Assembly (NCBI RefSeq): GCF_004328705.1
Contig: NZ_CP035319.1
Location: 1,922,001 to 1,986,000 of the forward strand
Direction of reading: 5' to 3'
DNA from: Rhodococcus sp. ABRD24
Lineage (GTDB): Bacteria > Actinomycetota > Actinomycetes > Mycobacteriales > Mycobacteriaceae
DNA length: 64,000 nucleotides
Positions 1-64,000 of this stretch are shown here, in pieces. The stretch's first letter is position 1, and each line of letters begins with the position of its first letter. The notes below the pieces were generated by a model, which did not search any database, was not told where the DNA came from, and saw only the letters and a list, made by a program, of their open reading frames with translations. The translations under genes were made by a program, and so were the position numbers.

Positions 1-292
1 GCGCGGTCAGCATCACAACGTACGCGTCGGAGAACCTGCGGAGCTCCCGGCACACCTCTACGCCGTCGATGCCGGGCAGCCCAAGGTCCAGGACCACAAC
101 GTCCGGGTCGAGTTCCTTGGCAGCGGAGAGTGCATCCGTTCCGTCATGTGCCACGCTGACCTCGAAGTGATCCTGCTCGAGGTAGCTCGCGACAATGGCC
201 GCCAACGGGCGCTCGTCGTCCACCACCAAGGCCCGGTATCCCGCGGCGGTGCGGCCAGAAGAGTGAACCGTCGTGTTGTCCATAGTCTCCAT
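1..292 (-). CDS. Response regulator, receiver domain (C-terminal part outside window)
   Basis: The reverse strand encodes about 97 residues of a CheY-type receiver domain, and the rest lies beyond base 1. Visible marks are the acidic pair in LVVDDERP (about D25/D26) and the phospho-acceptor Asp in VVVLDLGLPGIDG (about D69). It would be phosphorylated by a partner histidine kinase and control transcription, but the output domain cannot be seen and so its class is unknown. Two starts are possible, ATG at 292 or at 283; the second has GGAG three bases before it. The divergent gap to the next gene (293-423) must hold promoters in both directions. Confidence 0.85.
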   Translation of the reverse strand, partial: METMDNTTVHSSGRTAAGYRALVVDDERPLAAIVASYLEQDHFEVSVAHDGTDALSAAKELDPDVVVLDLGLPGIDGVEVCRELRRFSDAYVVMLTA

Positions 293-423
293 CGTGCCGG
301 TATCTCGGCCCGTAGATGCGGCAGACGACGCAGCGTTGGGCGCCCTTCAGTAAATCTTCACAAAACCATCATCGATTCACCTCGGGTCGCCGGTCACTGT
401 GGGAGGTGAAGGGACGGTGAGTC

Positions 424-687
424 GTGATGATGTGGTGGAACGATGGCATGGGCTACGGAATGGGATGGGGCGGTTGGGCGCTGATGATCCTCGTCATGGT
501 GCTCTTCTGGACGCTGGTGGTCGTCGGGGTGATGGCGCTGTTCCGCACCATGCGCGAGGATCGCAGAACTCCTCCGGACCCGAAACGTCCGAGCGGCCAA
601 CAGATCCTCGACGAACGCTTCGCGCGGGGTGAGATCGATGCCGAGGAATACCGCATCCGCACAGACCAGTTGCGCACCGGGAAGTGA
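424..687 (+). CDS. SHOCT-domain small membrane protein
   Basis: An 87-residue protein. A Trp/Gly/Met-rich start is followed by one hydrophobic segment (about residues 19-42) and a charged tail, with a short C-terminal SHOCT motif (QQILDERFARGEIDAEEYR) at about 59-77. SHOCT motifs are common in small actinobacterial membrane proteins and are thought to mediate oligomerisation; no enzyme activity is expected. The start is GTG 424 or ATG 427/430, downstream of a purine-rich GGGAGGTGAAGGG at 401-413. It is divergent from the response regulator and 26 bases ahead of another small membrane protein, so the two may be co-transcribed and linked to that two-component system. Confidence 0.75.
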   Translation: MMMWWNDGMGYGMGWGGWALMILVMVLFWTLVVVGVMALFRTMREDRRTPPDPKRPSGQQILDERFARGEIDAEEYRIRTDQLRTGK

Positions 688-713
688 CCGACCACGTGTG
701 ATCGAGGACGGCG

Positions 714-1046
714 ATGCGGCACTTCGTTTCTCGCCACGCCCCGCATTCCATGCCCCACCGCCGCATATGCGTCAGGATGGTGCGCGTGGGAGACCTCTTC
801 TATTCCGTCCTGACGATGAACCTGTTGATCGTCCTCGCAGCGTGGTGTCTCGCGAAGCCGGATCGACGTGCAGCATTCGCACTGACGGCGGTAGCGGTGG
901 TGTGGGTCTTCGCCAGCGGGAAGCTCGAGGGTGACATCCTCTGGAGCTTCTCCCGAGACCACGGCGTTACGATGTCCGACCTCCTGTCGGTGGCCGCGGT
1001 GGCAATCGCCGCCAGCGCATGGCGCCGCGCACGGCCAGCACAGTGA
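714..1046 (+). CDS. Small three-helix membrane protein, unknown function
   Basis: A 110-residue protein with an Arg/His-rich first 22 residues and about three hydrophobic segments (roughly 27-46, 53-68 and 88-103). I do not recognise the family. ATG 714 has GAGG at 704-707 as ribosome binding site. An internal ATG at 777 would remove the basic leader and start just before the first membrane segment, but its upstream region has no good ribosome binding site. It lies 26 bases after the SHOCT gene on the same strand, so co-transcription is likely. Confidence 0.55.
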   Translation: MRHFVSRHAPHSMPHRRICVRMVRVGDLFYSVLTMNLLIVLAAWCLAKPDRRAAFALTAVAVVWVFASGKLEGDILWSFSRDHGVTMSDLLSVAAVAIAASAWRRARPAQ

Positions 1047-1086
1047 TCGCCCTGCCAACGCCAGACGGGTGACGCTGGAAGGAGAT

Positions 1087-1884
1087 TCAGATTGCGAGAA
1101 ATGCGGCGATGCGTTCGGTCCAGGTCCTGACATCTTCCACTGAGGACGATACGTGCAGCATCGAGTCCGGAATGAGGTTGTGCAGAGTCCTCGCGGTCGA
1201 AACCGGATGCAGTGGGTCGGTATCCCAGGCCAGGATCAGGGTCGGATGCCTCAGTGTCGCAATGGCCTCGGGTGCCGGCAGATCGGACAATCCGATCCCT
1301 CTGAGGATCGGAGCGAGCAGCGAGTGCGGGACATCCGGGGTGAAGCCGAACTCCGGGTAGTCGGCGAAAATGGCTGGCGGATCGCTGTGAGCCCAGTGAT
1401 CGATCCATGCGTCCGGTCCCGCAGATTCGATCGCGTCCGCGGCGTCGACGTACCAATGCTGAGCCGAACCCGGGCCACTCTCCCACGCAACCGGTGGGAT
1501 CATCAGCACCAGACGACGGAACCGGTGGGGTGCGGCGATCGAAGACCGCAGCGCCACATCACAGCCTAGAGATGAGCCGACGAAATCCGTCGGTTCTTCG
1601 ATGCCGACGAAATCCATCAATCCCAGGAGATCTCGGCTGAAGTTGTCGAACCGATAGTCGTCCACAATCGGGCGCCCCGTCGATCGGCCATGCCCACGCT
1701 GATCGTAGGTCAGCAATCTACGCCCGTGGGCCGCACCGTCGATATCGAGAAGGTGCAGATCGCGAACCGCAGCACGGCTGAGCAGAACACCATGTGCATA
1801 TCCCACCGCGGGGCCGGAGCCGCTGCCGCTGAACTGGTAGGCGATGTCCGCCCCTTGCCTCCTGAAGTAACTGTCAGCCGACAT
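1087..1884 (-). CDS. Alpha/beta hydrolase
   Basis: A 265-residue alpha/beta-hydrolase-fold protein. An oxyanion segment (GYAHGVLLS) near residue 30 is followed by YDQRGHGRS, and the nucleophile elbow VGSSLGCDVAL places the catalytic Ser in G-x-S-x-G. A late acidic segment (AWDTDPLHP) probably carries the catalytic Asp. Esterases, lactonases and C-C hydrolases share this fold, so the substrate cannot be told. ATG 1884 is preferred over GTG 1893 because GGAGGG lies eight bases before the ATG. Its stop faces the end of the small membrane protein gene. Confidence 0.8.
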   Translation of the reverse strand: MSADSYFRRQGADIAYQFSGSGSGPAVGYAHGVLLSRAAVRDLHLLDIDGAAHGRRLLTYDQRGHGRSTGRPIVDDYRFDNFSRDLLGLMDFVGIEEPTDFVGSSLGCDVALRSSIAAPHRFRRLVLMIPPVAWESGPGSAQHWYVDAADAIESAGPDAWIDHWAHSDPPAIFADYPEFGFTPDVPHSLLAPILRGIGLSDLPAPEAIATLRHPTLILAWDTDPLHPVSTARTLHNLIPDSMLHVSSSVEDVRTWTERIAAFLAI

Positions 1885-1957
1885 CTCGGCCACCCTCCGA
1901 TCGAGTGGATACAGGTACGGGGTATGGGCTTAGTTTAGTGGAAGCCGCCCTCCACCT

Positions 1958-3118
1958 TCATGGGAGCAAACCCTCGATGACCCGATGCGGATAGTCGGCG
2001 GAGCGATTCTGGAACCGAAGGATCGCCGGATTGACGATGACGCCGTCCCGGATCTCGATGGCCCGGGACAGGGTGCTGTCACTCTCCCAGTCGGTCGGCC
2101 CAGCCATGACGGCGGGCAGGAAGGGAAGCAGCGACTCACTGATCTCCCAGGATGCGGAGTTCCACAGATACGACGGGCTGTGGTCGACGGCGTAGTAGGT
2201 GATGTTGTCGCCGACGATGAAGGTGGGCTCAGCGAACGAGGTGGGGCGGGCCCAGCTGAACCCCATGCCCTCGTCACAGGAGACGTCCACAACCAGACTG
2301 CCGGGCTGGAAGTCCACGAGGTCTTCCTCCGTGAGGAACATCAATGGCGAATCCGTGTTTTGCAGTACGCAATTGACCACGATGTCGTGCTCGGCCAGGA
2401 ATCCGGGCACCGGAACGCTGTGGTTGTCCAGCATGACGTGGCTGCCCCGGACGTCACCGCCATCCTTGTCGAACGAGACCATTCGAGCCGAGTGGATCGG
2501 GGAACCCACCGCCGTGACGCCACGCTGGGTGAGCACGTCGACGTCGTGGATCCCATGAGCCTTGAGCGCGGTGACCGCGCCCCGCGCGGTAGCACCGAAG
2601 CCGATGACGGCGGCACTGAGCCGACGCCCGTAGTTTCCGGTGGAACCGATCAGTTGCAGCGCGTGCAGCACCGAGCAATAGCCGGCCAGCTCGTTGTTCT
2701 TGTGGAACACATGCAGATTGAACGAGCCGTCCCGGCTCCAATGGTTCATCGCCTCGAACGCGATGAGCGTCAGCTTCTTGTCGACGGCGATCTGGGTCAG
2801 CCGACTGTCCTGAACGCAGTGCGGCCACCCCCACAGCACCTGGCCCGGGCGCAGCCCCTCCAGATCGGCGGCCAGTGGCTTCGGCAGCAGCACCACATCG
2901 GTTTCCGCGATTATCTGCTCGCGGGTGCGGACGCCCGCGAGCAGCCGGGACAGATACTCGTCCGAGTAGCCGAAATCGCGACCGTAGTCCTCTTCGAGGT
3001 AGATACGCGATCGAAGTTCGGCGTCGATCCGATCGAAGTGCGCTGGATGAATCGGCAGTCGGCGTTCGTCAGGTTTGCTCGAATGGCCGATGACCCCGAG
3101 CGTGATGGGGTTGTTCAC
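1958..3118 (-). CDS. N5-(carboxyethyl)ornithine synthase / alanine dehydrogenase-family oxidoreductase
   Basis: A 386-residue protein of the alanine dehydrogenase/transhydrogenase N-terminal fold. It opens with GVIGHSSKPDERRLPIHP, the typical substrate-binding start, and has a Rossmann segment AAVIGFGATARGAV at about 168-181. The closest family I can name is N5-(carboxyethyl)ornithine synthase, which condenses pyruvate with the ornithine side chain using NADPH. Saccharopine-dehydrogenase-like enzymes are the alternative. GTG 3118 is the start. No partner biosynthetic genes flank it, so the product is a guess; the fold assignment is firm and the substrate is not. Confidence 0.7.
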   Translation of the reverse strand: MNNPITLGVIGHSSKPDERRLPIHPAHFDRIDAELRSRIYLEEDYGRDFGYSDEYLSRLLAGVRTREQIIAETDVVLLPKPLAADLEGLRPGQVLWGWPHCVQDSRLTQIAVDKKLTLIAFEAMNHWSRDGSFNLHVFHKNNELAGYCSVLHALQLIGSTGNYGRRLSAAVIGFGATARGAVTALKAHGIHDVDVLTQRGVTAVGSPIHSARMVSFDKDGGDVRGSHVMLDNHSVPVPGFLAEHDIVVNCVLQNTDSPLMFLTEEDLVDFQPGSLVVDVSCDEGMGFSWARPTSFAEPTFIVGDNITYYAVDHSPSYLWNSASWEISESLLPFLPAVMAGPTDWESDSTLSRAIEIRDGVIVNPAILRFQNRSADYPHRVIEGLLP

Positions 3119-3498
3119 GTGTCTGTCTCTCGTCAGTAGCGGGTCGAAATGCCAGGCAGGAGCCTGTAGTTTCCGGGTCCGGGAATCGCGGGACGCCCGT
3201 CATGAAGGGCGGCGAGGACCGGTGTTCGCGCGAGAGCCGAAACATGCAATGGCGCGGGCAGAATTCCGGAGCTTGCACCCGAGAATATGCCGGGTTGCGC
3301 CGTTGTGGTGACCGGAACAAGTCTTCTGGATCAGAGGCTACAGGCGAAGGCCCCCGGCTTGGCGCGTGGCCCCGGCCGGGTCATCGAGTCCCACGACCGA
3401 CGCGAGGCCCTGAGTGCGGCCGTCGCACCATCGGCAAACCCACAGAAAACCGACCAACCCGACTGTCCCGCGCGCGTGATACGGCATGATGTCCGGTC
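3119..3498. other. Intergenic region, 380 bases
   Basis: Divergent gap between the dehydrogenase-like gene and a small membrane protein gene. It should contain both promoters. I see no strong hairpin, repeat or RNA gene, and the short open frames inside it do not resemble known proteins. Confidence 0.4.
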
Positions 3499-3762
3499 AT
3501 GGGGAAACGAAGGCGTCCACGCAAGCAGAGCAAAATTGCAGGCGTCCTGCGCGCAAACCGCATGTTTGTCAGCGGGATAGCAGCTGCGGCGGGTCTCACG
3601 ATCGCGATCGTGGCCATCTTCGGCAACCACGAGCCCGATACCGCGTACACCGGTAAGTACGTACCCGAAGGCGCCGGTGCTTCGACCCCCGCCGCCGACC
3701 CAGCTCGTGTCGACGGCGGCCTCGATGCGCGATACGTCGGCGGGTCCCGCACTCGCGGCTAG
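3499..3762 (+). CDS. Small single-pass membrane protein
   Basis: An 87-residue protein: a basic N-terminus (GKRRRPRKQSK), one hydrophobic segment at about 23-42 (MFVSGIAAAAGLTIAIVAIF), then a Pro/Ala/Asp-rich tail. The positive-inside rule would place the tail outside the membrane. Family not recognised. It ends 16 bases before the convergent serine protease stop. Confidence 0.5.
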   Translation: MGKRRRPRKQSKIAGVLRANRMFVSGIAAAAGLTIAIVAIFGNHEPDTAYTGKYVPEGAGASTPAADPARVDGGLDARYVGGSRTRG

Positions 3763-3778
3763 GACACGACTCGGCGTC

Positions 3779-5083
3779 CTACGATGCGGACCCGAGGCTG
3801 CCGAGGCTTCCCGAACCGAACCCACCGGCCGGCGACTCAGGCTCGGGCTCGGGCTCGGGCTCGGTGGCGCAGCTTCCGGCCGGATTCGCACCGGTCCGCA
3901 GGCCGATACCAGGTACTGCGGGGCACTCCATCGATCCGTTGACCCTGGCAAGGACGTCCCGCACCGCGATGCCGAAGGTCATCGTGCCGCCGCTGACGGT
4001 GGCGGCACGCGCACAGTCCGGGGCATCGGCCACATTGGACCCACTGGTGATGCCCAGCGCGAGGGTGCCGGTGATGATCGCGCCGCCGCTGTCTCCGGCG
4101 AGGGTGCATGCGCTGTCGGTGAATCCGCGCACGCTCCAGATCTCACCGGCGTCACCTTCCAGATTGGTGGTGAAGTCGGACTCCAGGACTGTCCCGCAGG
4201 TGTAGCCGGACGTCTGTCCGGACTTGCACACCGGCGCACCCACCACAGGGACGGCGGTCCCGGTGATCGTGAGGGTGCTGCCGCCCACGCTGCGGACCGT
4301 GGGCTGGCCCAGGCCGGTGGTAGCGGCATCGGGCGTCAACCTGATCACGGCGTAGTCCAGGCCTCCGCCCGTCTCGCCGATCCCGGATTCGGCGAAGCTG
4401 CCGACCAATTGGCTGCTGCGAAGGTCGGCAAAATCGGGCACGTACACCTGCGCGGCATTCGCGGTGCCCGTCGTGGCGCGGCTCGGGTCGCAGTGCCCCG
4501 CACTGAGCGCCAACGGAGTGCCCGCACTGTCCGCAGCCGTGAATCCGAACGAGCACACCAGGTAGGAGCCTGCATCGGCAATCGGCACGGGGGTGGAGAT
4601 GTACGCGTCGCCGCCGATCGGGCTGGTTCCGGACGCGACCCGGAATCGGGGCATCGGCGGCGGGGTACCCATCCGCTGATTCGGTTGGGCCAGTGCGCGT
4701 TCCAGCCCATCGGCCGAGAAGGGAACGATCTCGGGGCGGTAGCCCGCCGCGACGACCCGATCTGCAGCCGCCTGCGTCGTGACCGCGACGGTCGGCGTAC
4801 CGTCGGCGTCGAGCCAGGCACCACCGAACGAGCCGGGGTCCGCTCGGCGCACATCACGGGCATACCCGGCCACCTGCTGCGCGGCGGCCGCCCGGTCCAG
4901 GTACTGCTGGGGAGTCAGCTGCAGATCCCGCTGCAGGGCCGCGACAAGGTCGGCCGGCAGCCCATCCGCCGCCGAGAGCGAAGGACCACTGGGTGCGGCC
5001 TGCGCCGTGCCAGCAACCGACAATGCGGCCACCGCAACTGCGACCACGACCGCTGCGGCGCATCGCGCCAGACTCTTGTGCAT
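3779..5083 (-). CDS. Secreted S1-family serine protease (streptogrisin/alpha-lytic type)
   Basis: A 434-residue exported protease. A signal peptide (about 1-29, ending TAQA-AP) precedes a propeptide and a chymotrypsin-fold domain. The catalytic triad is visible: His in LSAGHCD, Asp in GLDYAVIRL and Ser in GDSGGAI. Cysteine pairs such as CKSGQTSGYTC suggest disulfides. The C-terminus is an EPEPEPEPE linker and a Gly/Ser/Leu tail, GFGSGSLGSLGSAS. A similar tail ends two Ig-like proteins at the far side of the window, which suggests a shared surface or export signal. ATG 5083 is the start. Confidence 0.9.
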   Translation of the reverse strand: MHKSLARCAAAVVVAVAVAALSVAGTAQAAPSGPSLSAADGLPADLVAALQRDLQLTPQQYLDRAAAAQQVAGYARDVRRADPGSFGGAWLDADGTPTVAVTTQAAADRVVAAGYRPEIVPFSADGLERALAQPNQRMGTPPPMPRFRVASGTSPIGGDAYISTPVPIADAGSYLVCSFGFTAADSAGTPLALSAGHCDPSRATTGTANAAQVYVPDFADLRSSQLVGSFAESGIGETGGGLDYAVIRLTPDAATTGLGQPTVRSVGGSTLTITGTAVPVVGAPVCKSGQTSGYTCGTVLESDFTTNLEGDAGEIWSVRGFTDSACTLAGDSGGAIITGTLALGITSGSNVADAPDCARAATVSGGTMTFGIAVRDVLARVNGSMECPAVPGIGLRTGANPAGSCATEPEPEPEPESPAGGFGSGSLGSLGSAS

Positions 5084-5472
5084 GCCATCCCTCGATTAGG
5101 TGCCGTCCAGTTCGTGACCGCACCCACCACGGGTCGACGACCCCAGCCGAGCGGCAGCCAAAAGATACGGCAAACAGGCTGGTCTGTCCCCAACTTCCGA
5201 ATTGTCGATTCCGCCTCGCCACAGTGGGCGGCGACACCTTGACCGATGCAGAGCCGTCGCACGTACGGAAGGCGGCACATGATGACGCAGGCACCGCCGC
5301 CGGGCGTTTTCCCAGCAAGAACGCCCGGAGATCCCGTCCTGAGACCGTTCTCGCGATCCCGTTCGGAGTACAAGCGTTACAACCTCTCTGGGCGCCAGGG
5401 GGTTATCCTCAGCCGGGCACCCCATCCCGGTGCCTTGTTCTACCGCGCCGCCACAAGTCGCAGAGGAGTCAC
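5084..5472. other. Intergenic region, 389 bases
   Basis: Divergent gap upstream of the protease and of a small cytosolic protein gene. Only a ribosome binding site (GAGGAG at 5463-5468) for the right-hand gene is clear. No hairpin, repeat or RNA gene recognised. Confidence 0.4.
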
Positions 5473-5778
5473 ATGAGCAACGCAGTCGCAGGTCCCGAGG
5501 CCGTCGAAGCCGTCAAGGGCGATGTCGTGTTCATCGGCAATGCGGCCGAACTCGACGGCCTCCGGGATCTGATCATCGGACTCGGCTACGGCCACGCCGT
5601 AGCCGCGGAGGGCGAGCTCCACTGCGCGGTGGTCGACGACGACGTCCTCGACGGCATCTGCACAGCGGCGCAGGCCGCGCTGCTGGTCCGCATCCGGAGC
5701 CTCGGCATCCCCGTCCTCACCGTCGACGACGCCCGCAACCAGTTCCGTATCGCAACCGAGCTGGTGTCGCCGACGTGA
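5473..5778 (+). CDS. Small cytosolic protein, possibly BRCT-like
   Basis: A 101-residue acidic protein without signal or membrane segment. The pattern VVFIGNAAELDGLRDLI followed by alternating strands and helices (CAVVDDDVLDG, IPVLTVDDARNQF) looks like a BRCT or related Rossmann-like small fold, but no conserved Trp or phospho-binding motif can be confirmed. ATG 5473 is chosen because GAGGAG lies five bases before it. Function unknown. Confidence 0.6.
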   Translation: MSNAVAGPEAVEAVKGDVVFIGNAAELDGLRDLIIGLGYGHAVAAEGELHCAVVDDDVLDGICTAAQAALLVRIRSLGIPVLTVDDARNQFRIATELVSPT

Positions 5779-5831
5779 GCAGCCTCTCAGCTCATCCTTG
5801 GATACTTCACAGACTCCAGTGTTAGAAAAGA

Positions 5832-6002
5832 ATGATGTGGTGGCTGTGGATTGCGCTGGGGGCCTGGCTTGCGCTTGCCTTCGGTGCTGCAGTGCTGATC
5901 GGGCGCGGAGTCCGTCGCGCTGATCGCGAAGAACTCGGCTCCACACTCGACTGGAACCACACGTCTATCGAATACGAGGACCACCCGCACCGGCGCGATT
6001 GA
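5832..6002 (+). CDS. 56-residue membrane protein, 3' end probably altered by IS insertion
   Basis: The translation begins MMWWLWIALGAWLALAF, continues through one hydrophobic segment to about residue 24, then RRADREELGSTLDW and a His-rich end. It resembles small bitopic membrane proteins. The stop codon (6000-6002) falls exactly where the reverse-strand ISL3 transposase remnant begins to align. The native C-terminus may therefore have been lost and the stop supplied by the insertion. Confidence 0.45.
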   Translation: MMWWLWIALGAWLALAFGAAVLIGRGVRRADREELGSTLDWNHTSIEYEDHPHRRD

Positions 6003-6479
6003 CACAGATCGACGATCACGGTCACGAAGTCCGGGTCGCCCTGTCCACGGCGATCTTTCCACTTGTGTTCGTCCACCCCGAGGTAGCGGACACCGTCGAG
6101 ATGGCCGGGCCGGTCGAACACCAGCTCGCGGGTGACCGCCGAAACGGACATCTTCTCGACCGCCTGGCGCTGCAGGATCCGGCGGGCGTGGTGGTCGCTC
6201 TCAGAGCGGCGACGCGGGTCGATGGGTTGCCGGAGGATGCTCACCTCGCAGCCATCATTGGTGCAGTTGAAGCGGGGCAAACGCACCTGCAGCCGGGTCG
6301 GGTGCCCGACCACCGGCAGGTCCGTCAGGACGCGGTCGACGTGATCGACCCGGTTGCCCGCACGAGCGACAGGTCGGATCGTGTTCGGCGGGTCGGCATT
6401 CGATCCACGTGAGGTCCTCCGCGATCGCGGCGCCGCTGATCGTCACTCCCAGCTCGACGGTTCGGCACCGCACCCGCAC
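6000..6479 (-). pseudogene. ISL3-family transposase remnant (frameshifted, truncated)
   Basis: The N-terminal part reads GAAIAEDLTWIECRPAEHD and a zinc-finger-like CRSCG. After one frameshift near 6355 it continues in the next frame with VLTDLPVVGHPTRLQVRLPR, CTNDGCEV, and finally RYLGVDEHKWK and DFVTVIVDLCQ. This is the ISL3 order of zinc ribbon, helix-turn-helix and start of the DDE domain (LGVDE carries the first catalytic Asp). Alignment stops abruptly near 6000, so most of the catalytic domain is missing. It cannot transpose by itself. Confidence 0.85.
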
Positions 6480-6499
6480 TGGCGAACCGGCCGGTCGCT

Positions 6500-6785
6500 A
6501 GCGCTTGTTTCGACATCGATCGGCATCCGAAGCCATCCACAGGAATGGTCCACTCGAACAGGGGTTTTCGGAGTAGCAGCGCCGGGGAATCACCAGCTCT
6601 TGCGATTCGCTGTACACCGCCCGGGTGTCCATGCCGTCGGTCCACCTCCACACGTGGATCGGCTCGCGTTCGTCGACCGGCCACACCTGGATGAGCGCCT
6701 CCGGATCGACGTCTGCCGAATTGCGGCCACGAACAGACACTCGAATTCGGTACAGCCCCTTCTCGAGCTCCTGTAGGACGCGGCC
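6500..6785 (-). pseudogene. C-terminal fragment of an unknown protein
   Basis: About 85 residues in one frame read QELEKGLYRIRVSVRGR, LIQVWPVDEREPIHVWRWTD and SESQELVIPRR. The pattern Y-R-I-R-V-x-x-R-G-R followed by L-I-Q-V-W-P is a C-terminal signature I associate with uncharacterised actinobacterial proteins. The upstream part is absent because a different gene fragment on the other strand abuts it at about 6780. Probably a relic; a short ATG start at 6740 is possible but unconvincing. Confidence 0.4.
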
Positions 6786-7238
6786 GCGGGAATATCACCT
6801 GAAGAGGTTCGTGCCCAGCGAGACGAGCTGCAGCAGGAACTCGATGACCTCTACCAACATGCTCCCGACACGAGCGCTGCCGCCTACGAGAAGGCACAGA
6901 AGGCTCTGAAAGGCAACGAGGAGTTGACATTCAACCCGGGTGAGATCGACGCATTTCTTCCAGAGGGCCTCCGTTCGAACCAATGCGGCTGCCCCCATCA
7001 AGTTGCCACTGCTCGCCGAGGCGGAAACCCGCTCGCGCAGACCGGTGTCCGAGTGTGGTTCGGGTGCGTCACCGAAGACCTTGACGCAGAACCGCTCCGC
7101 CGGTTCTACCGCCGACACGGATTCACCGTGCTCGACGATGGTCAGCCACTCCCGCCTCTCCTCGGATACCCCCGCTGGGACGCAGGAAAGCACGATGTGA
7201 GGTTCCACTTCTACAGGCTGATCACCAAACAACGATGA
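6776..7238 (+). pseudogene. 5'-truncated gene fragment with GNAT-like C-terminus
   Basis: The frame opens just after a TAG at 6773 and reads GISPEEVRAQRDELQQELDD, an amphipathic helical stretch, then ELTFNPGEIDAFLPEGL and later EPLRRFYRRHGFTVLDDG and LLGYPRWDAG. The last part looks like the C-terminal strand-helix of a GNAT acetyltransferase. The segment between (CGCPHQVATARRGGNP) does not fit either half, so a frameshift or fusion is likely. There is no ATG or good ribosome binding site at the front; a TTG at 6924 is the only internal option. I read it as a decayed remnant. Confidence 0.45.
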
Positions 7239-7320
7239 CGATCAGGTAGGTCTGCTCGTCGACCGCCGCCGGGTCATCTGCATTCTCACGACCTGGCCCG
7301 CCACGCAGTCCTCTCGAATC

Positions 7321-8517
7321 TTATGGCGACAGGTGATCCGTGGAGCGTTTGCCGATGGTCGTGCTCAGAGCATCGAGTTCGGCGAGCACATCGGTGGCCG
7401 CCCAAATCTGGTTGCGCTTACTCTCCGACAGCACCTCGAGTACCCCTGCCGCGGTGAGCCGACCGAGGGCACGATACGTGCTCGCGTCGGTAGTGCCAGT
7501 GATCTGCTGCGCGGTATCCGCACTGAGGATCGGGGTATCGAGCAAGGCTTCGATGATCTTCTCATCCGCGGAGTTGCTGCGAGGGCGAGCGAGATCCCGC
7601 CAGTGGCCGGGGAGTTCGGCCAGGGCACGGGCGGAGTCCTGCGCGGCCTCGCTCGAGACGACCGCGGCGCTGGCGACGTACTCTACGAACCCATCGGCAT
7701 CACCGGTGCGGTAGCGAGTCAGGTGGTCGAAGTAGCGGCGGATGTCCGCGAGCATCACCGATGCCAACGGGACAGTAACCCGGCCGGTCAGGCCCCGGCG
7801 GCGCAGAATTGCGCTGATAAGGGCTCGACCGATGCGGCCGTTGCCGTCGGTGAACGGATGGATGGACTCGAACTGGGCGTGCGCAATCGCGGCCTGCGCG
7901 AGAATCGGCAAGTCGGTGCGGCCCGCGAACGTCAGCAGATCCGCCATCAGCTCGGCAACCAGTTCCGGTGGTGGTGGCACGAACAGCGCGTCGATCGGGG
8001 TGTAGTCACTTCCGCCGATCCAGTTCTGCACGTCACGAACTTCGCCGGAGTCGCGGGCGGTATAGAAGTCCGGGGCCATCAGCAGTCGGTGCGCACCGAG
8101 CACCGTATCGAGCGTGATCGGGCCGTCGCCAGCGGCGTCGACCATCGCGATCAACGCCTTGACGGCGGCGAGCTGGGATTTGGCCTCGTCACTGGCTTTC
8201 CCCCCGGCCAGGGCCTTGCCAAACGCCCGCCAGCCCGCGTCGATGTGCTCGATCTTCGACGACGCCACCGACTCGCTGCGCAACAGGAAATCCGACAGCG
8301 GCGCCAGGTGCTCACCGAAGCCGGCCTCGAGACGCGCGACTGCGATGACTGCCTCCTCGTGCACCCGGGCGACAGTGCCGACCAGGTCACAGTCGAGGGC
8401 GGCGATCATCGGGGGAATCGACACCTCGACAGTCTCGAGGGTGCGGTCAGCACGCGAACCCTGCCGGTGCCGTGGGTTCCAGTCCCGGGTCTCGGTGCGG
8501 TGCGGCGGCCAAATCAC
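7321..8517 (-). CDS. Fic-domain protein (probable AMP-transferase)
   Basis: A 398-residue protein. An N-terminal Fic/DOC helical region carries SSKIEHID, close to the inhibitory S/T-x-x-x-E-G/N helix with His in the last place. The Fic core follows, with the complete catalytic motif HPFTDGNGRIGR at about residue 218, and a C-terminal winged-helix-like segment (DTAQQITGTTDASTYRALGR). Fic enzymes transfer AMP or other phosphate-containing groups from nucleotides to target hydroxyls. The built-in inhibitory helix suggests self-regulation, and no separate antitoxin gene is visible. GTG 8517 has AGGAGAAG upstream. It sits intact among IS remnants and may be a transferred gene. Confidence 0.9.
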   Translation of the reverse strand: MIWPPHRTETRDWNPRHRQGSRADRTLETVEVSIPPMIAALDCDLVGTVARVHEEAVIAVARLEAGFGEHLAPLSDFLLRSESVASSKIEHIDAGWRAFGKALAGGKASDEAKSQLAAVKALIAMVDAAGDGPITLDTVLGAHRLLMAPDFYTARDSGEVRDVQNWIGGSDYTPIDALFVPPPPELVAELMADLLTFAGRTDLPILAQAAIAHAQFESIHPFTDGNGRIGRALISAILRRRGLTGRVTVPLASVMLADIRRYFDHLTRYRTGDADGFVEYVASAAVVSSEAAQDSARALAELPGHWRDLARPRSNSADEKIIEALLDTPILSADTAQQITGTTDASTYRALGRLTAAGVLEVLSESKRNQIWAATDVLAELDALSTTIGKRSTDHLSP

Positions 8518-8651
8518 ACGATCTTCTCCTCAATCCGGCCATAATCGCGAACACCAGCCACTTTAGCGTACTTTTTGATAATCAAACGTAGTCAACGGTG
8601 CCGGTGGTGGACCGAAGCCAGAGGCCGCATCGCTAATGGAGGCAGAAGGTA

Positions 8652-8747
8652 CAAGGTCTGCGCTGACCCGATACCCGACTTCGCCGCGACCGACTCGATC
8701 GCCGCCCACTCCGACGAATACTCACCGCGCACCTCAGCGACCATCTG
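8652..8747 (-). pseudogene. IS3-family OrfA fragment
   Basis: The reverse strand reads QMVAEVRGEYSSEWAAIESV and then AAKSGIGSAQTL, the conserved N-terminal helix-turn-helix start of IS3-family OrfA. Similarity begins at 8747 and ends at 8652, where the sequence turns into unrelated LYLLPP. Neither the rest of OrfA nor OrfB is nearby. The fragment directly abuts the FabH fragment. Confidence 0.7.
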
Positions 8748-8866
8748 CCCGTCTCGACGATGTCGCGGGCCACCGCGACGGTATCGGGCAGCCCGAGGGT
8801 CTGAATCAGGGCGTCGGTGATGCGACTGTTGGCCTGGTGCGGCGCGACGGCGTCGAGGTCGTCAGC
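8748..8866 (-). pseudogene. Fragment of a FabH-type 3-oxoacyl-ACP synthase III
   Basis: About 40 residues read ADDLDAVAPHQANSRITDAL and GLPDTVAVARDIVETG, the segment of KAS III that holds the catalytic His (PHQAN). In a complete enzyme ETG is followed by NTSAAS; here the sequence switches to an IS3 OrfA piece after ETG. The upstream residues (to an ATG at 8974) do not look like FabH. It is a relic of a second KAS III, distinct from the intact gene at 15223-16239. Confidence 0.7.
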
Positions 8867-9115
8867 CCGCGGCGAAGATGCACGCTTCCCGGAGTTGTGG
8901 ACGTACGGTTCCAGCGTGCTGGGGCCCAGAATGATTACGGGAGGATCAGAGTCGAGCGTCGCGGTGATGGACATGGATCCTCTTATCCTGAGTCTGCCTT
9001 TTCGGCGAGTCGATCTCGTCTTCAGTGAACTCCAGGATAAGCGGAACTATTCGCTTCGGTAATGTCCCTGAAAGACGCAGCATGTGTCCGGGCACAAAAA
9101 CGAAGGGATCACCCA

Positions 9116-9712
9116 ATGTCGTGGAGTGGTTTTTCTCCGTCCCACTTTGCCTCCCTGGAAATCCCTCTGGTCGTAGTTCCGACAGCGGTAGCGTCTCTGG
9201 TGATCTGGGGGATGGGCAGGTCCCCCAGTTTCGAGGTTTCCGAATGGCCCGACGGATCCGTGAGTCGCGGATTCTGGCCCCGATGGGACCGTCCGGGGAA
9301 ACTATCGCGGTTCCAAATCGGCGTCCTGGCCTTCGTTCTGGGATTCATCGCTTGTGCGGGCTGGCTGAGTTGGACAGCTGAAGACAAGGGCGGCGGCGCT
9401 CAAGGGCCCAGTTATCCACCTCCGGGTAATTTTCCCGCGTGGCAGATTGCGGCGTTAGGGGTGACGCTCATAGTGTTCGCTGTGCTGACTTCGATGTATG
9501 CGAGGAGAGTGACGTCCGGAGCTCTGATATCTCCGCTGTTTTCTGCAGCGGGATTTTCCACAGCCATGTCTGTCGGCTTGTCATATGGGGTGACAAGTCA
9601 AGAAGGGATCGGAGTCGGTCTCTCGATGATCGGCCTGACTGTAGGTCTGGGCATTGTCACGCTTGTATGCGCCGCCCTGCGTGCGGGAAAACTGAAAAGG
9701 CTAGCCCAATAG
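9116..9712 (+). CDS. Multi-pass membrane protein, unknown function
   Basis: A 198-residue protein with four or five hydrophobic segments (about 15-34, 64-85, 108-128, 137-157 and 163-185) and a soluble loop rich in Gly/Pro between the second and third. Family not recognised. ATG 9116 is selected because GAAGGGATC stands just before it; an upstream ATG at 9062 lacks such a site. It is bordered by IS debris on the left, so it may be part of acquired DNA. Confidence 0.6.
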   Translation: MSWSGFSPSHFASLEIPLVVVPTAVASLVIWGMGRSPSFEVSEWPDGSVSRGFWPRWDRPGKLSRFQIGVLAFVLGFIACAGWLSWTAEDKGGGAQGPSYPPPGNFPAWQIAALGVTLIVFAVLTSMYARRVTSGALISPLFSAAGFSTAMSVGLSYGVTSQEGIGVGLSMIGLTVGLGIVTLVCAALRAGKLKRLAQ

Positions 9713-9982
9713 CGCGATCGACACCTGATGGGAGGCGGTGCGTGACGAGAAGGCGGTAGTGGCGCCGGGCGGTAGTAACAAACAAAGAACCTCGGAGACA
9801 TACAGGCGCCCTCTGAGGAATTGCTTCTACGCCGGCGTAGTTCACCAGCGAAAACGCCCGCTCAGCCACGATCGAAGTATGGAACATCCCCTACAACTGT
9901 CGACCGCACAGCGGAGCAGTCGGACGGCCACCGGCGTCTCGCCTGCAGGACGGCGTCACCAACACGGTCAGACCTCATACAA

Positions 9983-10495
9983 CTAGATACCGAAGGGTGC
10001 TGCGTAGCGGACGGTGCCGCTTGGCAGCTGTTCGGAGTTGAGGCCCAGTGCCATCAATGCCTCATCGGGGACATCGATACTCAGCCGGATGCGGTATTGC
10101 GATGCGCGGGTGAACCCGAACCGCGGGTAGTAGGTCGGATGCCCGAGAACGAGAACGAAGTGCTCGCCCGCCTGTGCTGCGGCCTTGAGAGCGGCGCGGA
10201 TCGCGGCGGAACCCGCCCCGGTCTTCTGGTGCTCGGGCAGGACCGCGCATGGCCCCAGGCACAGCGCCGGGGTGTCGTCGACGTGACAGCGAGTCAATAG
10301 TGCGTACCCGACGGGCTTGCCGTCCGGCCCGGCGCTGAGGATGGACAGGTCGGCTATCCACGCCGGATCGACGCGCAGGGCATCGACGAGGTCGGCCTCC
10401 TCGGCGGTTTCGAATGCGCCGAGGTTGATCGCGCGGATTGCTGGAATGTCGGCGTCGGTCTCGGCGCGAGTGATCCAGTTGGTATGAGTGCTCAA
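9983..10495 (-). CDS. GNAT-family N-acetyltransferase
   Basis: A 170-residue acetyltransferase of the YhbS-like subgroup. It shows ITRAETDADIPAIRAINLGA at the start, strand CLGPCAVLPEHQKTGAGSAAI with the acetyl-CoA pyrophosphate loop (Q-K-T-G-A-G), and VLGHPTYYPRFGF, a signature of the subgroup. The acceptor substrate is unknown. TTG 10495 (STHTNWITR) is chosen because GGAGAAG lies seven bases upstream; longer frames begin with Arg/His-rich sequence unlike the family. It lies 125 bases downstream of the GTPase gene on the same strand. Confidence 0.8.
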   Translation of the reverse strand: MSTHTNWITRAETDADIPAIRAINLGAFETAEEADLVDALRVDPAWIADLSILSAGPDGKPVGYALLTRCHVDDTPALCLGPCAVLPEHQKTGAGSAAIRAALKAAAQAGEHFVLVLGHPTYYPRFGFTRASQYRIRLSIDVPDEALMALGLNSEQLPSGTVRYAAPFGI

Positions 10496-10620
10496 AGCAG
10501 TTCTTCTCCGTTTGTGATGGTGGGTTGTACGGTGCGGGCGTCGGCAGGCAGACTGGCGGGGTGCCTGTGGCAAGCCGACGGCGGCGGCGCCGGGAGGTCC
10601 CCGGGTGCGTGCCCGCGGCG

Positions 10621-11703
10621 TCAGCGCTGGCGGTCGCGGAATCGATAGGTCGCGCGGAGGTCCCGCGTGATCTGCTTCTTGGTTTTGCTGCCCTTGCTCG
10701 ACTGGCGGGCGCTCCCCCGGGCCGCTGACCGCTCACTTTCACGTTGCAGCTTGCGGTACCGATCGAGTCGGCCCACATCCAACATGCCGGCGACTATGGC
10801 TTCCTGAACGGCGCAGTCTGGTTCGCTGCGATGTTCGCAATCACCGAAGGCGCAGCCCCGGGCGTAGGCCTCGATTTCGGCGAACACCCGCTCGACCCCG
10901 TTGGCGGAATCCTGCAAGCCGATACCTCGCAAGCCCGGGGTATCGATGAGCACTCCGCCGCCGGGCAGCGGCAGCAACTCGCGGTGCACGGTGGTGTGCC
11001 GCCCCTTCCCGTCGCTGGCCCGAACCTCGCTGGTGCTCATGTGTTCTCGTCCGAGCAGGGCGTTGGCGAGGGTGGATTTTCCTGCCCCGGACGGGCCGAT
11101 CAGGACCGCGGTCCCGGTCGCCACCTCCGACAGAACGTCGAGACCCGCACCTGTCGTGGAACTGGTGGCGACGATGTCCACACCGGGAGCCAGGTCGGTG
11201 ATGATGGCCAGAGCCTCACCCGGGTCGTCGACGACGTCTGCTTTGGTGAGTACAACGACCGGCTTCGCACCGCTGTCCCAGGCCAGCGCGAGCAGGCGCT
11301 CGACCCGACCCGCGTTCAGCGGTGCCGCAAGCGATACCGCGATGATGACGGAGTCGACGTTCGCCGCCAAGACTTGCTGGTGGGAGGTGCGATCCGAGGA
11401 GGCCCTGGTGATTGCGCTGCGCCGTGGCAGCAGTGCCACTAGTTCCGGTTCCGGACCCGGGCGCAGCGCTGCCCAGTCACCTGTGCACACAGTATGGGCG
11501 GGGTCGAGGGAGGCCACGGCCGCGTTGTTCGCGCGGACGGGACCCGATGCGGTGAACGTGTCACAGCGGCCGCGGTCGACCCGCACGACGCGAGCCGGAA
11601 CCAGACCATCGGCCGCATGCTCTACGAACAGCGCCGCGAACGAGTCGTCCCAACCGAGCGCGGACAGGTCGAACGGGGATGAGGAACATTGAGATGAATA
11701 CAT
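10621..11703 (-). CDS. rsgA: RsgA-like circularly permuted ribosome-associated GTPase
   Basis: A 360-residue protein with an N-terminal OB-fold region, then a GTPase domain in permuted order: G4 LTKADVV, later G1 GPSGAGKST, then G3 DTPGLRG. A C-terminal zinc knuckle follows (CAFGDCEHRSEPDC, Cys-x4-Cys-x-His-x5-Cys). RsgA enzymes bind the 30S subunit near the decoding centre and act in late maturation. This is the divergent actinobacterial type with a basic C-terminal tail. ATG 11703 has AAGGG seven bases upstream; that site sits inside a small hairpin. A candidate leader peptide lies about 100 bases further upstream. Confidence 0.85.
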   Translation of the reverse strand: MYSSQCSSSPFDLSALGWDDSFAALFVEHAADGLVPARVVRVDRGRCDTFTASGPVRANNAAVASLDPAHTVCTGDWAALRPGPEPELVALLPRRSAITRASSDRTSHQQVLAANVDSVIIAVSLAAPLNAGRVERLLALAWDSGAKPVVVLTKADVVDDPGEALAIITDLAPGVDIVATSSTTGAGLDVLSEVATGTAVLIGPSGAGKSTLANALLGREHMSTSEVRASDGKGRHTTVHRELLPLPGGGVLIDTPGLRGIGLQDSANGVERVFAEIEAYARGCAFGDCEHRSEPDCAVQEAIVAGMLDVGRLDRYRKLQRESERSAARGSARQSSKGSKTKKQITRDLRATYRFRDRQR

Positions 11704-11710
11704 AGTGAGA

Positions 11711-11724
11711 CCCTTGGAAAAGGG
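11711..11724 (-). promoter_or_regulatory. Hairpin covering the rsgA-like ribosome binding site
   Basis: In the transcript, CCCTT-TTCC-AAGGG forms a five-pair stem with a four-base loop. Its 3' arm is the ribosome binding site of the GTPase gene, seven bases before ATG 11703. A GGGGCCCC run directly upstream could offer alternative pairing. Translational control is inferred from position only. Confidence 0.35.
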
Positions 11725-11798
11725 GCCCCGTCCGAACACTGAATCCACCGCGACTACGTGCCGACACGGCTCGCGTCACTATCGGCGATGGGAATCAG

Positions 11799-11867
11799 TC
11801 AGACCGGAGCCCGGGACGTGAGGATGGTCCGGGCGCTGCACAAGGCAGCGGTCTTCACCGCGATCAT
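11799..11867 (-). CDS. Candidate 22-residue leader peptide upstream of rsgA-like gene
   Basis: A short open frame starts at ATG 11867, directly after GGGAGGTGAGTTG, the strongest ribosome binding site in this area (11871-11880). It reads MIAVKTAALCSARTILTSR and ends APV before TGA at 11799. The transcript is the one leading to the GTPase gene 96 bases downstream. Its GCCCGGAC (about 11827-11834) can pair imperfectly with GTCCCGGGC just after it. A short ORF with an unusually good start before a ribosome-associated factor suggests translational attenuation. Expression is not proven. Confidence 0.45.
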   Translation of the reverse strand: MIAVKTAALCSARTILTSRAPV

Positions 11868-12207
11868 CAACTCACCTCCCAATCTCTCGCACCACTCGAA
11901 CTCGGAAGCTCGAACCTAACACCAGGCAGCCGTACCCGCCAACGATATATGGCCAGTCTCCTCCACACCGCCCAAGCGAATCGAGTTGGACGCCAAAGTG
12001 ACCCCGGATGTCGTGATTTGTGGGCAGGCTCACGCGCGTGAGAACTCTCGATGAAGTGAACCTGATGTGGCAGTGGAACGAACGGCCGTCAACCCGGTGA
12101 CGGGTCGGTGGAGACGGAATTCAACCAGGGCGAGATCGTCTCCGGGCACACCCCGAACCCTGTTCTGTTCCAAGCAGACCGCGATAAGCAGCGACGGCAA
12201 GCCTCAA

Positions 12208-12573
12208 CATGACCGTGACATGGCAGCTCGCCGATGGACACGGCCGTCCTCTTGTCCTAGTTCACCAGTCAGGTATTCGGTGCGCGACACACGGAACGCC
12301 CACCTGCGAGGGAGAGGCATCGAAGCGATCATCGCCGAACCGAACGACCAGAAACGTCACCGCCTCCGGCGGGTCAGCCGCGGAGGCCGCCCGGTCGGGT
12401 TCGATGCCGAGAGAGCCAAGGCCCGCAACGTCGTCGAACGATCCTTCGCCACCCTCAAACCGTGGCGCGGGCTCGCCACCCGCTACAACAAGCTCGCACT
12501 CACCTACCGGGCCGAAGTGGCCCTCTCAGCGGTCTGTATCTGGCTGAGGTCCCTCACGAAATCGGAGACACTC
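12208..12573 (+). pseudogene. IS5-family transposase remnant
   Basis: Two pieces of one transposase lie in different frames. First comes QLADGHGRPLVLV (about 12220-12265), matching the H-L-A-V-D-G-x-G-R-P-L segment. Then come NAHLRGRGIEAIIAEPNDQ, SRGGRPVGFD, RNVVERSFATLKPWRGLATR and a Trp-Leu-Arg end. The second piece holds the C-terminal DDE Glu (NVVER). The first catalytic Asp region and a central part are missing. The frame runs on into the convergent neighbour without its own stop. Confidence 0.8.
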
Positions 12574-12574
12574 T

Positions 12575-13906
12575 CTAGACCTCCGCGGGCGCCGACGGGG
12601 GGGTCCGCCGAACCCGATGCAATCCCCGCCGGTCGTAGAACCGGGTGGCGACGATGCCGATGACGAGGCCGATCAGCAAACCGATCGACGTCATCGACAC
12701 CGCGTGCAGCAGTCCGGCGTCGGCACTGCCGTTGAAGTACAGGATGGCGCGGGTACCCAGGAACACCTGATGCATGGGCTCGAACTGTGCGAGGAACCCG
12801 TAGATCGGCGGCGTCGCCTCGATCGGGACCGCCCCGCCCGACGACGGCAGCGCCAGCACCACGAACACCAGCAGATTGACCAGCAGGCCCGCCGTGCCGA
12901 ACGCGGCCATCACCGACACCGCGGTGATCCCGATCGCCGCGATCACGAACGCTCCGAACTCCCACAGCTCCAGCGCATTCGGCACCGGCATCCCCAACGC
13001 CGAGCTGATCCAGATGTACAGCGCAGACACCACTGCCGCGAGAATCGCCATGATCGCCCATTTGATGAGCAGTGTGTGGAAACGACTGATTCCCACCGAA
13101 TCCCGGTGCACGAACCAGGGCCCGTACTCCGTGGGAGCGAAGCCCAGCATGCCGTCGACGACGGTATTGACAACTGTTGCCCCGGTGAATCCCGCGAGCA
13201 CCAACAGCAGCGCAAAATAGAACGCCGACAGCCCATTCCCCGTACCGTCGGGCAACGGATTGTGCGGCAGCGCAAGAATATCGATCGGGTTCGCCAGCAC
13301 AATCGCCGCACCTCCAGACACTGTGGCGTCGGGCGCGACGGCCGCCAGCCGCTCGGTCACGGTCGCAGAGAGCTGCTTGCCCATGGTCTCGTTCGCGGCC
13401 GCCAACGCCGAACCGGTGATGCTCTGCGTGATTCCTACACCGAAACTCCCGGCCCGCGGGTTGGTGTAGGCGGTGATGACCGGCCTCTCGACATCACCGG
13501 GCACCACCGAGGCCTGCGCGAGGATCGCGGTCCGCTTCGTGAAATCGCTCGGGATGACGATGGCGCCGTACAGGTCGCCGGTGTCCAGCCGCGACGACGC
13601 TTCAGCCCACGAAATCTGCTGCAGATCAACCTTGTCGGACGGAATGTTCGCCACCAGACCCGCCGCGATGTCGTGGCCGAAATTCTGGTGCACCGGCCCG
13701 TCCGGGCCGTCGACGACGTCGCCCACGTCCTGGTCGACCAGCGCGATCGGAAACCCGCGCAGGTGACTCTTCGGGTCGAGGATGCTGCCCATGTACAGCG
13801 CCGCGAGCAGCGACATCAGCAGTGTCACCACTGCGATCGGCGCCAGCCAGAACCGCGGCGACCGCACGATCGACGCGTCCGGCCGCGCACCTTCCGGATG
13901 GGACAT
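12575..13906 (-). CDS. YhgE/Pip-type (ABC-2-like) membrane protein
   Basis: A 443-residue protein. One N-terminal membrane segment (WLAPIAVVTLLMSLLAALYMG) is followed by a long extracytoplasmic domain (LRGFPIALVDQDVG, YGAIVIPSDFTKR), then about five C-terminal membrane segments. This is the layout of the YhgE/Pip and DUF3533 group, related to ABC-2 transporter permeases and phage-infection proteins. In actinomycetes such proteins often work in envelope export, but the substrate is unknown. ATG 13906 follows AAGGTGGAG; ATG 13924 is an alternative. Its end faces the IS5 remnant. Confidence 0.75.
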   Translation of the reverse strand: MSHPEGARPDASIVRSPRFWLAPIAVVTLLMSLLAALYMGSILDPKSHLRGFPIALVDQDVGDVVDGPDGPVHQNFGHDIAAGLVANIPSDKVDLQQISWAEASSRLDTGDLYGAIVIPSDFTKRTAILAQASVVPGDVERPVITAYTNPRAGSFGVGITQSITGSALAAANETMGKQLSATVTERLAAVAPDATVSGGAAIVLANPIDILALPHNPLPDGTGNGLSAFYFALLLVLAGFTGATVVNTVVDGMLGFAPTEYGPWFVHRDSVGISRFHTLLIKWAIMAILAAVVSALYIWISSALGMPVPNALELWEFGAFVIAAIGITAVSVMAAFGTAGLLVNLLVFVVLALPSSGGAVPIEATPPIYGFLAQFEPMHQVFLGTRAILYFNGSADAGLLHAVSMTSIGLLIGLVIGIVATRFYDRRGLHRVRRTPPSAPAEV

Positions 13907-14015
13907 CCACTCCACCTTCCACATCACCCGCCCACCACCGGCATCGGCGTGGAACATGTGGCAGCGTAGCGGGCGCGCCGGGCGTGTTCGACGTGAAACA
14001 CCGCCGGTGCCGGTG

Positions 14016-14984
14016 CTACTCGCAGGCCACTCCGTCGCCGTCGCTGTCCATCGCGGCACGGTAGCCGGGCTGCCCGGCACGCAGCGGTGCGGCACCAGCG
14101 GCACGGGCCGCCTTGCAGTTCGCGTAGTGCACGCCGCCCGCCGCCTCCGCCGGCGTGGATGCCGGGGGCGCAAAGGTCGGGGCGGCAGAAGCCGGCGCAA
14201 TGGAAGCGGTTGCCCCGCAGGAACCGAGCTCACGCGCCATGGCGTCGTGCTCGGCCTGCGTTACCCACAGTCCATAGGCGGCCTTCACGTCGATCTGCCG
14301 GGCCACGTAGGTACAGCGGTAGCCCTGGACCGGCGGCAGCCAAGCCGAGGCGTCGGCGTCGCTCTTGGCCTGGTTGGTCGGGCCGTCGACGGCCTGCAGG
14401 TTGCGCGGGTCGTTGGCGAGGTTGCGGCGGGCCGCGTCGTCGAGCTGTTGTGCACCCTTCTGCCACGCGTCCGACAGTGCGACGACATGGTCGATCTGCA
14501 CAGCGCTGGACGTCTCCGCACCACGGACGAACCGGATGGACTTGCCGGTGTAGACGTCATCTAGGGTCCCCGAGATCACCGTGCAGTCGCGGGTCATCGG
14601 ATCGGTGGTGGTGTAGACGAGATCGCGCTTGAGGATGTCGTTGCGGGTGTCGCAGCCGTTGTGGCCGCCGTCGACCGTCACATTGTCGGTCCAGGGCTGG
14701 CCGAACTCGGCCCGGTCGTACCCGGCCTTCGGTGCGCGGCCTCTGATCGGCAACGACGCCAGCTGGGCCAGTGCGCCGCCGACCGCTGCCGGATCGCCGG
14801 TCTGTGGCTGCGGCGCTGCAAGCAGATTCGCTGTTCCCAGAGGTGGTTCGGCGCCGGAAGCCGGTTCGTCCGACTGATTTGCCGCGGTACAACCACCGGC
14901 GAACAACACCGTCACAGCCGCAAACCCGGCCACCCACGCCTTGTCGATTTTCAGTGCATTCACGAAGGTGACCCGAATCCTCAT
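14016..14984 (-). CDS. Secreted lipoprotein-like HNH nuclease (DUF1524) with Excalibur domain
   Basis: A 322-residue exported protein. A hydrophobic leader ending LFAGGC fits a lipobox. The DUF1524 HNH core follows, with GHNGCDTRNDIL, then IDHVVALSDAW (catalytic His) and NLQAVDGPTNQAKSDADASA. The C-terminus is an Excalibur calcium-binding domain (YANCKAARAAG, DSDGDGVACE). Such proteins are probable cell-surface or secreted nucleases. ATG 14984 is the usual start; GTG 14958 also leaves a full signal sequence. It follows the strong terminator of the downstream fabH gene in the other half of the gap. Confidence 0.85.
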   Translation of the reverse strand: MRIRVTFVNALKIDKAWVAGFAAVTVLFAGGCTAANQSDEPASGAEPPLGTANLLAAPQPQTGDPAAVGGALAQLASLPIRGRAPKAGYDRAEFGQPWTDNVTVDGGHNGCDTRNDILKRDLVYTTTDPMTRDCTVISGTLDDVYTGKSIRFVRGAETSSAVQIDHVVALSDAWQKGAQQLDDAARRNLANDPRNLQAVDGPTNQAKSDADASAWLPPVQGYRCTYVARQIDVKAAYGLWVTQAEHDAMARELGSCGATASIAPASAAPTFAPPASTPAEAAGGVHYANCKAARAAGAAPLRAGQPGYRAAMDSDGDGVACE

Positions 14985-15156
14985 CTGTCGTACATACGTT
15001 CGCAGGACAGATCTTAGACAGCCCTGGGGACGGTCCTGCGACCCGATACCGCACACCGGAATTCGGCCTCGTGGAACTTCATGGTTCGAACGTTCAGTCC
15101 CCGCCATCCACACCCATGCAATATGTGATCCCCCGGTGCGGATCCTCGGCACGGCA

Positions 15157-15204
15157 AACGGGGCGCGGGCCCGGCTCCTCGAAGAGCCGGGCCCGCGCCC
15201 CGTT
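15157..15204 (-). terminator. Strong rho-independent-like hairpin after fabH
   Basis: A perfect 21-bp inverted repeat (15157-15177 with 15184-15204) with a six-base loop CTCGAA. Reading on the reverse strand, it lies just after the fabH stop and is followed by TTTGCCG. It separates fabH from the nuclease gene. Confidence 0.8.
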
Positions 15205-15222
15205 GTCTGGGCCTGTGGAGGG

Positions 15223-16239
15223 TCAGTCCTGCGCGAGCGGCGGCAGCGTGACGACCTGGCCCGCGTAGGACAGGCCGGCACCGAAGCCGACCAGCAGCGC
15301 CAGCTCGCCCGGCTTCGCCTTACCCGTGCGGATCACTTCCTCCATCGCCAGCGGAATCGACGCCGCAGACGTGTTGCCGGTCTCGGCGATGTCATCGGAC
15401 ACCGGAACCGACTCGGGCAGCTTGATACTGCGGGCGATGACCTCGTTGATGCGGCCGTTCGCCTGGTGTGGGATGAACGCGCCCAGATCCTCCATCGCGA
15501 CACCCGCCCGCTCCAGGGCCTGTGTGGCGACCTTGCCCATCTCGAAGGCGGCCCAACGGAACACCGCGGTGCCCTCCATCTTGATCCACGGGCGCTGCGT
15601 CGGATCATTCGCGAATGAGAGCCAGTCCGGCTCCTGGCGGATAGCCTGCGACTGCGAGCCGTCGGATCCCCACACGACCGGGCCGATGCCGGCGACCTCG
15701 CTCGGTCCGACAACCACCGCTCCGGCGCCGTCACCGAAGATGAAGCGCACTGAACGATCCGTCGGCTCGGTGCTGTCACTCATCCGCTCGACGCCGATGA
15801 CCAGCACATTGTTCTCGGTGCCGAGCCGGACCATGTCGGAGGCCACGGACAACGCGTAGCAGAAGCCTGCACAGCCGGCAGTGACGTCGAATGCGGCGGC
15901 GCCGCCCGTGCCGAGCGCGTCGGCGACGATCGCGGAACACTGCGGGGTCTGCGACGGGTAGGTGGACGTCGCGACGATCACGGCACCGATCTGCTCACCG
16001 GTGAGCCCTGCGGCCTCGAGCGCCTTGCGGCCGGACGAGATCGCCATAGCAAGCACGGATTCCTCGTCGTTCGCGAACCGCCGGTTCTTGATACCCGAGC
16101 GCGACTGGATCCACTCGTCGGTGGAGTCGATCAACTCGCAGATCTCTTCGTTGCTGACCACCCGCTGCGGGCGGTAAACCCCCAAACCGAGGATGGCGGA
16201 CTGCCGGACCTCGGTAGTGTTCGAGATCTGCGCACCCAT
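15223..16239 (-). CDS. fabH: 3-oxoacyl-ACP synthase III (KAS III)
   Basis: A 338-residue condensing enzyme of normal KAS III length. The catalytic triad is complete: Cys123 in FDVTAGCAGF, His in IPHQANGRI and Asn in TGNTSAASIP. It joins an acyl-CoA primer to malonyl-ACP to start fatty acid synthesis; in mycolate producers the primer is often a long acyl-CoA. It differs from typical mycobacterial FabH by its direct end LPPLAQD. ATG 16239 has GGAGAC upstream. It is a single-gene unit with a strong terminator. A relic of another KAS III lies at 8748-8866. Confidence 0.92.
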   Translation of the reverse strand: MGAQISNTTEVRQSAILGLGVYRPQRVVSNEEICELIDSTDEWIQSRSGIKNRRFANDEESVLAMAISSGRKALEAAGLTGEQIGAVIVATSTYPSQTPQCSAIVADALGTGGAAAFDVTAGCAGFCYALSVASDMVRLGTENNVLVIGVERMSDSTEPTDRSVRFIFGDGAGAVVVGPSEVAGIGPVVWGSDGSQSQAIRQEPDWLSFANDPTQRPWIKMEGTAVFRWAAFEMGKVATQALERAGVAMEDLGAFIPHQANGRINEVIARSIKLPESVPVSDDIAETGNTSAASIPLAMEEVIRTGKAKPGELALLVGFGAGLSYAGQVVTLPPLAQD

Positions 16240-16577
16240 GTTTGGTCTCCTCTACTGCCAGAACTCGCGACGCGGGGCGCCACGCGACGGGTCCCACACT
16301 GGCCCGTCTCCCACGACACGGTACTTCGCGCGGTGGCCCCTCTGTGTTACTCGGGTCCCCCTGGCATCCGTCGCCCCAGTAGATGGCAGCAGCCGTGACC
16401 TACTACACAATTGCACCTCCGCATCCAATTGAGACAATTTAAGAATCCCCTTTACCGAAATGCCAAATCCCCTGCCTCCGAAATCAAATTACCCGATAGT
16501 GTATTTAGCGCACACAGAGGCAGCCGGACGGTCATAAATCAGGCATACATCATGTAAGAGAACACTTTTCACGAGAG
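16240..16577. other. Divergent promoter region, AT-richer than surroundings
   Basis: 338 bases between fabH and the DUF4185 gene. The middle part (about 16430-16560) is visibly richer in A/T, with AATTTAAGAATCCCC and TGTATTTAG-like stretches, consistent with promoters in both directions. No gene, repeat or clear operator seen. Confidence 0.4.
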
Positions 16578-17708
16578 ATGGGGGCATCCGTGAGACGAGC
16601 CCGAATACGAACCGTCACCGCGTCGCTGTTATGTACGGCCGCATCTTTTCTGGCACTCTCGACGCCCGTCGGGGCCAACCCCAATTCCGTCAATCCCATC
16701 CCTGTCCTGAATGGTACGAATGGACTGCCCGCGCTGCACGGGCGTACCCAGGCGGTAGCCCAGGCCACCGGACTGCTGAGCCCCAACCGCACCCAGGACT
16801 ACAACGTTCTCGGCACCGATCTAGGCATCATGTGGGACAACGGCAACGGCCAGATCCTCACTGCGTTCGGCGACACCGCGGGAGTCGGAATCCCCAACCT
16901 GCTAGTCGGCAGCCTGTGGTCGTGGCGCAGCAACATCCTGGTGCGCAGCTCCGACGGCAACCTCGCCGACGGCATGACCTTCGACAGTGCGCCGCGAGAC
17001 GTTCTCGGGCAGGCCAAGGAACTGGTGCCGAGCCCCAAGATCCCCTCCGTGGAGATCAGCCGGATCCCCACCGCCGGAATCGCCGTCGACGGCGTCCAGT
17101 ACATGAGCTTCATGTCCGTCAAAGACTGGGGTGACCCGGGCAGATGGGCGACCAACTACTCGCAGCTCGCCTTCTCGGCCGATAACGGCGAGAACTGGAC
17201 GGAGGCCCCCGAGACCCGGCGGCCAGCCACCGGCGGCAACGGCAACTTCCAGATGGGCGCCTTCGTCAAGGACGGCGGCTACGTTTACCAGTACGGCACC
17301 CCACCCGGCCGCGGCGGGCTGGTGTTCCTCGCCCGTGTCCCGGAGAAGCGGATCCGCGACCTCGACGCCTACGAGTACTGGAACGGCGACAAGTGGATCC
17401 CGAAGTACGCGGATGCCGCGGCACCGATCGTCTTCGGCGGAGTCGGCGAGCTGTCCGTGCAGTACAACTCGCTCCTGGGGCAGTACCTGATGCTCACCAC
17501 CGATGGCCGCAACTCGGTGGTGATGCGTCGGTCGCCGAGCCCGACCGGCCCGTGGAGCGCACCCGAGATCCTGGTGGACGGCAGCGAACTCCCGACGATG
17601 TACGGGGCGTACATGCATCCGTGGTCGTCCGGCCCGGACCTGTACTTCCTCACCACGGTGCACACCAACTACAACGTCCTGCTGATGCACACGACGCTGC
17701 AGCGCTGA
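16578..17708 (+). CDS. DUF4185 protein, probable secreted endo-D-arabinanase (GH183)
   Basis: A 376-residue protein with a signal peptide (about 1-34, ending VGA-NP) and one DUF4185 domain. Repeated propeller-like strands include DYNVLGTDLGIMWDNGNGQI, TAFGDT, RSNILVRSSDG, and AYMHPWSSGPDLYFLTTVHT. DUF4185 enzymes of mycobacteria and relatives were assigned to GH183 and cut D-arabinan of arabinogalactan or lipoarabinomannan. Activity here is inferred from the family. GTG 16590 has GGGGG at a good distance and may be the true start rather than ATG 16578. It fits an organism that also encodes AftD in this window. Confidence 0.85.
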   Translation: MGASVRRARIRTVTASLLCTAASFLALSTPVGANPNSVNPIPVLNGTNGLPALHGRTQAVAQATGLLSPNRTQDYNVLGTDLGIMWDNGNGQILTAFGDTAGVGIPNLLVGSLWSWRSNILVRSSDGNLADGMTFDSAPRDVLGQAKELVPSPKIPSVEISRIPTAGIAVDGVQYMSFMSVKDWGDPGRWATNYSQLAFSADNGENWTEAPETRRPATGGNGNFQMGAFVKDGGYVYQYGTPPGRGGLVFLARVPEKRIRDLDAYEYWNGDKWIPKYADAAAPIVFGGVGELSVQYNSLLGQYLMLTTDGRNSVVMRRSPSPTGPWSAPEILVDGSELPTMYGAYMHPWSSGPDLYFLTTVHTNYNVLLMHTTLQR

Positions 17709-17895
17709 GCGACGCCGTCACAGAACCGGTTCGGGTGAGGTGGCCGGAGCCGCACACCTCCTGCCGACATCACATCGGCTTCGGGAAGGGAATCGGGTGT
17801 GGTGCAGGCAAACGGTGTGTGACGCCGCGGGGAAGAGAATTACGGAGCCCAGGAGCACCCGTCGGCGACGTGCGGCACAGCTATACCGTCTACCC

Positions 17896-18501
17896 ATGGA
17901 TGCACACGACTGGGACGAACGCTATTCACAGGCCGGCATGGTGTGGGGCACGCCCCCGAATCCGGTGGTGGTCGAGTTTGCGACGTCGCTGCCTGCCGGA
18001 CGGGCCCTTGACCTCGCCTGCGGAGAGGGGCGCCACGCGCTGTGGCTGGCCACTCGCGGATGGGAAACCACCGGCGTCGACTACTCGAAGGTCGCGATCG
18101 AGAAGGCCCGCGAGATCGCGACACAGGCGCCGCGATCGGTACAGCAGCGCCTGAACTACATCTGCGGTGACATCACCACCGCGGACGTCGCAGACTATGA
18201 CCTGGTTCTCATGGTGTTCATCCACCTCGATCCGACACAGCGGCGCACACTTGTGAGACGCGTCATCGACTCGCTGAAACCTGATGGAACCCTCATGATT
18301 CTCGGCCACGACACCCTGAACTTCACCCAGGGCACGGGTGGCCCGCCGGACCCCGAAATCCTTTACACGCCGGAGGATTTGAAGGATGATCTTGACGGTA
18401 GGCTGGACATCGACGTCGCCGAACGACGCTACCGCGAGGTCGCAGGCGGCACCGCGATCGACGCGCTCCTCGTCGCCCGCAAGCCCGCGCTTGGCAGCTA
18501 A
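17896..18501 (+). CDS. Class I SAM-dependent methyltransferase
   Basis: A 201-residue enzyme. Motif I is ALDLACGEGRHALWLA, followed by acidic TGVDYSKVAIEKA and YICGDITTADV, then YDLVLMVFIHLDP as motif IV. The N-terminal WDERYSQAGMVWGTPPNPVV is typical of the TehB/thiol-methyltransferase-like group seen in actinobacteria. The substrate is unknown. ATG 17896 is the start. Its stop overlaps the beginning of the operator region of the next gene. Confidence 0.85.
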   Translation: MDAHDWDERYSQAGMVWGTPPNPVVVEFATSLPAGRALDLACGEGRHALWLATRGWETTGVDYSKVAIEKAREIATQAPRSVQQRLNYICGDITTADVADYDLVLMVFIHLDPTQRRTLVRRVIDSLKPDGTLMILGHDTLNFTQGTGGPPDPEILYTPEDLKDDLDGRLDIDVAERRYREVAGGTAIDALLVARKPALGS

Positions 18502-18502
18502 C

Positions 18503-18541
18503 TTAATCGCGAGTAACATCGGCTAAGTTACCGACGAGTAG
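18503..18541 (+). promoter_or_regulatory. Two operator-like sites before fadE5
   Basis: TTAATCGCGAGTAA (18503-18516) and TTACCGACGAGTAG (18528-18541) resemble each other and the sites at 26005-26018 (TTACTCCAGAGTAA) and 30610-30623 (TTACTCTACGGTAA). Centres are 25 bases apart. They are probable binding sites of a TetR-type lipid regulator, most simply the one encoded at 29984-30577. Confidence 0.55.
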
Positions 18542-18617
18542 CCACTTGGGCGGTACTAGACAGACAGACCGCACCACGCAGTGCCACCTGCAGTGCAACC
18601 TCACTGGGAGAGCGAAA

Positions 18618-20453
18618 ATGGGCCACTACAAGAGCAACGTCCGGGACCTCGAGTTCAACCTCTTCGAGGTACTGGGTCTGGACAAGCCGCTGAGTGAGGG
18701 CGCCTGGGGCGACCTGGACGCCGACACCATCAAGGACATGCTGGCCGAGGTCGCGCGCCTCGCCGAGGGCCCGCTGGCCGAGGCGTTCGCCGACACCGAC
18801 CGCAACCCTCCGGTATTCGATCCGGAGATCCACGAGGCGACTCTGCCGGAGTCCTTCAAGAAGTCGTTCAAGTCGATGTGGGACGCCGAGTGGTACCGCA
18901 TGGGCCTCAGCGAGGAGATCGGCGGCGTGCCGGTTCCGCGCGCTGTCGTGTGGGCGATCGCCGAAATGATGCTGGGCGCACAGCCCGCCGCCTTCATGTA
19001 CCAGGCCGGCCCATCCTTCGCGGACGTGCTGTTCCGCAACGGCACCGACGAGCAGAAGCAGTGGGCGGCAACCTGTGTCGAGCGCGGCTGGGGCGCCACC
19101 ATGGTGCTCACCGAGCCGGATGCCGGCTCCGACGTGGGCGCCGGACGCACCAAGGCGATCAAGCAGGACGACGGTACCTGGCACATCGAGGGCGTCAAGC
19201 GCTTCATCACGTCCGCCACGTCTGATGACCTGTTCGAGAACATCTTCCACCTGGTACTGGCTCGCCCCGAGGGCGCCGGGCCGGGCACCAAGGGTCTGAG
19301 CCTGTTCTTCGTCCCGAAGATCCACTTCGACTTCGAGAAGAACGAGCTGGGCGAGCGCAACGGCGTGTTCGTCACCAACGTCGAGCACAAGATGGGCCTC
19401 AAGGCGTCCACCACGTGTGAACTCACCTTCGGTGGACACGGCGTCCCCGCCAAGGGCTGGCTGGTCGGCGAGGTCCACAACGGCATCGCGCAGATGTTCG
19501 ATGTCATCGAGCACGCTCGAATGATGGTGGGCACCAAGGCCATCTCGACGCTGTCCACCGGCTATCTCAATGCGCGCGACTACGCCAAGGAGCGCGTGCA
19601 GGGCTCCGACCTGACGCAGATGACGGACAAGGCGGCGCCGCGCGTCACCATCACCCACCACCCGGACGTGCGCCGCAGCCTCGCGATGCAGAAGGCGTAC
19701 GCCGAGGGCCTGCGTGCGGTATACCTCTACACCGCCGCGCATCAGGACGACGTCGTCGCCGAGCTGGTGTCCGGTGCTGACAAGGACACCGCGTTCCGCG
19801 TCAACGACCTGCTGCTGCCGATCGTCAAGGGTGTCGGCTCCGAGCGGGCCTACCAGTACCTGACCGAGAGCCTGCAGACTCTGGGCGGCTCCGGCTTCCT
19901 GCAGGACTACCCGATCGAGCAGTACATCCGCGACTCGAAGATCGACTCACTGTACGAGGGCACCACCGCCATCCAGGCGCAGGACTTCTTCTTCCGCAAG
20001 ATCGCCCGCGATCGCGGTGTCGCGCTGGCCCACGTGGCCGGCGAGATCAAGAAGTTCATCGACAGCGAGGCGGGCAACGGCCGGCTCAAGACCGAGCGCG
20101 CGCTGCTGTCCACCGCCCTCGAGGACGTGCAGGGCATGGCCGCCACACTCACCGGCCACCTCATGGGTGCGCAGGAGCAGCCCACCGAGCTGTACAAGGT
20201 GGGTCTGGGTTCGGTGCGCTTCCTCATGGCCGTCGGTGACCTGCTCGTCGGCTGGCAGCTGCTCCGTCAGTCCGAGATCGCGATCGAGGCCCTCGACGCG
20301 GGCTCCTCGGACAAGGACAAGGCGTTCTACGAGGGCAAGGTCGCGACCGCGTCCTTCTTCGCGAAGAACGTGCTGCCCGAGCTGACCGCGACCCGCAACA
20401 TCCTGTCGCACCTCGACAACGACATCATGGAGATGGACGAGGCCGCGTTCTGA
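18618..20453 (+). CDS. fadE5: Acyl-CoA dehydrogenase, FadE5-like
   Basis: A 611-residue flavoenzyme, the length of M. tuberculosis FadE5 (Rv0244c). It begins [19 protein letters not shown] as FadE5 does. It has FAD/substrate motifs [12 protein letters not shown] and KRFITS, then [20 protein letters not shown] and [10 protein letters not shown] near the catalytic region, plus a C-terminal extra helical domain. It oxidises saturated acyl-CoAs to trans-2-enoyl-CoAs in beta-oxidation with broad chain length. ATG 18618 follows GGGAGAGCG. Its promoter carries two operator-like sites shared with the fadA2/fabG4 and tetR promoters, and a terminator follows. Confidence 0.93.
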
Positions 20454-20470
20454 TTTCCTGATCGACCCGA

Positions 20471-20505
20471 GAACCCCTGTGCACCCAAGCCGTGCACGGG
20501 GGTTC
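20471..20505 (+). terminator. Terminator after fadE5
   Basis: GAACCCCTGTGCAC (20471-20484) pairs with GTGCACGGGGGTTC (20492-20505), with one mismatch and a seven-base loop, and is followed by TTTCGTTCG. Confidence 0.75.
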
Positions 20506-20572
20506 TTTCGTTCGTGAACCCGATGCGGCAACACCCGCCGACGGAGGTATGCGCTGGCCGACCCAGAGCACA

Positions 20573-21763
20573 TCAGGATTCAGCAACCAAATCGTCCTCC
20601 GACCCCAGGTTCCGTACCAGCCACTTCCCATCGACGAGACGCAACAAAATCGGACAAACGATCTGCGCTTCACCTGACCTCCATACACCTCCCTCGAGCG
20701 TCGAGGTGTCATGGATGTAAAGCAACTCCAGGTCCGGCGACACCATTCGTGTCTCCGTACCAATCCCCCAAGAGGCCGGGGCAGGAACGAGCGACCGGAT
20801 TCCGCGGATGTGCACGCGCTCGAAGTGCGTCCACAGTGGATGATCCGGTGCGGGCTCCGCCAGCGCCGAAGCCACCGCCTCACCATCCCACCCATCAGCA
20901 AGGATGTCCCGATGGTTGTCTCGCACCCACTTGCGCGCGAGTACGGTTCGGTACCCCGGGTCCACCAACGACCACACCGACAGCAGGTCCCCCTGCACGC
21001 ATACCGGAGTCAAGAAGGCCCATGCTGCGCTCACCAACTCCGTGTGTCCCATGAATCGGACCCGCTCCACGGGATCCAACGCGCGAAGGTACAAGTACGC
21101 CTCACGCATTCCCGGTTCCAACGAAGCAACCGCTTCATCGGTCAACTCTGGGAACGACATGGCCACCGATGACACCACATCGCTCGCAGCCTCGTCCTGC
21201 GCTACCAGCAGGGCGCGGACCGCAGCGACAAAGTTCGGCACCAAACCTTCCATCGACCGCAGTAGCTCTCCAATAGTGCTTGGCGGCAATCGGTTACGAT
21301 CGACCATTGCGTTCATGCATTCGAACACGGTATCCGGTTCCAGATCGAGCTGATCGCAAAGAAATTCATCGGGATGGATAGCATCGACATCGAACGGATC
21401 GAGCGACGACTTCGGGAAGTCCTTCAAGTTCGAAGTGACGATCAAGCCTGCACCCGAGCGCACAGCTGCCGCGAGCACGTGCCTGTCCTTCGGGTCGTTG
21501 GTCATTACGGGAATCAACTCCCGATACCCTCGCGACTCTTCCTCAGCGAACGGAAAGGCGGCGCGCATCTGTGCCACGCGGCGCGCCGCCTGTTCCGCGG
21601 TCTTACCGAACCGTTCCCCAGAGAGGTTCCGTTCCACCTCATCCAGCAGATCCGACGTCCATACGGGTTGGAACAATTCGGCATCCGCCAAAGTGAGCAG
21701 CAGATTGTTCAGATTCTGTGGGAGCAAGACGCATGCGTCGAACACCACCCGAAATGCAGTCAT
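20573..21763 (-). CDS. PIN-domain toxin (VapC50-like) with extra C-terminal domain
   Basis: A 396-residue protein, about twice the length of ordinary VapC toxins. The first 180 residues form a PIN nuclease domain: acidic D in VVFDACVLLP, E in DLLDEVERNL, and D in MTNDPKDRHVLAAA plus SNLKDF. PIN toxins cleave RNA with Mg2+. Residues 190-396 form a second domain with helices then strands (AWAFLTPVCVQGDLLSVWSL, ILLRLVDGKWLVRNLG), reminiscent of an NTF2/SnoaL-like fold. The upstream gene encodes an excisionase-type HTH antitoxin, 18 bases away. M. tuberculosis VapBC50 (Rv3750c-Rv3749c) has the same HTH-PIN pairing. Confidence 0.75.
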   Translation of the reverse strand: MTAFRVVFDACVLLPQNLNNLLLTLADAELFQPVWTSDLLDEVERNLSGERFGKTAEQAARRVAQMRAAFPFAEEESRGYRELIPVMTNDPKDRHVLAAAVRSGAGLIVTSNLKDFPKSSLDPFDVDAIHPDEFLCDQLDLEPDTVFECMNAMVDRNRLPPSTIGELLRSMEGLVPNFVAAVRALLVAQDEAASDVVSSVAMSFPELTDEAVASLEPGMREAYLYLRALDPVERVRFMGHTELVSAAWAFLTPVCVQGDLLSVWSLVDPGYRTVLARKWVRDNHRDILADGWDGEAVASALAEPAPDHPLWTHFERVHIRGIRSLVPAPASWGIGTETRMVSPDLELLYIHDTSTLEGGVWRSGEAQIVCPILLRLVDGKWLVRNLGSEDDLVAES

Positions 21764-21781
21764 ATCCGCGTTGATCCAGGC

Positions 21782-22240
21782 TCAACGAGTCGGGTAAAAG
21801 CGGTCAGTGGCGTCGTCCGGATCCGAGTCAGCTTCGTGTGCCATCTCGTCGAGAACACGACGCCGTCGTTCACGCTCACGCTGCTGGAAATCCAGCACAT
21901 CCGTCAGCTCAACCCGCCGATGCCGCCCGGGCGCCGTGTATGGAATCACCCCATTTTCGAGCAACCGAACAAAAGTCGGCCGCGTGATGCCCAACAACTC
22001 AGCAGCCTCCTGAGTCGTCAGTACCTTGCGGCGTGGTTCGATCGTGACGGCCTGCCCTCGGGCCAACACATCCACCGCGTCGACCAACAGCTGCCGGACA
22101 CTCTCAGGAAGCTCCACTGCGCCATCAGAGGTCAATAGCGCAATCTCCGCATGGTCTGCGAGGACATCCCTCAGCACGGCGATACCATCTTGATCGTCCG
22201 TGGCCGGCGGCAAGACTGTGTGGTTCATCAAGGCAGCCAT
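21782..22240 (-). CDS. Excisionase-type HTH antitoxin (VapB50-like)
   Basis: A 152-residue protein with a MerR-like winged helix of the excisionase family in its middle: LTTQEAAELLGITRPTFVRL and then GVIPYTAPGRHRRVELTDVL. A basic and then acidic C-terminal tail (QQRERERRRRV, DSDPDDATD) probably wraps the PIN toxin. It should neutralise the toxin encoded 18 bases downstream and repress the operon. ATG 22240 is chosen; TTG 22246 and ATG 22225 are alternatives. A TACAGT hexamer ends only five bases before the ATG, so the mRNA may be leaderless. Confidence 0.78.
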   Translation of the reverse strand: MAALMNHTVLPPATDDQDGIAVLRDVLADHAEIALLTSDGAVELPESVRQLLVDAVDVLARGQAVTIEPRRKVLTTQEAAELLGITRPTFVRLLENGVIPYTAPGRHRRVELTDVLDFQQRERERRRRVLDEMAHEADSDPDDATDRFYPTR

Positions 22241-22245
22241 ACACA

Positions 22246-22270
22246 ACTGTAAAACGAAAGAAACGAAAAT
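22246..22270 (-). promoter_or_regulatory. Putative leaderless promoter and direct repeat of the toxin-antitoxin operon
   Basis: On the reverse strand TTTCGTTTC-TTTCGTTTT forms a 9-base direct repeat (about 22251-22269). It is immediately followed by TACAGT (22246-22251), a TANNNT-type -10 element. The repeat is a plausible site for autoregulation by the HTH antitoxin. Confidence 0.4.
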
Positions 22271-22299
22271 GCCAGGTGGTGCCTAGCGGCCCGGTGTGG

Positions 22300-24309
22300 T
22301 CAGCGGACCGGTGCGGGTGACGGCGGCCCGTTCTGACCTTCCGAAGGAGTCGGCCTCGGTGCCGGCTCGGCAGACTGACACTTCACGATCGGCACCGGGT
22401 CGTACCGAACCGTCCTGGTGTCGCGCGAGATTTCGGCACCGGTCTTGGCATCCGTGATGATCCGCGTGTCGCTGGTGGTGAATCCAGGTGCGCCGCTGGA
22501 TGGCACACAGTTCGGACCGGCCGGGAGTGTGATCGTGTTCGGCGACGTCTGGTTGGTGCGGCCGCCGGTCACCGATTGGACGTCGACAGTCTTGGTGCCC
22601 CAGAGACGCACCGTGACGTTCGAACTGGTGCTGATGGTCTGGAGCAGCACTCCGGTCTTCGACGGATTGCGGAACTTCAGGTCGATCGAACCCTCGAACA
22701 CCGTCGCCTCCCGCGCCGCCGGGTAGCGGGAGATGTAGTAGCTGTGCTCGGTGTGGTCGACGTCGTCCATGCCCGCGAAATAGGCCGCGTTGTAGAGAGT
22801 GGTGGCAAGCTGGCTGATCCCACCGCCGACTGCCTTGTCCGGGCGTCCGTTGTTGATGATGCCGGACTCGACATACCCCTGCGCAGCACCGCGCGGGCCG
22901 GTGTAACCGTTGAGCGAGAACGTCTCTCCCGGCTTGATCAACGCACCGTTGATCTCGCTGGCCGCGAGACGGATGTTGACGCCCGAGGCGTACTCGAACC
23001 CGCCGGTGGTGTACTCGCCGATCACCTCACGAATACCGAGCGCGTTCGCACCCTCGGTGGTGAGTGCCGGCGGCGCCGGTTCGTAGATCGCAGGGGTGAT
23101 GCGTTCACCGGGCGCGGTGAGCAACCCCGGCAGAGGTTCGAGCGTCTTGGGCCACTGCACCAGATCGCCCATCACCGACGGGATCACCTTCGGCGACCCG
23201 CTCGCAACAGTGATCTGGGCGTCCTTCGGCTTGACCTCGGTGCTCGCGAGCTGCGGCGCAAGAATCCCCGTCGCAGCCTCGATGTTGTACTGCGGTGACA
23301 GCCCGCCACCACCGTCCGGCACGAAACTGAGGACCTTGCCGATCTGGTCGCGCGGCAGCGTCGCCACTGTTCCTTCGCGTCCGGTCACCACGAGATTCGA
23401 CGCAACCGCAGGCTGCGCGACATCCCGCAATGCTGCGTCCACGCCAGCCTGGGTCACCGTCACATCCACGGTATCGGCCGGCAGATCGACGGTGGTCCCG
23501 TCGGCCCACTCGTCGACGAAGGTGTCCTCCGCGGCGGCCTGACGCAGGCTTTGTCCGGGCAGCGGTGCCACCGGGACGGCCGTCGCGCCCTCGAACACGA
23601 TGCTGCCCTCCCGGGGCGCGCGGTCGCTCTGCTGCTGGATGCCGAGAATCGCGCTGCTGAGCGCGGCCTCGTCGACCGTGGACACCACACCGATCTCCTG
23701 AGCGGTGAACAGTGACGCGATCCGGGTGAACGGATTGAGCGGTTGCTCACCGGCTCGATCCAGAGTGGCCGCCCAGTCGACGCCGATACCGGCCTGCGCC
23801 GGAACGATCTCGCCCTCGGTGGTCCCGGCCCGCACCGGCACCGGTCGATCCACGCGCGGCCCGAGGGCGGCCCGTAGCGTCGCCTCGGCGTCAGCGGCAC
23901 TCTCGCCGCCGATCTCCACCCCGGCGACCGTGACCCCGCGCGGCACGCGATCCGCGGACACCGCCCAGTCCACGGCATATGCGACCGCAGCGATCACGAC
24001 GACTCCGCCGGCGATAGTGGCGTACTTCACCCAGCCGGGGCGGCGACGCGGTGCTGGTTCCGCCGAGGCCGATTCGCCGGATGTCGAATCCCCGGAACCG
24101 TGCTCAACGGGTTCATCGACGGGATCCGAGGGCTCAGGCGCCGGATCCGGCTCGGCCTGTGGCTGCGCAGCGAAGACCTCGGTGGGCGCCTCGGAGGCGT
24201 CGGCCTCCGGCTCGGACGGCACCGCGGGCATGATCTCGGTGGGGTTCTCGTCCGGGCTGGGCCCGTCCGCGCGCCCTCCGGAACCGTTGCCGCCGCGCTC
24301 GTCGTTCAT
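22300..24309 (-). CDS. VanW-family membrane-anchored protein
   Basis: A 669-residue protein. An acidic, Pro/Glu-rich cytoplasmic N-terminus (about 1-95) is followed by one membrane segment (YATIAGGVVVIAAVAYAVDW, about 100-119). The extracellular part has putative peptidoglycan-binding repeats (GVTVAGVEIGGESAADAEAT, PVRAGTTEGEIVPAQAGIGV) and a VanW domain near 460-590 (ASEINGALIKPGETFSLNGY, AVGGGISQLATTLYNAAYFA). The C-terminus is Pro-rich. VanW proteins are associated with cell-wall processes, but their biochemical role is unclear. ATG 24309 follows AGGAGG at a normal distance; a longer frame from 24435 lacks such a site. Confidence 0.85.
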   Translation of the reverse strand: MNDERGGNGSGGRADGPSPDENPTEIMPAVPSEPEADASEAPTEVFAAQPQAEPDPAPEPSDPVDEPVEHGSGDSTSGESASAEPAPRRRPGWVKYATIAGGVVVIAAVAYAVDWAVSADRVPRGVTVAGVEIGGESAADAEATLRAALGPRVDRPVPVRAGTTEGEIVPAQAGIGVDWAATLDRAGEQPLNPFTRIASLFTAQEIGVVSTVDEAALSSAILGIQQQSDRAPREGSIVFEGATAVPVAPLPGQSLRQAAAEDTFVDEWADGTTVDLPADTVDVTVTQAGVDAALRDVAQPAVASNLVVTGREGTVATLPRDQIGKVLSFVPDGGGGLSPQYNIEAATGILAPQLASTEVKPKDAQITVASGSPKVIPSVMGDLVQWPKTLEPLPGLLTAPGERITPAIYEPAPPALTTEGANALGIREVIGEYTTGGFEYASGVNIRLAASEINGALIKPGETFSLNGYTGPRGAAQGYVESGIINNGRPDKAVGGGISQLATTLYNAAYFAGMDDVDHTEHSYYISRYPAAREATVFEGSIDLKFRNPSKTGVLLQTISTSSNVTVRLWGTKTVDVQSVTGGRTNQTSPNTITLPAGPNCVPSSGAPGFTTSDTRIITDAKTGAEISRDTRTVRYDPVPIVKCQSAEPAPRPTPSEGQNGPPSPAPVR

Positions 24310-24596
24310 CACTGGCCCTCCTGCCGAATCGACACCGTGCCGGGCCGTCGCATCACTGTCGTACCGATGCAGCCTAACCCCGGAAACACGCCCAATTCCT
24401 TCGGGAACCCCGGTGGAGGCCCTCCCCTGCATCATTCCATCCGGCAGACCCGGCCGAGAACACCGAGCGACCCCGCGCTGCTGCCAGGTCGGGGGTCAGG
24501 CAGCAACACGGGGTCGATTGGACTATCGACCCTGGGCGGGAGTTGTTACCTCAATTCGATTCGGGTCGGCCGGACTCACCGATTCGACGGCGGTGG

Positions 24597-25931
24597 TCAG
24601 ACCTCGACGATCGCGGTGACGCCCTGGCCGCCGGCCGCACAGATGGAGATCAGACCGCGGCCCGAACCCTTCTCAGCCAGCATCTTCGCGAGCGAGGCGA
24701 CGATGCGGCCGCCGGTCGCCGCGAACGGGTGTCCAGCGGCGAGGGACGAACCGTTGACGTTGAGCTTGGACCGGTCGATGCTCCCGAGCGCCCCGTCCAG
24801 ACCCAGGCGCTCCTTGCAGTACTCGTCCGACTCGAATGCCTGAAGCGTCGCCAGCACGACCGAAGCGAATGCCTCGTGGAACTCGTAGAAGTCGAAGTCC
24901 TGCAATGTGAGACCGTTGCGGGCCAGCAGACGCGGAATCGCATACGTCGGCGCCATCAGCAGGCCGTCGCCGCCGTGAACGTAATCGACCGCGGCAGTCT
25001 CGGAATCCACCAGGTGCGCGAGCACCGGCAGGTTTCGATCGGCGGCCCACTCATCGGTGGACAACAGCACCGTCGATGCCCCGTCGGTGAGCGGGGTGGA
25101 ATTTCCGGCGGTCATGGTCGCGTCGCCCAGCTTGGTACCGAACACCGGCCGAAGCGTCGCAAGCTTGTCGACGTTCGAGTCCGGGCGCAGGTTGTCATCG
25201 CGGGTCAGGCCCAGGAACGGGGTGACGAGGTCGTCGAAGAAGCCCCGGTCGTACGCCGCCGCCATGTTCCGATGGCTCGCGGCAGCGAGTTCGTCCTGGT
25301 CCTCACGGCGAACGCCGAACTCCTTCGCCGTGATCGCGGCGTGATCTCCCATCGACAGGCCGGTCCGCGGCTCACCGTTACGCGGGATCTCGACGCCGAG
25401 CATCGACGGGCGCACCTGGCCGAGAAGCTTGACGCGGTCCGCCGTCGAGCGAGCGCGGTTCATCGAAAGCAGGAACTCGCGCAACTCGTTGTTGACGCCG
25501 ATCGGGGCGTCGGACGTGGTGTCCACACCGCCGCCGACACCGGCATCGATGCGGCCGGCCGCGATGGCGTCGCCGACCGCGATGATCGACTGCAGACCGG
25601 TGCCGCACGCCTGCTGCAGGTCGTAGGCCGGGGTGTAGGGGCTCAGGGCACTGCCGAGCACGCACTCGCGCATGAGGTTGAAGTCGCGGCTGTGCTTGAG
25701 AACCGCACCTCCGACGACCATGCCGAGGCGCTCACCCTGGAGGCCGAAGCGGCTCACGAGCCCGTCCAGCGTCGCGGTGAACATGTCCTGATTGGACGCG
25801 CGCGCATATGCCTTGTCCGAGCGCGCGAACGGGATGCGGTTACCGCCGACGATGGCGACGGGGCGCTGCTGACGGCCGCCGGACTGCGATGCGGGCTGCG
25901 CCTTGCTGCGGTTACTGGCTCTGCTGGTCAC
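24597..25931 (-). CDS. fadA2: Acetyl-CoA acyltransferase (thiolase), FadA2-like
   Basis: A 444-residue thiolase. It shows [15 protein letters not shown] at the front, the nucleophilic Cys in [13 protein letters not shown] (about residue 115), and late active-site blocks [19 protein letters not shown] and the second Cys in [13 protein letters not shown]. It catalyses the last step of beta-oxidation or the reverse condensation. GTG 25931 has TGGAGA upstream. A longer frame to 26093 would run through the palindromic operator and is rejected. It is divergent from fabG4, as in M. tuberculosis Rv0243/Rv0242c. Confidence 0.92.
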
Positions 25932-25993
25932 GTCGGTCTCCAGATGGGTAGGGGATCCCACTCGAGATCCGCCTCGGCTGTCGGTTCTGCACT

Positions 25994-26029
25994 CGACATT
26001 GAACTTACTCCAGAGTAAGTTAAATGTCG
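25994..26029. promoter_or_regulatory. 36-bp palindromic operator between fadA2 and fabG4
   Basis: AACTTACTC-CA-GAGTAAGTT (26002-26021) is a perfect palindrome around two central bases. Extending to 25994-26029 adds CGACATT/AATGTCG arms with one mismatch. It lies in the divergent promoter and contains TTACTCCAGAGTAA, matching the sites before fadE5 and the TetR gene. Confidence 0.65.
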
Positions 26030-26079
26030 ACACCGCACCCGGATCTACGGGTGCCCGATTGCGACAAAGAAGGTGGACC

Positions 26080-27426
26080 GTGGCAGCCAGCAAGGGCGCT
26101 CCCGACCTCTACTCACAGTTCCTCTCGTCCGCGCCGGGCGCATTCATCGCCAAGCAGGCCGGGTTGCCTCAGCCGGAGAAACTGCGCCGCTACCGGGCCG
26201 GTGAGCCGCCCCTCGCCGGCCCGGTCCTGATCGGCGGCCGGGGACGGCTCGTCGAACCGATCCGCGAGCTGCTCTCGGACTATCCTGCGGCGCAACCGCA
26301 CGATGACCGCTACGGTGCGCTGGTGTTCGATGCGACCGGCATCGGCCAGGTCACCGAGCTGGTCCAGCTGTTCGAGTTCTTCCAGCCTGTGATCCGCAAC
26401 CTCGCGCCGTCCGCCCGCGTCGTCGTGCTCGGCACCACTCCCGAACTGACGTCCGGCGTCGACGAGCAGATTGCCCAGCGCGCACTCGAAGGCTTCACCC
26501 GCAGCGTCGGCAAGGAGGTCAAGCGCGGCTCGACGGCCCAGCTGGTCTACGTCTCGCCCGACGCCGCCGCCGGACTGTCCGGCGTCGAGTCCACGCTGCG
26601 CTTCCTGCTCTCGGCCAAGTCGGCGTTCGTCGACGGCCAGGTGATCCGAGTCGGCGCCGAGGACGCGGTCGCTCCCGCGAGCTGGGATCGCCCGCTCGAG
26701 GGCAAGGTCGCCGTCGTGACCGGCGCTGCGCGCGGCATCGGCGCCACCATCGCCGAAGTCCTCTCCCGCGATGGCGCGCAGGTCGTGTGCGCCGACATCC
26801 CGGCCTCCGGCCAGGCGCTGTCGGAGACCGCAAACAGGGTCGGCGGCACGTCCCTCGCGCTCGACGTCACCGCGCCCGACGCGGCCGACAATCTAGCCGA
26901 GCACCTGATGGAGCGCCACGGCGGTGCCGACATCATCGTCCACAACGCCGGCATCACTCGCGACAAGACGCTCGCCAACATGGACGAGGACCGCTGGAAC
27001 AGCGTCATCGGCGTCAACCTTCTTGCCCCGCAGAAGATCACCGAAGCCCTCGTCGCCAAGGGTGTCCTCCGCGAGGGCGGGCGAGTGGTCGACGTCTCCT
27101 CGATCGCGGGCATCGCGGGCAACCGCGGCCAGACCAACTACGGCACCTCGAAGGCCGGAGTCATCGGCCTGGTCCAGGCCACCGCGCCGGTGCTGGCCGA
27201 GAAGAAGATCACGATCAATGCCGTCGCCCCCGGCTTCATCGAGACGGCAATGACCGCCGCAATCCCGTTCGCGACCCGCGAGGCCGGCCGCCGGATGAGC
27301 TCACTGCTACAGGGCGGACAGACCGTCGACGTCGCCGAACTGGTCTCGTACTTCGCGAGCCCTGCCTCGGGCGCCGTCACCGGCCAGGTCGTGCGGGTGT
27401 GCGGCCAGTCGCTGCTGGGGGCGTGA
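26080..27426 (+). CDS. fabG4: 3-oxoacyl-ACP/CoA reductase, FabG4-like (HMwFabG)
   Basis: A 448-residue reductase, close to the 454 residues of M. tuberculosis FabG4 (Rv0242c). A non-catalytic flavodoxin-like N-terminal domain (about 1-205) precedes a classical SDR domain. The SDR domain has NAD(H) motif [27 protein letters not shown], the Ser in [12 protein letters not shown] and the catalytic YGTSKAG. It reduces long-chain 3-oxoacyl thioesters with NADH preference in the known homologue. GTG 26080 follows AAGGTGGACC. The stop overlaps the htdX start (TGATG), so the two are translationally coupled. Confidence 0.93.
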
Positions 27427-28298
27427 TGGCGGGCAGCAAGGGCACCCTCGTCCAGCTGCACGCTCAGCCCGGCGCCCTCGACAACTACGCCCGCGCGGCG
27501 CTGAGCGCGCTGCCGTTCACCAAGTCACCGAACAAGCGCACCCTGCCGAAAGAGACGCTCGCGCTCTCCGGGCTGCGGGTGGAGCATGACAATCTGGCGT
27601 CGTACGCGAAGGTCTGTGGCCTGCGTTTCGGTGACACGCTGCCGATCACCTACCCCTTCACACTGGTGTTCCCTGCCGTGATGAAGCTACTCACATCGCG
27701 GGAGTTCCCTTTCCCGGCAATAGGTTCGGTGCACACCGACAACACGATCGAGCAGTTGCGCCCGATCTCGGTAAGTGAGCCGCTGGACCTGTCGGTCCAC
27801 GCAGAGAACCTCCGTCGGCATCCCAAGGGCACCCAGGTGGACCTCGTCAGCGAGATCTCGGTAGGCCGCGAACTCGTGTGGCATCAGGTGAGCACCTTCC
27901 TGAAGATGCATCCCACCGGTGCCCCGAAGGAACCGAAGCCGGAACACAAGGACGAGGTTCCGCCGCCGCCGACCCGCACACTTCGGGTGGACCAGCGGAC
28001 CATCAGCCGCTACGCCGCGGTGTCCGGTGATCGCAATCCGATTCACGTCTCGTCGCTGGGCGCCAAGGCATTCGGATTCCCCGGCACCATCGCACACGGC
28101 ATGTGGAGCGCGGCGGCCGCGCTGCAGGCGCTCGAGGGCCGGATCCCCGACGCCGTGACCTACAGCGTGCGATTCGGCAAACCGATCCTGCTGCCCGCCA
28201 CGGTGAACCTCTACGCCGAGCAGACGGCAGGGGGCTGGGATCTGTCCCTGAAGAACGCAAAGAAGGGCTACCCACACCTGTCCGGCACGCTCCGGTAG
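27426..28298 (+). CDS. htdX: 3-hydroxyacyl-thioester dehydratase, HtdX-like
   Basis: A 290-residue double hot-dog protein. The C-terminal half has the hydratase-2 motif: SRYAAVSGDRNPIHVSSLGA with the catalytic Asp and His, and GTIAHGMWSAAA. The N-terminal half is a degenerate hot-dog used in the substrate tunnel. It dehydrates 3-hydroxyacyl thioesters and so completes the reductive cycle with FabG4 or works with FadE5/FadA2. ATG overlaps the fabG4 stop by one base. It corresponds to Rv0241c, and a terminator hairpin follows. Confidence 0.92.
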   Translation: MAGSKGTLVQLHAQPGALDNYARAALSALPFTKSPNKRTLPKETLALSGLRVEHDNLASYAKVCGLRFGDTLPITYPFTLVFPAVMKLLTSREFPFPAIGSVHTDNTIEQLRPISVSEPLDLSVHAENLRRHPKGTQVDLVSEISVGRELVWHQVSTFLKMHPTGAPKEPKPEHKDEVPPPPTRTLRVDQRTISRYAAVSGDRNPIHVSSLGAKAFGFPGTIAHGMWSAAAALQALEGRIPDAVTYSVRFGKPILLPATVNLYAEQTAGGWDLSLKNAKKGYPHLSGTLR

Positions 28299-28313
28299 AG
28301 CTGCACCGACCCC

Positions 28314-28347
28314 TGCCCGGTTCCTCGCACCGCGAGGGGCCGGGCAC
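28314..28347. terminator. Bidirectional hairpin between htdX and merR-type gene
   Basis: CTGCCCGG..CCTCG pairs with CGAGG..CCGGGCA across a short loop, with a central two-base mismatch. It lies 16 bases after htdX and 8 bases after the end of the convergent regulator gene, so it can serve both. Confidence 0.6.
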
Positions 28348-28354
28348 TGGCATA

Positions 28355-28660
28355 TCAGCCCTCGAGTGTGGACTGCAGGCGCACGTTCTCCGCTGCCAAA
28401 CGCGCGTTCTCCGCCTCGAGGTCGAGGATCTGCCGGATACCGGTCAGGTTGACACCGGCCGCCACCAGTTCGGACACCCGCGTCAGGCGATAGATGTCAT
28501 CCTCGCTGTAGCGGCGGGTGCCGCCGCCGGTCCGCGAGGGAGTGATCAGACCTCGACGCTCGTAGAGCCGCAGAGTCTGCGGCCCGATTCCGGTCAGCTC
28601 CGAGGTGACCGAAATTCCGTAGACTCCGCGGGTCGAGCGGAGCGGCGACTCTCGAGTCAT
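28355..28660 (-). CDS. MerR-family regulator, HspR-like
   Basis: A 101-residue DNA-binding protein. The winged helix YGISVTSELTGIGPQTLRLY-ERRGLITPSRT-GGGTRRYSEDDI is followed by VNLTGIRQILDLEAENARLA, a short coiled coil. The fold and the ELTGIGPQTLRLYERRGLI pattern match HspR-type heat-shock repressors, although no dnaK operon is nearby. It should bind DNA as a dimer. ATG 28660 has GAAGGGCAC before it. Target genes unknown. Confidence 0.82.
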   Translation of the reverse strand: MTRESPLRSTRGVYGISVTSELTGIGPQTLRLYERRGLITPSRTGGGTRRYSEDDIYRLTRVSELVAAGVNLTGIRQILDLEAENARLAAENVRLQSTLEG

Positions 28661-29186
28661 GTGCCCTTCATATCGCGTCAGGGTGTAGCAGGTGTGAGGT
28701 GTAACAGGTGCGAGGTGCACGCGGCGGGTTCACGTCGGCTGTTACACACTCGGCCGTCGTAGGAGCGGCTACGCGCTCGATTCACCGTATCACCGGAGTC
28801 GCACCGAATGTGTGGCGGCAGACAAAGATTCCATGCCACCCGGGGACACGGGGATACGAAGACACTCCGGAGACACCCACGGCAGTCGGGATCGCCGTCG
28901 CACGCCGATCTACACAAATCGATTTCACCCCTCCCACCTGGTGCGGAGATGACAGTTCGCCGGAAATTCAACTTATCTGCTTTGAAGCACATAGATTTTG
29001 TTATACGGTGAGGTAGTCAAAACTTCGAGATGCACGAGAAGAAGCGTGAGTCGCAGAAAGCAGACCTGGACGGCAATCGCCGCCGTGGGACCGCACATCG
29101 ACTCCACCGGTCTTCCGAACTCGAGTGGCCAGCCGAGGGGTATCGCCACTGCGAGTGGGCCGTATCAGAAGAAAGGATGACCACAC
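28661..29186. other. Long intergenic region, 526 bases, with AT-rich promoter stretch
   Basis: Between the MerR-type gene and the WhiB block. The right half is AT-richer. A possible promoter is TTGAAG (28982-28987), a 16-base gap and TACGGT (29004-29009), which would give a leader of nearly 180 bases before the next short ORF. No RNA gene or repeat recognised. Confidence 0.35.
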
Positions 29187-29303
29187 GTGAGTGCGCACCG
29201 CAGTGCAGCGACAGGGTCGCTGAGCACCGAGGAAATCAAGCGCCGGATCGAGCAGATGTACTCGGACGCTCCAGTCGAGACACCCGAACTCAGCGCTGCC
29301 TGA
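29187..29303 (+). CDS. Candidate 38-residue protein upstream of whiB
   Basis: A GTG-started frame reads VSAHRSAATGSLSTEEIKRR and IEQMYSDAPVETPELSAA. The amphipathic charged helix in the middle looks protein-like. GAAAGGA stands 11 bases upstream. It is 109 bases before the WhiB gene and could be a leader or small regulatory protein. A longer overlapping frame from 29030 is less protein-like. Low certainty. Confidence 0.35.
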   Translation: MSAHRSAATGSLSTEEIKRRIEQMYSDAPVETPELSAA

Positions 29304-29412
29304 CCCCGCGCAACCAGCGCCCTACCGCGCCGACCCGATTCGGCGCCCTTCGCCAGAGCCGGCGACCACGAACCGTCGTCGCCGGGCTCGCGAAACCCAC
29401 GAGGAGTCTTCG

Positions 29413-29715
29413 ATGACCGGATCCCGCTCCACTCTGATCCCCCTGACCGATGTCTGGCAGTGGCAGCAGCACGGCAACTGCCAAGGCATGAACGAGGCGG
29501 TCTTCTTCCCCCCGACCGGCGAGCGCGGACACGCACGCATGATGCGCGAACGCCGCGCCAAGCAGATCTGCTCGTCGTGCCCAGTCCTGAACAAGTGCCT
29601 CGAGCACTCACTCTCGCTTCCCGAACCGTTCGGTGTCTGGGGCGGTGTCGGTGAATCCGAGCGGGCGATCCTCATCAAGGACAGGCGACGCGGAGGTGCG
29701 AGTCGGGTCGCCTGA
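29413..29715 (+). CDS. WhiB-family [4Fe-4S] regulator, WhiB3-like
   Basis: A 100-residue protein with the four WhiB cysteines: Cys23 in HGNCQGM, Cys53 and Cys56 in QICSSCP, and Cys62 in NKCLEH (C-x29-C-x2-C-x5-C). The turn GVWGGVGESER follows, then a basic tail. The sequence around LTDVWQWQQHGNCQGM and GERGHARMMRERRAK is closest to WhiB3, which senses NO, O2 and redox state and steers lipid anabolism. The cluster and sigma-factor interaction are inferred from the family. ATG 29413 has GAGGAG upstream. Confidence 0.9.
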   Translation: MTGSRSTLIPLTDVWQWQQHGNCQGMNEAVFFPPTGERGHARMMRERRAKQICSSCPVLNKCLEHSLSLPEPFGVWGGVGESERAILIKDRRRGGASRVA

Positions 29716-29770
29716 GCCGGAACGACCCCATCCAAGACTTCAACAGCCTCCAAAAATTAAGGACAACAAC

Positions 29771-29926
29771 ATGATTACCCTCGGAATTATCCTGCTGGTG
29801 ATCGGCCTGCTCATCAAGATCCCGATTCTGTGGACCCTCGGCGTCATCGCACTCGTGGTTGGCGCTGTGCTACTGATTCTCGGCGCCGCCGGACGCGCCG
29901 TGGGCGGCCGCAAACACTGGTACTGA
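29771..29926 (+). CDS. 51-residue membrane protein, DUF6131-like
   Basis: The protein is almost entirely two hydrophobic helices (TLGIILLVIGLLIKIPILW, then LGVIALVVGAVLLILGAAG) and a short tail GRAVGGRKHWY. This is the pattern of the DUF6131 small membrane proteins of Mycobacteriales, of unknown role. It follows the WhiB gene by 55 bases and ends just before a terminator. Confidence 0.75.
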   Translation: MITLGIILLVIGLLIKIPILWTLGVIALVVGAVLLILGAAGRAVGGRKHWY

Positions 29927-29934
29927 TCCCAACG

Positions 29935-29969
29935 AGGAGGGCCCGGACGTCAACCGTCCGGGCCCTCCT
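29935..29969. terminator. Bidirectional terminator hairpin
   Basis: AGGAGGGCCCGGACG (29935-29949) pairs perfectly with CGTCCGGGCCCTCCT (29955-29969) around TCAAC. It is placed between the convergent small membrane protein gene and the TetR gene. Confidence 0.8.
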
Positions 29970-29983
29970 GTCGACTGAGCGGC

Positions 29984-30577
29984 CTATTTCCTGCGGCCGG
30001 CCAGGCCGCGCCAGGCGAGGTTCTCGAGCAGCTCGACCGCGGCATCCACCTTGATCTCGCCGCCGGCGACGCGATCGGCGACGGCCTCGCCGGCACCGAC
30101 GAGTGCAACGGCCATGATCGAGAAATCCAGGCTCGGATCCGGATCCTTGGTGCTGGACTCGAGCAGCTTGGCGGTGAGCTCGATCAGACGGTCCCGGCTG
30201 CTACCCACCTGCGACGCGAAAGCCTGCTGTCCGATCGCCTGTCGGTAGAGCACCATCCACGAGTTGCGGTTCGCGTCGACGAAGCCCAGAAACCCGGTCA
30301 GTGCGGCTCTAAGTTGCTCCCGCGGCGGAAGATTCGGATCGCCGGCCGGAGAGATGGCCTCGACGAAGCGCACACCCTCGCGATGGATGCAGGCGGCGAA
30401 CAGCTCGTCCTTGGAACCGTAATACAAGTACAGCATCGGCTTGGAAATGTTCGCCCGCGCGGCAATCGCATCCATCGAGGCGTCATGGAACCCGTTGTCG
30501 GAGAAGACCTCCACGGCAGCGTCCAGCATTTGCTGCTCACGCACGGCCCTGGGCAGCCGCTTGGTGCCACCAGCCAT
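29984..30577 (-). CDS. TetR-family regulator, Rv0238-like
   Basis: A 197-residue regulator. The N-terminal HTH reads REQQMLDAAVEVFSDNGFHD and MDAIAARANISKPMLYLYYG-SKDELF, followed by an all-helical ligand domain. In M. tuberculosis the gene next to lpqI (Rv0238) is of the same type. ATG 30577 has GGAGG just upstream. Its own promoter contains TTACTCTACGGTAA, related to sites before fadE5 and between fadA2 and fabG4. The likely role is autoregulation plus control of these lipid genes; the ligand could be an acyl-CoA, which is inference. Confidence 0.88.
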   Translation of the reverse strand: MAGGTKRLPRAVREQQMLDAAVEVFSDNGFHDASMDAIAARANISKPMLYLYYGSKDELFAACIHREGVRFVEAISPAGDPNLPPREQLRAALTGFLGFVDANRNSWMVLYRQAIGQQAFASQVGSSRDRLIELTAKLLESSTKDPDPSLDFSIMAVALVGAGEAVADRVAGGEIKVDAAVELLENLAWRGLAGRRK

Positions 30578-30595
30578 AGTTCCTCCAACCACAGG

Positions 30596-30624
30596 TAAGA
30601 AAGCTCATCTTACTCTACGGTAAG
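30596..30624. promoter_or_regulatory. Operator-like palindromes before tetR-type gene
   Basis: CTTACTCTACGGTAAG (30609-30624) and an overlapping TAAGA(N7)TCTTA (30596-30612) lie 20-45 bases upstream of the TetR start. The first matches the fadE5 and fadA2/fabG4 sites. Confidence 0.55.
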
Positions 30625-30661
30625 AAGTTTGCCGATCACTCTATTGTGACCCAGCCTCTGA

Positions 30662-31834
30662 TCAGCAGGTCACAGCACCCTTCGCGCGCGCGACCGTCAG
30701 CACCGACGCATCGACCGTGCCGGCCGGCAGCCGCCCCGCCGCGACGGCGCCCTCGAGATGATCCAGCACGCGCGGGACGTCGTCGGTGGTGAGCCACAGC
30801 GCGACGCTCACGCCCGCGGTCAGCGCAGCCTCGACGGCCTGCGTGATGTCGTATTTGTCGGTGATCGCCTTCATCCCGCTCAGATCGTCGGTGAAGATCG
30901 GCCCCGTGAACGGCGGCGCGGCGTAGCCGGTGCCGTCACGCAGCAGCGACACCGCCTGCGGGCTCATGCTCGCGGGGACGCCCGGCGTCGTCAGCCCCGG
31001 CACGCTGAGATGGCCGAGCATGACGCCGACGTCGGTGGCGACCAGCGTCCGGTAAGGCACCAGGTCCGAGTTCTGCAGCTGACCGAGTGGTGGTGTGGTG
31101 ACCGCGCCGGTGTGCGAGTCGCCCGACGCCGAACCGTGACCGGGAAAGTGCTTGATCACCGGGAAGATTCCGGCGTCGCGCAGTCCCTGTGCGTATGCCT
31201 GTGCGTATGCGGTGACGACGTCGGGGTCATCGGAGAACGAACGGTCCCCGATCACCGAGTCGTCCGGCTGGCTGCTCACGTCCACATCGGGCGCGAAGTC
31301 GACGGTGATGCCGAGTTCCTTCAGCTGCCCGCCCCGTGCCAGCGCCATCCGGTACGCCTGGTCGGTAGTCATCGTGCGCGCCGTCTCCCGCGCGGACGGG
31401 TCCGCCCCGAAGAGGTGGTCGACGCGCGAGACACGGCCACCCTCCTCGTCGATGGTCACCATCAGCGGCACGGGGCTGGCTGCCGCGACCTTCCCGACCT
31501 CCCGGTTCGCAAGCATCGACTCGTCCGTCCAACTGCCGATGAAGATGCCGCCGATCTGCTCCGACTTCACGACGTCGAGCGCATCGGCGGTACCGGTCAC
31601 ACCCACGTTGAGCAACTGCGCCAGCTTCTGACGTCCGGTGAGCGATGCCAGGAAGTCCGCACCGCACATCGCGGCACCGGGCGAGGGTGCGGCCTGCGGC
31701 TCCGGCGTCTCGGAGGTCGCTTGCGGCGACGGGGAGGGCGCGACGGTCGTGGATGTGTCGGTGCCGCCTCCCGACGAACAGCCGACCACCAGCCCGGCGC
31801 ACACGACGAGGGCCAAGGCATGTCCGATTCGCAT
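30662..31834 (-). CDS. lpqI: Lipoprotein beta-N-acetylglucosaminidase, LpqI-like (GH3)
   Basis: A 390-residue lipoprotein. The signal sequence ends in the lipobox LVVGC (Cys19), followed by a Ser/Thr/Pro linker and a GH3 domain. The NagZ-type catalytic dyad loop KHFPGHGSASGDSH and the nucleophile region FTDDLSGM are present, as are VTIDEEGGRVSR and GDRSFSDDP. LpqI (Rv0237) releases N-acetylglucosamine from muropeptide fragments in cell-wall recycling. ATG 31834 gives a normal signal peptide; ATG 31855 adds seven residues. Divergent from the universal stress gene. Confidence 0.92.
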   Translation of the reverse strand: MRIGHALALVVCAGLVVGCSSGGGTDTSTTVAPSPSPQATSETPEPQAAPSPGAAMCGADFLASLTGRQKLAQLLNVGVTGTADALDVVKSEQIGGIFIGSWTDESMLANREVGKVAAASPVPLMVTIDEEGGRVSRVDHLFGADPSARETARTMTTDQAYRMALARGGQLKELGITVDFAPDVDVSSQPDDSVIGDRSFSDDPDVVTAYAQAYAQGLRDAGIFPVIKHFPGHGSASGDSHTGAVTTPPLGQLQNSDLVPYRTLVATDVGVMLGHLSVPGLTTPGVPASMSPQAVSLLRDGTGYAAPPFTGPIFTDDLSGMKAITDKYDITQAVEAALTAGVSVALWLTTDDVPRVLDHLEGAVAAGRLPAGTVDASVLTVARAKGAVTC

Positions 31835-31965
31835 CCACTCGACGGTAGTCGACATCGATGACGGCGGTTTCGAGAACCAAGCGCCACGGGTAATGACGCG
31901 GTAATCTCGAAGAACGAAAGCCGAAGGTCCCGAACATCGTCAGACCCCGATTTCAGGAGGTCACA

Positions 31966-32433
31966 GTGCCCGCAGATCTCATGCTCATCGCCTACGACGG
32001 ATCCGACAACGCCAAACGCGCGATCGAGTACGCGGGCCGCTTCCTCAGCGCGAATCGCGCAATGGTCGTCACCGCATGGGAACCGATGGTGCGCCAGGCC
32101 GCACGAATGTCCGGACTGTCCGGCGTCATGCAGCCGGAGTGGGTGCCCGACGAGGAGTCCGAGGACATCGCACTCACCGATGCCAAGTCCACCAACGCCG
32201 AGGGCGTCGACCTGGCACTGGCTGCCGGCCTCAACGCCGACGGGCGGTGCTGCGAAACCTCCACCGCGATCTGGACCACCATCGTCGAGTGCGCCGATGA
32301 ACTGAATGCCGACATCATCGTCACCGGCACCCGCGGCACCACCGGCCTACGGTCACTGCTGCAGAGCAGCGTCGCCGATCACGTGCTGCGACACAGCCAC
32401 CGCCCGGTGCTGATCGTCCCGCCTGGCAAGTAG
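31966..32433 (+). CDS. Universal stress protein (UspA family)
   Basis: A 155-residue single-domain Usp: LMLIAYDGSDNAKRAIEYAG at the start and the ATP-binding signature IIVTGTRGTTGLRSLLQSSV-ADHVLRHSHRPVLIVP at the end (G-x2-G-x9-G-S/T type). Such proteins bind ATP and support survival under stress. GTG 31966 has AGGAGG at ideal distance. GC-rich repeats of CCGGCCGAACCACCGG follow the stop (about 32434-32462) and may form a terminator. Confidence 0.9.
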   Translation: MPADLMLIAYDGSDNAKRAIEYAGRFLSANRAMVVTAWEPMVRQAARMSGLSGVMQPEWVPDEESEDIALTDAKSTNAEGVDLALAAGLNADGRCCETSTAIWTTIVECADELNADIIVTGTRGTTGLRSLLQSSVADHVLRHSHRPVLIVPPGK

Positions 32434-32504
32434 CCGGCCGAACCACCGGCCGGCCGAACCACCGGGCAGGCGGCTCCGGGCGCACGACTATCGTCGGCTG
32501 CACC

Positions 32505-33659
32505 ATGGACGGCTTCCTCCTCTCGCGCTCCACCCGCACTCTCCGCACCACCGGAACGCGGGACCGATTCGACAGCGTCGCCGCGGCGACGGACGCGCTC
32601 GGGGCCGGGCGCACCGACCTCGTCGTCGGGGCCCTACCGTTCGATCCCGCAGCGCCCGCCGCCCTCACCGCGCCGGAGACCGCGTCGAGCACCCCGGGGC
32701 CGTGGCGTCCGATGTCGGTGCCGCCACTGCCCAGCGTCCGCATCGAGCGTGAAATACCCACTCCTGCAGAACATGTCGCAAGGGTGACAGCTCTCGTCGA
32801 GCGGCTACGCCGCGGCGAGCTCGACAAGGTCGTCGCAGCGAGGGCGGTGCAACTGGTCGCCGACGCACCCATCTCTCCCGAAGCACTGGCCGCCCGGATG
32901 GTGACCCGGCACGAAACGTCCAACGGTTACGCCGTCGACCTCAGTGCGGCCGGCGACGGATTCGTCGGGCACACCCTCGTGGGTGCCAGCCCGGAGATCC
33001 TGCTGAGCCGACGCGGGGACACGGTGACGTGTCGGCCGCTCGCCGGATCCGCACCGCGCCGACGCGACCCCGACGCCGACCACGCGGAAGGCGTCGCCCT
33101 GCTCGCATCGGGCAAAAACCTCGCCGAGCACGCGTTCGTCGTCGACTGGATCCGCGACGTCCTGGAGCCGCTGTGCACCGAACTCTCCGTACCGCCCACA
33201 CCGGAGCTCACCGGAACCGGCGAAGTGTGGCATCTGGCCAGCCCCATCTCCGGGCAGCTGCGCGACGGGGCCGTCGGCGCGCTACAGCTGGCAGCGCTGC
33301 TGCACCCGACACCGGCGGTCTGCGGTACCCCGACCGATCGCGCGCTCGAGACGATCCGCGAACTCGAGGGTGACCGCCGCTTCTACGGCGGTGCCGTCGG
33401 TTGGTGCGACTCCGCCGGTGACGGCGACTGGGTGGTGGCGATCCGGTGCGCCGAGATCGACGCCGCCGGCACCACGGCGCTGGCCTGGGCGGGCGGCGGG
33501 ATCGTCGCGGCGTCCGACCCGCAGTCCGAGCTGGACGAGACCACCACCAAGCTGGGCACGCTGCTCGGTGCCCTCGGACTGGCGCCACGCGGAGGGAATG
33601 GAACCTCCTCGGGCCCCGCGGGTGATACCTTGACCCCGACATCACATACGCACGAGTAG
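32505..33659 (+). CDS. entC: Isochorismate synthase
   Basis: A 384-residue chorismate-binding enzyme. The conserved C-terminal region is complete: LDKVVAARAVQL, GASPEILLSRRGD, CRPLAGSAPRR, ELTGTGEVWHLASPISGQL, and HPTPAVCGTPTDRA with FYGGAVGW. It converts chorismate to isochorismate for menaquinone, salicylate or a catechol siderophore. No men or siderophore genes are beside it, so its pathway is undecided. ATG 32505 is the first start giving a full N-terminal domain. Confidence 0.88.
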   Translation: MDGFLLSRSTRTLRTTGTRDRFDSVAAATDALGAGRTDLVVGALPFDPAAPAALTAPETASSTPGPWRPMSVPPLPSVRIEREIPTPAEHVARVTALVERLRRGELDKVVAARAVQLVADAPISPEALAARMVTRHETSNGYAVDLSAAGDGFVGHTLVGASPEILLSRRGDTVTCRPLAGSAPRRRDPDADHAEGVALLASGKNLAEHAFVVDWIRDVLEPLCTELSVPPTPELTGTGEVWHLASPISGQLRDGAVGALQLAALLHPTPAVCGTPTDRALETIRELEGDRRFYGGAVGWCDSAGDGDWVVAIRCAEIDAAGTTALAWAGGGIVAASDPQSELDETTTKLGTLLGALGLAPRGGNGTSSGPAGDTLTPTSHTHE

Positions 33660-33708
33660 CCGGGGTTCGACCGGTGTGCTCGGCGCCAGAGACCATGGGA
33701 GATCCGAG

Positions 33709-33882
33709 ATGGCGAAGTTCCTTGTCCCCGGCGTTGCCAGCGCTGTCGTCGGTGCTCTCCTCGGCGTCGGTGCCGTCCTCGGTGTAACCGCGGCCGCACA
33801 GGACAACACTCGCCCGGACATCAACCGCGAGGGCAACGCCAAGACCTCCCTGCTGAACCAGGTTGAGTACGGCAGCCGCTGA
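33709..33882 (+). CDS. DUF2613 small secreted/membrane protein, Rv0236A-like
   Basis: A 57-residue protein with a signal/anchor segment (FLVPGVASAVVGALLGVGAV) and a short polar tail ending NQVEYGSR. It is the counterpart of Rv0236A, found directly before aftD in mycobacteria. The last 20 bases overlap the aftD start, which suggests translational coupling. The function is unknown. Confidence 0.8.
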   Translation: MAKFLVPGVASAVVGALLGVGAVLGVTAAAQDNTRPDINREGNAKTSLLNQVEYGSR

Positions 33883-36800
33883 GCCCGCTGGCATCGCGCG
33901 TTCCCGCACTTCCCCCTCGATCGGCGATCCTGCCGCCGAGGGGCCTTCCGTTGAACCACTGACCCGGCGCTGGCTCTTCGGCGCCGGGTTCGTGGCGCTT
34001 GTCCTGTGCCTGCTGCAGTCGCCCGGGCTGATCGTCGCGGACACCAAGTACGACCTCACCCAGAACCCGATCGGCTTCCTCGCCCGCGCCGCCCACCAGT
34101 GGAGCAGCCAGGCCCCGCTGGGCCAGGTACAGAACCAGGCGTACGGCTACTTCTTCCCGCACGGACCGTTCTTCGCTCTCGGACAGCTGCTGCACATTCC
34201 GCCGTGGATCACGCAGCGATTCTGGTGGGCACTGCTGATCGTCGCCGGATTCTGGGGCATCATCCGTGTCGCCGAAGCACTCGGCATCGGCAGCCGCAGC
34301 TCCCGCATCATCGCGGCCGTCGCGTTCGCGCTGTCGCCGCGGGTGCTCACCACGATCGGCTCCATCTCGTCGGAATCGCTGCCGATGATGCTCGCGCCGT
34401 GGGTGCTGCTCCCGGTCGTGGTGGTGGCGACTTCGTCGCCCGTGCGCGTTTCGGGAGTGCCAGCACTCACTAAAAGCGCACGGGCGCTGGCCGCCCGGTC
34501 AGCTCTCGCCGTCGCGCTGATGGGTGCCGTCAATGCCGTCGCGACACTCGCTGCGTGCCTGGTAGCCGGTTTGTGGTGGCTGGCGCACCGGCCCAACCGG
34601 CGCTGGTGGGTATTCACCGCATGGTGGATCCCGTCCCTTCTGCTGGCGACGCTGTGGTGGATCATCCCGCTACTGCTACTCGGCCGCGTCAGTCCCCCGT
34701 TTCTCGACTACATCGAGTCGGCCGGCGTCACGACGCAGTGGACGTCACTGACCGAGGTACTGCGCGGCACCGGCAGCTGGACCCCGTTCGTCTCCCCCGA
34801 ACGCGTCGCCGGCACCGTCCTCGTCACCCAGCCCATCGCCGTTGTCGCGACCGGGCTCATCGCCGCCGCCGGGCTGGCCGGACTGTGCATGCGGGCGATG
34901 CCGGCGAAGGGCAGGCTGACGCTGATCCTGCTGGTCGGTATCGCCGGGCTCGGTGCCGGTTACGTCGGCGAACTCGGCTCCCCGATCGCCGATCAGGTCC
35001 GCACCTTCCTCGACTCCACCGGCGCACCACTGCGCAATGTGCACAAGCTCGAGCCGCTGGTCCGGCTTCCGCTGGTGCTGGGGCTCGCGCACCTGCTGGC
35101 CAGGGTGCCGCTGCCCGGATCCGTGCCGCTGCGACGCTGGCGCAGCGCATTCGCGCACCCCGAACGCGAACCGATGGTGGCGCTCACCAGCCTGCTGCTC
35201 GTCGCGCTCACCCTCACCACGTCGCTCGCATGGACCGGACGGCTCGCCCCGCGCGGCGCCTACGCCGAGGTCCCGTCGTACTGGCACGACGCCGCCCAGT
35301 GGCTCGCCGACAATGCGGCCGGGAGCGGAGTCGGCGGCGCCGACGCCGAACGCGCACTGGTGGTGCCGGGCGCACCGTTCGGAGCGCAGGTCTGGGGGCT
35401 GACGCGGGACGAGCCGCTGCAGGCTCTGGCCTCGACGCCGTGGGCGGTGCGCGACGCCGTCCCACTGGTGCCGCCCGGCGCGATCCGCGCACTCGACTCG
35501 GTCCAGCGGCTGATCTCCGACGGCCGTCCGTCCGACGGGCTGGCAACCGCCCTCCTCGGCCAGGGCGTCCGCTACCTGGTGGTCCGCAACGACCTCGACC
35601 CGGAGACGTCCCGCTCGGCGCGCCCGCTGCTGGTCCACCAGACGATCGAGGGCTCCCCGGGACTCGAGAAGGTCGCCCAGTTCGGCGAGGACATCGTCCC
35701 CGCCGCGGCGGAGGACGTGGTGGTCGACAGCGACCTACAGCCCGCGTACCCCGCGATCGAGATCTACCGCGTCACGCTGCCCACCGGCACGACGCCGCCG
35801 GCCGGTCCGTACACCGTCGACCTCGACCGGGTCCCGGTCGTACAAGGCGGACCGGAGTCGCTGCTGCGGCTCGCCGAGAACGGCACCGTCACCGGGCCCA
35901 CGCTGCTCGCGACCGACGCCCGCCGGGCCGGTATCGATGTCGATGCCGTCACCGTGACCGACACCCCCACCGCCCGCGAGAGCGACTTCGGGCAGGTAGA
36001 CAACCACAGTTCGGCGCTGCGCAGCCCTGGCGATCCGCGCCGCACCTACAACCTGGTTCCGGACTACCCGGTTGCCGACGCGCCCCTGGTGCAGGGCGAG
36101 TGGTCGGGCGCGACGATCACCGTGTCGAGTTCCGCCGCCGACGCCACCCAGCTCGGTGGTACCGCACCCGGCAGCGGACCGGCCGCCACCATCGACGGCG
36201 ATCCCGCGACCGCGTGGCTCAGCAACGGGCTCGAGAGCGCGCTCGGCCAGTGGCTGCAACTCGACTTCGACACCCCGATCACCCGCGGCATGCTGCACCT
36301 GACCGTCAGCCCCGCCGCGTTCGGCCCGCCCGTCAAATGGCTCGAGATCGAGACCCCCAACGGCACGGCGTCGGTGAAGGTGGACAAGCCTGGCAAGCAG
36401 CTCGACGTGTCGTTGCCGTCGGGCACCACACCGTGGGTGCGGATCACTGCCACCCACACCGAGGACGGCTCGGTCGGCATCCAGTTCGGGATCAGTGACC
36501 TGTCCGTCGACGATTACTCCGCGGGCGCGCCGACGCCGGTCTCCATCGTCCACCGGACCGTGCTGCCGCCCACGCCACCCGGCGCCCGCGTGCAGGGCTG
36601 GGATCTGGGGCAGGAGTTGCCCGGGCGGTCGGGCTGCGCCACCGGCCCCGACCGCGTGCACTGCAGCAACTCGCTGTTCCTGCCGCCGGAGGAGCCGGGC
36701 GTTTTCAGCCGCACCCTGTCGGTGCCCGACAACACCTCGGTCACCCCCGGGCTGACCGTTCGCCCCCGCCCCGGTCCTGCCCTCGAAACCCTGGTGTCCG

Positions 36801-38242
36801 AACCGAATTCGGTGTCCGCGAGTGGCGCAGCCGACGGCGTCGAGGTGCGTGGCTCCGCCTACGCCGCCACCGACGGCGACCCCGCCACATCGTGGACCGC
36901 GCCCGCGGAGACCGCGCGCGGCAAGGGTGGCCTACCGACGCTGACCATTGCACTGCCCCGCCCCACTCTGGTCACCGGACTGCAGCTCACCCCGAGCCTC
37001 GGCGACCTGCCCGCCGCCCCGAGCCGCATCGCGGTCAATCTCGGCAACGGGCCACAGACCCGCGACCTGGACGACACCGATCCGTCTGCCCCGCAGACGA
37101 TCCCACTCGAGCCGCACGTGACCGACCGCATCGTCCTGACTCTGGTCAAGTGGCACGAGGTGCTCGACCGGACTGCTCTCGGCTTCTTACAGCTGCAGCC
37201 CGCCGGACTGTCCGAGGTGGTCGCGCTCGGCGCGGACGGCCGCCCCGTACCCGGCACCGCGACCCCCGCACCGCGCACCGTCACCGTCGGCTGCGACGCC
37301 GGACCCACGATCTCGATCGCGGGCAGGGTCGTACGGACCTCGATCACCGCGACGACGCAGCAGCTGGCGTCCGGCACCCCGGTGACCGCGATGCCGTGTC
37401 CGCCTGCCGACGCGGTGCCGCTGACGCAGGGTCGGCAGGACGTCGTCGTGGCGCCCGGCGAGGCATTCACCGTCGACAGCCTGCAGCTCACCGCGTCACC
37501 GACGACGCCGCCTGCGGTGGCGCCGTCGCCCGACGCGACCGAGTGGACCGCGAATCTGCGGAAGCTCACCGTCACCGAATCGGACACTGAACGGCTGCTG
37601 GTGGTGCCGGAGAGCACCAACTCCGGCTGGGTTGCGACCGGCGCGGACGGCAGCGAACTGGCTCCGGTGGTCGTCAACGGCTGGCAGCAGGGCTGGATCC
37701 TGCCCGCTGGGACGGACGGCACCGTCACCCTCGAGTTCCCCTCCGACCGCTGGTACCGCGCCGGGATCGTCCTCGGGCTGGTACTGCTGATCCCGCTGAT
37801 CCTCCTGGCGTTGGTCCCTCGGCGCCGCACACCCGACCTGGAACAATGGGCGCCGCCGCGGCCATGGAAGAGCGTCGTCGCCGGGTTCGTCGGTGTGATG
37901 GCTGTCGTGACCATCGTCGCCGGACCCGTCGGCACCGGCGTCGCGTTGCTGGTGGCGGCGGGTTCCGCAGGACTTGCCCGATGGCGGGGCCCGGCGTTCT
38001 CGGCCCGCGTCCTCGTCGGAGTCGCCGGAACCTCGGCCGCGCTTGCCGCCGTCCTGCTGTCGACCGGCCCGTGGCGAGCCGCCGACGGCTACGTCGGGCA
38101 CTCGTTCCTGGTTCAGCTGCCGGCGCTGATCGCACTGGCCGCGGTGGGTGTGGCGGCGCTTCCACTCGCCGGTTCGCCGATGTGGCGGCGCTTCTCCCAG
38201 CGAAGGACAGCCCGCCGGGACGGCTCCTCAACCAGGGCGTAG
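33863..38242 (+). CDS. aftD: Alpha-(1->3)-arabinofuranosyltransferase AftD
   Basis: A 1459-residue membrane glycosyltransferase of AftD length. The first 450 residues are a GT-C-type multi-pass domain; the acidic loop IVADTKYDLTQNP near residue 58 probably holds the catalytic Asp. A long periplasmic part follows with two discoidin/CBM-like domains (about 747-830, DGDPATAWLS; about 980-1070, DGDPATSWTA). Last are C-terminal membrane helices from about 1301. AftD adds alpha-1,3 arabinofuranose branches to arabinogalactan and lipoarabinomannan using decaprenyl-phospho-arabinose. TTG 33863 overlaps the DUF2613 gene. The 3' end overlaps the convergent acyltransferase by 130 bases. Confidence 0.93.
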   Translation: MSTAAAEPAGIARSRTSPSIGDPAAEGPSVEPLTRRWLFGAGFVALVLCLLQSPGLIVADTKYDLTQNPIGFLARAAHQWSSQAPLGQVQNQAYGYFFPHGPFFALGQLLHIPPWITQRFWWALLIVAGFWGIIRVAEALGIGSRSSRIIAAVAFALSPRVLTTIGSISSESLPMMLAPWVLLPVVVVATSSPVRVSGVPALTKSARALAARSALAVALMGAVNAVATLAACLVAGLWWLAHRPNRRWWVFTAWWIPSLLLATLWWIIPLLLLGRVSPPFLDYIESAGVTTQWTSLTEVLRGTGSWTPFVSPERVAGTVLVTQPIAVVATGLIAAAGLAGLCMRAMPAKGRLTLILLVGIAGLGAGYVGELGSPIADQVRTFLDSTGAPLRNVHKLEPLVRLPLVLGLAHLLARVPLPGSVPLRRWRSAFAHPEREPMVALTSLLLVALTLTTSLAWTGRLAPRGAYAEVPSYWHDAAQWLADNAAGSGVGGADAERALVVPGAPFGAQVWGLTRDEPLQALASTPWAVRDAVPLVPPGAIRALDSVQRLISDGRPSDGLATALLGQGVRYLVVRNDLDPETSRSARPLLVHQTIEGSPGLEKVAQFGEDIVPAAAEDVVVDSDLQPAYPAIEIYRVTLPTGTTPPAGPYTVDLDRVPVVQGGPESLLRLAENGTVTGPTLLATDARRAGIDVDAVTVTDTPTARESDFGQVDNHSSALRSPGDPRRTYNLVPDYPVADAPLVQGEWSGATITVSSSAADATQLGGTAPGSGPAATIDGDPATAWLSNGLESALGQWLQLDFDTPITRGMLHLTVSPAAFGPPVKWLEIETPNGTASVKVDKPGKQLDVSLPSGTTPWVRITATHTEDGSVGIQFGISDLSVDDYSAGAPTPVSIVHRTVLPPTPPGARVQGWDLGQELPGRSGCATGPDRVHCSNSLFLPPEEPGVFSRTLSVPDNTSVTPGLTVRPRPGPALETLVSEPNSVSASGAADGVEVRGSAYAATDGDPATSWTAPAETARGKGGLPTLTIALPRPTLVTGLQLTPSLGDLPAAPSRIAVNLGNGPQTRDLDDTDPSAPQTIPLEPHVTDRIVLTLVKWHEVLDRTALGFLQLQPAGLSEVVALGADGRPVPGTATPAPRTVTVGCDAGPTISIAGRVVRTSITATTQQLASGTPVTAMPCPPADAVPLTQGRQDVVVAPGEAFTVDSLQLTASPTTPPAVAPSPDATEWTANLRKLTVTESDTERLLVVPESTNSGWVATGADGSELAPVVVNGWQQGWILPAGTDGTVTLEFPSDRWYRAGIVLGLVLLIPLILLALVPRRRTPDLEQWAPPRPWKSVVAGFVGVMAVVTIVAGPVGTGVALLVAAGSAGLARWRGPAFSARVLVGVAGTSAALAAVLLSTGPWRAADGYVGHSFLVQLPALIALAAVGVAALPLAGSPMWRRFSQRRTARRDGSSTRA

Positions 38243-39312
38243 CTGACCGACGCCACCGCGATGCTCAGGATCGTGGTGACGACGAGTACGAACACGAAGT
38301 CGCCGCTGAACGGGGCGATACCGAACATCGGGAACACAATCGAGAGCACCGCGAGGTGCCAGATGAACAGCCCGTAGGACCAGCGTCCCACCGCCAGTGC
38401 GACCGGGCCCGCCAGGATGCGGTGCCGGTGCCCCGCGAGGACCAGCGGGGCGAGGAGAGCGAAGCTCATCACGGCGCCCAGCACGATCTTGGTGGCGTAT
38501 TGCCAGGGTTCGGGCCGCACCAGACCCTCGGGCCCGGCCAGCCACGTCGTCGAGAGGCCGAACGTAACCACCGCGATCGCCGCCATCCACATCCGGTGCT
38601 GAGACAGGCGGTGCACCCACGTCCCGCCGCCCATCGCGAGCTCGGCCAGCAACATGCCGGCCGCGAACCACGGAAGATAGCCGGGCAGCCAGTTGTCGTG
38701 GTGGATGCCGTCCGGTGCCGGAATCGGCAGGAACGCCCACGAAAGCGCCACCACCCCCGCCGCGAACAGCACCGGCACCCGGTACCGCGCCGCCGGGCCG
38801 CGCATCCGCACCATCGCGAGCGCGATGATCGGCAGCAGGAGGTAGAAGGCGACCTCCACCGACAGGCTCCACAGTTGGGTCATGCCCTCGGTCAGCGTCA
38901 GCGGCACGAACACCTGGATCAGCGCGAGGTTCGCGACCCACACCTTCCAACCACCACCCGCCGCGGGCAGGAACAGCAGAACCAGGCACACCAGCACCCA
39001 GTACGCAGGCAGGATGCGCGTAGCCCGCGAAATCCAGTACCGGACGATTGCCGGTGGGGTACCCATCCCGCGGGCCGCGGCGGCGTGCGGGCGCCACAGC
39101 AGGAAGCCGGACAGCGCGAAGAACACCGCGACCGCCAGATCGAACCGCCCCCAGATCCGGCCGAGCACGGGATCCTCGGCGGCGCCGGTCTGAAACGCCA
39201 CGTGGGTAACCAGCACGCCCAGCGCAGCAAACCCACGCATTCCCTCGAGCGCAGGAATGAAGGCCCGAGGGTTTCCGGCGGGCGCCGATCTACTCAGATG
39301 TGAAGTGCTCAT
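38113..39312 (-). CDS. OafA/YrhL-type membrane acyltransferase, Rv0228-like
   Basis: A 399-residue acyltransferase-3 protein with about ten membrane helices. It shows FIPALEGMRGFAALGVLVTH with the catalytic His, FFALSGFLLWRP, and YWISRATRILPAYW with the conserved Arg. It transfers acyl groups (acetyl, succinyl or longer) to extracytoplasmic sugars or lipids. It is next to the DUF3068 gene as in M. tuberculosis Rv0227c-Rv0228. ATG 39312 is preferred over TTG 39321. Its 3' end is antisense to the last 130 bases of aftD. Confidence 0.88.
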   Translation of the reverse strand: MSTSHLSRSAPAGNPRAFIPALEGMRGFAALGVLVTHVAFQTGAAEDPVLGRIWGRFDLAVAVFFALSGFLLWRPHAAAARGMGTPPAIVRYWISRATRILPAYWVLVCLVLLFLPAAGGGWKVWVANLALIQVFVPLTLTEGMTQLWSLSVEVAFYLLLPIIALAMVRMRGPAARYRVPVLFAAGVVALSWAFLPIPAPDGIHHDNWLPGYLPWFAAGMLLAELAMGGGTWVHRLSQHRMWMAAIAVVTFGLSTTWLAGPEGLVRPEPWQYATKIVLGAVMSFALLAPLVLAGHRHRILAGPVALAVGRWSYGLFIWHLAVLSIVFPMFGIAPFSGDFVFVLVVTTILSIAVASVSYALVEEPSRRAVLRWEKRRHIGEPASGSAATPTAASAISAGS

Positions 39313-39517
39313 CGCAGTCAAGTGTGCCCGGGCTACCCGCGGAACCGAAAGGGTGACGTGAATGGTCGTATTTGCACGCGTTCACGCAAATCGGACGATG
39401 GGACTGTTAGTGTCTGGGCTCACGTAGTGCCGACGATTGAGGGCACAGTTCGACCCGTGCAGCGCGCCCGCTGCCGGTGGGGGTTTCTCAATGCCGAACG
39501 TTGAGTTAGGAGACAGC

Positions 39518-40666
39518 ATGGCCGAGCGCTCAGGCCCGAGCCGGATACTTGCTTACATTCTGATAGGTCTCGGGGCATTCCTGCTGGCCGTCGCGGTTCT
39601 CATCCCGGCGTACACCGTGGACAAACTGAAGAAGACGCCGCTGGATCTCGAGGTCACCACCGTCGCCACCGGCAACGGTGACGTGCTCGATTCCGCGGCT
39701 CTACTCAAGGGCACGGCCAAGGTCGACACGAACGTGCCGATCGTCGCGCAGCGCTACGTCATCACCGAGGAGCCGTCGAACGCCGACGTCGTCTCGGTCC
39801 AGGCGGGCCAAACGGTGATGCGCACCGACAAGCAGGGCGACACGGGCCTGCTGACCGCGACCGTCGACCGCGTGACGCTGGACCGCGTCAGCTCGATGCC
39901 CGTCGAGCCGCCCGTCGGCACCATCCAGACGTCGTCGACCGCGCCGGCCGAAGAGGTCAGCCACACCGGCCTGCAGTACAAGTTCCCGTTCGATACGGAG
40001 CAGAAGAGCTACCCCTACTTCGACCTGAACTCGCGCAGCAGCCAGGACATCAATTTCGTCGAAGAGACCGAGATCAACGGTGTGAAGGTCTACCACTTCA
40101 ATCAGAAGGTCGGCCCGGTCGATCTCTCGAAGGTGGTCGCCGCTCCGACGAACAAGCTGAGTCTGCCTGCCGCCACGTGGGGTGTCCCCGGTGGCGATCA
40201 GCCGATCACGATGACCCGCTGGTACCAGAACGAGCGTGACGTGTGGGTCGACCCGGTCACCGGCGTCGTGATCAAGGGCCAGGAGAAGCTTTACCAGTAC
40301 TACGCTCGCGACAAGGCCGCGCCCGAGGTCACGGTGCTCAAGGCGACGCTGCCGTTCGACGAGAACACCATCGAATACCAGATCGGCCAGGCCAAGAGCG
40401 GCCAGGACAAGCTGTCGCTGTTCGGCCGCACACTGCCGATCGTCGCCGGCATCCTCGGCGCCATCTCCCTGATCGCAGGTATTTTCCTCGGCCTCCGAGG
40501 TGGCCGCGGGACGAAGGGTGCACCTGCGGGCGGCCCGGCGAATCCGCCTAGCGGGTCCGGAACAGCTCCCGGAACCGGACGCGACTGGACAACTGACAAG
40601 ACCGAGGAATTCCCCACGGTCGACATGGGTAAGGGCGGCTTCACCGAGCCGCCGCGCCAGCAGTAA
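39518..40666 (+). CDS. DUF3068 (PorA-family) envelope protein, Rv0227c-like
   Basis: A 382-residue protein anchored at both ends by membrane segments (about 11-32 and 303-325), with a large extracytoplasmic domain (YKFPFDTEQKSYPYFDLNSR, MTRWYQNERDVWVDPVTGVV) and a Gly/Pro-rich cytoplasmic tail. DUF3068 proteins are conserved in mycolate-containing bacteria and are annotated as PorA-family, although a channel role is not proven for all. ATG 39518 has TTAGGAGAC upstream. A terminator closes the unit. Confidence 0.88.
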   Translation: MAERSGPSRILAYILIGLGAFLLAVAVLIPAYTVDKLKKTPLDLEVTTVATGNGDVLDSAALLKGTAKVDTNVPIVAQRYVITEEPSNADVVSVQAGQTVMRTDKQGDTGLLTATVDRVTLDRVSSMPVEPPVGTIQTSSTAPAEEVSHTGLQYKFPFDTEQKSYPYFDLNSRSSQDINFVEETEINGVKVYHFNQKVGPVDLSKVVAAPTNKLSLPAATWGVPGGDQPITMTRWYQNERDVWVDPVTGVVIKGQEKLYQYYARDKAAPEVTVLKATLPFDENTIEYQIGQAKSGQDKLSLFGRTLPIVAGILGAISLIAGIFLGLRGGRGTKGAPAGGPANPPSGSGTAPGTGRDWTTDKTEEFPTVDMGKGGFTEPPRQQ

Positions 40667-40683
40667 CCGGCGCTCCCGAACCT

Positions 40684-40719
40684 CAGAGCCCCCGCGCGGA
40701 TCACCGCGCGGGGGCTCTG
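40684..40719. terminator. Bidirectional terminator after DUF3068 gene
   Basis: CAGAGCCCCCGCGCGG (40684-40699) pairs perfectly with CCGCGCGGGGGCTCTG (40704-40719), loop ATCA, followed by TCGTT on the plus strand. The convergent flippase gene ends 80 bases further. Confidence 0.8.
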
Positions 40720-40798
40720 TCGTTCGCCGTCATATCGTCAGGACCACCGTCACGCCCGAGCGCCCGGGGGGCGCCTTCTCGCCGGGGTGACCGTGCCG

Positions 40799-42013
40799 TC
40801 AACTGTCCGAACGGACGATCGGAACGTCGCCGGTGTGGGCACTGCGCAGCGCGAGGATCGCGGCCATACCGGCGGTCACCGTCGCCACCGAGGCTGCGAC
40901 GGTGACGAACTGGCGAACCGTGTCCGCGACGGTGAACATGAGCACGGCCTCGACCGCGAGACCCACCCACGCGACGATCGCGAGATGCGTACGCTCCCCC
41001 GCAATTGCCGAGAGCAGCGCCCCCTGCAACACCGCGAGCGCCGCGCCGTTCCACGCGAACATCCACAGGATGCCCTGCACGGGTGCGTAGTCGTCGCCGA
41101 ACAGCATCGTCGCGACCGGCGCGACGAGGGCGGCGCCCACGACGAGGACCGCGCCCAGCCCGAACAGCACACCCAGCGCCGATCGCACCGCAGCCGCCGA
41201 GTGCGCCGGATTCGCCATCCTCGGGTAGAGCACCACACCGATGGCCTGTGGCAGCCAGAATGCGGCCTTGGTCGCGACGGCACCGGCCGCGTAGATACCG
41301 GCGTCGGTGTCCGACAGCACCATCCGCACGATCAGCAGATCCACCGACGACAGCGCGATCATCGCGAGCTGTACCTGCGACGCCCGCAGCACCGTACCGA
41401 CTCCGATCACTGCGGCGCCGCCAGTGCTGTCGCCGCGCCGACGCTCGAGCAGCCGGGCGACGACGACCATCGCGGCTGTGCCGATGGCCGCGGCGAGCAG
41501 CATCGGCCCGGGACCACCCCCGGCTGCGAGGACGGCCACCGCCGGCACCACCTTGGCGACACCGGTACCGGCCAGCACGATGCTCAACTCGGCGAAGCGA
41601 CCCGATCCCTGCAGCAGGCCTTGTTCTGTCGCGAGTAGCACCAATAGTGGCGCGGCGGCCAGCGCCCACAGGGTCGGGGTCAGCCCGGTGTCGAGAACTG
41701 CGGAGATCACCGGAACCAGCACCAGCGCGATGACGGCGACGATTGCCGCGCAACGGTAGCCGAGCGCCCGCAGCGCCGCCGCACCCTTGCCGTGGACCAC
41801 CTCGCGGGCGACGACGCTCTGCAGCGCCAGCGCCGGCACCGCAAGTACCAGCTGCGCCGCGAGCAGGCTCGCGAACTCGCCGTACGACGACGGGCCCAGC
41901 CACCGCAGTGCGAGCAGCTGGAGCACGTAGGCCGCGACGTTCGCGGTCATGGATCCGGCGGTCACCATCGTCATCCCGGCGACAGTGGAGCCGGACAGGG
42001 ATTGGCGTGGCAT
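40799..42013 (-). CDS. Polysaccharide/lipid-linked sugar flippase (MOP superfamily)
   Basis: A 404-residue protein with about twelve hydrophobic helices and few charges. It begins GMTMVTAGSMTANVAAYVLQ and has LSSVDLLIVRMVLSDTDAGI-YAAGAVATKAAFWLP, the repeated half typical of Wzx/MATE-like exporters. It probably moves a polyprenyl-linked saccharide across the membrane. ATG 42013 lies only 33 bases from the divergent membrane glycosyltransferase-like gene, so the two share a compact promoter and probably a pathway. Confidence 0.8.
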   Translation of the reverse strand: MPRQSLSGSTVAGMTMVTAGSMTANVAAYVLQLLALRWLGPSSYGEFASLLAAQLVLAVPALALQSVVAREVVHGKGAAALRALGYRCAAIVAVIALVLVPVISAVLDTGLTPTLWALAAAPLLVLLATEQGLLQGSGRFAELSIVLAGTGVAKVVPAVAVLAAGGGPGPMLLAAAIGTAAMVVVARLLERRRGDSTGGAAVIGVGTVLRASQVQLAMIALSSVDLLIVRMVLSDTDAGIYAAGAVATKAAFWLPQAIGVVLYPRMANPAHSAAAVRSALGVLFGLGAVLVVGAALVAPVATMLFGDDYAPVQGILWMFAWNGAALAVLQGALLSAIAGERTHLAIVAWVGLAVEAVLMFTVADTVRQFVTVAASVATVTAGMAAILALRSAHTGDVPIVRSDS

Positions 42014-42046
42014 CCGCCCATGATCGCACCACGTACAGTGCCGCAC

Positions 42047-43798
42047 ATGACAGCACGGCGCGCGAGTCTCACCCGGGCGGCGCCGTCCCTGTACAGCCTG
42101 GCGCTGGCCGGGCTGATTCTCGGGCCGATACTGGGCCCCGGCTATCTGCTGCTGCGCGACGCGGTGACCACGCCGCGCTCGTACCTCACCGACTCGGCGC
42201 TCGGTCTCACCGACGCCGCGGCCCGCGCAGTCCCGCAGGACGCGGTGATCGCGGTCCTCAGCTCCGTCGTCGACGGCGGTCTCGTGGTCAAGGCGATCCT
42301 GTGCGCGGCGCTGTGGCTGGCCGGATGGGGTGCGGCCCGGATGGTGGCGGTCCTGCTCCCCCACGCCGGTCTGGGGCCGCAACTCGTGGCGTCGACGGTG
42401 ACGCTGTGGAACCCGTACGTCGCCGAACGGCTACTGCAGGGACATTGGAGCCTGCTCACCGGCTATGCCGCGCTGCCGTGGATCGTGTGCGCGGGCGTCT
42501 CCATCCGCCGCGGGCGACCGGGCGGATGGTGGGCGCTGACGTCGTGCCTCGCGGCGGCGAGCCTGACGCCGACCGGTGCGCTGCTCGCCGTGGTCGTCGC
42601 GCTGGTGGTGCTCGCCGCGCCCGGAGGCAGTGGACGCGTGCCGTCCCGGCTGCTGCGGACGGTGGCGCTGTTCGCCGCAGCGTCGGCACCATGGTTGATC
42701 GCGGTGCTCGGGTCCGGAAGCGGCGCGACGTCCGATCGCGCCGGCGTGGCGGCGTTCGCGTCCCGAGCCGAACCGGGTCTGGGCACGCTCGGCAGCGTCG
42801 CCGGGCTGGGCGGAATCTGGAACTCCACCGCCGTACCCGACTCGCGCACGACGCTGTATGCGCTGGCCGGAACCGTGCTGCTGCTCGCCGTCGTGGCCTG
42901 CGGGCTGCCCGCGCTCCTTCATGTCCGCCTCGAGTCGGCGGAGCGGGGACGACGCCTCGATCCGGTGATCGTCGCACTCACCGCACTCGCCGCGGCCGCG
43001 GTGCTGCTGCCCGCGCTGGGGGCGACCGGGTGGGGTCTGGCCGTCGGCGAGTGGGCCGTAGTGCATGTGCCGGGCGCCGGGCTGCTGCGCGACACCCAGA
43101 AATGGGTGGCGCTCGCCGTTCCGCTGTACGCACTGGCCGCCGCGGCCGGGGTGCGGGCACTCGGCTCACGCATCCGGCTGCCCGGCGCGATCCCCGCCGC
43201 CGCGATCGTCGCGATCCTGCTCGCGCTGCCCGACCTGGCGTGGGGTGTCGGCGGCGCGCTGAAGCCGGTGCAGTATCCGTCGTCCTGGCAGAACGTCGTC
43301 GAGGACCTGGAGGCATCGGCCGAGGTGGGCGATATCGCGGTGCTGCCCGCAGGCATGTTCCGCAAGTTCCCCTACAGCGGGGACGCACCGGTACTGGACC
43401 CGGCGCCACGGATGCTGCCGGTAGATGTGCTGCAGACCGGACAGCTCGTGGTGGGCCAGGCGTCCACGGTCGGCGGAGAGGGCGCGCGGGCGGCTCGCGT
43501 CGAACAGCTGTTGCTGGCGGGGGCCGCACCGAAGGCGCTCGCCGAGGAGCAGGTGCGATGGGTTCTCGTCGAGCGCACCACACCCGGTCCGCTCGGCGAC
43601 TCCCGGCGCACGCTCGATCAGCTCGAAAAATCCTGGGAAGACGAAGAATTGGCGCTGTACCGGATTCCGGGCGACGTGACGGACAGCTCAGCCGAGGGAC
43701 GTGGGCTGGCGGTGGCGACTCATCTTCTCTGGGCCATCCTGCTCGTCGGCAGCGCGCTCGCATACGCGGTTGTCCGAAGGCCTCACTCACCTGAGTGA
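42047..43798 (+). CDS. GT-C-like multi-pass membrane protein, Rv0226c-like
   Basis: A 583-residue membrane protein with about twelve helices in the first 410 residues, then a soluble domain (YPSSWQNVVEDLEASAEVGD, FRKFPYSGDAPVLDP) and a last helix near the C-terminus. The shape and the WNPYVAERLLQGHWSLLTGY segment match Rv0226c-type proteins and the N-terminal part of AftD-like transferases. It may be a polyprenyl-sugar-dependent glycosyltransferase, but no catalytic motif is certain. ATG 42047 chosen; ATG 42020 possible. A terminator and then the accessory island follow. Confidence 0.75.
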   Translation: MTARRASLTRAAPSLYSLALAGLILGPILGPGYLLLRDAVTTPRSYLTDSALGLTDAAARAVPQDAVIAVLSSVVDGGLVVKAILCAALWLAGWGAARMVAVLLPHAGLGPQLVASTVTLWNPYVAERLLQGHWSLLTGYAALPWIVCAGVSIRRGRPGGWWALTSCLAAASLTPTGALLAVVVALVVLAAPGGSGRVPSRLLRTVALFAAASAPWLIAVLGSGSGATSDRAGVAAFASRAEPGLGTLGSVAGLGGIWNSTAVPDSRTTLYALAGTVLLLAVVACGLPALLHVRLESAERGRRLDPVIVALTALAAAAVLLPALGATGWGLAVGEWAVVHVPGAGLLRDTQKWVALAVPLYALAAAAGVRALGSRIRLPGAIPAAAIVAILLALPDLAWGVGGALKPVQYPSSWQNVVEDLEASAEVGDIAVLPAGMFRKFPYSGDAPVLDPAPRMLPVDVLQTGQLVVGQASTVGGEGARAARVEQLLLAGAAPKALAEEQVRWVLVERTTPGPLGDSRRTLDQLEKSWEDEELALYRIPGDVTDSSAEGRGLAVATHLLWAILLVGSALAYAVVRRPHSPE

Positions 43799-43850
43799 TC
43801 TGCACCCACGATCGGCATCCGTGGAACGACCGGATCCGGCATGGACGGAC

Positions 43851-43890
43851 GGCGGTGGGCTGGTGCCGCACCCGGCACCAGCCCACCGCC
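43851..43890. terminator. Bidirectional terminator at left edge of accessory island
   Basis: GGCGGTGGGCTGGTGCC (43851-43867) pairs perfectly with GGCACCAGCCCACCGCC (43874-43890), loop GCACCC. It lies between the Rv0226c-like gene and the convergent racemase gene. Confidence 0.8.
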
Positions 43891-43916
43891 ACCGTCGACC
43901 ATCGCCGTCCGCTGTC

Positions 43917-44588
43917 CTATCGGTCGAGCGAATCTTCCAGCACCGCCGTCACCGCCGCGCGGACGCCCTCGATAACCGGAACCGGCGACTCCGCCTCGAT
44001 GGCAGGCGCCAACGGGGCCATCGATGCGCAACCGAGACAGACCGCCCCTGCGCCATCGACCTCGACACAGCTACGAATGACTGCGATCGCCTCCTCGAGA
44101 GCCGCGGCCGGATCGCGTGCAATGTCGAGCACCGATATGCCCAGCGGTCGAACGCTCGCCAACGCATCCCCGAATCCGTATCGCGCAGCCAGCTCCGTCA
44201 TCAGGGTGACGGCACTGGGCATCGCGCACACAATCGAGAATCTGCCGCCCGCGTTCTGGGCGGCCCGCATTGCCTGTAGTGCGATGCCGTGGACCGGAAG
44301 TCCTGTTGCAGAACGTAACTCGTCGACGCCGGGATCTCCGAAGCATGAGACGACTGCGATGTCGAAGCCAATATCCGCACTCCAGCTGCGCGCCGACGCC
44401 AGCATGGTTCCGATCGCAACCTGTTCGTCCGCCGCAGTCTCGATCGCGGAGGGGCCGATCTCGGGATTGACCGCGACGATGTCGAGTGCGGATGCGCCCG
44501 GCGTCCCGTGGGCAGCGCTCGAGATGATCCTCGTCATCTCCGAGGTGGTGTTGGGATTGATCAGCAGCAGCCTTGTTTTCGTGGTCAC
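43917..44588 (-). CDS. Aspartate/glutamate/hydantoin racemase-family protein
   Basis: A 223-residue racemase with the signature LLLINPNTTSEMT at the start and the two catalytic cysteines in VVSCFGDPG and AVCLGCASM. Hydantoin and allantoin racemases interconvert 5-substituted hydantoin enantiomers, so a stereospecific hydantoinase can use both forms. GTG 44588 overlaps the hydantoinase stop by four bases (GTGA), so it is the third gene of a coupled operon: permease, hydantoinase, racemase. Confidence 0.88.
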   Translation of the reverse strand: MTTKTRLLLINPNTTSEMTRIISSAAHGTPGASALDIVAVNPEIGPSAIETAADEQVAIGTMLASARSWSADIGFDIAVVSCFGDPGVDELRSATGLPVHGIALQAMRAAQNAGGRFSIVCAMPSAVTLMTELAARYGFGDALASVRPLGISVLDIARDPAAALEEAIAVIRSCVEVDGAGAVCLGCASMAPLAPAIEAESPVPVIEGVRAAVTAVLEDSLDR

Positions 44589-46003
44589 AGGCGGGTGATC
44601 TCTCCGGCGGGGAAGGGACCCGTCGAACGGTGGATGTACCGTCCGCGGCCGGGGGTGCTCAGTACCTCACCGTCGGCGAACACCGTCGTCCCCCTGCTCA
44701 AGACCTGGATCGGCGCCCCGGTGCAGGTCCAGCTCTCGAACGGGGTGTAGTCCACCGCCATGTGGTGGCTCTTGGCCGAGATTTCCAGTGTGGCTTCGGG
44801 ATCGAATACGACGATGTCCGCGTCGAAGCCCGGGGCGATCCGGCCCTTCGAGGTCAGGCCGAACATTCGGGCGGGCGAGGTGGAGGTGGTGGCCACCAGC
44901 TCCGACATGGTCATCCGCCCGGTCCGAACACCGTGCTGGTGCAGCAGGGGAAGTCGGTGCTCGATCGTGGGCAGCCCGTTCGGGATCTTCGAGAAGTCCT
45001 CGCGGCCGAGTTCCTTCTGTCCGCAGAAGTTGAACGGACAGTGGTCGGTGGTGACGATCTGCAGCGACTGCTGCCGCAACGCGGACCAGAGCACATCCTG
45101 GTCATGTTCGTGGCGCAGCGGCGGCGAACACACGAACTTCGCGCCGTCGAAATCCGGTCGCGCGAGTTCTTCCTCGGTGAGAGTCAGGTAATGCACGCAG
45201 GTTTCACCGAACACCGGAAGCCCGCGCGAGCGCGCCGACTGGATCTCGTGCACGGCCCGGGCCGAGGAGACGTGGACGACGAAGATCGGCCGCTTGGCCC
45301 ACGACGCCAGGTGAATGGCGCGCGCGGTCGCCTCCTGCTCGGTCGTGTCCGGGCGGGTCGTCGCGTGCGAGTAGGGCGAGATGTCACCGCGTGAGAGCGC
45401 GTCGTCGATGTTGAGATCGATGGCGTCACCATTCTCCGCATGCACCTGGACCAGGCCGCCTACCTCACCGGTACGGCGCAGGACGCGCAGCAACTGCTGG
45501 TCGTCGGCCATGAACGACCCCTTGAAGGCCATGAACACCTTGAAGGAGCTGACGCCGCGGGCGACGGCCTGCTCCATCTCCTCGATCGCCAGCGGCGACG
45601 CATCGGTGATGGCAACGTGGAAGCCGTAGTCGATGTGAGCCTTGTTGCGCGCGTTGTCCATCCACGTGTCGATTCCCGCGAGCACCGACCCGTCGGTCTG
45701 CATCGCGAAGTCGACGATCGAGGTGGTGCCACCCGCGGCTGCCGCCGCGGTGCCGGTGTCGAAGTCATCCGCGGTGACCGTGCCCATCGTCGGCATCTCC
45801 AGATGGGTGTGACTGTCGACCAGGCCCGGCAGCAGCTGACACCCACCCACGTCGATCACTCGGCCGGCCGCATCCGAGAGGTCGACATCCAGGGCCAGCA
45901 CCCGCCCGTCTTCGATGAGGATATCGGCCCTGGCCTCGCCCTCGGCGGACACGATGGTCCCGCCTCGGAGAATGACCCTGGTGTCCTCTGCCTGTGCCGT
46001 CAT
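44585..46003 (-). CDS. D-hydantoinase / dihydropyrimidinase-family amidohydrolase
   Basis: A 472-residue cyclic amidohydrolase. Metal ligands are all present: H65 and H67 in DSHTHLE, the carbamylated Lys (about K155) in SSFKVFMAFKG, His in VQVHAENGD, His in FVVHVSSA and Asp in VTTDHCPF. It opens cyclic amide rings such as hydantoins to N-carbamoyl amino acids. The substrate side chain cannot be read; the neighbouring diaminopropionate lyase hints at an amino-substituted compound. ATG 46003 overlaps the permease stop (TAATG). Confidence 0.93.
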   Translation of the reverse strand: MTAQAEDTRVILRGGTIVSAEGEARADILIEDGRVLALDVDLSDAAGRVIDVGGCQLLPGLVDSHTHLEMPTMGTVTADDFDTGTAAAAAGGTTSIVDFAMQTDGSVLAGIDTWMDNARNKAHIDYGFHVAITDASPLAIEEMEQAVARGVSSFKVFMAFKGSFMADDQQLLRVLRRTGEVGGLVQVHAENGDAIDLNIDDALSRGDISPYSHATTRPDTTEQEATARAIHLASWAKRPIFVVHVSSARAVHEIQSARSRGLPVFGETCVHYLTLTEEELARPDFDGAKFVCSPPLRHEHDQDVLWSALRQQSLQIVTTDHCPFNFCGQKELGREDFSKIPNGLPTIEHRLPLLHQHGVRTGRMTMSELVATTSTSPARMFGLTSKGRIAPGFDADIVVFDPEATLEISAKSHHMAVDYTPFESWTCTGAPIQVLSRGTTVFADGEVLSTPGRGRYIHRSTGPFPAGEITRL

Positions 46004-47580
46004 TACTGTGACTCCGATCGTTCCGATTCGAGTTCGGCAAGTTCTTCACCCGTGGTACCGCTCGGCACAAAGGTCGACCCCAGTGAACTGCGACGCGCGA
46101 GCGGCAGGATGGCGAAGTACCCGGCGAAGCCTAGGACGACACCCAGCACCGCAGCGTACTCATAGGCCCAGCCAATTGCCGGGATCCACTGGCCGAGGAT
46201 GCAGAATACCGACATCGCGATCAGCACGCCGAGCGTCCACCAGTTGTATCCGCGGTAGCCTTCATACTGTGAGCCCCGGCGATAGAGTGCCGGAACGTCC
46301 AGCCGGCCTCGCCTGACCAAGTAGTAGTCAGCGATGAGAATGCCTGTGGCAGGGCCGATCACGGCTCCCACATTGTTGAGCACGGAGAACAGCGTGTCGG
46401 GCGACTCCATGAGTTTCCACGGCATGAAGGCGAATCCGGCGAGGATACTCAGCACAGCGGCCCGCTTGAAGTTCAAGAACTTCGGGAACAGATTCGTGAA
46501 GTCGAACGCAGGGGAGATGATGTTCGCCGCCAGGTTCACCGACATTGTCGCGACCGCGATGCAGATCGCACCGATGATCGACACCCACGGGTTGTCGATG
46601 GCGACCAGCACGTCCGCCGGGTTCCACAGCAGCTCGCCGGTCGCGGCCTGAGTACCTGAGACGACGATCGCGGCCATCGCGTAGAAGACGAGCGTGGCAA
46701 GCGGAAGACCGTAGAACAGTCCGGTGACCTGGGCGCGGTTCGACTTCGCGTAGCGGGTGATGTCAGGCAGGTTGAGCACCATCGTCGCCCAACTCGCCGA
46801 GATGAAGAGCGCTACACCCGGCAGCAGGCCGTGCAGCAGGAAGTCACTGCTGGAGCCGAACTGCGATCCCTGGTCGAAGATGGGACCCAAGCCGTCCATC
46901 TGCATGAACGACCACACCACGAGGGGCACCATCACGACGAAGATCAGCGGGCCTGCCCAGCCCTCGAAGCGACGGATGGTCTCCATACCGTGCCGGATCA
47001 GCAGCAGGTTCAGCGCCCAGTAGATGATCATCGACACCCACAGGTTCATTGCAACCCCGCCGACCACGGTGTTCCAGTCCCGCCAGGCCGAGAAGCTGGT
47101 CTCGAGCAGCACGTTGATGGCCGTCGCGCCCAGATAGGACTGGACACCGAACCAGCCGATGGCGACCACTCCGCGCAGGGCAGCAGGGATGTTCGCGCCC
47201 AGCACGCCGAAGGTCGAGCGGGCCCAGACCGCGAACGGGATTCCGTACCGCGAGCCGACGCGACCGGTCAGGCCCATCAGGCCCATCTGGATGATGTTTG
47301 CGACGAAGACGACGGCGAGGGCCTGGACGACGGACATACCCGTCGCCATCATGCCGCCGATCACCGCGAATCCGAATGCGCTGTGGACCATTCCCATCCA
47401 CAGCGCGGCGAAGCTCCAAGCGCCCCAGGTCCGTTGCTGAACGGGCACTGGTAACAGGTCGTCGTTCGTCAGGCCAGGGTCGTACGTCAGGCCGGAGCCG
47501 TTCGGTCCGGCGGGGGCGCCGGTTCCCGACCAGTCGGCGGAGTCGGGGCCCTCCGGCCCCTTGATCAGGTCTGTGGACAT
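46003..47580 (-). CDS. NCS1-family nucleobase/hydantoin permease (Mhp1-like)
   Basis: A 525-residue transporter with about twelve membrane helices. NCS1 features include the N-terminal TNDDLLPVPVQQRTWGAWSF, ALRGVVAIGWFGVQSYLGA with the substrate-stacking Trp, and ANIISPAFDFTNLFPKFLNF. Mhp1 of Microbacterium imports 5-substituted hydantoins with Na+; together with the next two genes this makes hydantoin-type uptake the best guess. ATG 47580 lies behind AAGGAGG. The upstream region contains a TGACAGTTGTCATACAA operator-like site. Confidence 0.92.
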   Translation of the reverse strand: MSTDLIKGPEGPDSADWSGTGAPAGPNGSGLTYDPGLTNDDLLPVPVQQRTWGAWSFAALWMGMVHSAFGFAVIGGMMATGMSVVQALAVVFVANIIQMGLMGLTGRVGSRYGIPFAVWARSTFGVLGANIPAALRGVVAIGWFGVQSYLGATAINVLLETSFSAWRDWNTVVGGVAMNLWVSMIIYWALNLLLIRHGMETIRRFEGWAGPLIFVVMVPLVVWSFMQMDGLGPIFDQGSQFGSSSDFLLHGLLPGVALFISASWATMVLNLPDITRYAKSNRAQVTGLFYGLPLATLVFYAMAAIVVSGTQAATGELLWNPADVLVAIDNPWVSIIGAICIAVATMSVNLAANIISPAFDFTNLFPKFLNFKRAAVLSILAGFAFMPWKLMESPDTLFSVLNNVGAVIGPATGILIADYYLVRRGRLDVPALYRRGSQYEGYRGYNWWTLGVLIAMSVFCILGQWIPAIGWAYEYAAVLGVVLGFAGYFAILPLARRSSLGSTFVPSGTTGEELAELESERSESQ

Positions 47581-47727
47581 CACATGGCCTCCTTAGTCAT
47601 TGCCAGCCGGGTGGACGTCACATCAGACGCGACCGCGACTCGAGTTCACGTCCCACGACGACCTCGGACCGCCCAGGAATTCTTCGGCGACTGGGGCCCT
47701 CCGGTGGAAGTACGGCAACTGTGCCCG

Positions 47728-47746
47728 CTTGTATGACAACTGTCAA
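47728..47746 (-). promoter_or_regulatory. GntR operator-like site 1 (permease operon)
   Basis: On the reverse strand the sequence is TTGACAGTTGTCATACAAG. It shares 18 contiguous bases with site 3 at 51612. TGACA-GT-TGTCA is an inverted repeat, and TTGACA could be the -35 element, so a bound repressor would block RNA polymerase. Confidence 0.65.
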
Positions 47747-47878
47747 TAGTCAAATATCTCCACCCGTCATTGCTCGGTAAATCCGCAACCGGACGAAAAG
47801 GTGCACGTCGGAGCCTTGTCATCAGATCGAAAAGCGGCAGCCATCCCTTCCCAAGATGACACATCACATGGTATGAAC

Positions 47879-47897
47879 ATGACAGTTGTCCTACAGG
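47879..47897 (+). promoter_or_regulatory. GntR operator-like site 2 (deacylase operon)
   Basis: ATGACAGTTGTCCTACAGG differs from sites 1 and 3 at a few positions and lies 15 bases before the start of the amidohydrolase gene, between promoter and ribosome binding site (TCAGGAGA). Confidence 0.55.
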
Positions 47898-47911
47898 TAG
47901 TCAGGAGAAAA

Positions 47912-49519
47912 ATGGATGCCGCACTGGTAATCCGCAATGCCGATGTCGTGACCTCGGACGCCGTCCGCCGGGCAGATGTTCTCGTCGACAACGGCCGGAT
48001 CGTCGGCGTCGGGCCCAACCTGCCGGTGGGCTCGACCGCTCGGAGCATCGATGCCGAGGGCAAACTGCTCTGCCCGGGCTTCGTCGACCTGCACGCCCAC
48101 TCCGCGCTGCGCCCGTTCGACGACCCACTGCTCTCGGCAAAGGTCACGCAGGGCTTCACCACGGACCTGATCTGCCCCGACGGGCTCGGCCCGGCACCGG
48201 TCTCGGATACGACCGTGGCGACCCGCCGTCGCTACCTGCAGGGTCTGGAGCCGAGCGCCGCCGCCCGGTGGCACTGGCGGTCGATGTCGTCCTACCTGGC
48301 AGCATTGCAGGAGGCCGGGCCCGCCCTGAACATGGCGAGTTGCGTCCCGCACAGCGCGGTGCGCGAGTGCGTGATGGGAAATGCGAACCGCGCTCCCGAC
48401 CAGCGTGAGATGTCCGAGATGAAGGATCTTGTCGCCGAATGCCTTGCCGCGGGGGCAAGAGCAGTGTCCTTCGGCATGATCTACGCCCCCGGTCTGTACG
48501 CCGGAACCGACGAACTGCTGCAGATCGCGGAAGTCGCCGCCGAGTACAACGTCCCGCTGATCCCGCACGTGCGCAACGAAGCCGAGGGTGTGGTCGACTC
48601 GATCTCGGAATTCGTCCGCGTCGCCGAACTCACCGGTGCCCCGCTGCACGTCTCCCACGTCAAACTGGTCGGGGTCCCACACCTGCTCACCGCCCTGCTC
48701 GACACGCTCTCGTCCGCGCAGAATCGTATCCGCTTGACCTGCGACCAGTACCCCTACGGCGCGGGAAGCACGCTGCTGTCGGCACTGCTGCCCGGCTACG
48801 CCTTCGAGGGTGGGCCGCAAGCGACGCTCGAAAGGCTGGGCGATCGGACCGAACGCGACCGGATGGCCAGGGACATGCACCAAGGACTGCCGAACTGGGA
48901 AAATCTCTTCGGAGCCTGCGGCCCCGACAACATCGTCATCACCCAGGCGGCCGCACCGCGAACCGAGACGATGTCGCAGACCGTGGCCCAGATCGCGGCG
49001 GAAACCGACAGCGATCCAGCGTTCGCGGTAATGGACTTGCTGCGTGATACCGAACTCGACGCTTGCATGATCGACCACTACTCGACCGAGACGGTGGTGC
49101 GCGAGATCTTCACTTCCTCCGGCGCGCTGGTCGGCTCCGACGGGGTCTTCAACCCGCACCCACACCCCCGGCTGTACGGGACGGCACCCCGCGTCCTGGG
49201 CCGCTATGCCCTGCGGGAGAAGCTGATCACCGTCACCGAGGCAGTCCGGCGATTGAGTACCGGCCCGGCGCAGGTACTCGGTTTGAGCGACCGCGGTGAG
49301 ATCGCCGAGGGCAAGCGTGCGGATCTTGTGCTCATAGACCCCGCAAGCTACATCGACACCGCAACCTACGACCACCCGCATTCCCAGCCTCCCGGCGTCG
49401 AACTTGTCACTGTCGGCGGCGTGCCCGTCGTGGAAGCCGGACGGCACACCGGCCGCCGTCCCGGCGTCGTCGAGGGTGGGGCAGGTACCCACAACCCAGC
49501 CGCGGGCGGTGCTCGATGA
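47912..49519 (+). CDS. N-acyl-D-amino-acid deacylase-family amidohydrolase
   Basis: A 535-residue amidohydrolase of D-aminoacylase type. It shows DLHAHSALRPFDD (metal His pair), HSAVRECVMG, IPHVRNEAEG and HVSHVKLVG, then the lid/active-site block SDGVFNPHPHPRLYGTAPRV. The family removes acyl groups from N-acyl-D-amino acids, and relatives act on N-carbamoyl or dihydropyrimidine-like substrates. ATG 47912 follows TCAGGAGA. It overlaps the next gene by four bases (ATGA) and is divergent from the permease operon. Confidence 0.87.
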   Translation: MDAALVIRNADVVTSDAVRRADVLVDNGRIVGVGPNLPVGSTARSIDAEGKLLCPGFVDLHAHSALRPFDDPLLSAKVTQGFTTDLICPDGLGPAPVSDTTVATRRRYLQGLEPSAAARWHWRSMSSYLAALQEAGPALNMASCVPHSAVRECVMGNANRAPDQREMSEMKDLVAECLAAGARAVSFGMIYAPGLYAGTDELLQIAEVAAEYNVPLIPHVRNEAEGVVDSISEFVRVAELTGAPLHVSHVKLVGVPHLLTALLDTLSSAQNRIRLTCDQYPYGAGSTLLSALLPGYAFEGGPQATLERLGDRTERDRMARDMHQGLPNWENLFGACGPDNIVITQAAAPRTETMSQTVAQIAAETDSDPAFAVMDLLRDTELDACMIDHYSTETVVREIFTSSGALVGSDGVFNPHPHPRLYGTAPRVLGRYALREKLITVTEAVRRLSTGPAQVLGLSDRGEIAEGKRADLVLIDPASYIDTATYDHPHSQPPGVELVTVGGVPVVEAGRHTGRRPGVVEGGAGTHNPAAGGAR

Positions 49520-50715
49520 CCACCGAAAGGCTCTTCGATATCGAGGAAACAGATGTCGCCGCAACACTGTTGGCGCTGATTGCCGCGTCCAGCGTGTCGC
49601 CCTCCGCGGAACCCGCGGCCCGTTTGCTGACCGAGCTGCTGACCAAATCGGGGTTCGAGGTGACCGTCGACGACTGGGGCAACGTGACCGGGCGGATCGA
49701 CTTCGGCCCCGGTCCGGTGCTGCTCTACGACGCCCATCTGGACACCGTCGAGATCGGTGATCATGCACGCTGGCGGCATGATCCGGCCGGCGAGCGGGTC
49801 GGCGACAGAATCGTGGGCCGGGGCGCCGTCGACACCAAGGGGCCGCTGGCGGCGGCCCTCCATGCCGCCCAGCGGCTCGTCGCCGACCCTGACGGGCTCG
49901 CCGGGAGCCTGGTGATATCCGGGTCGGTCGACGAGGAGCTCGCGGAAGGACCCGCGCTCGCTCAGATCCTGGACCGGGTGACCCCGGATGTGGTGGTCAT
50001 CGGCGAACCCTCCGACAACCGGCTGGCCGTGGGCCAGCGTGGCCGCGCGGAGATCGTCGTCGAGGTCACCGGGACGTCCTCGCACACCGCCTACCCCGAC
50101 GCTGGGGTCAGCGCCGTCGAGGTGATGGCCGAGGCAATAGTCGCGTTGCGCGAGCTCACCTTTCGCGCCGACCCACACCTCGGCGCCGGGCAGCTCACCC
50201 TGACCAGTGTGCGATCCTCGCCGTATCCGAGCCAGTCGACGGTGCCGTCCGGCTGCGTCGCGGTGTTCGACCGCCGGACGGTGGTCGGAGAGCAGGATGT
50301 CGAGGTTCTCGACGATGTCCGGCGGATGGTCGAACCGATCGCTGCGGCAGCCGGCGCATCGGTGCAGGTGCGACTCGCCCGCGCCGAGTGGCGGACCTGG
50401 CGGGGCGTGGAAGTGGATGTTCCGGTCTTCGCCGCGGCGTGGTTCCAGGATCCCGGCGCCTGGCCCGTCGATGCGATCCGGGATCAGTTGCGCCGCGCGG
50501 GGGTAGACCGTCCAACGAGGACGTGGCAATTCTGCACCAATGGATCCGAGAGCGCCGGCCGGCGCGGACTGCCCACCGTGGGTTTCGGTCCCGGACAACC
50601 GGATCGAGCGCACACCACCGACGAGTCGATCGAGCTCGCCGAGCTGCGCTCCGGCGTGGACGGTTACGAGGCGATCTTTCGGGGGGTGCTCGGCGGCGGT
50701 GGGCGGTCCCGGTGA
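49516..50715 (+). CDS. M20-family metallohydrolase (ArgE/DapE/YgeY-like)
   Basis: A 399-residue zinc hydrolase. It shows LLYDAHLDTVEIGD (metal His and catalytic Asp), GRGAVDTKGPLAAA (bridging Asp), SGSVDEELAEGPA (Glu-Glu pair) and GEPSDNRLAVGQRGR (metal Asp), a dimerisation lid, and RAHTTDESIEL with the last His. M20 enzymes cut N-acyl or N-carbamoyl amino acids and small dipeptides; the motif set resembles YgeY, which accompanies a diaminopropionate lyase and hydantoinase in E. coli. ATG 49516 overlaps the preceding stop. Confidence 0.88.
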   Translation: MTTERLFDIEETDVAATLLALIAASSVSPSAEPAARLLTELLTKSGFEVTVDDWGNVTGRIDFGPGPVLLYDAHLDTVEIGDHARWRHDPAGERVGDRIVGRGAVDTKGPLAAALHAAQRLVADPDGLAGSLVISGSVDEELAEGPALAQILDRVTPDVVVIGEPSDNRLAVGQRGRAEIVVEVTGTSSHTAYPDAGVSAVEVMAEAIVALRELTFRADPHLGAGQLTLTSVRSSPYPSQSTVPSGCVAVFDRRTVVGEQDVEVLDDVRRMVEPIAAAAGASVQVRLARAEWRTWRGVEVDVPVFAAAWFQDPGAWPVDAIRDQLRRAGVDRPTRTWQFCTNGSESAGRRGLPTVGFGPGQPDRAHTTDESIELAELRSGVDGYEAIFRGVLGGGGRSR

Positions 50716-50737
50716 CTCCGTTCGCCCAGCTGCGCCG

Positions 50738-51523
50738 TCAGCCCTCCCGGCGGCGGCGCAGCTGGAATACGAATGCATCCGGGAGCAGCCAGGCCTCGCT
50801 GCGGTTGACGATCTCCCCGGTGTCGTCGCGGGTGAGCTCGCTCAGTTGGAGCAGGGCCGTCGACTCGGTCGTGCCGAAGTGCTTCTGCAGCTCGGCGTCG
50901 GCGACCACCGGGGTGATCGTGCAGTCGGAGTAGGCCGCGCCGTCACGTTCGAGAAGCAGATCCAGGACCGATCCGGTGAAGTGCCGTGTCAGCTCGTCGG
51001 TGCTCATCACCTCGTCGGGGACGTAGTCCACGATCCAGGCCACCACCGACCCGTCGATGAGTTTGGTGCGGCTGATCCGCGTTACGCCCATGGCCGACTC
51101 GAATACCGCGGCGAGCTCGTCCTCATCGCGGTCGAGATGGACGATCTCGACGGCACCGGTGTCGATCCGGGTACCGGAGTTGGCGGCAAAGGTGTCGAAC
51201 GAGACGAGCCGATCGAGACCGGAGTGAATCGACTCCGGCCTGGGCAGCACCCAGGACCCCGACCCGCGCACGATCCGGATGTACCCCGCGTCCTTGAGCC
51301 CCTGCATGGCCGTTCGGATGGTCACCCGAGAGGCACCGAAGATCTCGCACAGCTCCGCCTCCGAGGGCATCTTGTCGCCGGGCGCCAGGCGCCCCGACAG
51401 GATGAACTCACTGAGGAGCGTCTCCCTGATCTCGGACTGCAATGGACGGCGGGCACGGATCCGCGAGATGTCCTTGCTCGTCGTCGATCGCGTCGACTTC
51501 GACCGGGTTGTCGAGGGCGCCAC
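50738..51523 (-). CDS. GntR-family regulator, HutC/UTRA type
   Basis: A 261-residue regulator. The N-terminal winged helix contains PLQSEIRETLLSEFILSGRL, GDKMPSEAELCEIFGASRVT and IRTAMQGLKDAGYIRIVRGS. The C-terminal UTRA domain binds a small ligand (VTRISRTKLIDGSVVAWIVD, SELTRDDTGEIVNRSEAWLL). It probably represses the surrounding hydantoin/amino-acid genes and is released by a pathway compound. GTG 51523 follows GAGGAGG; a longer frame to 51805 would cover the operator and the next gene start and is rejected. Its own promoter faces site 3. Confidence 0.9.
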   Translation of the reverse strand: MAPSTTRSKSTRSTTSKDISRIRARRPLQSEIRETLLSEFILSGRLAPGDKMPSEAELCEIFGASRVTIRTAMQGLKDAGYIRIVRGSGSWVLPRPESIHSGLDRLVSFDTFAANSGTRIDTGAVEIVHLDRDEDELAAVFESAMGVTRISRTKLIDGSVVAWIVDYVPDEVMSTDELTRHFTGSVLDLLLERDGAAYSDCTITPVVADAELQKHFGTTESTALLQLSELTRDDTGEIVNRSEAWLLPDAFVFQLRRRREG

Positions 51524-51611
51524 GTATCCACCTCCTCGATCCTTGCCGGGTACGGCGGCGCCCGCAGCGCCTGAAGTACAAGCAGCATAACAGAACCGCA
51601 GAATAAGTATC

Positions 51612-51630
51612 TTGACAGTTGTCATACAAC
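51612..51630 (+). promoter_or_regulatory. GntR operator-like site 3 (lyase operon and gntR)
   Basis: TTGACAGTTGTCATACAAC shares 18 contiguous bases with site 1. TTGACA followed 17 bases later by TACCGT (51635-51640) forms a plausible promoter for the lyase gene, so the operator overlaps the -35. The site also sits upstream of the divergent gntR start. Confidence 0.65.
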
Positions 51631-51666
51631 TATCTACCGTGATGAGCAGTCGAAAGGAACCCAATC

Positions 51667-52806
51667 GTGCGTGAACCCCGAGTTGTATCCAACCCCCTCG
51701 TCGCGCCGTCGCAGGTCGGCCCGCTGACTGCCGATCCCACCGCGTTCCACCGAACGCTGCCCGGCTACGAGCCGACCCCACTGGTCGAGTCCCCCCAGTC
51801 CGCACGGCGCCTCGGAGTCGCCGCGGTGCACGTCAAGGACGAGTCCGCGCGGCTCGGGATGCCGTCCTTCAAGGTGCTCGGCGCTTCCTGGGCCACCTAC
51901 CGAGTCCTGTTGCGCCACTTGGGTTCGAGTCCCGAAGAGATCCCCACCCTCGATGCCCTCGCCACCCGACTGGCCGGCTCGAACCTGCGCCTGTGCGCGG
52001 CCACCGACGGCAACCACGGTCGGGCGGTTGCCCGAATGGCCCAGCTCCTGGGCCTGCGCGCCATCATCCTGGTCCCCGCGGACATGGTCGACGAACGCAT
52101 CGCGGCCATCCGCAGCGAGGGCGCCGACGTCGAGGTGGTCGACGGCGGCTACGACGACGCGATCGCGCGCAGCGCCGCACTGGCTTCGGACGACACCCTC
52201 GTCGTGTCCGACACTTCCTGGGACGGCTACGTCGATCCACCGATGTGGGTCATCGACGGGTACTCGACGATGATCGCCGAGATCCGAGACCAATACCGAG
52301 ACAAGGGCTTGTCCGCACCGACCGTGGTCGCGGCCCAGATCGGCGTCGGAGCGTTCGCCGCCGCCGTCGCCCGCGGCTTCGCCGAACACGACGGCGTGCA
52401 CCTCGTCGGGGTGGAACCGACTCAGGCCGACTGTGTCACGGCCAGCATCGAGGCCGGAGGAGTCCTGACCATCCCAGGCCCGCAGCTGTCGATGATGGCC
52501 GGACTCAATTGCGGCACACCATCGATCATTGCCTGGCCGGACGTCTCGTCCGGGTACCAGACCTTCGTGACCATCAGCGACGAACAGGCGGCCGACGCAA
52601 TGCGACTGCTGGCGGCCGACGGAGTGGTCTCCGGGGAGAGCGGTGCCGCCGGACTCGGCGGATTGCTCGCGCACGCCGACGCCCTCGGACTGGGGCCCTC
52701 CGACTCGGTCCTGGTGATCTCCACCGAAGGCGCCACCGATGTGGCCAACTATCGAACGATCGTCGGCGCCGCACCGGCGGCAGTGACGGCACCGGCGAAG
52801 GGATGA
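51667..52806 (+). CDS. Diaminopropionate ammonia-lyase-like PLP enzyme (YgeX family)
   Basis: A 379-residue fold-type II PLP enzyme. It shows GYEPTPLVESPQSARRLGVA, the PLP Lys in RLGMPSFKVLGASW, ATDGNHGRAVARMAQLLG, SDTSWDGYVDPPMWVIDGYS, GVEPTQADCV, MMAGLNCGTPS, and the phosphate loop region SGESGAAGLGG. This order and wording match diaminopropionate ammonia-lyase, which turns 2,3-diaminopropionate into pyruvate and two ammonia. Threonine dehydratase-like activity is the alternative. GTG 51667 follows AAAGGAACC. The carbamoylase gene starts four bases after its stop. Confidence 0.9.
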   Translation: MREPRVVSNPLVAPSQVGPLTADPTAFHRTLPGYEPTPLVESPQSARRLGVAAVHVKDESARLGMPSFKVLGASWATYRVLLRHLGSSPEEIPTLDALATRLAGSNLRLCAATDGNHGRAVARMAQLLGLRAIILVPADMVDERIAAIRSEGADVEVVDGGYDDAIARSAALASDDTLVVSDTSWDGYVDPPMWVIDGYSTMIAEIRDQYRDKGLSAPTVVAAQIGVGAFAAAVARGFAEHDGVHLVGVEPTQADCVTASIEAGGVLTIPGPQLSMMAGLNCGTPSIIAWPDVSSGYQTFVTISDEQAADAMRLLAADGVVSGESGAAGLGGLLAHADALGLGPSDSVLVISTEGATDVANYRTIVGAAPAAVTAPAKG

Positions 52807-52810
52807 GCCG

Positions 52811-54088
52811 ATGAACACGAACACTGCGCACACCGCGACACTGCGCGTGGACGCCGATCGCCTGTGGAACTCACTGAGCGAACTCGGCGAGGTCGGTGCG
52901 TTCGAGGACGCCGACACCGGTCTGCGAGGCGTGCGCCGGCTCGCATTGACCGATGACGACGTCGCGGGCCGTCAGCTCGTAGTGGGCTGGATGCACGAGG
53001 CAGGCCTGGCGGTCCGCCTCGACGAGGCCGGCAACGTCTACGCCCGGCGCGCCGGCGCGGACGACTCGCTCGCCCCGGTGATGGTCGGCAGCCACATCGA
53101 CAGTGTCGCCACTGCCGGGCGGTTCGACGGATGCCTGGGGGTGCTCGGCGGCCTGGAGATAGTCCGGACCCTGAACGACCACGGCATCACCACACAGCGG
53201 CCGATCGAAGTAGCCATCTTCAGTGAGGAGGAGGGAGCGCGTTTCGGCACGGACATGCTCGGCAGTGCGACGGCCGCCGGCCGGATCGAACTCGCGGACG
53301 CCCGCGCCCGGACCGACCGGGACGGTGTCACGTTCGGTGCGGAGCTGGACCGCTACGATCTCGTGGGCACCCAGCGCGTCCCGATGCCGGTCGCGCCGTA
53401 CGCCTACCTCGAATGCCATATCGAACAGGGTCCGATTCTCGAAGCGAATCAATCGGAAATCGGCGTGGTGCAAGGCGTCCAGGCGATCACCTGGTTGGAA
53501 CTCGAGATTGTCGGCCGGGCCGCGCACGCCGGAGCCACCCCCAACGCCCTGCGCCACGACGCCGAACTGGCCGCGGCACTGGTCCGGGTGCGGCTCGACG
53601 AAATGGTCACCTCCGGCGACTACGGGGCCATGCTGGCGACGGTCGGGCGACACGAGACCCACCCGAACCTGATCAACATCGTGCCCTCGCACGTCCTGCT
53701 CACTGTCGACCTCCGCAATCACGATGACTCCGAGATGACGCGGGCCGAGACCGACCTCACCAACTTCTTCCACGAGGTGGAGCAGCAGGTGGGCGTGACG
53801 ATCACGCACCGAACGACGGCCAAGACCCCACCGGTGCGCTTTCCCGACAGTATGCAGGACCTGGTCGCGAAATGCGCTGCAAACCTGGGATTTCGGCACG
53901 AGGTGATCACCTCGGGAGCCGGTCACGATGCGGGAGAGATCGCCGCACTGTGTCCGGCGGGCATGGTCTTCGTCCCCGGGCTCTACGACGGGATCAGCCA
54001 CAATCCTCGGGAGTACTCGACGCCGGAGGCCTGCGCCAACGGGATCAATGTCCTCCTCAGTGCCGTAATCGAACTCGCAGGCGAATAG
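52811..54088 (+). CDS. M20-family amidase, hydantoinase/carbamoylase type
   Basis: A 425-residue Zn-dependent amidohydrolase of the N-carbamoyl-L-amino-acid hydrolase / allantoate amidohydrolase group. It shows GVRRLALTDDDVAGRQLVVG, MVGSHIDSVATAGRFDGCLG (metal His, Asp), IFSEEEGARFG (Glu pair), ECHIEQGPILEANQSEIGVV (metal His), GRAAHAGATPNALRHDAEL, and GAGHDAGEIAALCPAGMVFV. It would release CO2 and ammonia from N-carbamoyl amino acids made by the hydantoinase. The chiral preference cannot be read. It forms a two-gene operon with the lyase. Confidence 0.92.
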   Translation: MNTNTAHTATLRVDADRLWNSLSELGEVGAFEDADTGLRGVRRLALTDDDVAGRQLVVGWMHEAGLAVRLDEAGNVYARRAGADDSLAPVMVGSHIDSVATAGRFDGCLGVLGGLEIVRTLNDHGITTQRPIEVAIFSEEEGARFGTDMLGSATAAGRIELADARARTDRDGVTFGAELDRYDLVGTQRVPMPVAPYAYLECHIEQGPILEANQSEIGVVQGVQAITWLELEIVGRAAHAGATPNALRHDAELAAALVRVRLDEMVTSGDYGAMLATVGRHETHPNLINIVPSHVLLTVDLRNHDDSEMTRAETDLTNFFHEVEQQVGVTITHRTTAKTPPVRFPDSMQDLVAKCAANLGFRHEVITSGAGHDAGEIAALCPAGMVFVPGLYDGISHNPREYSTPEACANGINVLLSAVIELAGE

Positions 54089-54186
54089 CGGGCGCGCTCG
54101 GTCCTGTTTCGAGCCGCACGAGTTCGGCGGTTGCAGGGGTCCATCCTTATTTCATTGGTCGGATTTGCCGATCTCGTGAAAGAACT

Positions 54187-54203
54187 GGACAGTTGGTCTA
54201 CAG
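54187..54203 (+). promoter_or_regulatory. Weak match to the GntR site before the phospholipase C gene
   Basis: GGACAGTTGGTCTACAG resembles site 2 (TGACAGTTGTCCTACAG) at most positions, but the second half of the inverted repeat is changed. TACAGT at its end may be a -10 element. The resemblance could be chance. Confidence 0.25.
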
Positions 54204-54241
54204 TCTCGTGTTGGATCGATCAATGCGACAGTGGAGCCGAC

Positions 54242-56410
54242 GTGACCCGAAAGACCCTCTCCCGGCGCGGGTTTCTCGCTGCCGGTGCCGGAGTGGCTGC
54301 CGCTGTTGCTGCCGGCTCGCTTCTGCCGCCGTCACTGCAACGTGCCCTGGCCGCGCCCGTACCTCCGGGCGGGCTCGACTCGATCGAACATGTCGTTCTC
54401 CTCATGCAGGAGAACCGATCCTTCGACCACTACTACGGAACGTTGCGCGGAGTACGGGGGTTCGCCGATCCCAATGCGCTGCGACTGCGGGGCGGAGCCC
54501 CCGTCTTCGAACAACCTGGCCCGAACGGTCCGGTGCTGCCGTTTCCGATCCGGGACTCCGCCGCCGCACAGCGCATGGACGTCCAGAACGTCACCGGCCT
54601 CGATCACAGCTGGGATGGCGGACACCAGGCCCTCGCGGACGGCTGGCACGACGGCTGGATCGCAGCCAAGACCGCCACGGCCATGGCCCATTACGACCGG
54701 CAGGACATTCCGTTCCACTACGAACTCGCTGACGCATTCACGATCTGCGACGCCTACCACTGCTCGGTGCCGACATCGACCAGCCCCAACCGCAACTACT
54801 GGGTGTCCGGGTACACCGGATTCGAACCCCCCGGCATCAATCCGTTCGGCTCGATGGATTCGCTGGGGGTGTCCGGGTCGTCGGAACCGGCCGGTCCCGA
54901 GGGGCGCGCCGTCACCAACGCTGCCTACAACCCCTGGCACGCCGGCTACGGGTGGACCACAGTCCCGGAGCGGCTGCAGGCCGCCGGCATCAGCTGGAAG
55001 ACGTACCAGGAGTGGGACAACTTCGGAGACAACAACCTCGAGTACTTCACCACCTTCAAGAAGGTAGCGGCCGGACTGCTCGGTCAACCCAGCCTGCTGC
55101 CCTACGAGCTGCAGACTCTCGCGGGCTTCTATCTGGCCCTTCCGGAATTGCCGACCGCCGCCCAGGACGTGGCGGTGCGCGCGCTCGAGACAGCCGCGGA
55201 TCGTCTTTCACCGGCAGACCGGCAGCTCTACGACCGCGCGCTGTACCGGTCGCGACCCGGCACGCTCGCCGCCGAGTTCCGGAAGGACGTCGAGTCGGGC
55301 AGGCTGCCGCAGGTCAGCTACCTGGTTCCGTCGGAGGTCGACTCGGAGCATCCGTCCGGCTCGTCACCGGCGGCGAGCGCGACGCTGCTCTACCAAGTAC
55401 TCGATGCCATTGCCTCCGACCCGGCTCTCTGGGCGAAGACGGCCGTGATCGTCAACTTCGACGAGAACGACGGCTACTTCGACCACGTGCCGCCGCCCCG
55501 TCCCCCGCTCTCGGCCAGTACGGAGTGGGTCGCGGGTCAGCCGCTCGGTCTCGGGCCCCGCGTGCCGATGACGATCATCTCGCCCTGGACCGTGGGGGGA
55601 TTCGTCTGCTCGCAGGTGTTCGACCACACGTCGGTGGTGCAGTTCCTGGAGAAGCGATTCGGGATCGCACAGCCGGAAATCGACCCGTGGCGGCGCACGG
55701 TCAGTGGGGATCTGACCTCAGCATTCGACTTCGGCAACCCGCGTAGCCGGCCGAACCTCACCCGCCCGCAGCCGACCCCGCCGTTGGAGCCGAGATGGAC
55801 ACCGACTCCACCGATCGAGCAGCGAATGCCGCTACAGGAGAGCGGCACCCGGCCGGCTCGGGCGCTGCCGTACCAGCCCGACGCATACGCGTCCGTGAAC
55901 TCCGGCGCTCGCTCCCTGACGGTACATCTGGTCAACACCGGCGCCGAATCGGCACATCTGAGCCTGTATCCGTACGCGGGAGAGTTCGACATACCCCGGC
56001 ACTACGACGTCCTCGGTACTGCCGAGGACACGGTTACCCTGTCCGGTCCGCAGTACGACTTGACCATGTTGGGCCCCAATGGTTTCCGGCGCGAGTTCAC
56101 CGGTTCGATCGATGGCCCAGCGGCCACACTCGAACTGTCCAGCCGAGTCGACTCAGCGGACGGCACGCTCACCCTGACCGCGAAGAACCCGGGAACCCGC
56201 GCGCTGACCGTTGCGCTGGACAGTCAGCGCCGTCGAGTCGCGGCAGGCAGCCGGGAATCGTGGACGGTGCGGGCGGTGGACGGCTGGTATCAGGCCACCG
56301 TGACCGTCGACGAGGACCCGGACTTCCGTCGCCGACTCGTCGGACACATCGAGAACGGGCGGGACAGCGTCAGCCAGCCGACGCAAGCCGGCGAGATGAC
56401 GTTGCGTTAG
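54242..56410 (+). CDS. Tat-exported phospholipase C, phosphocholine type
   Basis: A 722-residue enzyme with a Tat signal (TLSRRGFLAAGAG) and the phosphoesterase domain of bacterial PlcH/PlcA enzymes. It shows IEHVVLLMQENRSFDHYYGT with metal ligands and the catalytic Thr region, ADAFTICDAYHCSVPTSTSP, IVNFDENDGYFDHVPPP and PMTIISPWTVGGF. Two C-terminal DUF756 beta domains follow (about 560-710). It hydrolyses phosphatidylcholine and often sphingomyelin outside the cell. GTG 54242 has GGAGCC upstream. An endoglycoceramidase gene follows 28 bases later, so both probably act on host or environmental membrane lipids. Confidence 0.92.
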   Translation: MTRKTLSRRGFLAAGAGVAAAVAAGSLLPPSLQRALAAPVPPGGLDSIEHVVLLMQENRSFDHYYGTLRGVRGFADPNALRLRGGAPVFEQPGPNGPVLPFPIRDSAAAQRMDVQNVTGLDHSWDGGHQALADGWHDGWIAAKTATAMAHYDRQDIPFHYELADAFTICDAYHCSVPTSTSPNRNYWVSGYTGFEPPGINPFGSMDSLGVSGSSEPAGPEGRAVTNAAYNPWHAGYGWTTVPERLQAAGISWKTYQEWDNFGDNNLEYFTTFKKVAAGLLGQPSLLPYELQTLAGFYLALPELPTAAQDVAVRALETAADRLSPADRQLYDRALYRSRPGTLAAEFRKDVESGRLPQVSYLVPSEVDSEHPSGSSPAASATLLYQVLDAIASDPALWAKTAVIVNFDENDGYFDHVPPPRPPLSASTEWVAGQPLGLGPRVPMTIISPWTVGGFVCSQVFDHTSVVQFLEKRFGIAQPEIDPWRRTVSGDLTSAFDFGNPRSRPNLTRPQPTPPLEPRWTPTPPIEQRMPLQESGTRPARALPYQPDAYASVNSGARSLTVHLVNTGAESAHLSLYPYAGEFDIPRHYDVLGTAEDTVTLSGPQYDLTMLGPNGFRREFTGSIDGPAATLELSSRVDSADGTLTLTAKNPGTRALTVALDSQRRRVAAGSRESWTVRAVDGWYQATVTVDEDPDFRRRLVGHIENGRDSVSQPTQAGEMTLR

Positions 56411-56438
56411 CCAAACCAGGTATCCAGTAGGAGGTTCC

Positions 56439-57911
56439 GTGCGTCGCATCCGGCTCGTATCGCTGATCATGTCCGGCTCGCTCGTTCTCGGTGGCGGCGT
56501 GGCCGCCGCCCAAAGCAGTTTGCCCACGTCGGGGAGTGGCAGTGGCGGTGGCGCCGCACTGACGCCGGCCTACCTGAAGGATGAGGACGGTCGCTCCCTG
56601 ATCCTGCGCGGGTTCAACACCGCATCGAGTTCGAAGAGCGCGCCGGACGGCATGCCGAAGTTCACCGAGGCGGACCTCGAACGCGAATATGCCGCCATGG
56701 GAACGAACTTCGTGCGGTTCCTGATCTCGTGGCGTTCGGTGGAGCCCGCTCCGGGGCAGTACGACCAGGCATATCTGGACCGGGTCGAGGAACGGGTCGG
56801 CTGGTACGCCGAGCGCGGCTACAAGGTGATGCTCGACATGCACCAGGACGTGTACTCCGGTGCGGCCATTCCCGGCGGCGATACCGGCAACGGAGCAGGG
56901 CCGATCGGCAACGGTGCGCCGGCGTGGGCAACGTACACCGATGGTCTCTCGGTCGAGCCCCAGGACCGGTGGGAGCTGTACTACATTCAGCCGGGCGTGA
57001 TGCGGGCGTTCGACAACTTCTGGAACACCACCGGCAAGCACCCCGAACTCGCCGAGCACTACGCGAACGCCTGGCGGGCGGTTGCCGAGCGTTTCGCCGA
57101 CAACGACGCCGTCGTAGCCTACGACCTGATGAACGAGCCCTGGGGAGGCTCCATGATCGGGTCGCCGTTCGAGGCCGGTCCCCTCGCCGCGCTGTATCAG
57201 CGGACCACCAACGCCATTCGGCAGGTCGACCAGGACAGCTGGGTTTGCGTGGCACCGCAGGCAATCGGCGTCAACCAGGGCCTGCCCAGCGGACTCACCA
57301 AGATCGACGATCCCCGCGCCGGTGAGCAGCGCATCGCCTACTGCCCGCACCTGTACCCGCTCCCGCTCGATATCGGTGGAGGACATGAGGGGATTGCACG
57401 GACGCTCACCGACGTGACCATCGACGCCTGGCGCGCCAACACCACCCACACCGCCAAGGTGCTCGGCGACGTGCCCATCATCCTCGGCGAATTCGGACTG
57501 GACACCACGCTGCCCGGCGCCCAGGACTACCTCGAACGCGTCTACGGGACCGCGCGAGAACTGGGGGCAGGAGTGTCGTACTGGTCCAGCGATCCTGGCC
57601 CCTGGGGCCCGTACCTGCCCGACGGAACGCAGACACTTCTCGTCGACACCCTGAACAAGGCGTACCCCCGCGCGGTGGCCGGCACGCCCACCGAATGGTC
57701 ATCGACGGCCGACCGCCTGCAGTTGACGCTGCGCCCCGACCCGGCAGTCACCGCCCCCACCGAGATCTACCTGCCCAAGAGCGGCTTCCCCGGCGGTGTC
57801 CACGTCGAGGGTGCTGACGTGGTGAGCTGGGATAGGGAGAATCGGCTGCTCACAGTGCGGACTCCGATCGACACCGACAGTGTGACCGTCACGGTGACTC
57901 CGACGCCCTGA
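56439..57911 (+). CDS. Secreted endoglycoceramidase (GH5)
   Basis: A 490-residue exported glycosidase, the same length as Rhodococcus endoglycoceramidase II. A signal peptide (about 1-24) precedes a GH5 barrel with GFNTASSSKSAPDG, RFLISWRSVEPAPGQYD, MLDMHQDVYSG, the acid/base Glu in YDLMNEPWGG and the nucleophile Glu in VPIILGEFGLD. A C-terminal beta-sandwich follows (about 400-490). It cuts the bond between oligosaccharide and ceramide in glycosphingolipids; whether it prefers gangliosides or 6-gala-series lipids cannot be told. GTG 56439 has AGGAGG directly upstream. Confidence 0.92.
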   Translation: MRRIRLVSLIMSGSLVLGGGVAAAQSSLPTSGSGSGGGAALTPAYLKDEDGRSLILRGFNTASSSKSAPDGMPKFTEADLEREYAAMGTNFVRFLISWRSVEPAPGQYDQAYLDRVEERVGWYAERGYKVMLDMHQDVYSGAAIPGGDTGNGAGPIGNGAPAWATYTDGLSVEPQDRWELYYIQPGVMRAFDNFWNTTGKHPELAEHYANAWRAVAERFADNDAVVAYDLMNEPWGGSMIGSPFEAGPLAALYQRTTNAIRQVDQDSWVCVAPQAIGVNQGLPSGLTKIDDPRAGEQRIAYCPHLYPLPLDIGGGHEGIARTLTDVTIDAWRANTTHTAKVLGDVPIILGEFGLDTTLPGAQDYLERVYGTARELGAGVSYWSSDPGPWGPYLPDGTQTLLVDTLNKAYPRAVAGTPTEWSSTADRLQLTLRPDPAVTAPTEIYLPKSGFPGGVHVEGADVVSWDRENRLLTVRTPIDTDSVTVTVTPTP

Positions 57912-58391
57912 TCTGGCGAGCACGGGGCACCCTCGAACCCGAATGATGTGCTGCCCCGACCAGCCCGTTCGACGGCGACACTATCCGTTGATCGGCCAGT
58001 CCCGCTTGCACCTCGCCTCCGAGAGCTCCCCAACCTCCCGGAGGCGATCTTCGGGGGACTGAATCACCACTGCATCGTCATGTCGAAATCCGATCAACCT
58101 GGCTCTTCGATCTTGACTGGGCACCTGAGGGGGAACGACCTCGGGTGGTTGAGTTGAGATTCCGTCGTCTCGGCCAGATGACTCGATGCGGTGAGGACTT
58201 TCTTCCGGTCCTCGGGACCAGGAGTTCCATCTCGGCAACGGTGAGCGTCGTTCCGACGTAACCGCTTCCACGGAAACCTCGAGTGTGGGATTGCGGGACC
58301 GACTCGGCCGCAAGGCCGATCCGGAGCGGCCAACCCGCCGACGACTGCTCGCCGGTCCGGAACGACTCCCGGAAACGACTCCCGGAAACGA
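57912..58391. repeat. Intergenic region, 480 bases, ending in a short tandem repeat
   Basis: No convincing gene. Near its end CCGGAACGACT (58357-58367) is followed by CCCGGAAACGACT (58368-58380) and CCCGGAAACGACA (58381-58393), a threefold near-tandem repeat running into the terminator. Short reverse-strand frames here look non-coding. Confidence 0.45.
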
Positions 58392-58428
58392 CACTGCCCC
58401 TACTCCTCCACGAGGAGTAGGGGCAGTG
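58392..58428 (-). terminator. Terminator after first Ig-like gene
   Basis: CACTGCCCCTACTCCTC (58392-58408) pairs perfectly with GAGGAGTAGGGGCAGTG (58412-58428) around CAC. It lies 20 bases after the stop of the reverse-strand gene. Confidence 0.8.
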
Positions 58429-58447
58429 CGTCGGATATGGACCGAGA

Positions 58448-60193
58448 TCAGGAGCCGAAGCCGCTGAGGCTACCGAGGCTGCCCGTCCCACCGCCGGTAC
58501 TTCCGCCTCCGGAACCCTCCGCGACGGTCACGATGGATTCGGCCGACTCCGACTGCGTGAACCCGGTACGCCCAGCGAACTCAGCGGTGATCCGATGCTC
58601 GCCGGTCGTGGTGAACGTGTGCTGCATCCGGGCCACTCCGTCCGGACCGACCAGGACGGGCTCGCCGATCGGCTGAGCGCCGTCATAGAACTGGACCGAA
58701 CCGCCGCCGGGGTTCGGCGCGACCGTCGCGGACAGTTCCACCGCAGCGTTCTTCGTCGGCTTCGCCGGGACCGTGAGGGAAGTCGAGGTCGTCACGTCGG
58801 ACGGTGCCGGGTCGGAAACCGTCACCTGCCGCGCCGGTGCTATCGACGCCATGAATCCCGTCGCTCCGGAGTACTGAGCGCTCACGTGGCGCACGCCTGC
58901 CGAGGTGAAGATGTGTTCGAGCGTGGCCTCACCGTCAGCGCCCACCGCCACGGGGCTACCGATGTCGACGGAACCATCCTTGAACTGCAGAGTCCCACCG
59001 GTCGGGGTCGGTGACACCTTGGCCCGCAACGTCACCGAGGCCCCGGTCTTCGCCTCCGCCGGAACCGTGACGACGGTGTCGGTCTGCTTGACCACGGGCG
59101 CCGGCGTCACCGTCACCGTGGCTTCGGTGGAGTTCGAGCTCTGGAATCCGTTGACGCCCTGGAATGCCGCCGAGATTCGGAAAGTGCCGGCGGTGAAGAA
59201 TGTGTACGGCATGCGCGCCTTGCCGTCGGGTCCCGGAGCCACCGGCGCACCATAATCGCTACCGTCGATGCGGAACTGCACATTGCCGATCACCGGAGCC
59301 GGTGCGACAGTCGCGACCAGCTCGGTCGGCGTGCTTGCCTGGATGGTCGACGGCATCTCGACGGTGGTGGTGGTCGGCTGGGTGACGTAGGTGGTGGCCA
59401 GTGCCTGACCGCCGGCGTTGAGTCCGGAGGACCTGTTGTCGCGCGGAGAGCAGTTGTAGCGCTCCCAGTACTCCATGCCGGTGAAGTCTTTCTCTCTCTG
59501 CACGAACGTCAGAGCATTCTTGTAATCGTCGTACTTCGCCGAGCCCGGTTCGTTGACCCGCAGCATGGGCTTGATCTCGGTGCCGGCCGCGCCGGCCTTG
59601 ACCGTGACGTCGACCGCGGGGAGCCGGAATGCCGTGTTCGCCCCGACAATGATTCCGCCGCTCGAGCGACCCGCGGAGCTGGGGCCGTTTCCGGTGGTCT
59701 GGTTCTGGCCCGATATCCGCAGATGGGTTCCACTCGCCGACGGGTTGCCATCGTCATCGATTCGGGTCACGGTCGGGGTGGCGCTGTCGGAGCCGAGCCC
59801 GTAAGAGGAGCCCTGAACCAGTTGCGAGCCTATGAGTTCCGTCCCGGCAGGAATGTCGAAGTCGAACTTGATACGGGCCCAGTGCACGACATTGCGGCTG
59901 GCATGGCCGCCCTTGTGCGCCTTCATCTCGTTGGGCTGGATGCGATAGGTGAAGGTTTCACCGGGCTCGACGGTCTCGGGCGCGGTCACGGTGACCCCGG
60001 ATCCGATCGTTTCGTTGAAGGTGATCGGACTTGCAACGTTATCGAGCTCCCGCACATGGCAGGCCGCAGTGAACGACGTTGAGTTGGTGACCGATCCGGT
60101 TGCGGCAGTGGCGCTACCGGCCACCATCAGCAAACCGCCCGCGAGGGCAGACACGGCCGCGATCGAGGTGCCGCGACGCAAAACTTTACTCAT
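58448..60193 (-). CDS. Secreted protein with three Ig-like repeats and Gly/Ser/Leu tail
   Basis: A 581-residue exported protein with a signal peptide (about 1-31, ending TATA-AT). An N-terminal domain of about 240 residues (FTAACHVRELDN to NCSPRDNRSSGLNAGGQ) is shared with the neighbouring paralogue. It is followed by three bacterial Ig-like repeats of about 90 residues, each with a V-Q-F/L-Q-F core (NVQFRIDGSDYG, TLQFKDGSVDIG, SVQFYDGAQPIG). The end is Gly-rich and closes with GSLGSLSGFGS. A surface or adhesin-like role is likely, but no ligand is known. ATG 60193 is the start. Confidence 0.82.
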   Translation of the reverse strand: MSKVLRRGTSIAAVSALAGGLLMVAGSATAATGSVTNSTSFTAACHVRELDNVASPITFNETIGSGVTVTAPETVEPGETFTYRIQPNEMKAHKGGHASRNVVHWARIKFDFDIPAGTELIGSQLVQGSSYGLGSDSATPTVTRIDDDGNPSASGTHLRISGQNQTTGNGPSSAGRSSGGIIVGANTAFRLPAVDVTVKAGAAGTEIKPMLRVNEPGSAKYDDYKNALTFVQREKDFTGMEYWERYNCSPRDNRSSGLNAGGQALATTYVTQPTTTTVEMPSTIQASTPTELVATVAPAPVIGNVQFRIDGSDYGAPVAPGPDGKARMPYTFFTAGTFRISAAFQGVNGFQSSNSTEATVTVTPAPVVKQTDTVVTVPAEAKTGASVTLRAKVSPTPTGGTLQFKDGSVDIGSPVAVGADGEATLEHIFTSAGVRHVSAQYSGATGFMASIAPARQVTVSDPAPSDVTTSTSLTVPAKPTKNAAVELSATVAPNPGGGSVQFYDGAQPIGEPVLVGPDGVARMQHTFTTTGEHRITAEFAGRTGFTQSESAESIVTVAEGSGGGSTGGGTGSLGSLSGFGS

Positions 60194-60223
60194 CTACAGA
60201 AACTCCGTTTCTCGTTGCGGGAC

Positions 60224-61354
60224 TCAGGAACCGAAACCGATGCCGGCCAGACTGCCGCCACTGCCGCCGGCCTCCTTCTCGGTCACGCTGATCGTCACCG
60301 AACCCGAGATCGACTCCGTGAACCCTGCGGTTCCCGTGTAGTACGCGGTGATGTCATGGTCGCCGACCGTGCTCATCGTGCGATTCGCGGTGGCCACACC
60401 GTTGACTACCGGCACCGGTGCACCCAGATCGGCACCGCCGTCTCGGAACTGGACCATGCCACCCGAAGGCCACGGCGTGACGGTGGCTTTCAGCTCCACC
60501 GAGTCACCGACGACGGCCGTTCCCGGTGCGTCGATTCGGGTCTGCGTCTGCGCCAGGCTCGAGTCGACATTGATGACGGTCAACGGCTGGCCGCCTGCGT
60601 TGAGCCCGGCCGAGCGACTGTCACGCGGCGAACAATTGGTCGTCAGCCAGTACTTCACGCCGCCCAGCAGGGTCTCCTGCTGCAGGAAGGTCAGGTAGTT
60701 GTTGGCGCTGTCGTAGGAACCCGAATTGGTATCGGACACACGCAGCATCGGCTTGATCTGAGTACCCGGCGCACCGGAGGTGACCGTGACGTCCACTGCG
60801 GGCAGTTGGAACGTCTGGCCGCCGCCGACCTCGATGCCGCCGCCGCTGTTGTCGTCGGTGTTGGGGCCGTTTCCGGCGGTGATGTTGTTGCCCGAGACGC
60901 GCAGATGCCTACCGGCCGGATCGGGGGAGCCGTTGTCGTTGATCCGGGTGACCGTCGGGGCGACGCCGCCGAGATTCGAGCTCGTACCGGGCACGATCTC
61001 CGCGCCGGAGAATGTCGTACCCACCGGGATATCGAAGTCGAACTTCAGCCGGGTCCAGTTCACCACCTTGCGAAGGTCATATCCGTCGCTCGGCACGGTC
61101 ATCGGTTTCGGCTGGATGCGGTACGTGAACGACGAGTTCGGCGGGACCACGGCTGGGGCACTGACGGAAACACCGGAATCCCGCGTCTCGTTGTGTGTGA
61201 TCGGCCCCGGGTACTGCCATCCATGACACGACGCCGTGAACGGAAGATCCACGGCCGCGGCCGACGCCACGCCCCCTCCCCCCGCCACGAGGGCAACGCA
61301 GCCGGCCATGGACGCGGCAGCTGCCACACTCCGGCGTACCGATGACGACATCAT
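60224..61354 (-). CDS. Secreted protein with one Ig-like repeat, paralogue of the next gene
   Basis: A 376-residue exported protein with a signal peptide (about 1-33). Its N-terminal domain (FTASCHGWQYPGPITHNET to NCSPRDSRSAGLNAGGQ) matches that of the 581-residue neighbour in order and key residues, including the pattern SSFTYRIQPKPM and LKFDFDIPVGT. It carries a single Ig-like repeat (MVQFRDGGADLG) and the tail GSLAGIGFGS. ATG 61354 has AAGGAGAAATC before it. The two genes are 30 bases apart and co-oriented, so they form an operon from a tandem duplication. Confidence 0.82.
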   Translation of the reverse strand: MMSSSVRRSVAAAASMAGCVALVAGGGGVASAAAVDLPFTASCHGWQYPGPITHNETRDSGVSVSAPAVVPPNSSFTYRIQPKPMTVPSDGYDLRKVVNWTRLKFDFDIPVGTTFSGAEIVPGTSSNLGGVAPTVTRINDNGSPDPAGRHLRVSGNNITAGNGPNTDDNSGGGIEVGGGQTFQLPAVDVTVTSGAPGTQIKPMLRVSDTNSGSYDSANNYLTFLQQETLLGGVKYWLTTNCSPRDSRSAGLNAGGQPLTVINVDSSLAQTQTRIDAPGTAVVGDSVELKATVTPWPSGGMVQFRDGGADLGAPVPVVNGVATANRTMSTVGDHDITAYYTGTAGFTESISGSVTISVTEKEAGGSGGSLAGIGFGS

Positions 61355-61594
61355 GATTTCTCCTTGAGTGGCGTTCGAGTACCTCGAAGCTCGGAGGCGC
61401 ACGAGGATTGACACGAGGTGGACTCAGGGCAGTAGAACACATCATTTATGCCTGGATGCCGAGTTTGACCGAAGAAGTTGGACGTTCGTCCGGTAACCGC
61501 GTCGTTCCGGTACTTCTATGCCGATCGACTGACGTCACCGCCCGACCACCACAGCGGGCTGGCCCTCGATCAGGCCGGCAGCTCAACGCAAGGT

Positions 61595-62833
61595 CTAGGC
61601 GTCCTGGAGTCCCGCCGGCGCCACCGGGCTGGCTTCGATTCCGGCGATGAGGCCCGAAACATGACGGCCGGCCGCTGATTCCGCCAGCACCGCGTGCACG
61701 CCGGCCGCGGTCTGCGCCCACGAGAACTCCGCTGCTCGCAGCCGCGCCTTGTCGCCCAGCTCGGCCCGCAGCTCCGCGTCGAGCAGGAGTGATTCGACGG
61801 CGGATGTCAGCGCCGGGACGGAAGCGGTGCGGTCTGCCACGGCGTCCTCCGTATCCCCACCGACGAGCAGACCGGTGACACCGTCGATGATCGAGTCCGT
61901 CAGCCCCTTCGAGCTGCGGTAGCCGACGGTGGGCACGCCGTGCTGCGCGGCCTCGATCACCGCGAGCCCCCACCCCTCCTTGCGCGAGGGCATCACATGC
62001 ACCCAGGACCGCGCGAGCAGTTCGTGCTTCCGTTGCTCCGGCACGTGCCCGTGGAACGTGACGGCGTCGGCGATGCCGAGTTCGTGCGCGCTCTCGCGCA
62101 GGTTCTGCTCCCACCACCCGCCGCCGATCACATCGAGGTGCAGCCCAGGGATGGTCCGGCTCAGTTCCGCGACGGCGGCGAGGGCATCCTCGATCTGCTT
62201 GTGCGGAACCAGCCTCGACAGCACACACACACTCGGATGCACGGTGCGGGTGTGGCTGTCTCCGGGCTCGACACCCGCCGGGATCGCGTCGGCACCGTTG
62301 CGCACCACCGCGATGCGGTCGCGCTGGACACCGAGTTCGGTGAGTTCGTCGGCCGATGGCAGCGACACCGTCAGGTACTGGCTGTCGCGGTGCACCCGCG
62401 GCGACAGCCGGGACTCGATCCACCAGCCGATGCGGCCCATCAGCTTGCCGGCGACCGGCCACTGCTCACGGTGGCAATGATGCACCAGCACCGTCACCGG
62501 CGCGCCGGACACCGTCGCGGAGAAGAAAGGAATGCCGTTCTGGGTATCGATCACCGCGTCGGGACGCAGACCGGCGAGCGGCCCGAAACCGAGCCGTCCG
62601 GCGACGATCGCACCCAGGGCGCGCGGATACACCGTCAGACGTCCACCGCCGCGGCTGATCCGGAGCCCGTCGACGAACTCCGCACGCGGCGCCCCCGGAT
62701 AGCCGGCGGTCCGCAACGTGACCTTGATTCCGCGTCGAGCAAGCCCGACACCAACTTCCTCGAGGTACCGCTCGCTGCCGCCGCCCTGGGGATGGCCGGT
62801 GTCACGCCAGCACAGCAGGAGAACCTCTCGCAC
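61595..62833 (-). CDS. GT4-family glycosyltransferase, Rv0225-like
   Basis: A 412-residue GT-B enzyme. The N-terminal domain begins EVLLLCWRDTGHPQGGGSER with the glycine-rich acceptor loop. The C-terminal donor domain has VLSRLVPHKQIEDALAAVAE and the E-x7-E motif in PSRKEGWGLAVIEAAQHGVP. It transfers a sugar from a nucleotide donor in the cytoplasm. In M. tuberculosis its counterpart Rv0225 lies beside Rv0224c and Rv0226c; here the island separates it from the Rv0226c-like gene. ATG/GTG start 62833. Probably part of envelope glycolipid synthesis. Confidence 0.88.
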   Translation of the reverse strand: MREVLLLCWRDTGHPQGGGSERYLEEVGVGLARRGIKVTLRTAGYPGAPRAEFVDGLRISRGGGRLTVYPRALGAIVAGRLGFGPLAGLRPDAVIDTQNGIPFFSATVSGAPVTVLVHHCHREQWPVAGKLMGRIGWWIESRLSPRVHRDSQYLTVSLPSADELTELGVQRDRIAVVRNGADAIPAGVEPGDSHTRTVHPSVCVLSRLVPHKQIEDALAAVAELSRTIPGLHLDVIGGGWWEQNLRESAHELGIADAVTFHGHVPEQRKHELLARSWVHVMPSRKEGWGLAVIEAAQHGVPTVGYRSSKGLTDSIIDGVTGLLVGGDTEDAVADRTASVPALTSAVESLLLDAELRAELGDKARLRAAEFSWAQTAAGVHAVLAESAAGRHVSGLIAGIEASPVAPAGLQDA

Positions 62834-62964
62834 GGGCGTGCCCCCTTATGGCTCGAACAGTTGCCTGCGACACACCTTATCGGCTGGAGGCGGCGAACCC
62901 TACCGTCAAGTAGCGGAAACCGGCGAACGGGAGCGCGGTATGTCCGATCGCTAAGGTTTCTCCC

Positions 62965-63792
62965 GTGATCCCCGCCCGCGCACCCCGTATCACCCCCACC
63001 CGCGCACCCCGCGTCATCCCCACCCGCGCACCCCGTGTCACACGTCACTTCGCCCGCCGCGCGACCCTGAAGCGGTCGGTCGGACTGCTCGGCGATTTCC
63101 GGTACGAACAGACCGCCCCGGACGTGTTCTACGGGGCCCTCGCGCGCGACTCGGTGGAGCTGATCGGCGACCTGTACCGCGGGCTCACCGAGCGGGACCT
63201 CACCGGAACGACCGTGCTGGACGTCGGCGGCGGACCCGGCTACTTCGCGGACGCGTTCGACGCAGCCGGGGCGCGCTACATCCCGGTCGAACCGGACCCG
63301 TCGGAGATGCACGCCGCCGGGCTGACCGTCGGCGACTCGATCCGCGGCTCCGGGCTGGCGCTGCCGATCCGTACCGGGTCGGTGGACGTGTGCTTCTCGT
63401 CGAACGTCGCCGAACACGTCGCGCAGCCGTGGGTGATGGCCGAAGAGATGCTGCGGGTGACGCGTCCCGGTGGGCTGATGGTGCTGTCGTACACCCTGTG
63501 GTGGGGCCCGTTCGGCGGCCACGAAACCGGCCCGTGGCACTACCTCGGCGGCGAGTACGCGGCCCAGCGGTACAAGCACAAGCAGGGCAAGGAACCCAAG
63601 AACCGGTACGGCGTCTCGCTGTTCGACATCGGCGCGAAGGACGGGCTGCGCTGGGCGAAGACCCAGACCGGCGGTGACGTCCTCGCCGCCTTCCCCCGCT
63701 ACCACCCGCGCTGGGCGTGGTGGATGGTGAAGATCCCGGTGCTGCGCGAGCTGCTGGTGAGCAACCTGGTCCTCGTCGTCCGTAAGCGCTGA
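62965..63792 (+). CDS. SAM-dependent methyltransferase, Rv0224c-like
   Basis: A 275-residue methyltransferase. Motif I is TVLDVGGGPGYFADAFDAAG, then VEPDPSEMHAAG, SVDVCFSSNVAEHV, and RVTRPGGLMVLSYTLWWGPF. It resembles Rv0224c, which sits next to the GT4 gene in mycobacteria, so a cell-envelope substrate is likely. The first 26 residues come from three tandem 24-nt repeats (TPTRAPRV-like units) and are unlike the family; a start downstream of them, near RHFARRATLKRS, would match better but no ATG is there. GTG 62965 is used. Confidence 0.85.
   Translation: MIPARAPRITPTRAPRVIPTRAPRVTRHFARRATLKRSVGLLGDFRYEQTAPDVFYGALARDSVELIGDLYRGLTERDLTGTTVLDVGGGPGYFADAFDAAGARYIPVEPDPSEMHAAGLTVGDSIRGSGLALPIRTGSVDVCFSSNVAEHVAQPWVMAEEMLRVTRPGGLMVLSYTLWWGPFGGHETGPWHYLGGEYAAQRYKHKQGKEPKNRYGVSLFDIGAKDGLRWAKTQTGGDVLAAFPRYHPRWAWWMVKIPVLRELLVSNLVLVVRKR
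62971..63042 (+). repeat. Three tandem 24-nt repeats
   Basis: Units at 62971-62994, 62995-63018 and 63019-63042 share the core CCCGCGCACCCCG with small changes. They keep the reading frame of the methyltransferase and encode an eight-residue Pro/Arg/Ala repeat. Confidence 0.8.
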
Positions 63793-63800
63793 CCCCCACC

Positions 63801-63865
63801 CCGCGTTTTGCGCACTTATCGCTGAATTTCGGGCCGCGAACGCGCGACAAGTGCGCAAATCGCGG
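63801..63865. repeat. Interrupted inverted repeat, terminator-like
   Basis: CCGCGTTTTGCGCACTTATCGC (arm 63801-63822, 22 bases) pairs with the arm at 63844-63865 at 20 of 22 positions, around a 21-base spacer. It lies just after the methyltransferase stop and before the kinase gene. The core GCGCACTTRTCGC may be a dispersed intergenic repeat. Confidence 0.55.
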
Positions 63866-63902
63866 GAGGCCGTGACGCGGGTGCGGCCACTAATCTCGAA
63901 CC

Positions 63903-64000
63903 ATGACCGCACTTGCACTCGACGTCGGCGGCACCAAGATGGCGGCAGCTCGGACGCTGCCCGACGGCTCGCTCGAGCACCCGGTGACCGTCTCGACGCC
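63903..64000 (+). CDS. ROK-family sugar kinase/regulator, N-terminal fragment
   Basis: The window ends after 32 codons. The visible start, ALALDVGGTKMAAARTLPDG, is the phosphate-1 ATP-binding motif (D-V-G-G-T-K) of ROK kinases such as polyphosphate glucokinase relatives and N-acetylmannosamine kinases. No N-terminal HTH is present, which favours a kinase over a NagC-type repressor. The rest is outside the window. Confidence 0.75.
   Translation, partial: MTALALDVGGTKMAAARTLPDGSLEHPVTVST

Follow-up and report, generated by a model that had tools for sequence, protein, structure and literature searches.

The present analysis identifies, in a window of 64,000 nucleotides (the whole stretch of DNA analyzed) from Rhodococcus sp. 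ABRD24, a cluster of eight genes consistent with a freestanding lower half of the reductive urate pathway; from gene content, protein kinship and conservation we put this reading, in which the substrates are predicted, at a probability of roughly 55%. It would best be read as a salvage route for 2,3-diureidopropionate (DUPA) or 5-ureidomethylhydantoin (UMH) with separate D- and L-specific decarbamoylases. The cluster spans 43917-54088, with all eight genes at the positions first assigned to them, and family profile matches agree with the gene set named in the initial annotation, i.e. permease, hydantoinase, racemase, deacylase, YgeY, GntR regulator, lyase and carbamoylase (Table 1). Further family scores were 77 and 94 bits to Peptidase_M20 for the two M20 enzymes and 205 bits to PALP. 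The compact arrangement around one GntR/UTRA regulator was borne out by the gene coordinates, which give overlaps of 4 bp (racemase and hydantoinase), 1 bp (hydantoinase and permease) and 4 bp (DAA and ygeY) and a gap of 4 bp (DAPAL to hyuC). The cluster has three catabolic units and a single gntR. Later starts were preferred for DAA (ATG 47912) and gntR (GTG 51523) because each is preceded by a Shine-Dalgarno-like sequence, which for gntR is GAGGAGGT. No tRNA that might mark an island was found within the window. A plasmid-borne copy of the cluster was considered and rejected, as the plasmid collection held no match at 60% identity or above.

Table 1. Genes and proposed operators of the cluster, with window coordinates, strand and supporting match.
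Feature	Position	Strand	Match
Asp/Glu/hydantoin racemase	43917..44588	-	PF01177 (Asp_Glu_race) 162 bits
D-hydantoinase (HyuA type)	44585..46003	-	TIGR02033 566 bits, cut-off 393
NCS1 nucleobase/hydantoin/allantoin-type permease	46003..47583	-	PF02133 (Transp_cyt_pur) 320 bits
Proposed GntR operator before permease-hydantoinase-racemase unit	47730..47745	-	TGACAGTTGTCATACA, exact
Proposed GntR operator before DAA-ygeY unit	47880..47895	+	TGACAGTTGTCCTACA, exact
DAA, N-acyl-D-amino-acid deacylase family amidohydrolase	47912..49519	+	PF07969 (Amidohydro_3) 107 bits, scored on longer frame 47801-49519
YgeY-type M20 hydrolase	49516..50715	+	NF009555 312 bits, cut-off 321
GntR/UTRA regulator	50738..51523	-	PF00392 56 bits and PF07702 43 bits, scored on longer frame to 51805
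Proposed GntR operator before DAPAL-hyuC unit	51613..51628	+	exact
Diaminopropionate ammonia-lyase, DAPAL (YgeX family)	51667..52806	+	NF006058 343 bits, cut-off 276
HyuC/allantoate-amidohydrolase-type M20 enzyme	52811..54088	+	TIGR01879 381 bits, cut-off 204

A paper of 2025 describes the reductive urate pathway, whose lower half runs in the accessible part of the text from UMH through diureidopropionate, albizziin and diaminopropionate to pyruvate, with hydantoinase, UacY, YgeY and YgeX together taking UMH to pyruvate in vitro and with the UacY variant found in C. difficile (PMC12507026). Two points of the initial annotation give way to this scheme as there described: the set of activities, not recognised there as a known combination, has a precedent in the hydantoinase, UacY, YgeY and YgeX of that pathway, and since those enzymes act on ureidomethylhydantoin, the substrate here is likely a ureido-hydantoin rather than the suggested aminomethyl-hydantoin (PMC12507026). 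The remainder of the earlier interpretation is supported in part, its enzymatic claims being predictions. The UacY variant, represented also by Cetobacterium somerae plasmids (L244, L251), resembles the present cluster in its hydantoinase, Amidohydro_3 D-aminoacylase, YgeY and DAPAL and in the branch on which YgeY falls; it differs in that the present cluster adds HyuC, a racemase, an NCS1 permease and a GntR regulator, in that the deacylase here is a distant homolog, and in that this genome has neither SsnA nor YgfK over cut-off. The SsnA aminohydrolase was the pathway marker in Li et al., and it exceeded the TIGR03314 cut-off in none of seven cluster-bearing genomes and in both positive-control MAG genomes; YgfK likewise exceeded its cut-off in 0/7 (at most 35 candidates scored in each) and in 2/2. 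The genome is therefore without a known source of UMH, which counts against the lower-half reading. Neither UacX nor an XdhD-type molybdoenzyme was found among the eight cluster genes. The E. coli ygeW-ygeX-ygeY-hyuA-...-xdhD cluster (L142) shares homologs of YgeX, YgeY and HyuA, to which DAPAL, YgeY and the hydantoinase are 37, 32 and 40% identical, but has a YgeW carbamoyltransferase where this cluster has a hydrolytic deacylase, and it carries in addition an upstream half and a regulator, YgeV, annotated as sigma-54-type.

The lyase is central to this reading. DAPAL exceeds the equivalog cut-off of NF006058 and misses the narrower, stringent cut-off of TIGR03528 (265 vs 532). Its K69, D114 and D182 align with K77, D120 and D189 of E. 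coli YgeX, which we take to be the catalytic residues of that enzyme. Diaminopropionate is likely the metabolite that reaches the lyase, and its earlier designation as product is in this way supported at the level of sequence. Phylogenetic analysis placed DAPAL in a clade of 14 sequences (support 100/100) with the DAPALs of some actinobacterial urate-type loci, and some loci represented in this clade carry YgfK, SsnA, HyuA, selenium-type XDH and YgeW. In the DAPAL tree, two observations count against the lower-half reading: branch order within the clade is not resolved, and in L127, another urate cluster of the same phylum, DAPAL groups with E. coli YgeX outside the clade. YgeY falls 9 bits short of NF009555, which a Nocardia ortholog passes with 331, and scores 205 of the 322 needed for TIGR03526; the shortfalls at NF009555 and at TIGR03528 speak against the lower-half reading as well. 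In a midpoint-rooted YgeY tree of 20 sequences, with three DapE-like sequences outside and one UacY-type organism included, it lies on the Cetobacterium branch (support 97/94), where the Cetobacterium cluster reads dpaL-ygeY-D-aminoacylase-ssnA, and the YgeW-associated YgeY form a separate branch (support 97/93). Pairwise identity was 36% (234 bits) with Cetobacterium YgeY vs 32% (163 bits) with E. coli YgeY. We propose that YgeY is an albizziin (3-ureido) hydrolase.

For removal of the 2-ureido group the cluster offers an Amidohydro_3 deacylase that keeps most motif columns and is distant from Cetobacterium UacY. The best PDB matches of DAA were N-acyl-D-glutamate deacylase and D-aminoacylase. 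It shares with the D-aminoacylase (UacY) of the Cetobacterium urate cluster the HxH, Lys, YPYxAGST, Asp and Arg motif columns, and its motif Cys is Gly in the latter. Orthology of the two was not accepted: they are 31% identical, a tree does not group them (bootstrap support not settled), and DAA-type proteins were not found near SsnA in the regions covered. These differences weigh against the lower-half reading. None occurred at E 1e-10 in 40 Chloroflexota regions, which comprise 41 of the 43 SsnA matches listed, and none at E 1e-8 in 32 further sets, i.e. 28 regions, 23 of them actinobacterial with SsnA (20 of 24 matches from one SsnA search and three from another), and four other loci. The tree was taken without loci L155 and L236 and is read without L157, L158, L231, L232, L235 and L241, whose entries were in the wrong frame or strand and were omitted because they had no BLAST match to DAA. 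We propose that DAA is an N-carbamoyl-D-amino-acid hydrolase.

Classical hyu operons comprise an Mhp1-type (NCS1) permease, hydantoinase, racemase and HyuC carbamoylase. All four are present here and share an operator, and the hydantoinase exceeds the HyuA-type cut-off, with D-hydantoinases as its best PDB matches. PDB relatives of the HyuC enzyme include a hydantoinase/carbamoylase family amidase, N-carbamoyl-L-amino-acid hydrolase and allantoate amidohydrolase; we propose the second of these functions, and the best interpretation of the carbamoylase and the D-deacylase is that of a pair divided by stereochemistry. An alternative explanation, which the presence of all four classical parts invites, could be general use of hydantoins and N-carbamoyl amino acids by a classical hyu system joined by a D-deacylase, with DAPAL acting on serine-like or other beta-substituted alanines as a side activity. 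We consider this improbable, as it would not account for DAPAL and YgeY in the regulon and in a core found at eight loci, of which only two have the hydantoinase and permease. Relative to classical operons, DAPAL, YgeY and DAA are extra, and HyuC shares a separate unit with DAPAL, being kept without hydantoinase in 6/8 syntenic loci. Use of allantoin or allantoate is very improbable. The permease and hydantoinase do match allantoin permease and allantoinase models, and the M20 enzyme matches allantoate amidohydrolase models, but the scores lie below cut-offs (permease 316 of 620 with PRK11375, and 313 bits, also below cut-off, with TIGR00800; allantoinase 293 of 358; NF006769 433 of 452). These scores, and a search of the genome for urate oxidase that gave no match, led us to reject it. 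We know of no role for DAPAL or YgeY in allantoin breakdown.

Co-occurrence of these families elsewhere, on which the earlier interpretation had been made to depend, is supported, more widely for one part of the cluster than for the other. A conserved core of DAA, YgeY, GntR, DAPAL and HyuC was found in 8 of 20 loci. The hydantoinase and NCS1 permease accompany it in two of these eight, with a sodium-solute symporter in the other six, and the racemase in one (L064, ortholog at 55%), the remaining seven having no racemase ortholog at E 1e-8. Absence of all three from 6/8 syntenic loci counts against the lower-half reading, as does the finding that YgeY and DAPAL of the same branches also adjoin sugar-type dehydrogenases (L073, L075), so that other diaminopropionate derivatives are possible substrates. 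It could be that the core frees 2,3-diaminopropionate from plant or microbial N-acyl (acetyl, oxalyl or aminoacyl) derivatives, and that the Gordonia-type addition merely widens its range to hydantoins. Retention of the core without hydantoinase would fit this, as would the similarity of DAA to N-acyl-D-amino-acid deacylases, the GMC and aldehyde dehydrogenases near YgeY-DAPAL in L073 and L075, and the pairing of an M20 gene with DAPAL on two Deinococcus plasmids, in one case with a GntR gene. We nevertheless regard it as rather unlikely, given that HyuC, the partner enzyme, falls in the hydantoinase/carbamoylase subfamily of amidases and that the YgeY branch includes YgeY of a urate-type cluster, ureido-cleaving by the published scheme as far as the accessible text sets it out.

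On the lower-half reading, the NCS1 permease would import UMH, the racemase would interconvert its enantiomers, and the D-hydantoinase would open the ring to give DUPA. DAA would then take the 2-ureido group off D-DUPA, the role of UacY in C. difficile, and the HyuC enzyme off L-DUPA. The albizziin so formed would lose its 3-ureido group to YgeY, leaving D- or L-diaminopropionate, from which DAPAL would release pyruvate and ammonia. The accessible text states that both isomers are equally good substrates of E. coli YgeX (PMC12507026). In Nocardia and Saccharopolyspora, where the core lacks a hydantoinase, DUPA or another N-carbamoyl- or N-acyl-diaminopropionate might enter through the sodium-solute symporter. 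More tentatively, and at somewhat less than even odds, presumably aerobic actinomycetes may scavenge UMH or DUPA leaked by urate-reducing anaerobes, with a dedicated regulon, DAA for the D and the M20 carbamoylase for the L form, and then a common YgeY and non-stereospecific lyase. Intermediates of the pathway would in that case be nutrients for other bacteria, and the pathway would have a free-standing lower half missed by surveys that use SsnA as marker. A 2025 commentary raises, in its accessible part, the order in which ureido groups are removed and the stereoisomer made (PMC12990295), and the cluster offers enzymes for both questions, the presumed D- and L-specific ones being encoded separately. 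A function is likewise suggested for DAPAL/YgeY/deacylase clusters so far annotated merely as 'D-aminoacylase' or 'ArgE/DapE deacylase'. No literature describing a cluster of this kind other than within the urate pathway was found among the matches listed, which covered titles and abstracts outside subscription journals and preprints.

Co-regulation, as claimed initially, is supported by sequence as one predicted regulon common to the three catabolic units. The regulator combines GntR DNA-binding and UTRA domains with a repeated operator, as in the GntR/HutC type, its binding being predicted, and has orthologs at 61-76% identity in eight syntenic loci. The dedicated regulator thereby gains a defined 16-bp candidate operator, present in three exact copies in the window vs 0.03 expected from shuffles at up to 2 mismatches. 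Across the whole 5.1 Mb genome these three remain the only exact copies, each preceding one catabolic unit; at 2 mismatches there were three further sites, and five for the reversed pattern as control. Because the pattern was derived from the three sites themselves, independent testing has to come from other genomes. There, counterparts were found in 8/8 syntenic loci, from Gordonia, Nocardia and Saccharopolyspora, and L039 had two sites (1 and 0 mismatches) vs 0.07 expected. Those of the DAA-ygeY operator, with 1-2 mismatches, and of the DAPAL-hyuC operator, exact in seven and with 3 mismatches in L065, occur in all eight, and exact counterparts of the permease-unit operator precede the permease in L064 and L065. 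The GntR/UTRA protein would occupy all three operators, and a pathway compound acting as inducer would release the three units together. No sigma-70-like promoters overlapping the operators were found. The DAPAL and permease operators are each preceded by a T, so that the sequence there reads TTGACA.

All eight genes proposed in the initial annotation are present, with families and positions borne out, and they form three catabolic units placed around a single GntR/UTRA gene, the genes inside each unit overlapping or lying 4 bp apart. Cluster GC content (62–68% in 2-kb steps) is inside the range of the remaining window, in which no tRNA was found as an insertion mark. A scan of genome contigs with an alignment of two diaminopropionate ammonia-lyases (DAPAL, YgeX family) gave 20 loci, and in eight of these (L064–L071, not all independent of the query) the N-acyl-D-amino-acid deacylase family amidohydrolase (DAA), YgeY, GntR and the M20 carbamoylase-type enzyme HyuC occur in the same order, with DAPAL identity of 66–78%; the neighbourhood keeps its core order elsewhere. 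DAA was not found in the other 12 DAPAL loci, some on short contigs. Hydantoinase and NCS1 permease occur in both Gordonia loci (L064, L065), and the racemase in L064 alone of these two. The other six, which come from Saccharopolyspora oryzae and five Nocardia records (three N. carnea), instead carry a sodium-solute symporter gene that is placed between ygeY and gntR. The cluster has a sparse, scattered distribution: a search of 13 further genomes from the genus gave no DAPAL of the window type, 2 of the 394 genomes searched in the class had DAPAL of at least 67% identity (four candidates scored per genome) and 2 of 397 in the order had DAA of at least 70% (three per genome), own genome counted in both, and among the best 120 of 1287 protein matches DAA relatives included Rhodococcus sp. 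T7 (82%), a Gordonia (80%) and Arthrobacter (70%).

Features of the cluster and of compared loci (positions within each sequence)
Feature	Sequence	Positions	Strand	Remark
Whole cluster	window	43917-54088		
NCS1 permease-hydantoinase-racemase unit	window		minus	
DAA-ygeY unit	window		plus	DAA start likely 47912
gntR	window			start likely 51523, GTG
DAPAL-hyuC unit	window		plus	
Weaker operator-like site	window	54187-54202		3 mismatches
ORF holding that site	window	54131-56410		
UacY-type cluster	L244, Cetobacterium somerae plasmid	12514-28388		
UacY-type cluster	L251, C. somerae plasmid	9514-25388		
Urate-type cluster	L127 (genome G812)	9179-20000		
YgeY-DAPAL set	L073, Nocardioides islandensis	3220-11083		
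YgeY-DAPAL set	L075, Mycolicibacterium MAG	2-8068		
M20-DAPAL pair	L242, Deinococcus plasmid	8084-11122		
M20-DAPAL pair	L243, Deinococcus plasmid	8828-11131		

A repeated intergenic sequence, TGACAGTTGTC[A/C]TACA with core TGACA-GT-TGTC[A/C], has three exact copies in the window, one ahead of each catabolic unit, against 0.03 expected at up to two mismatches, and the rest of the genome has no exact copy; three two-mismatch sites lie elsewhere in it, compared with five for a reversed-pattern control. Because the pattern was derived from these same three sites, other genomes are the fair test. A site precedes DAA in all eight syntenic loci (1–2 mismatches) and DAPAL in all eight (seven exact, L065 with 3 mismatches), and an exact site precedes the permease in both Gordonia loci having it. 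Extra sites were seen in L064 (one, 3 mismatches) and L065 (one, 2 mismatches), and the compared locus L039 has two against 0.07 expected; of six other loci scanned, L075 and L083 each gave a single site with 3 mismatches and the remaining four gave no site. From this recurrence in the genome and the syntenic loci, the prediction that the three units form one GntR regulon with putative operators is well supported, in agreement with the co-regulation initially proposed, and the cluster is a conserved, co-regulated catabolic cluster. A promoter scan of the region gave no sigma-70-like match. The fourth, weaker site directly 3′ of hyuC is probably due to chance.

The logic of the cluster is largely accounted for by a pathway published in 2025. 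Li et al. (2025, PMC12507026) showed that 5-ureidomethylhydantoin (UMH) is opened by HyuA to diureidopropionate; either YgeW or UacY, which is a C. difficile homolog of Amidohydro_3 D-aminoacylases, converts this to albizziin, which YgeY and YgeX take to pyruvate. According to a commentary (PMC12990295), neither the sequence in which the ureido groups are cleaved nor the stereochemistry is settled. The window has a member or analog for each of the four steps (hydantoinase, UacY/YgeW, YgeY, YgeX), and its cluster adds its own import and regulation. Judged by the markers SsnA and YgfK, the upstream steps seem to be lacking: neither exceeded the cut-off in any of seven cluster-bearing genomes (own, L064, L065, L066, L067, L069, L071; at most 35 YgfK candidates scored per genome; a completeness figure, 100, for our genome alone), and both did in the two positive MAG genomes. 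Urate oxidase was found in three of the seven, not in the window's genome. The compound would therefore have to be supplied from outside or arise by another route; Li et al. detected UMH in supernatants of E. coli cultures (PMC12507026), so leakage is possible, and we infer that leaked UMH may feed this organism, presumably an aerobe.

Kinship of the enzymes gave three tests of this link. A 27-row tree, its rows being whatever the searches yielded, puts the window's DAPAL into a clade of 14 rows (support 100/100) together with DAPALs of full or partial actinobacterial urate clusters: contig G453:C97 has YgfK, SsnA, HyuA, selenium-type XDH, YgeW and YgeY, G454:C4 is similar, and YgeW and YgeY adjoin DAPAL in L076 and L077. 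Counting against the link, however, L127, a urate cluster of the same phylum, has a DAPAL that falls with E. coli YgeX, and the 14-row clade also takes in L073 and L075, in which no urate genes are seen. The main rival explanation, that the core acts on other N-acyl-diaminopropionates, draws on these YgeY-DAPAL pairs near sugar-type dehydrogenases in L073 and L075 and on M20-DAPAL pairs of Deinococcus plasmids, with M20 enzymes outside the YgeY rows of the tree. As to YgeY itself, in a 20-row tree with three DapE-like rows outside the YgeYs, the window's protein is on the Cetobacterium branch (97/94); a separate branch (97/93) holds YgeYs from E. coli, Actinomycetota and Chloroflexota that occur with YgeW or a gene resembling it (33–36% identity for the YgeW matches in the tree's three Chloroflexota loci). 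In this tree the division into two branches appears to track the type of partner enzyme (YgeW or UacY), one UacY-type species being included, and the YgeY branch could help predict pathway variants. The DAA test of the urate link failed in part: DAA has 31% identity with Cetobacterium UacY, with which it shares the HxH, Lys, YPYxAGST, Asp and Arg columns while differing at the motif Cys, UacY is not its nearest relative in the tree, and no DAA was found close to SsnA in any of 40 Chloroflexota regions or 23 actinobacterial regions with SsnA. By family and context, DAA may still act as a UacY analog.

Most likely, NCS1 would import UMH, the racemase would interconvert its enantiomers and the hydantoinase would open the ring to give diureidopropionate; the 2-ureido group would be taken off by DAA from the D form and by HyuC from the L form, the 3-ureido group by YgeY, and DAPAL would split the resulting diaminopropionate. 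From their deacylase families, DAA would be expected to be D-specific and HyuC L-specific. Such a scheme would account for the presence in one core of a stereo-indifferent lyase and two deacylases whose expected stereochemistry is opposite, E. coli YgeX being stated as equally active on both diaminopropionate enantiomers (PMC12507026). What would be new is a lower half that stands by itself, with import and regulation of its own and a proposed way of handling the stereochemistry. The diaminopropionate idea of the initial annotation was good; its aminomethyl-hydantoin guess should shift to ureidomethyl-hydantoin or diureidopropionate.

Several other loci deserve mention. On the C. somerae plasmids, which come from catfish intestine and from zebrafish, dpaL-ygeY-D-aminoacylase-ssnA is followed at some distance by an XDH-like enzyme and hydA; this is the UacY layout of the reductive urate cluster, and the urate trait is therefore plasmid-borne in this species. 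L127 has SsnA, YgfK, XDH, DAPAL, YgeY and YgeW, and since its DAPAL sits with E. coli YgeX, urate clusters of this phylum draw on two DAPAL lineages. A single Dermatophilaceae MAG contains two loci in which DAPAL, XDH, HyuA, SsnA and YgfK occur (L134, G453:C97; L135, G453:C236), the second terminating inside the ygfK match, reflecting either duplication or a mixed bin. In L073 and L075 YgeY-DAPAL adjoin a GMC oxidoreductase, aldehyde dehydrogenase and enolase-superfamily enzyme, L075 having also a DHDPS-family enzyme; neither tabulated interval had a match to DAA or HyuC, and these sets may represent another way of reaching a diaminopropionate derivative. On the Deinococcus plasmids an ArgE/DapE-type M20 gene is followed by DAPAL, and in L242 a divergent GntR gene lies beside the pair.
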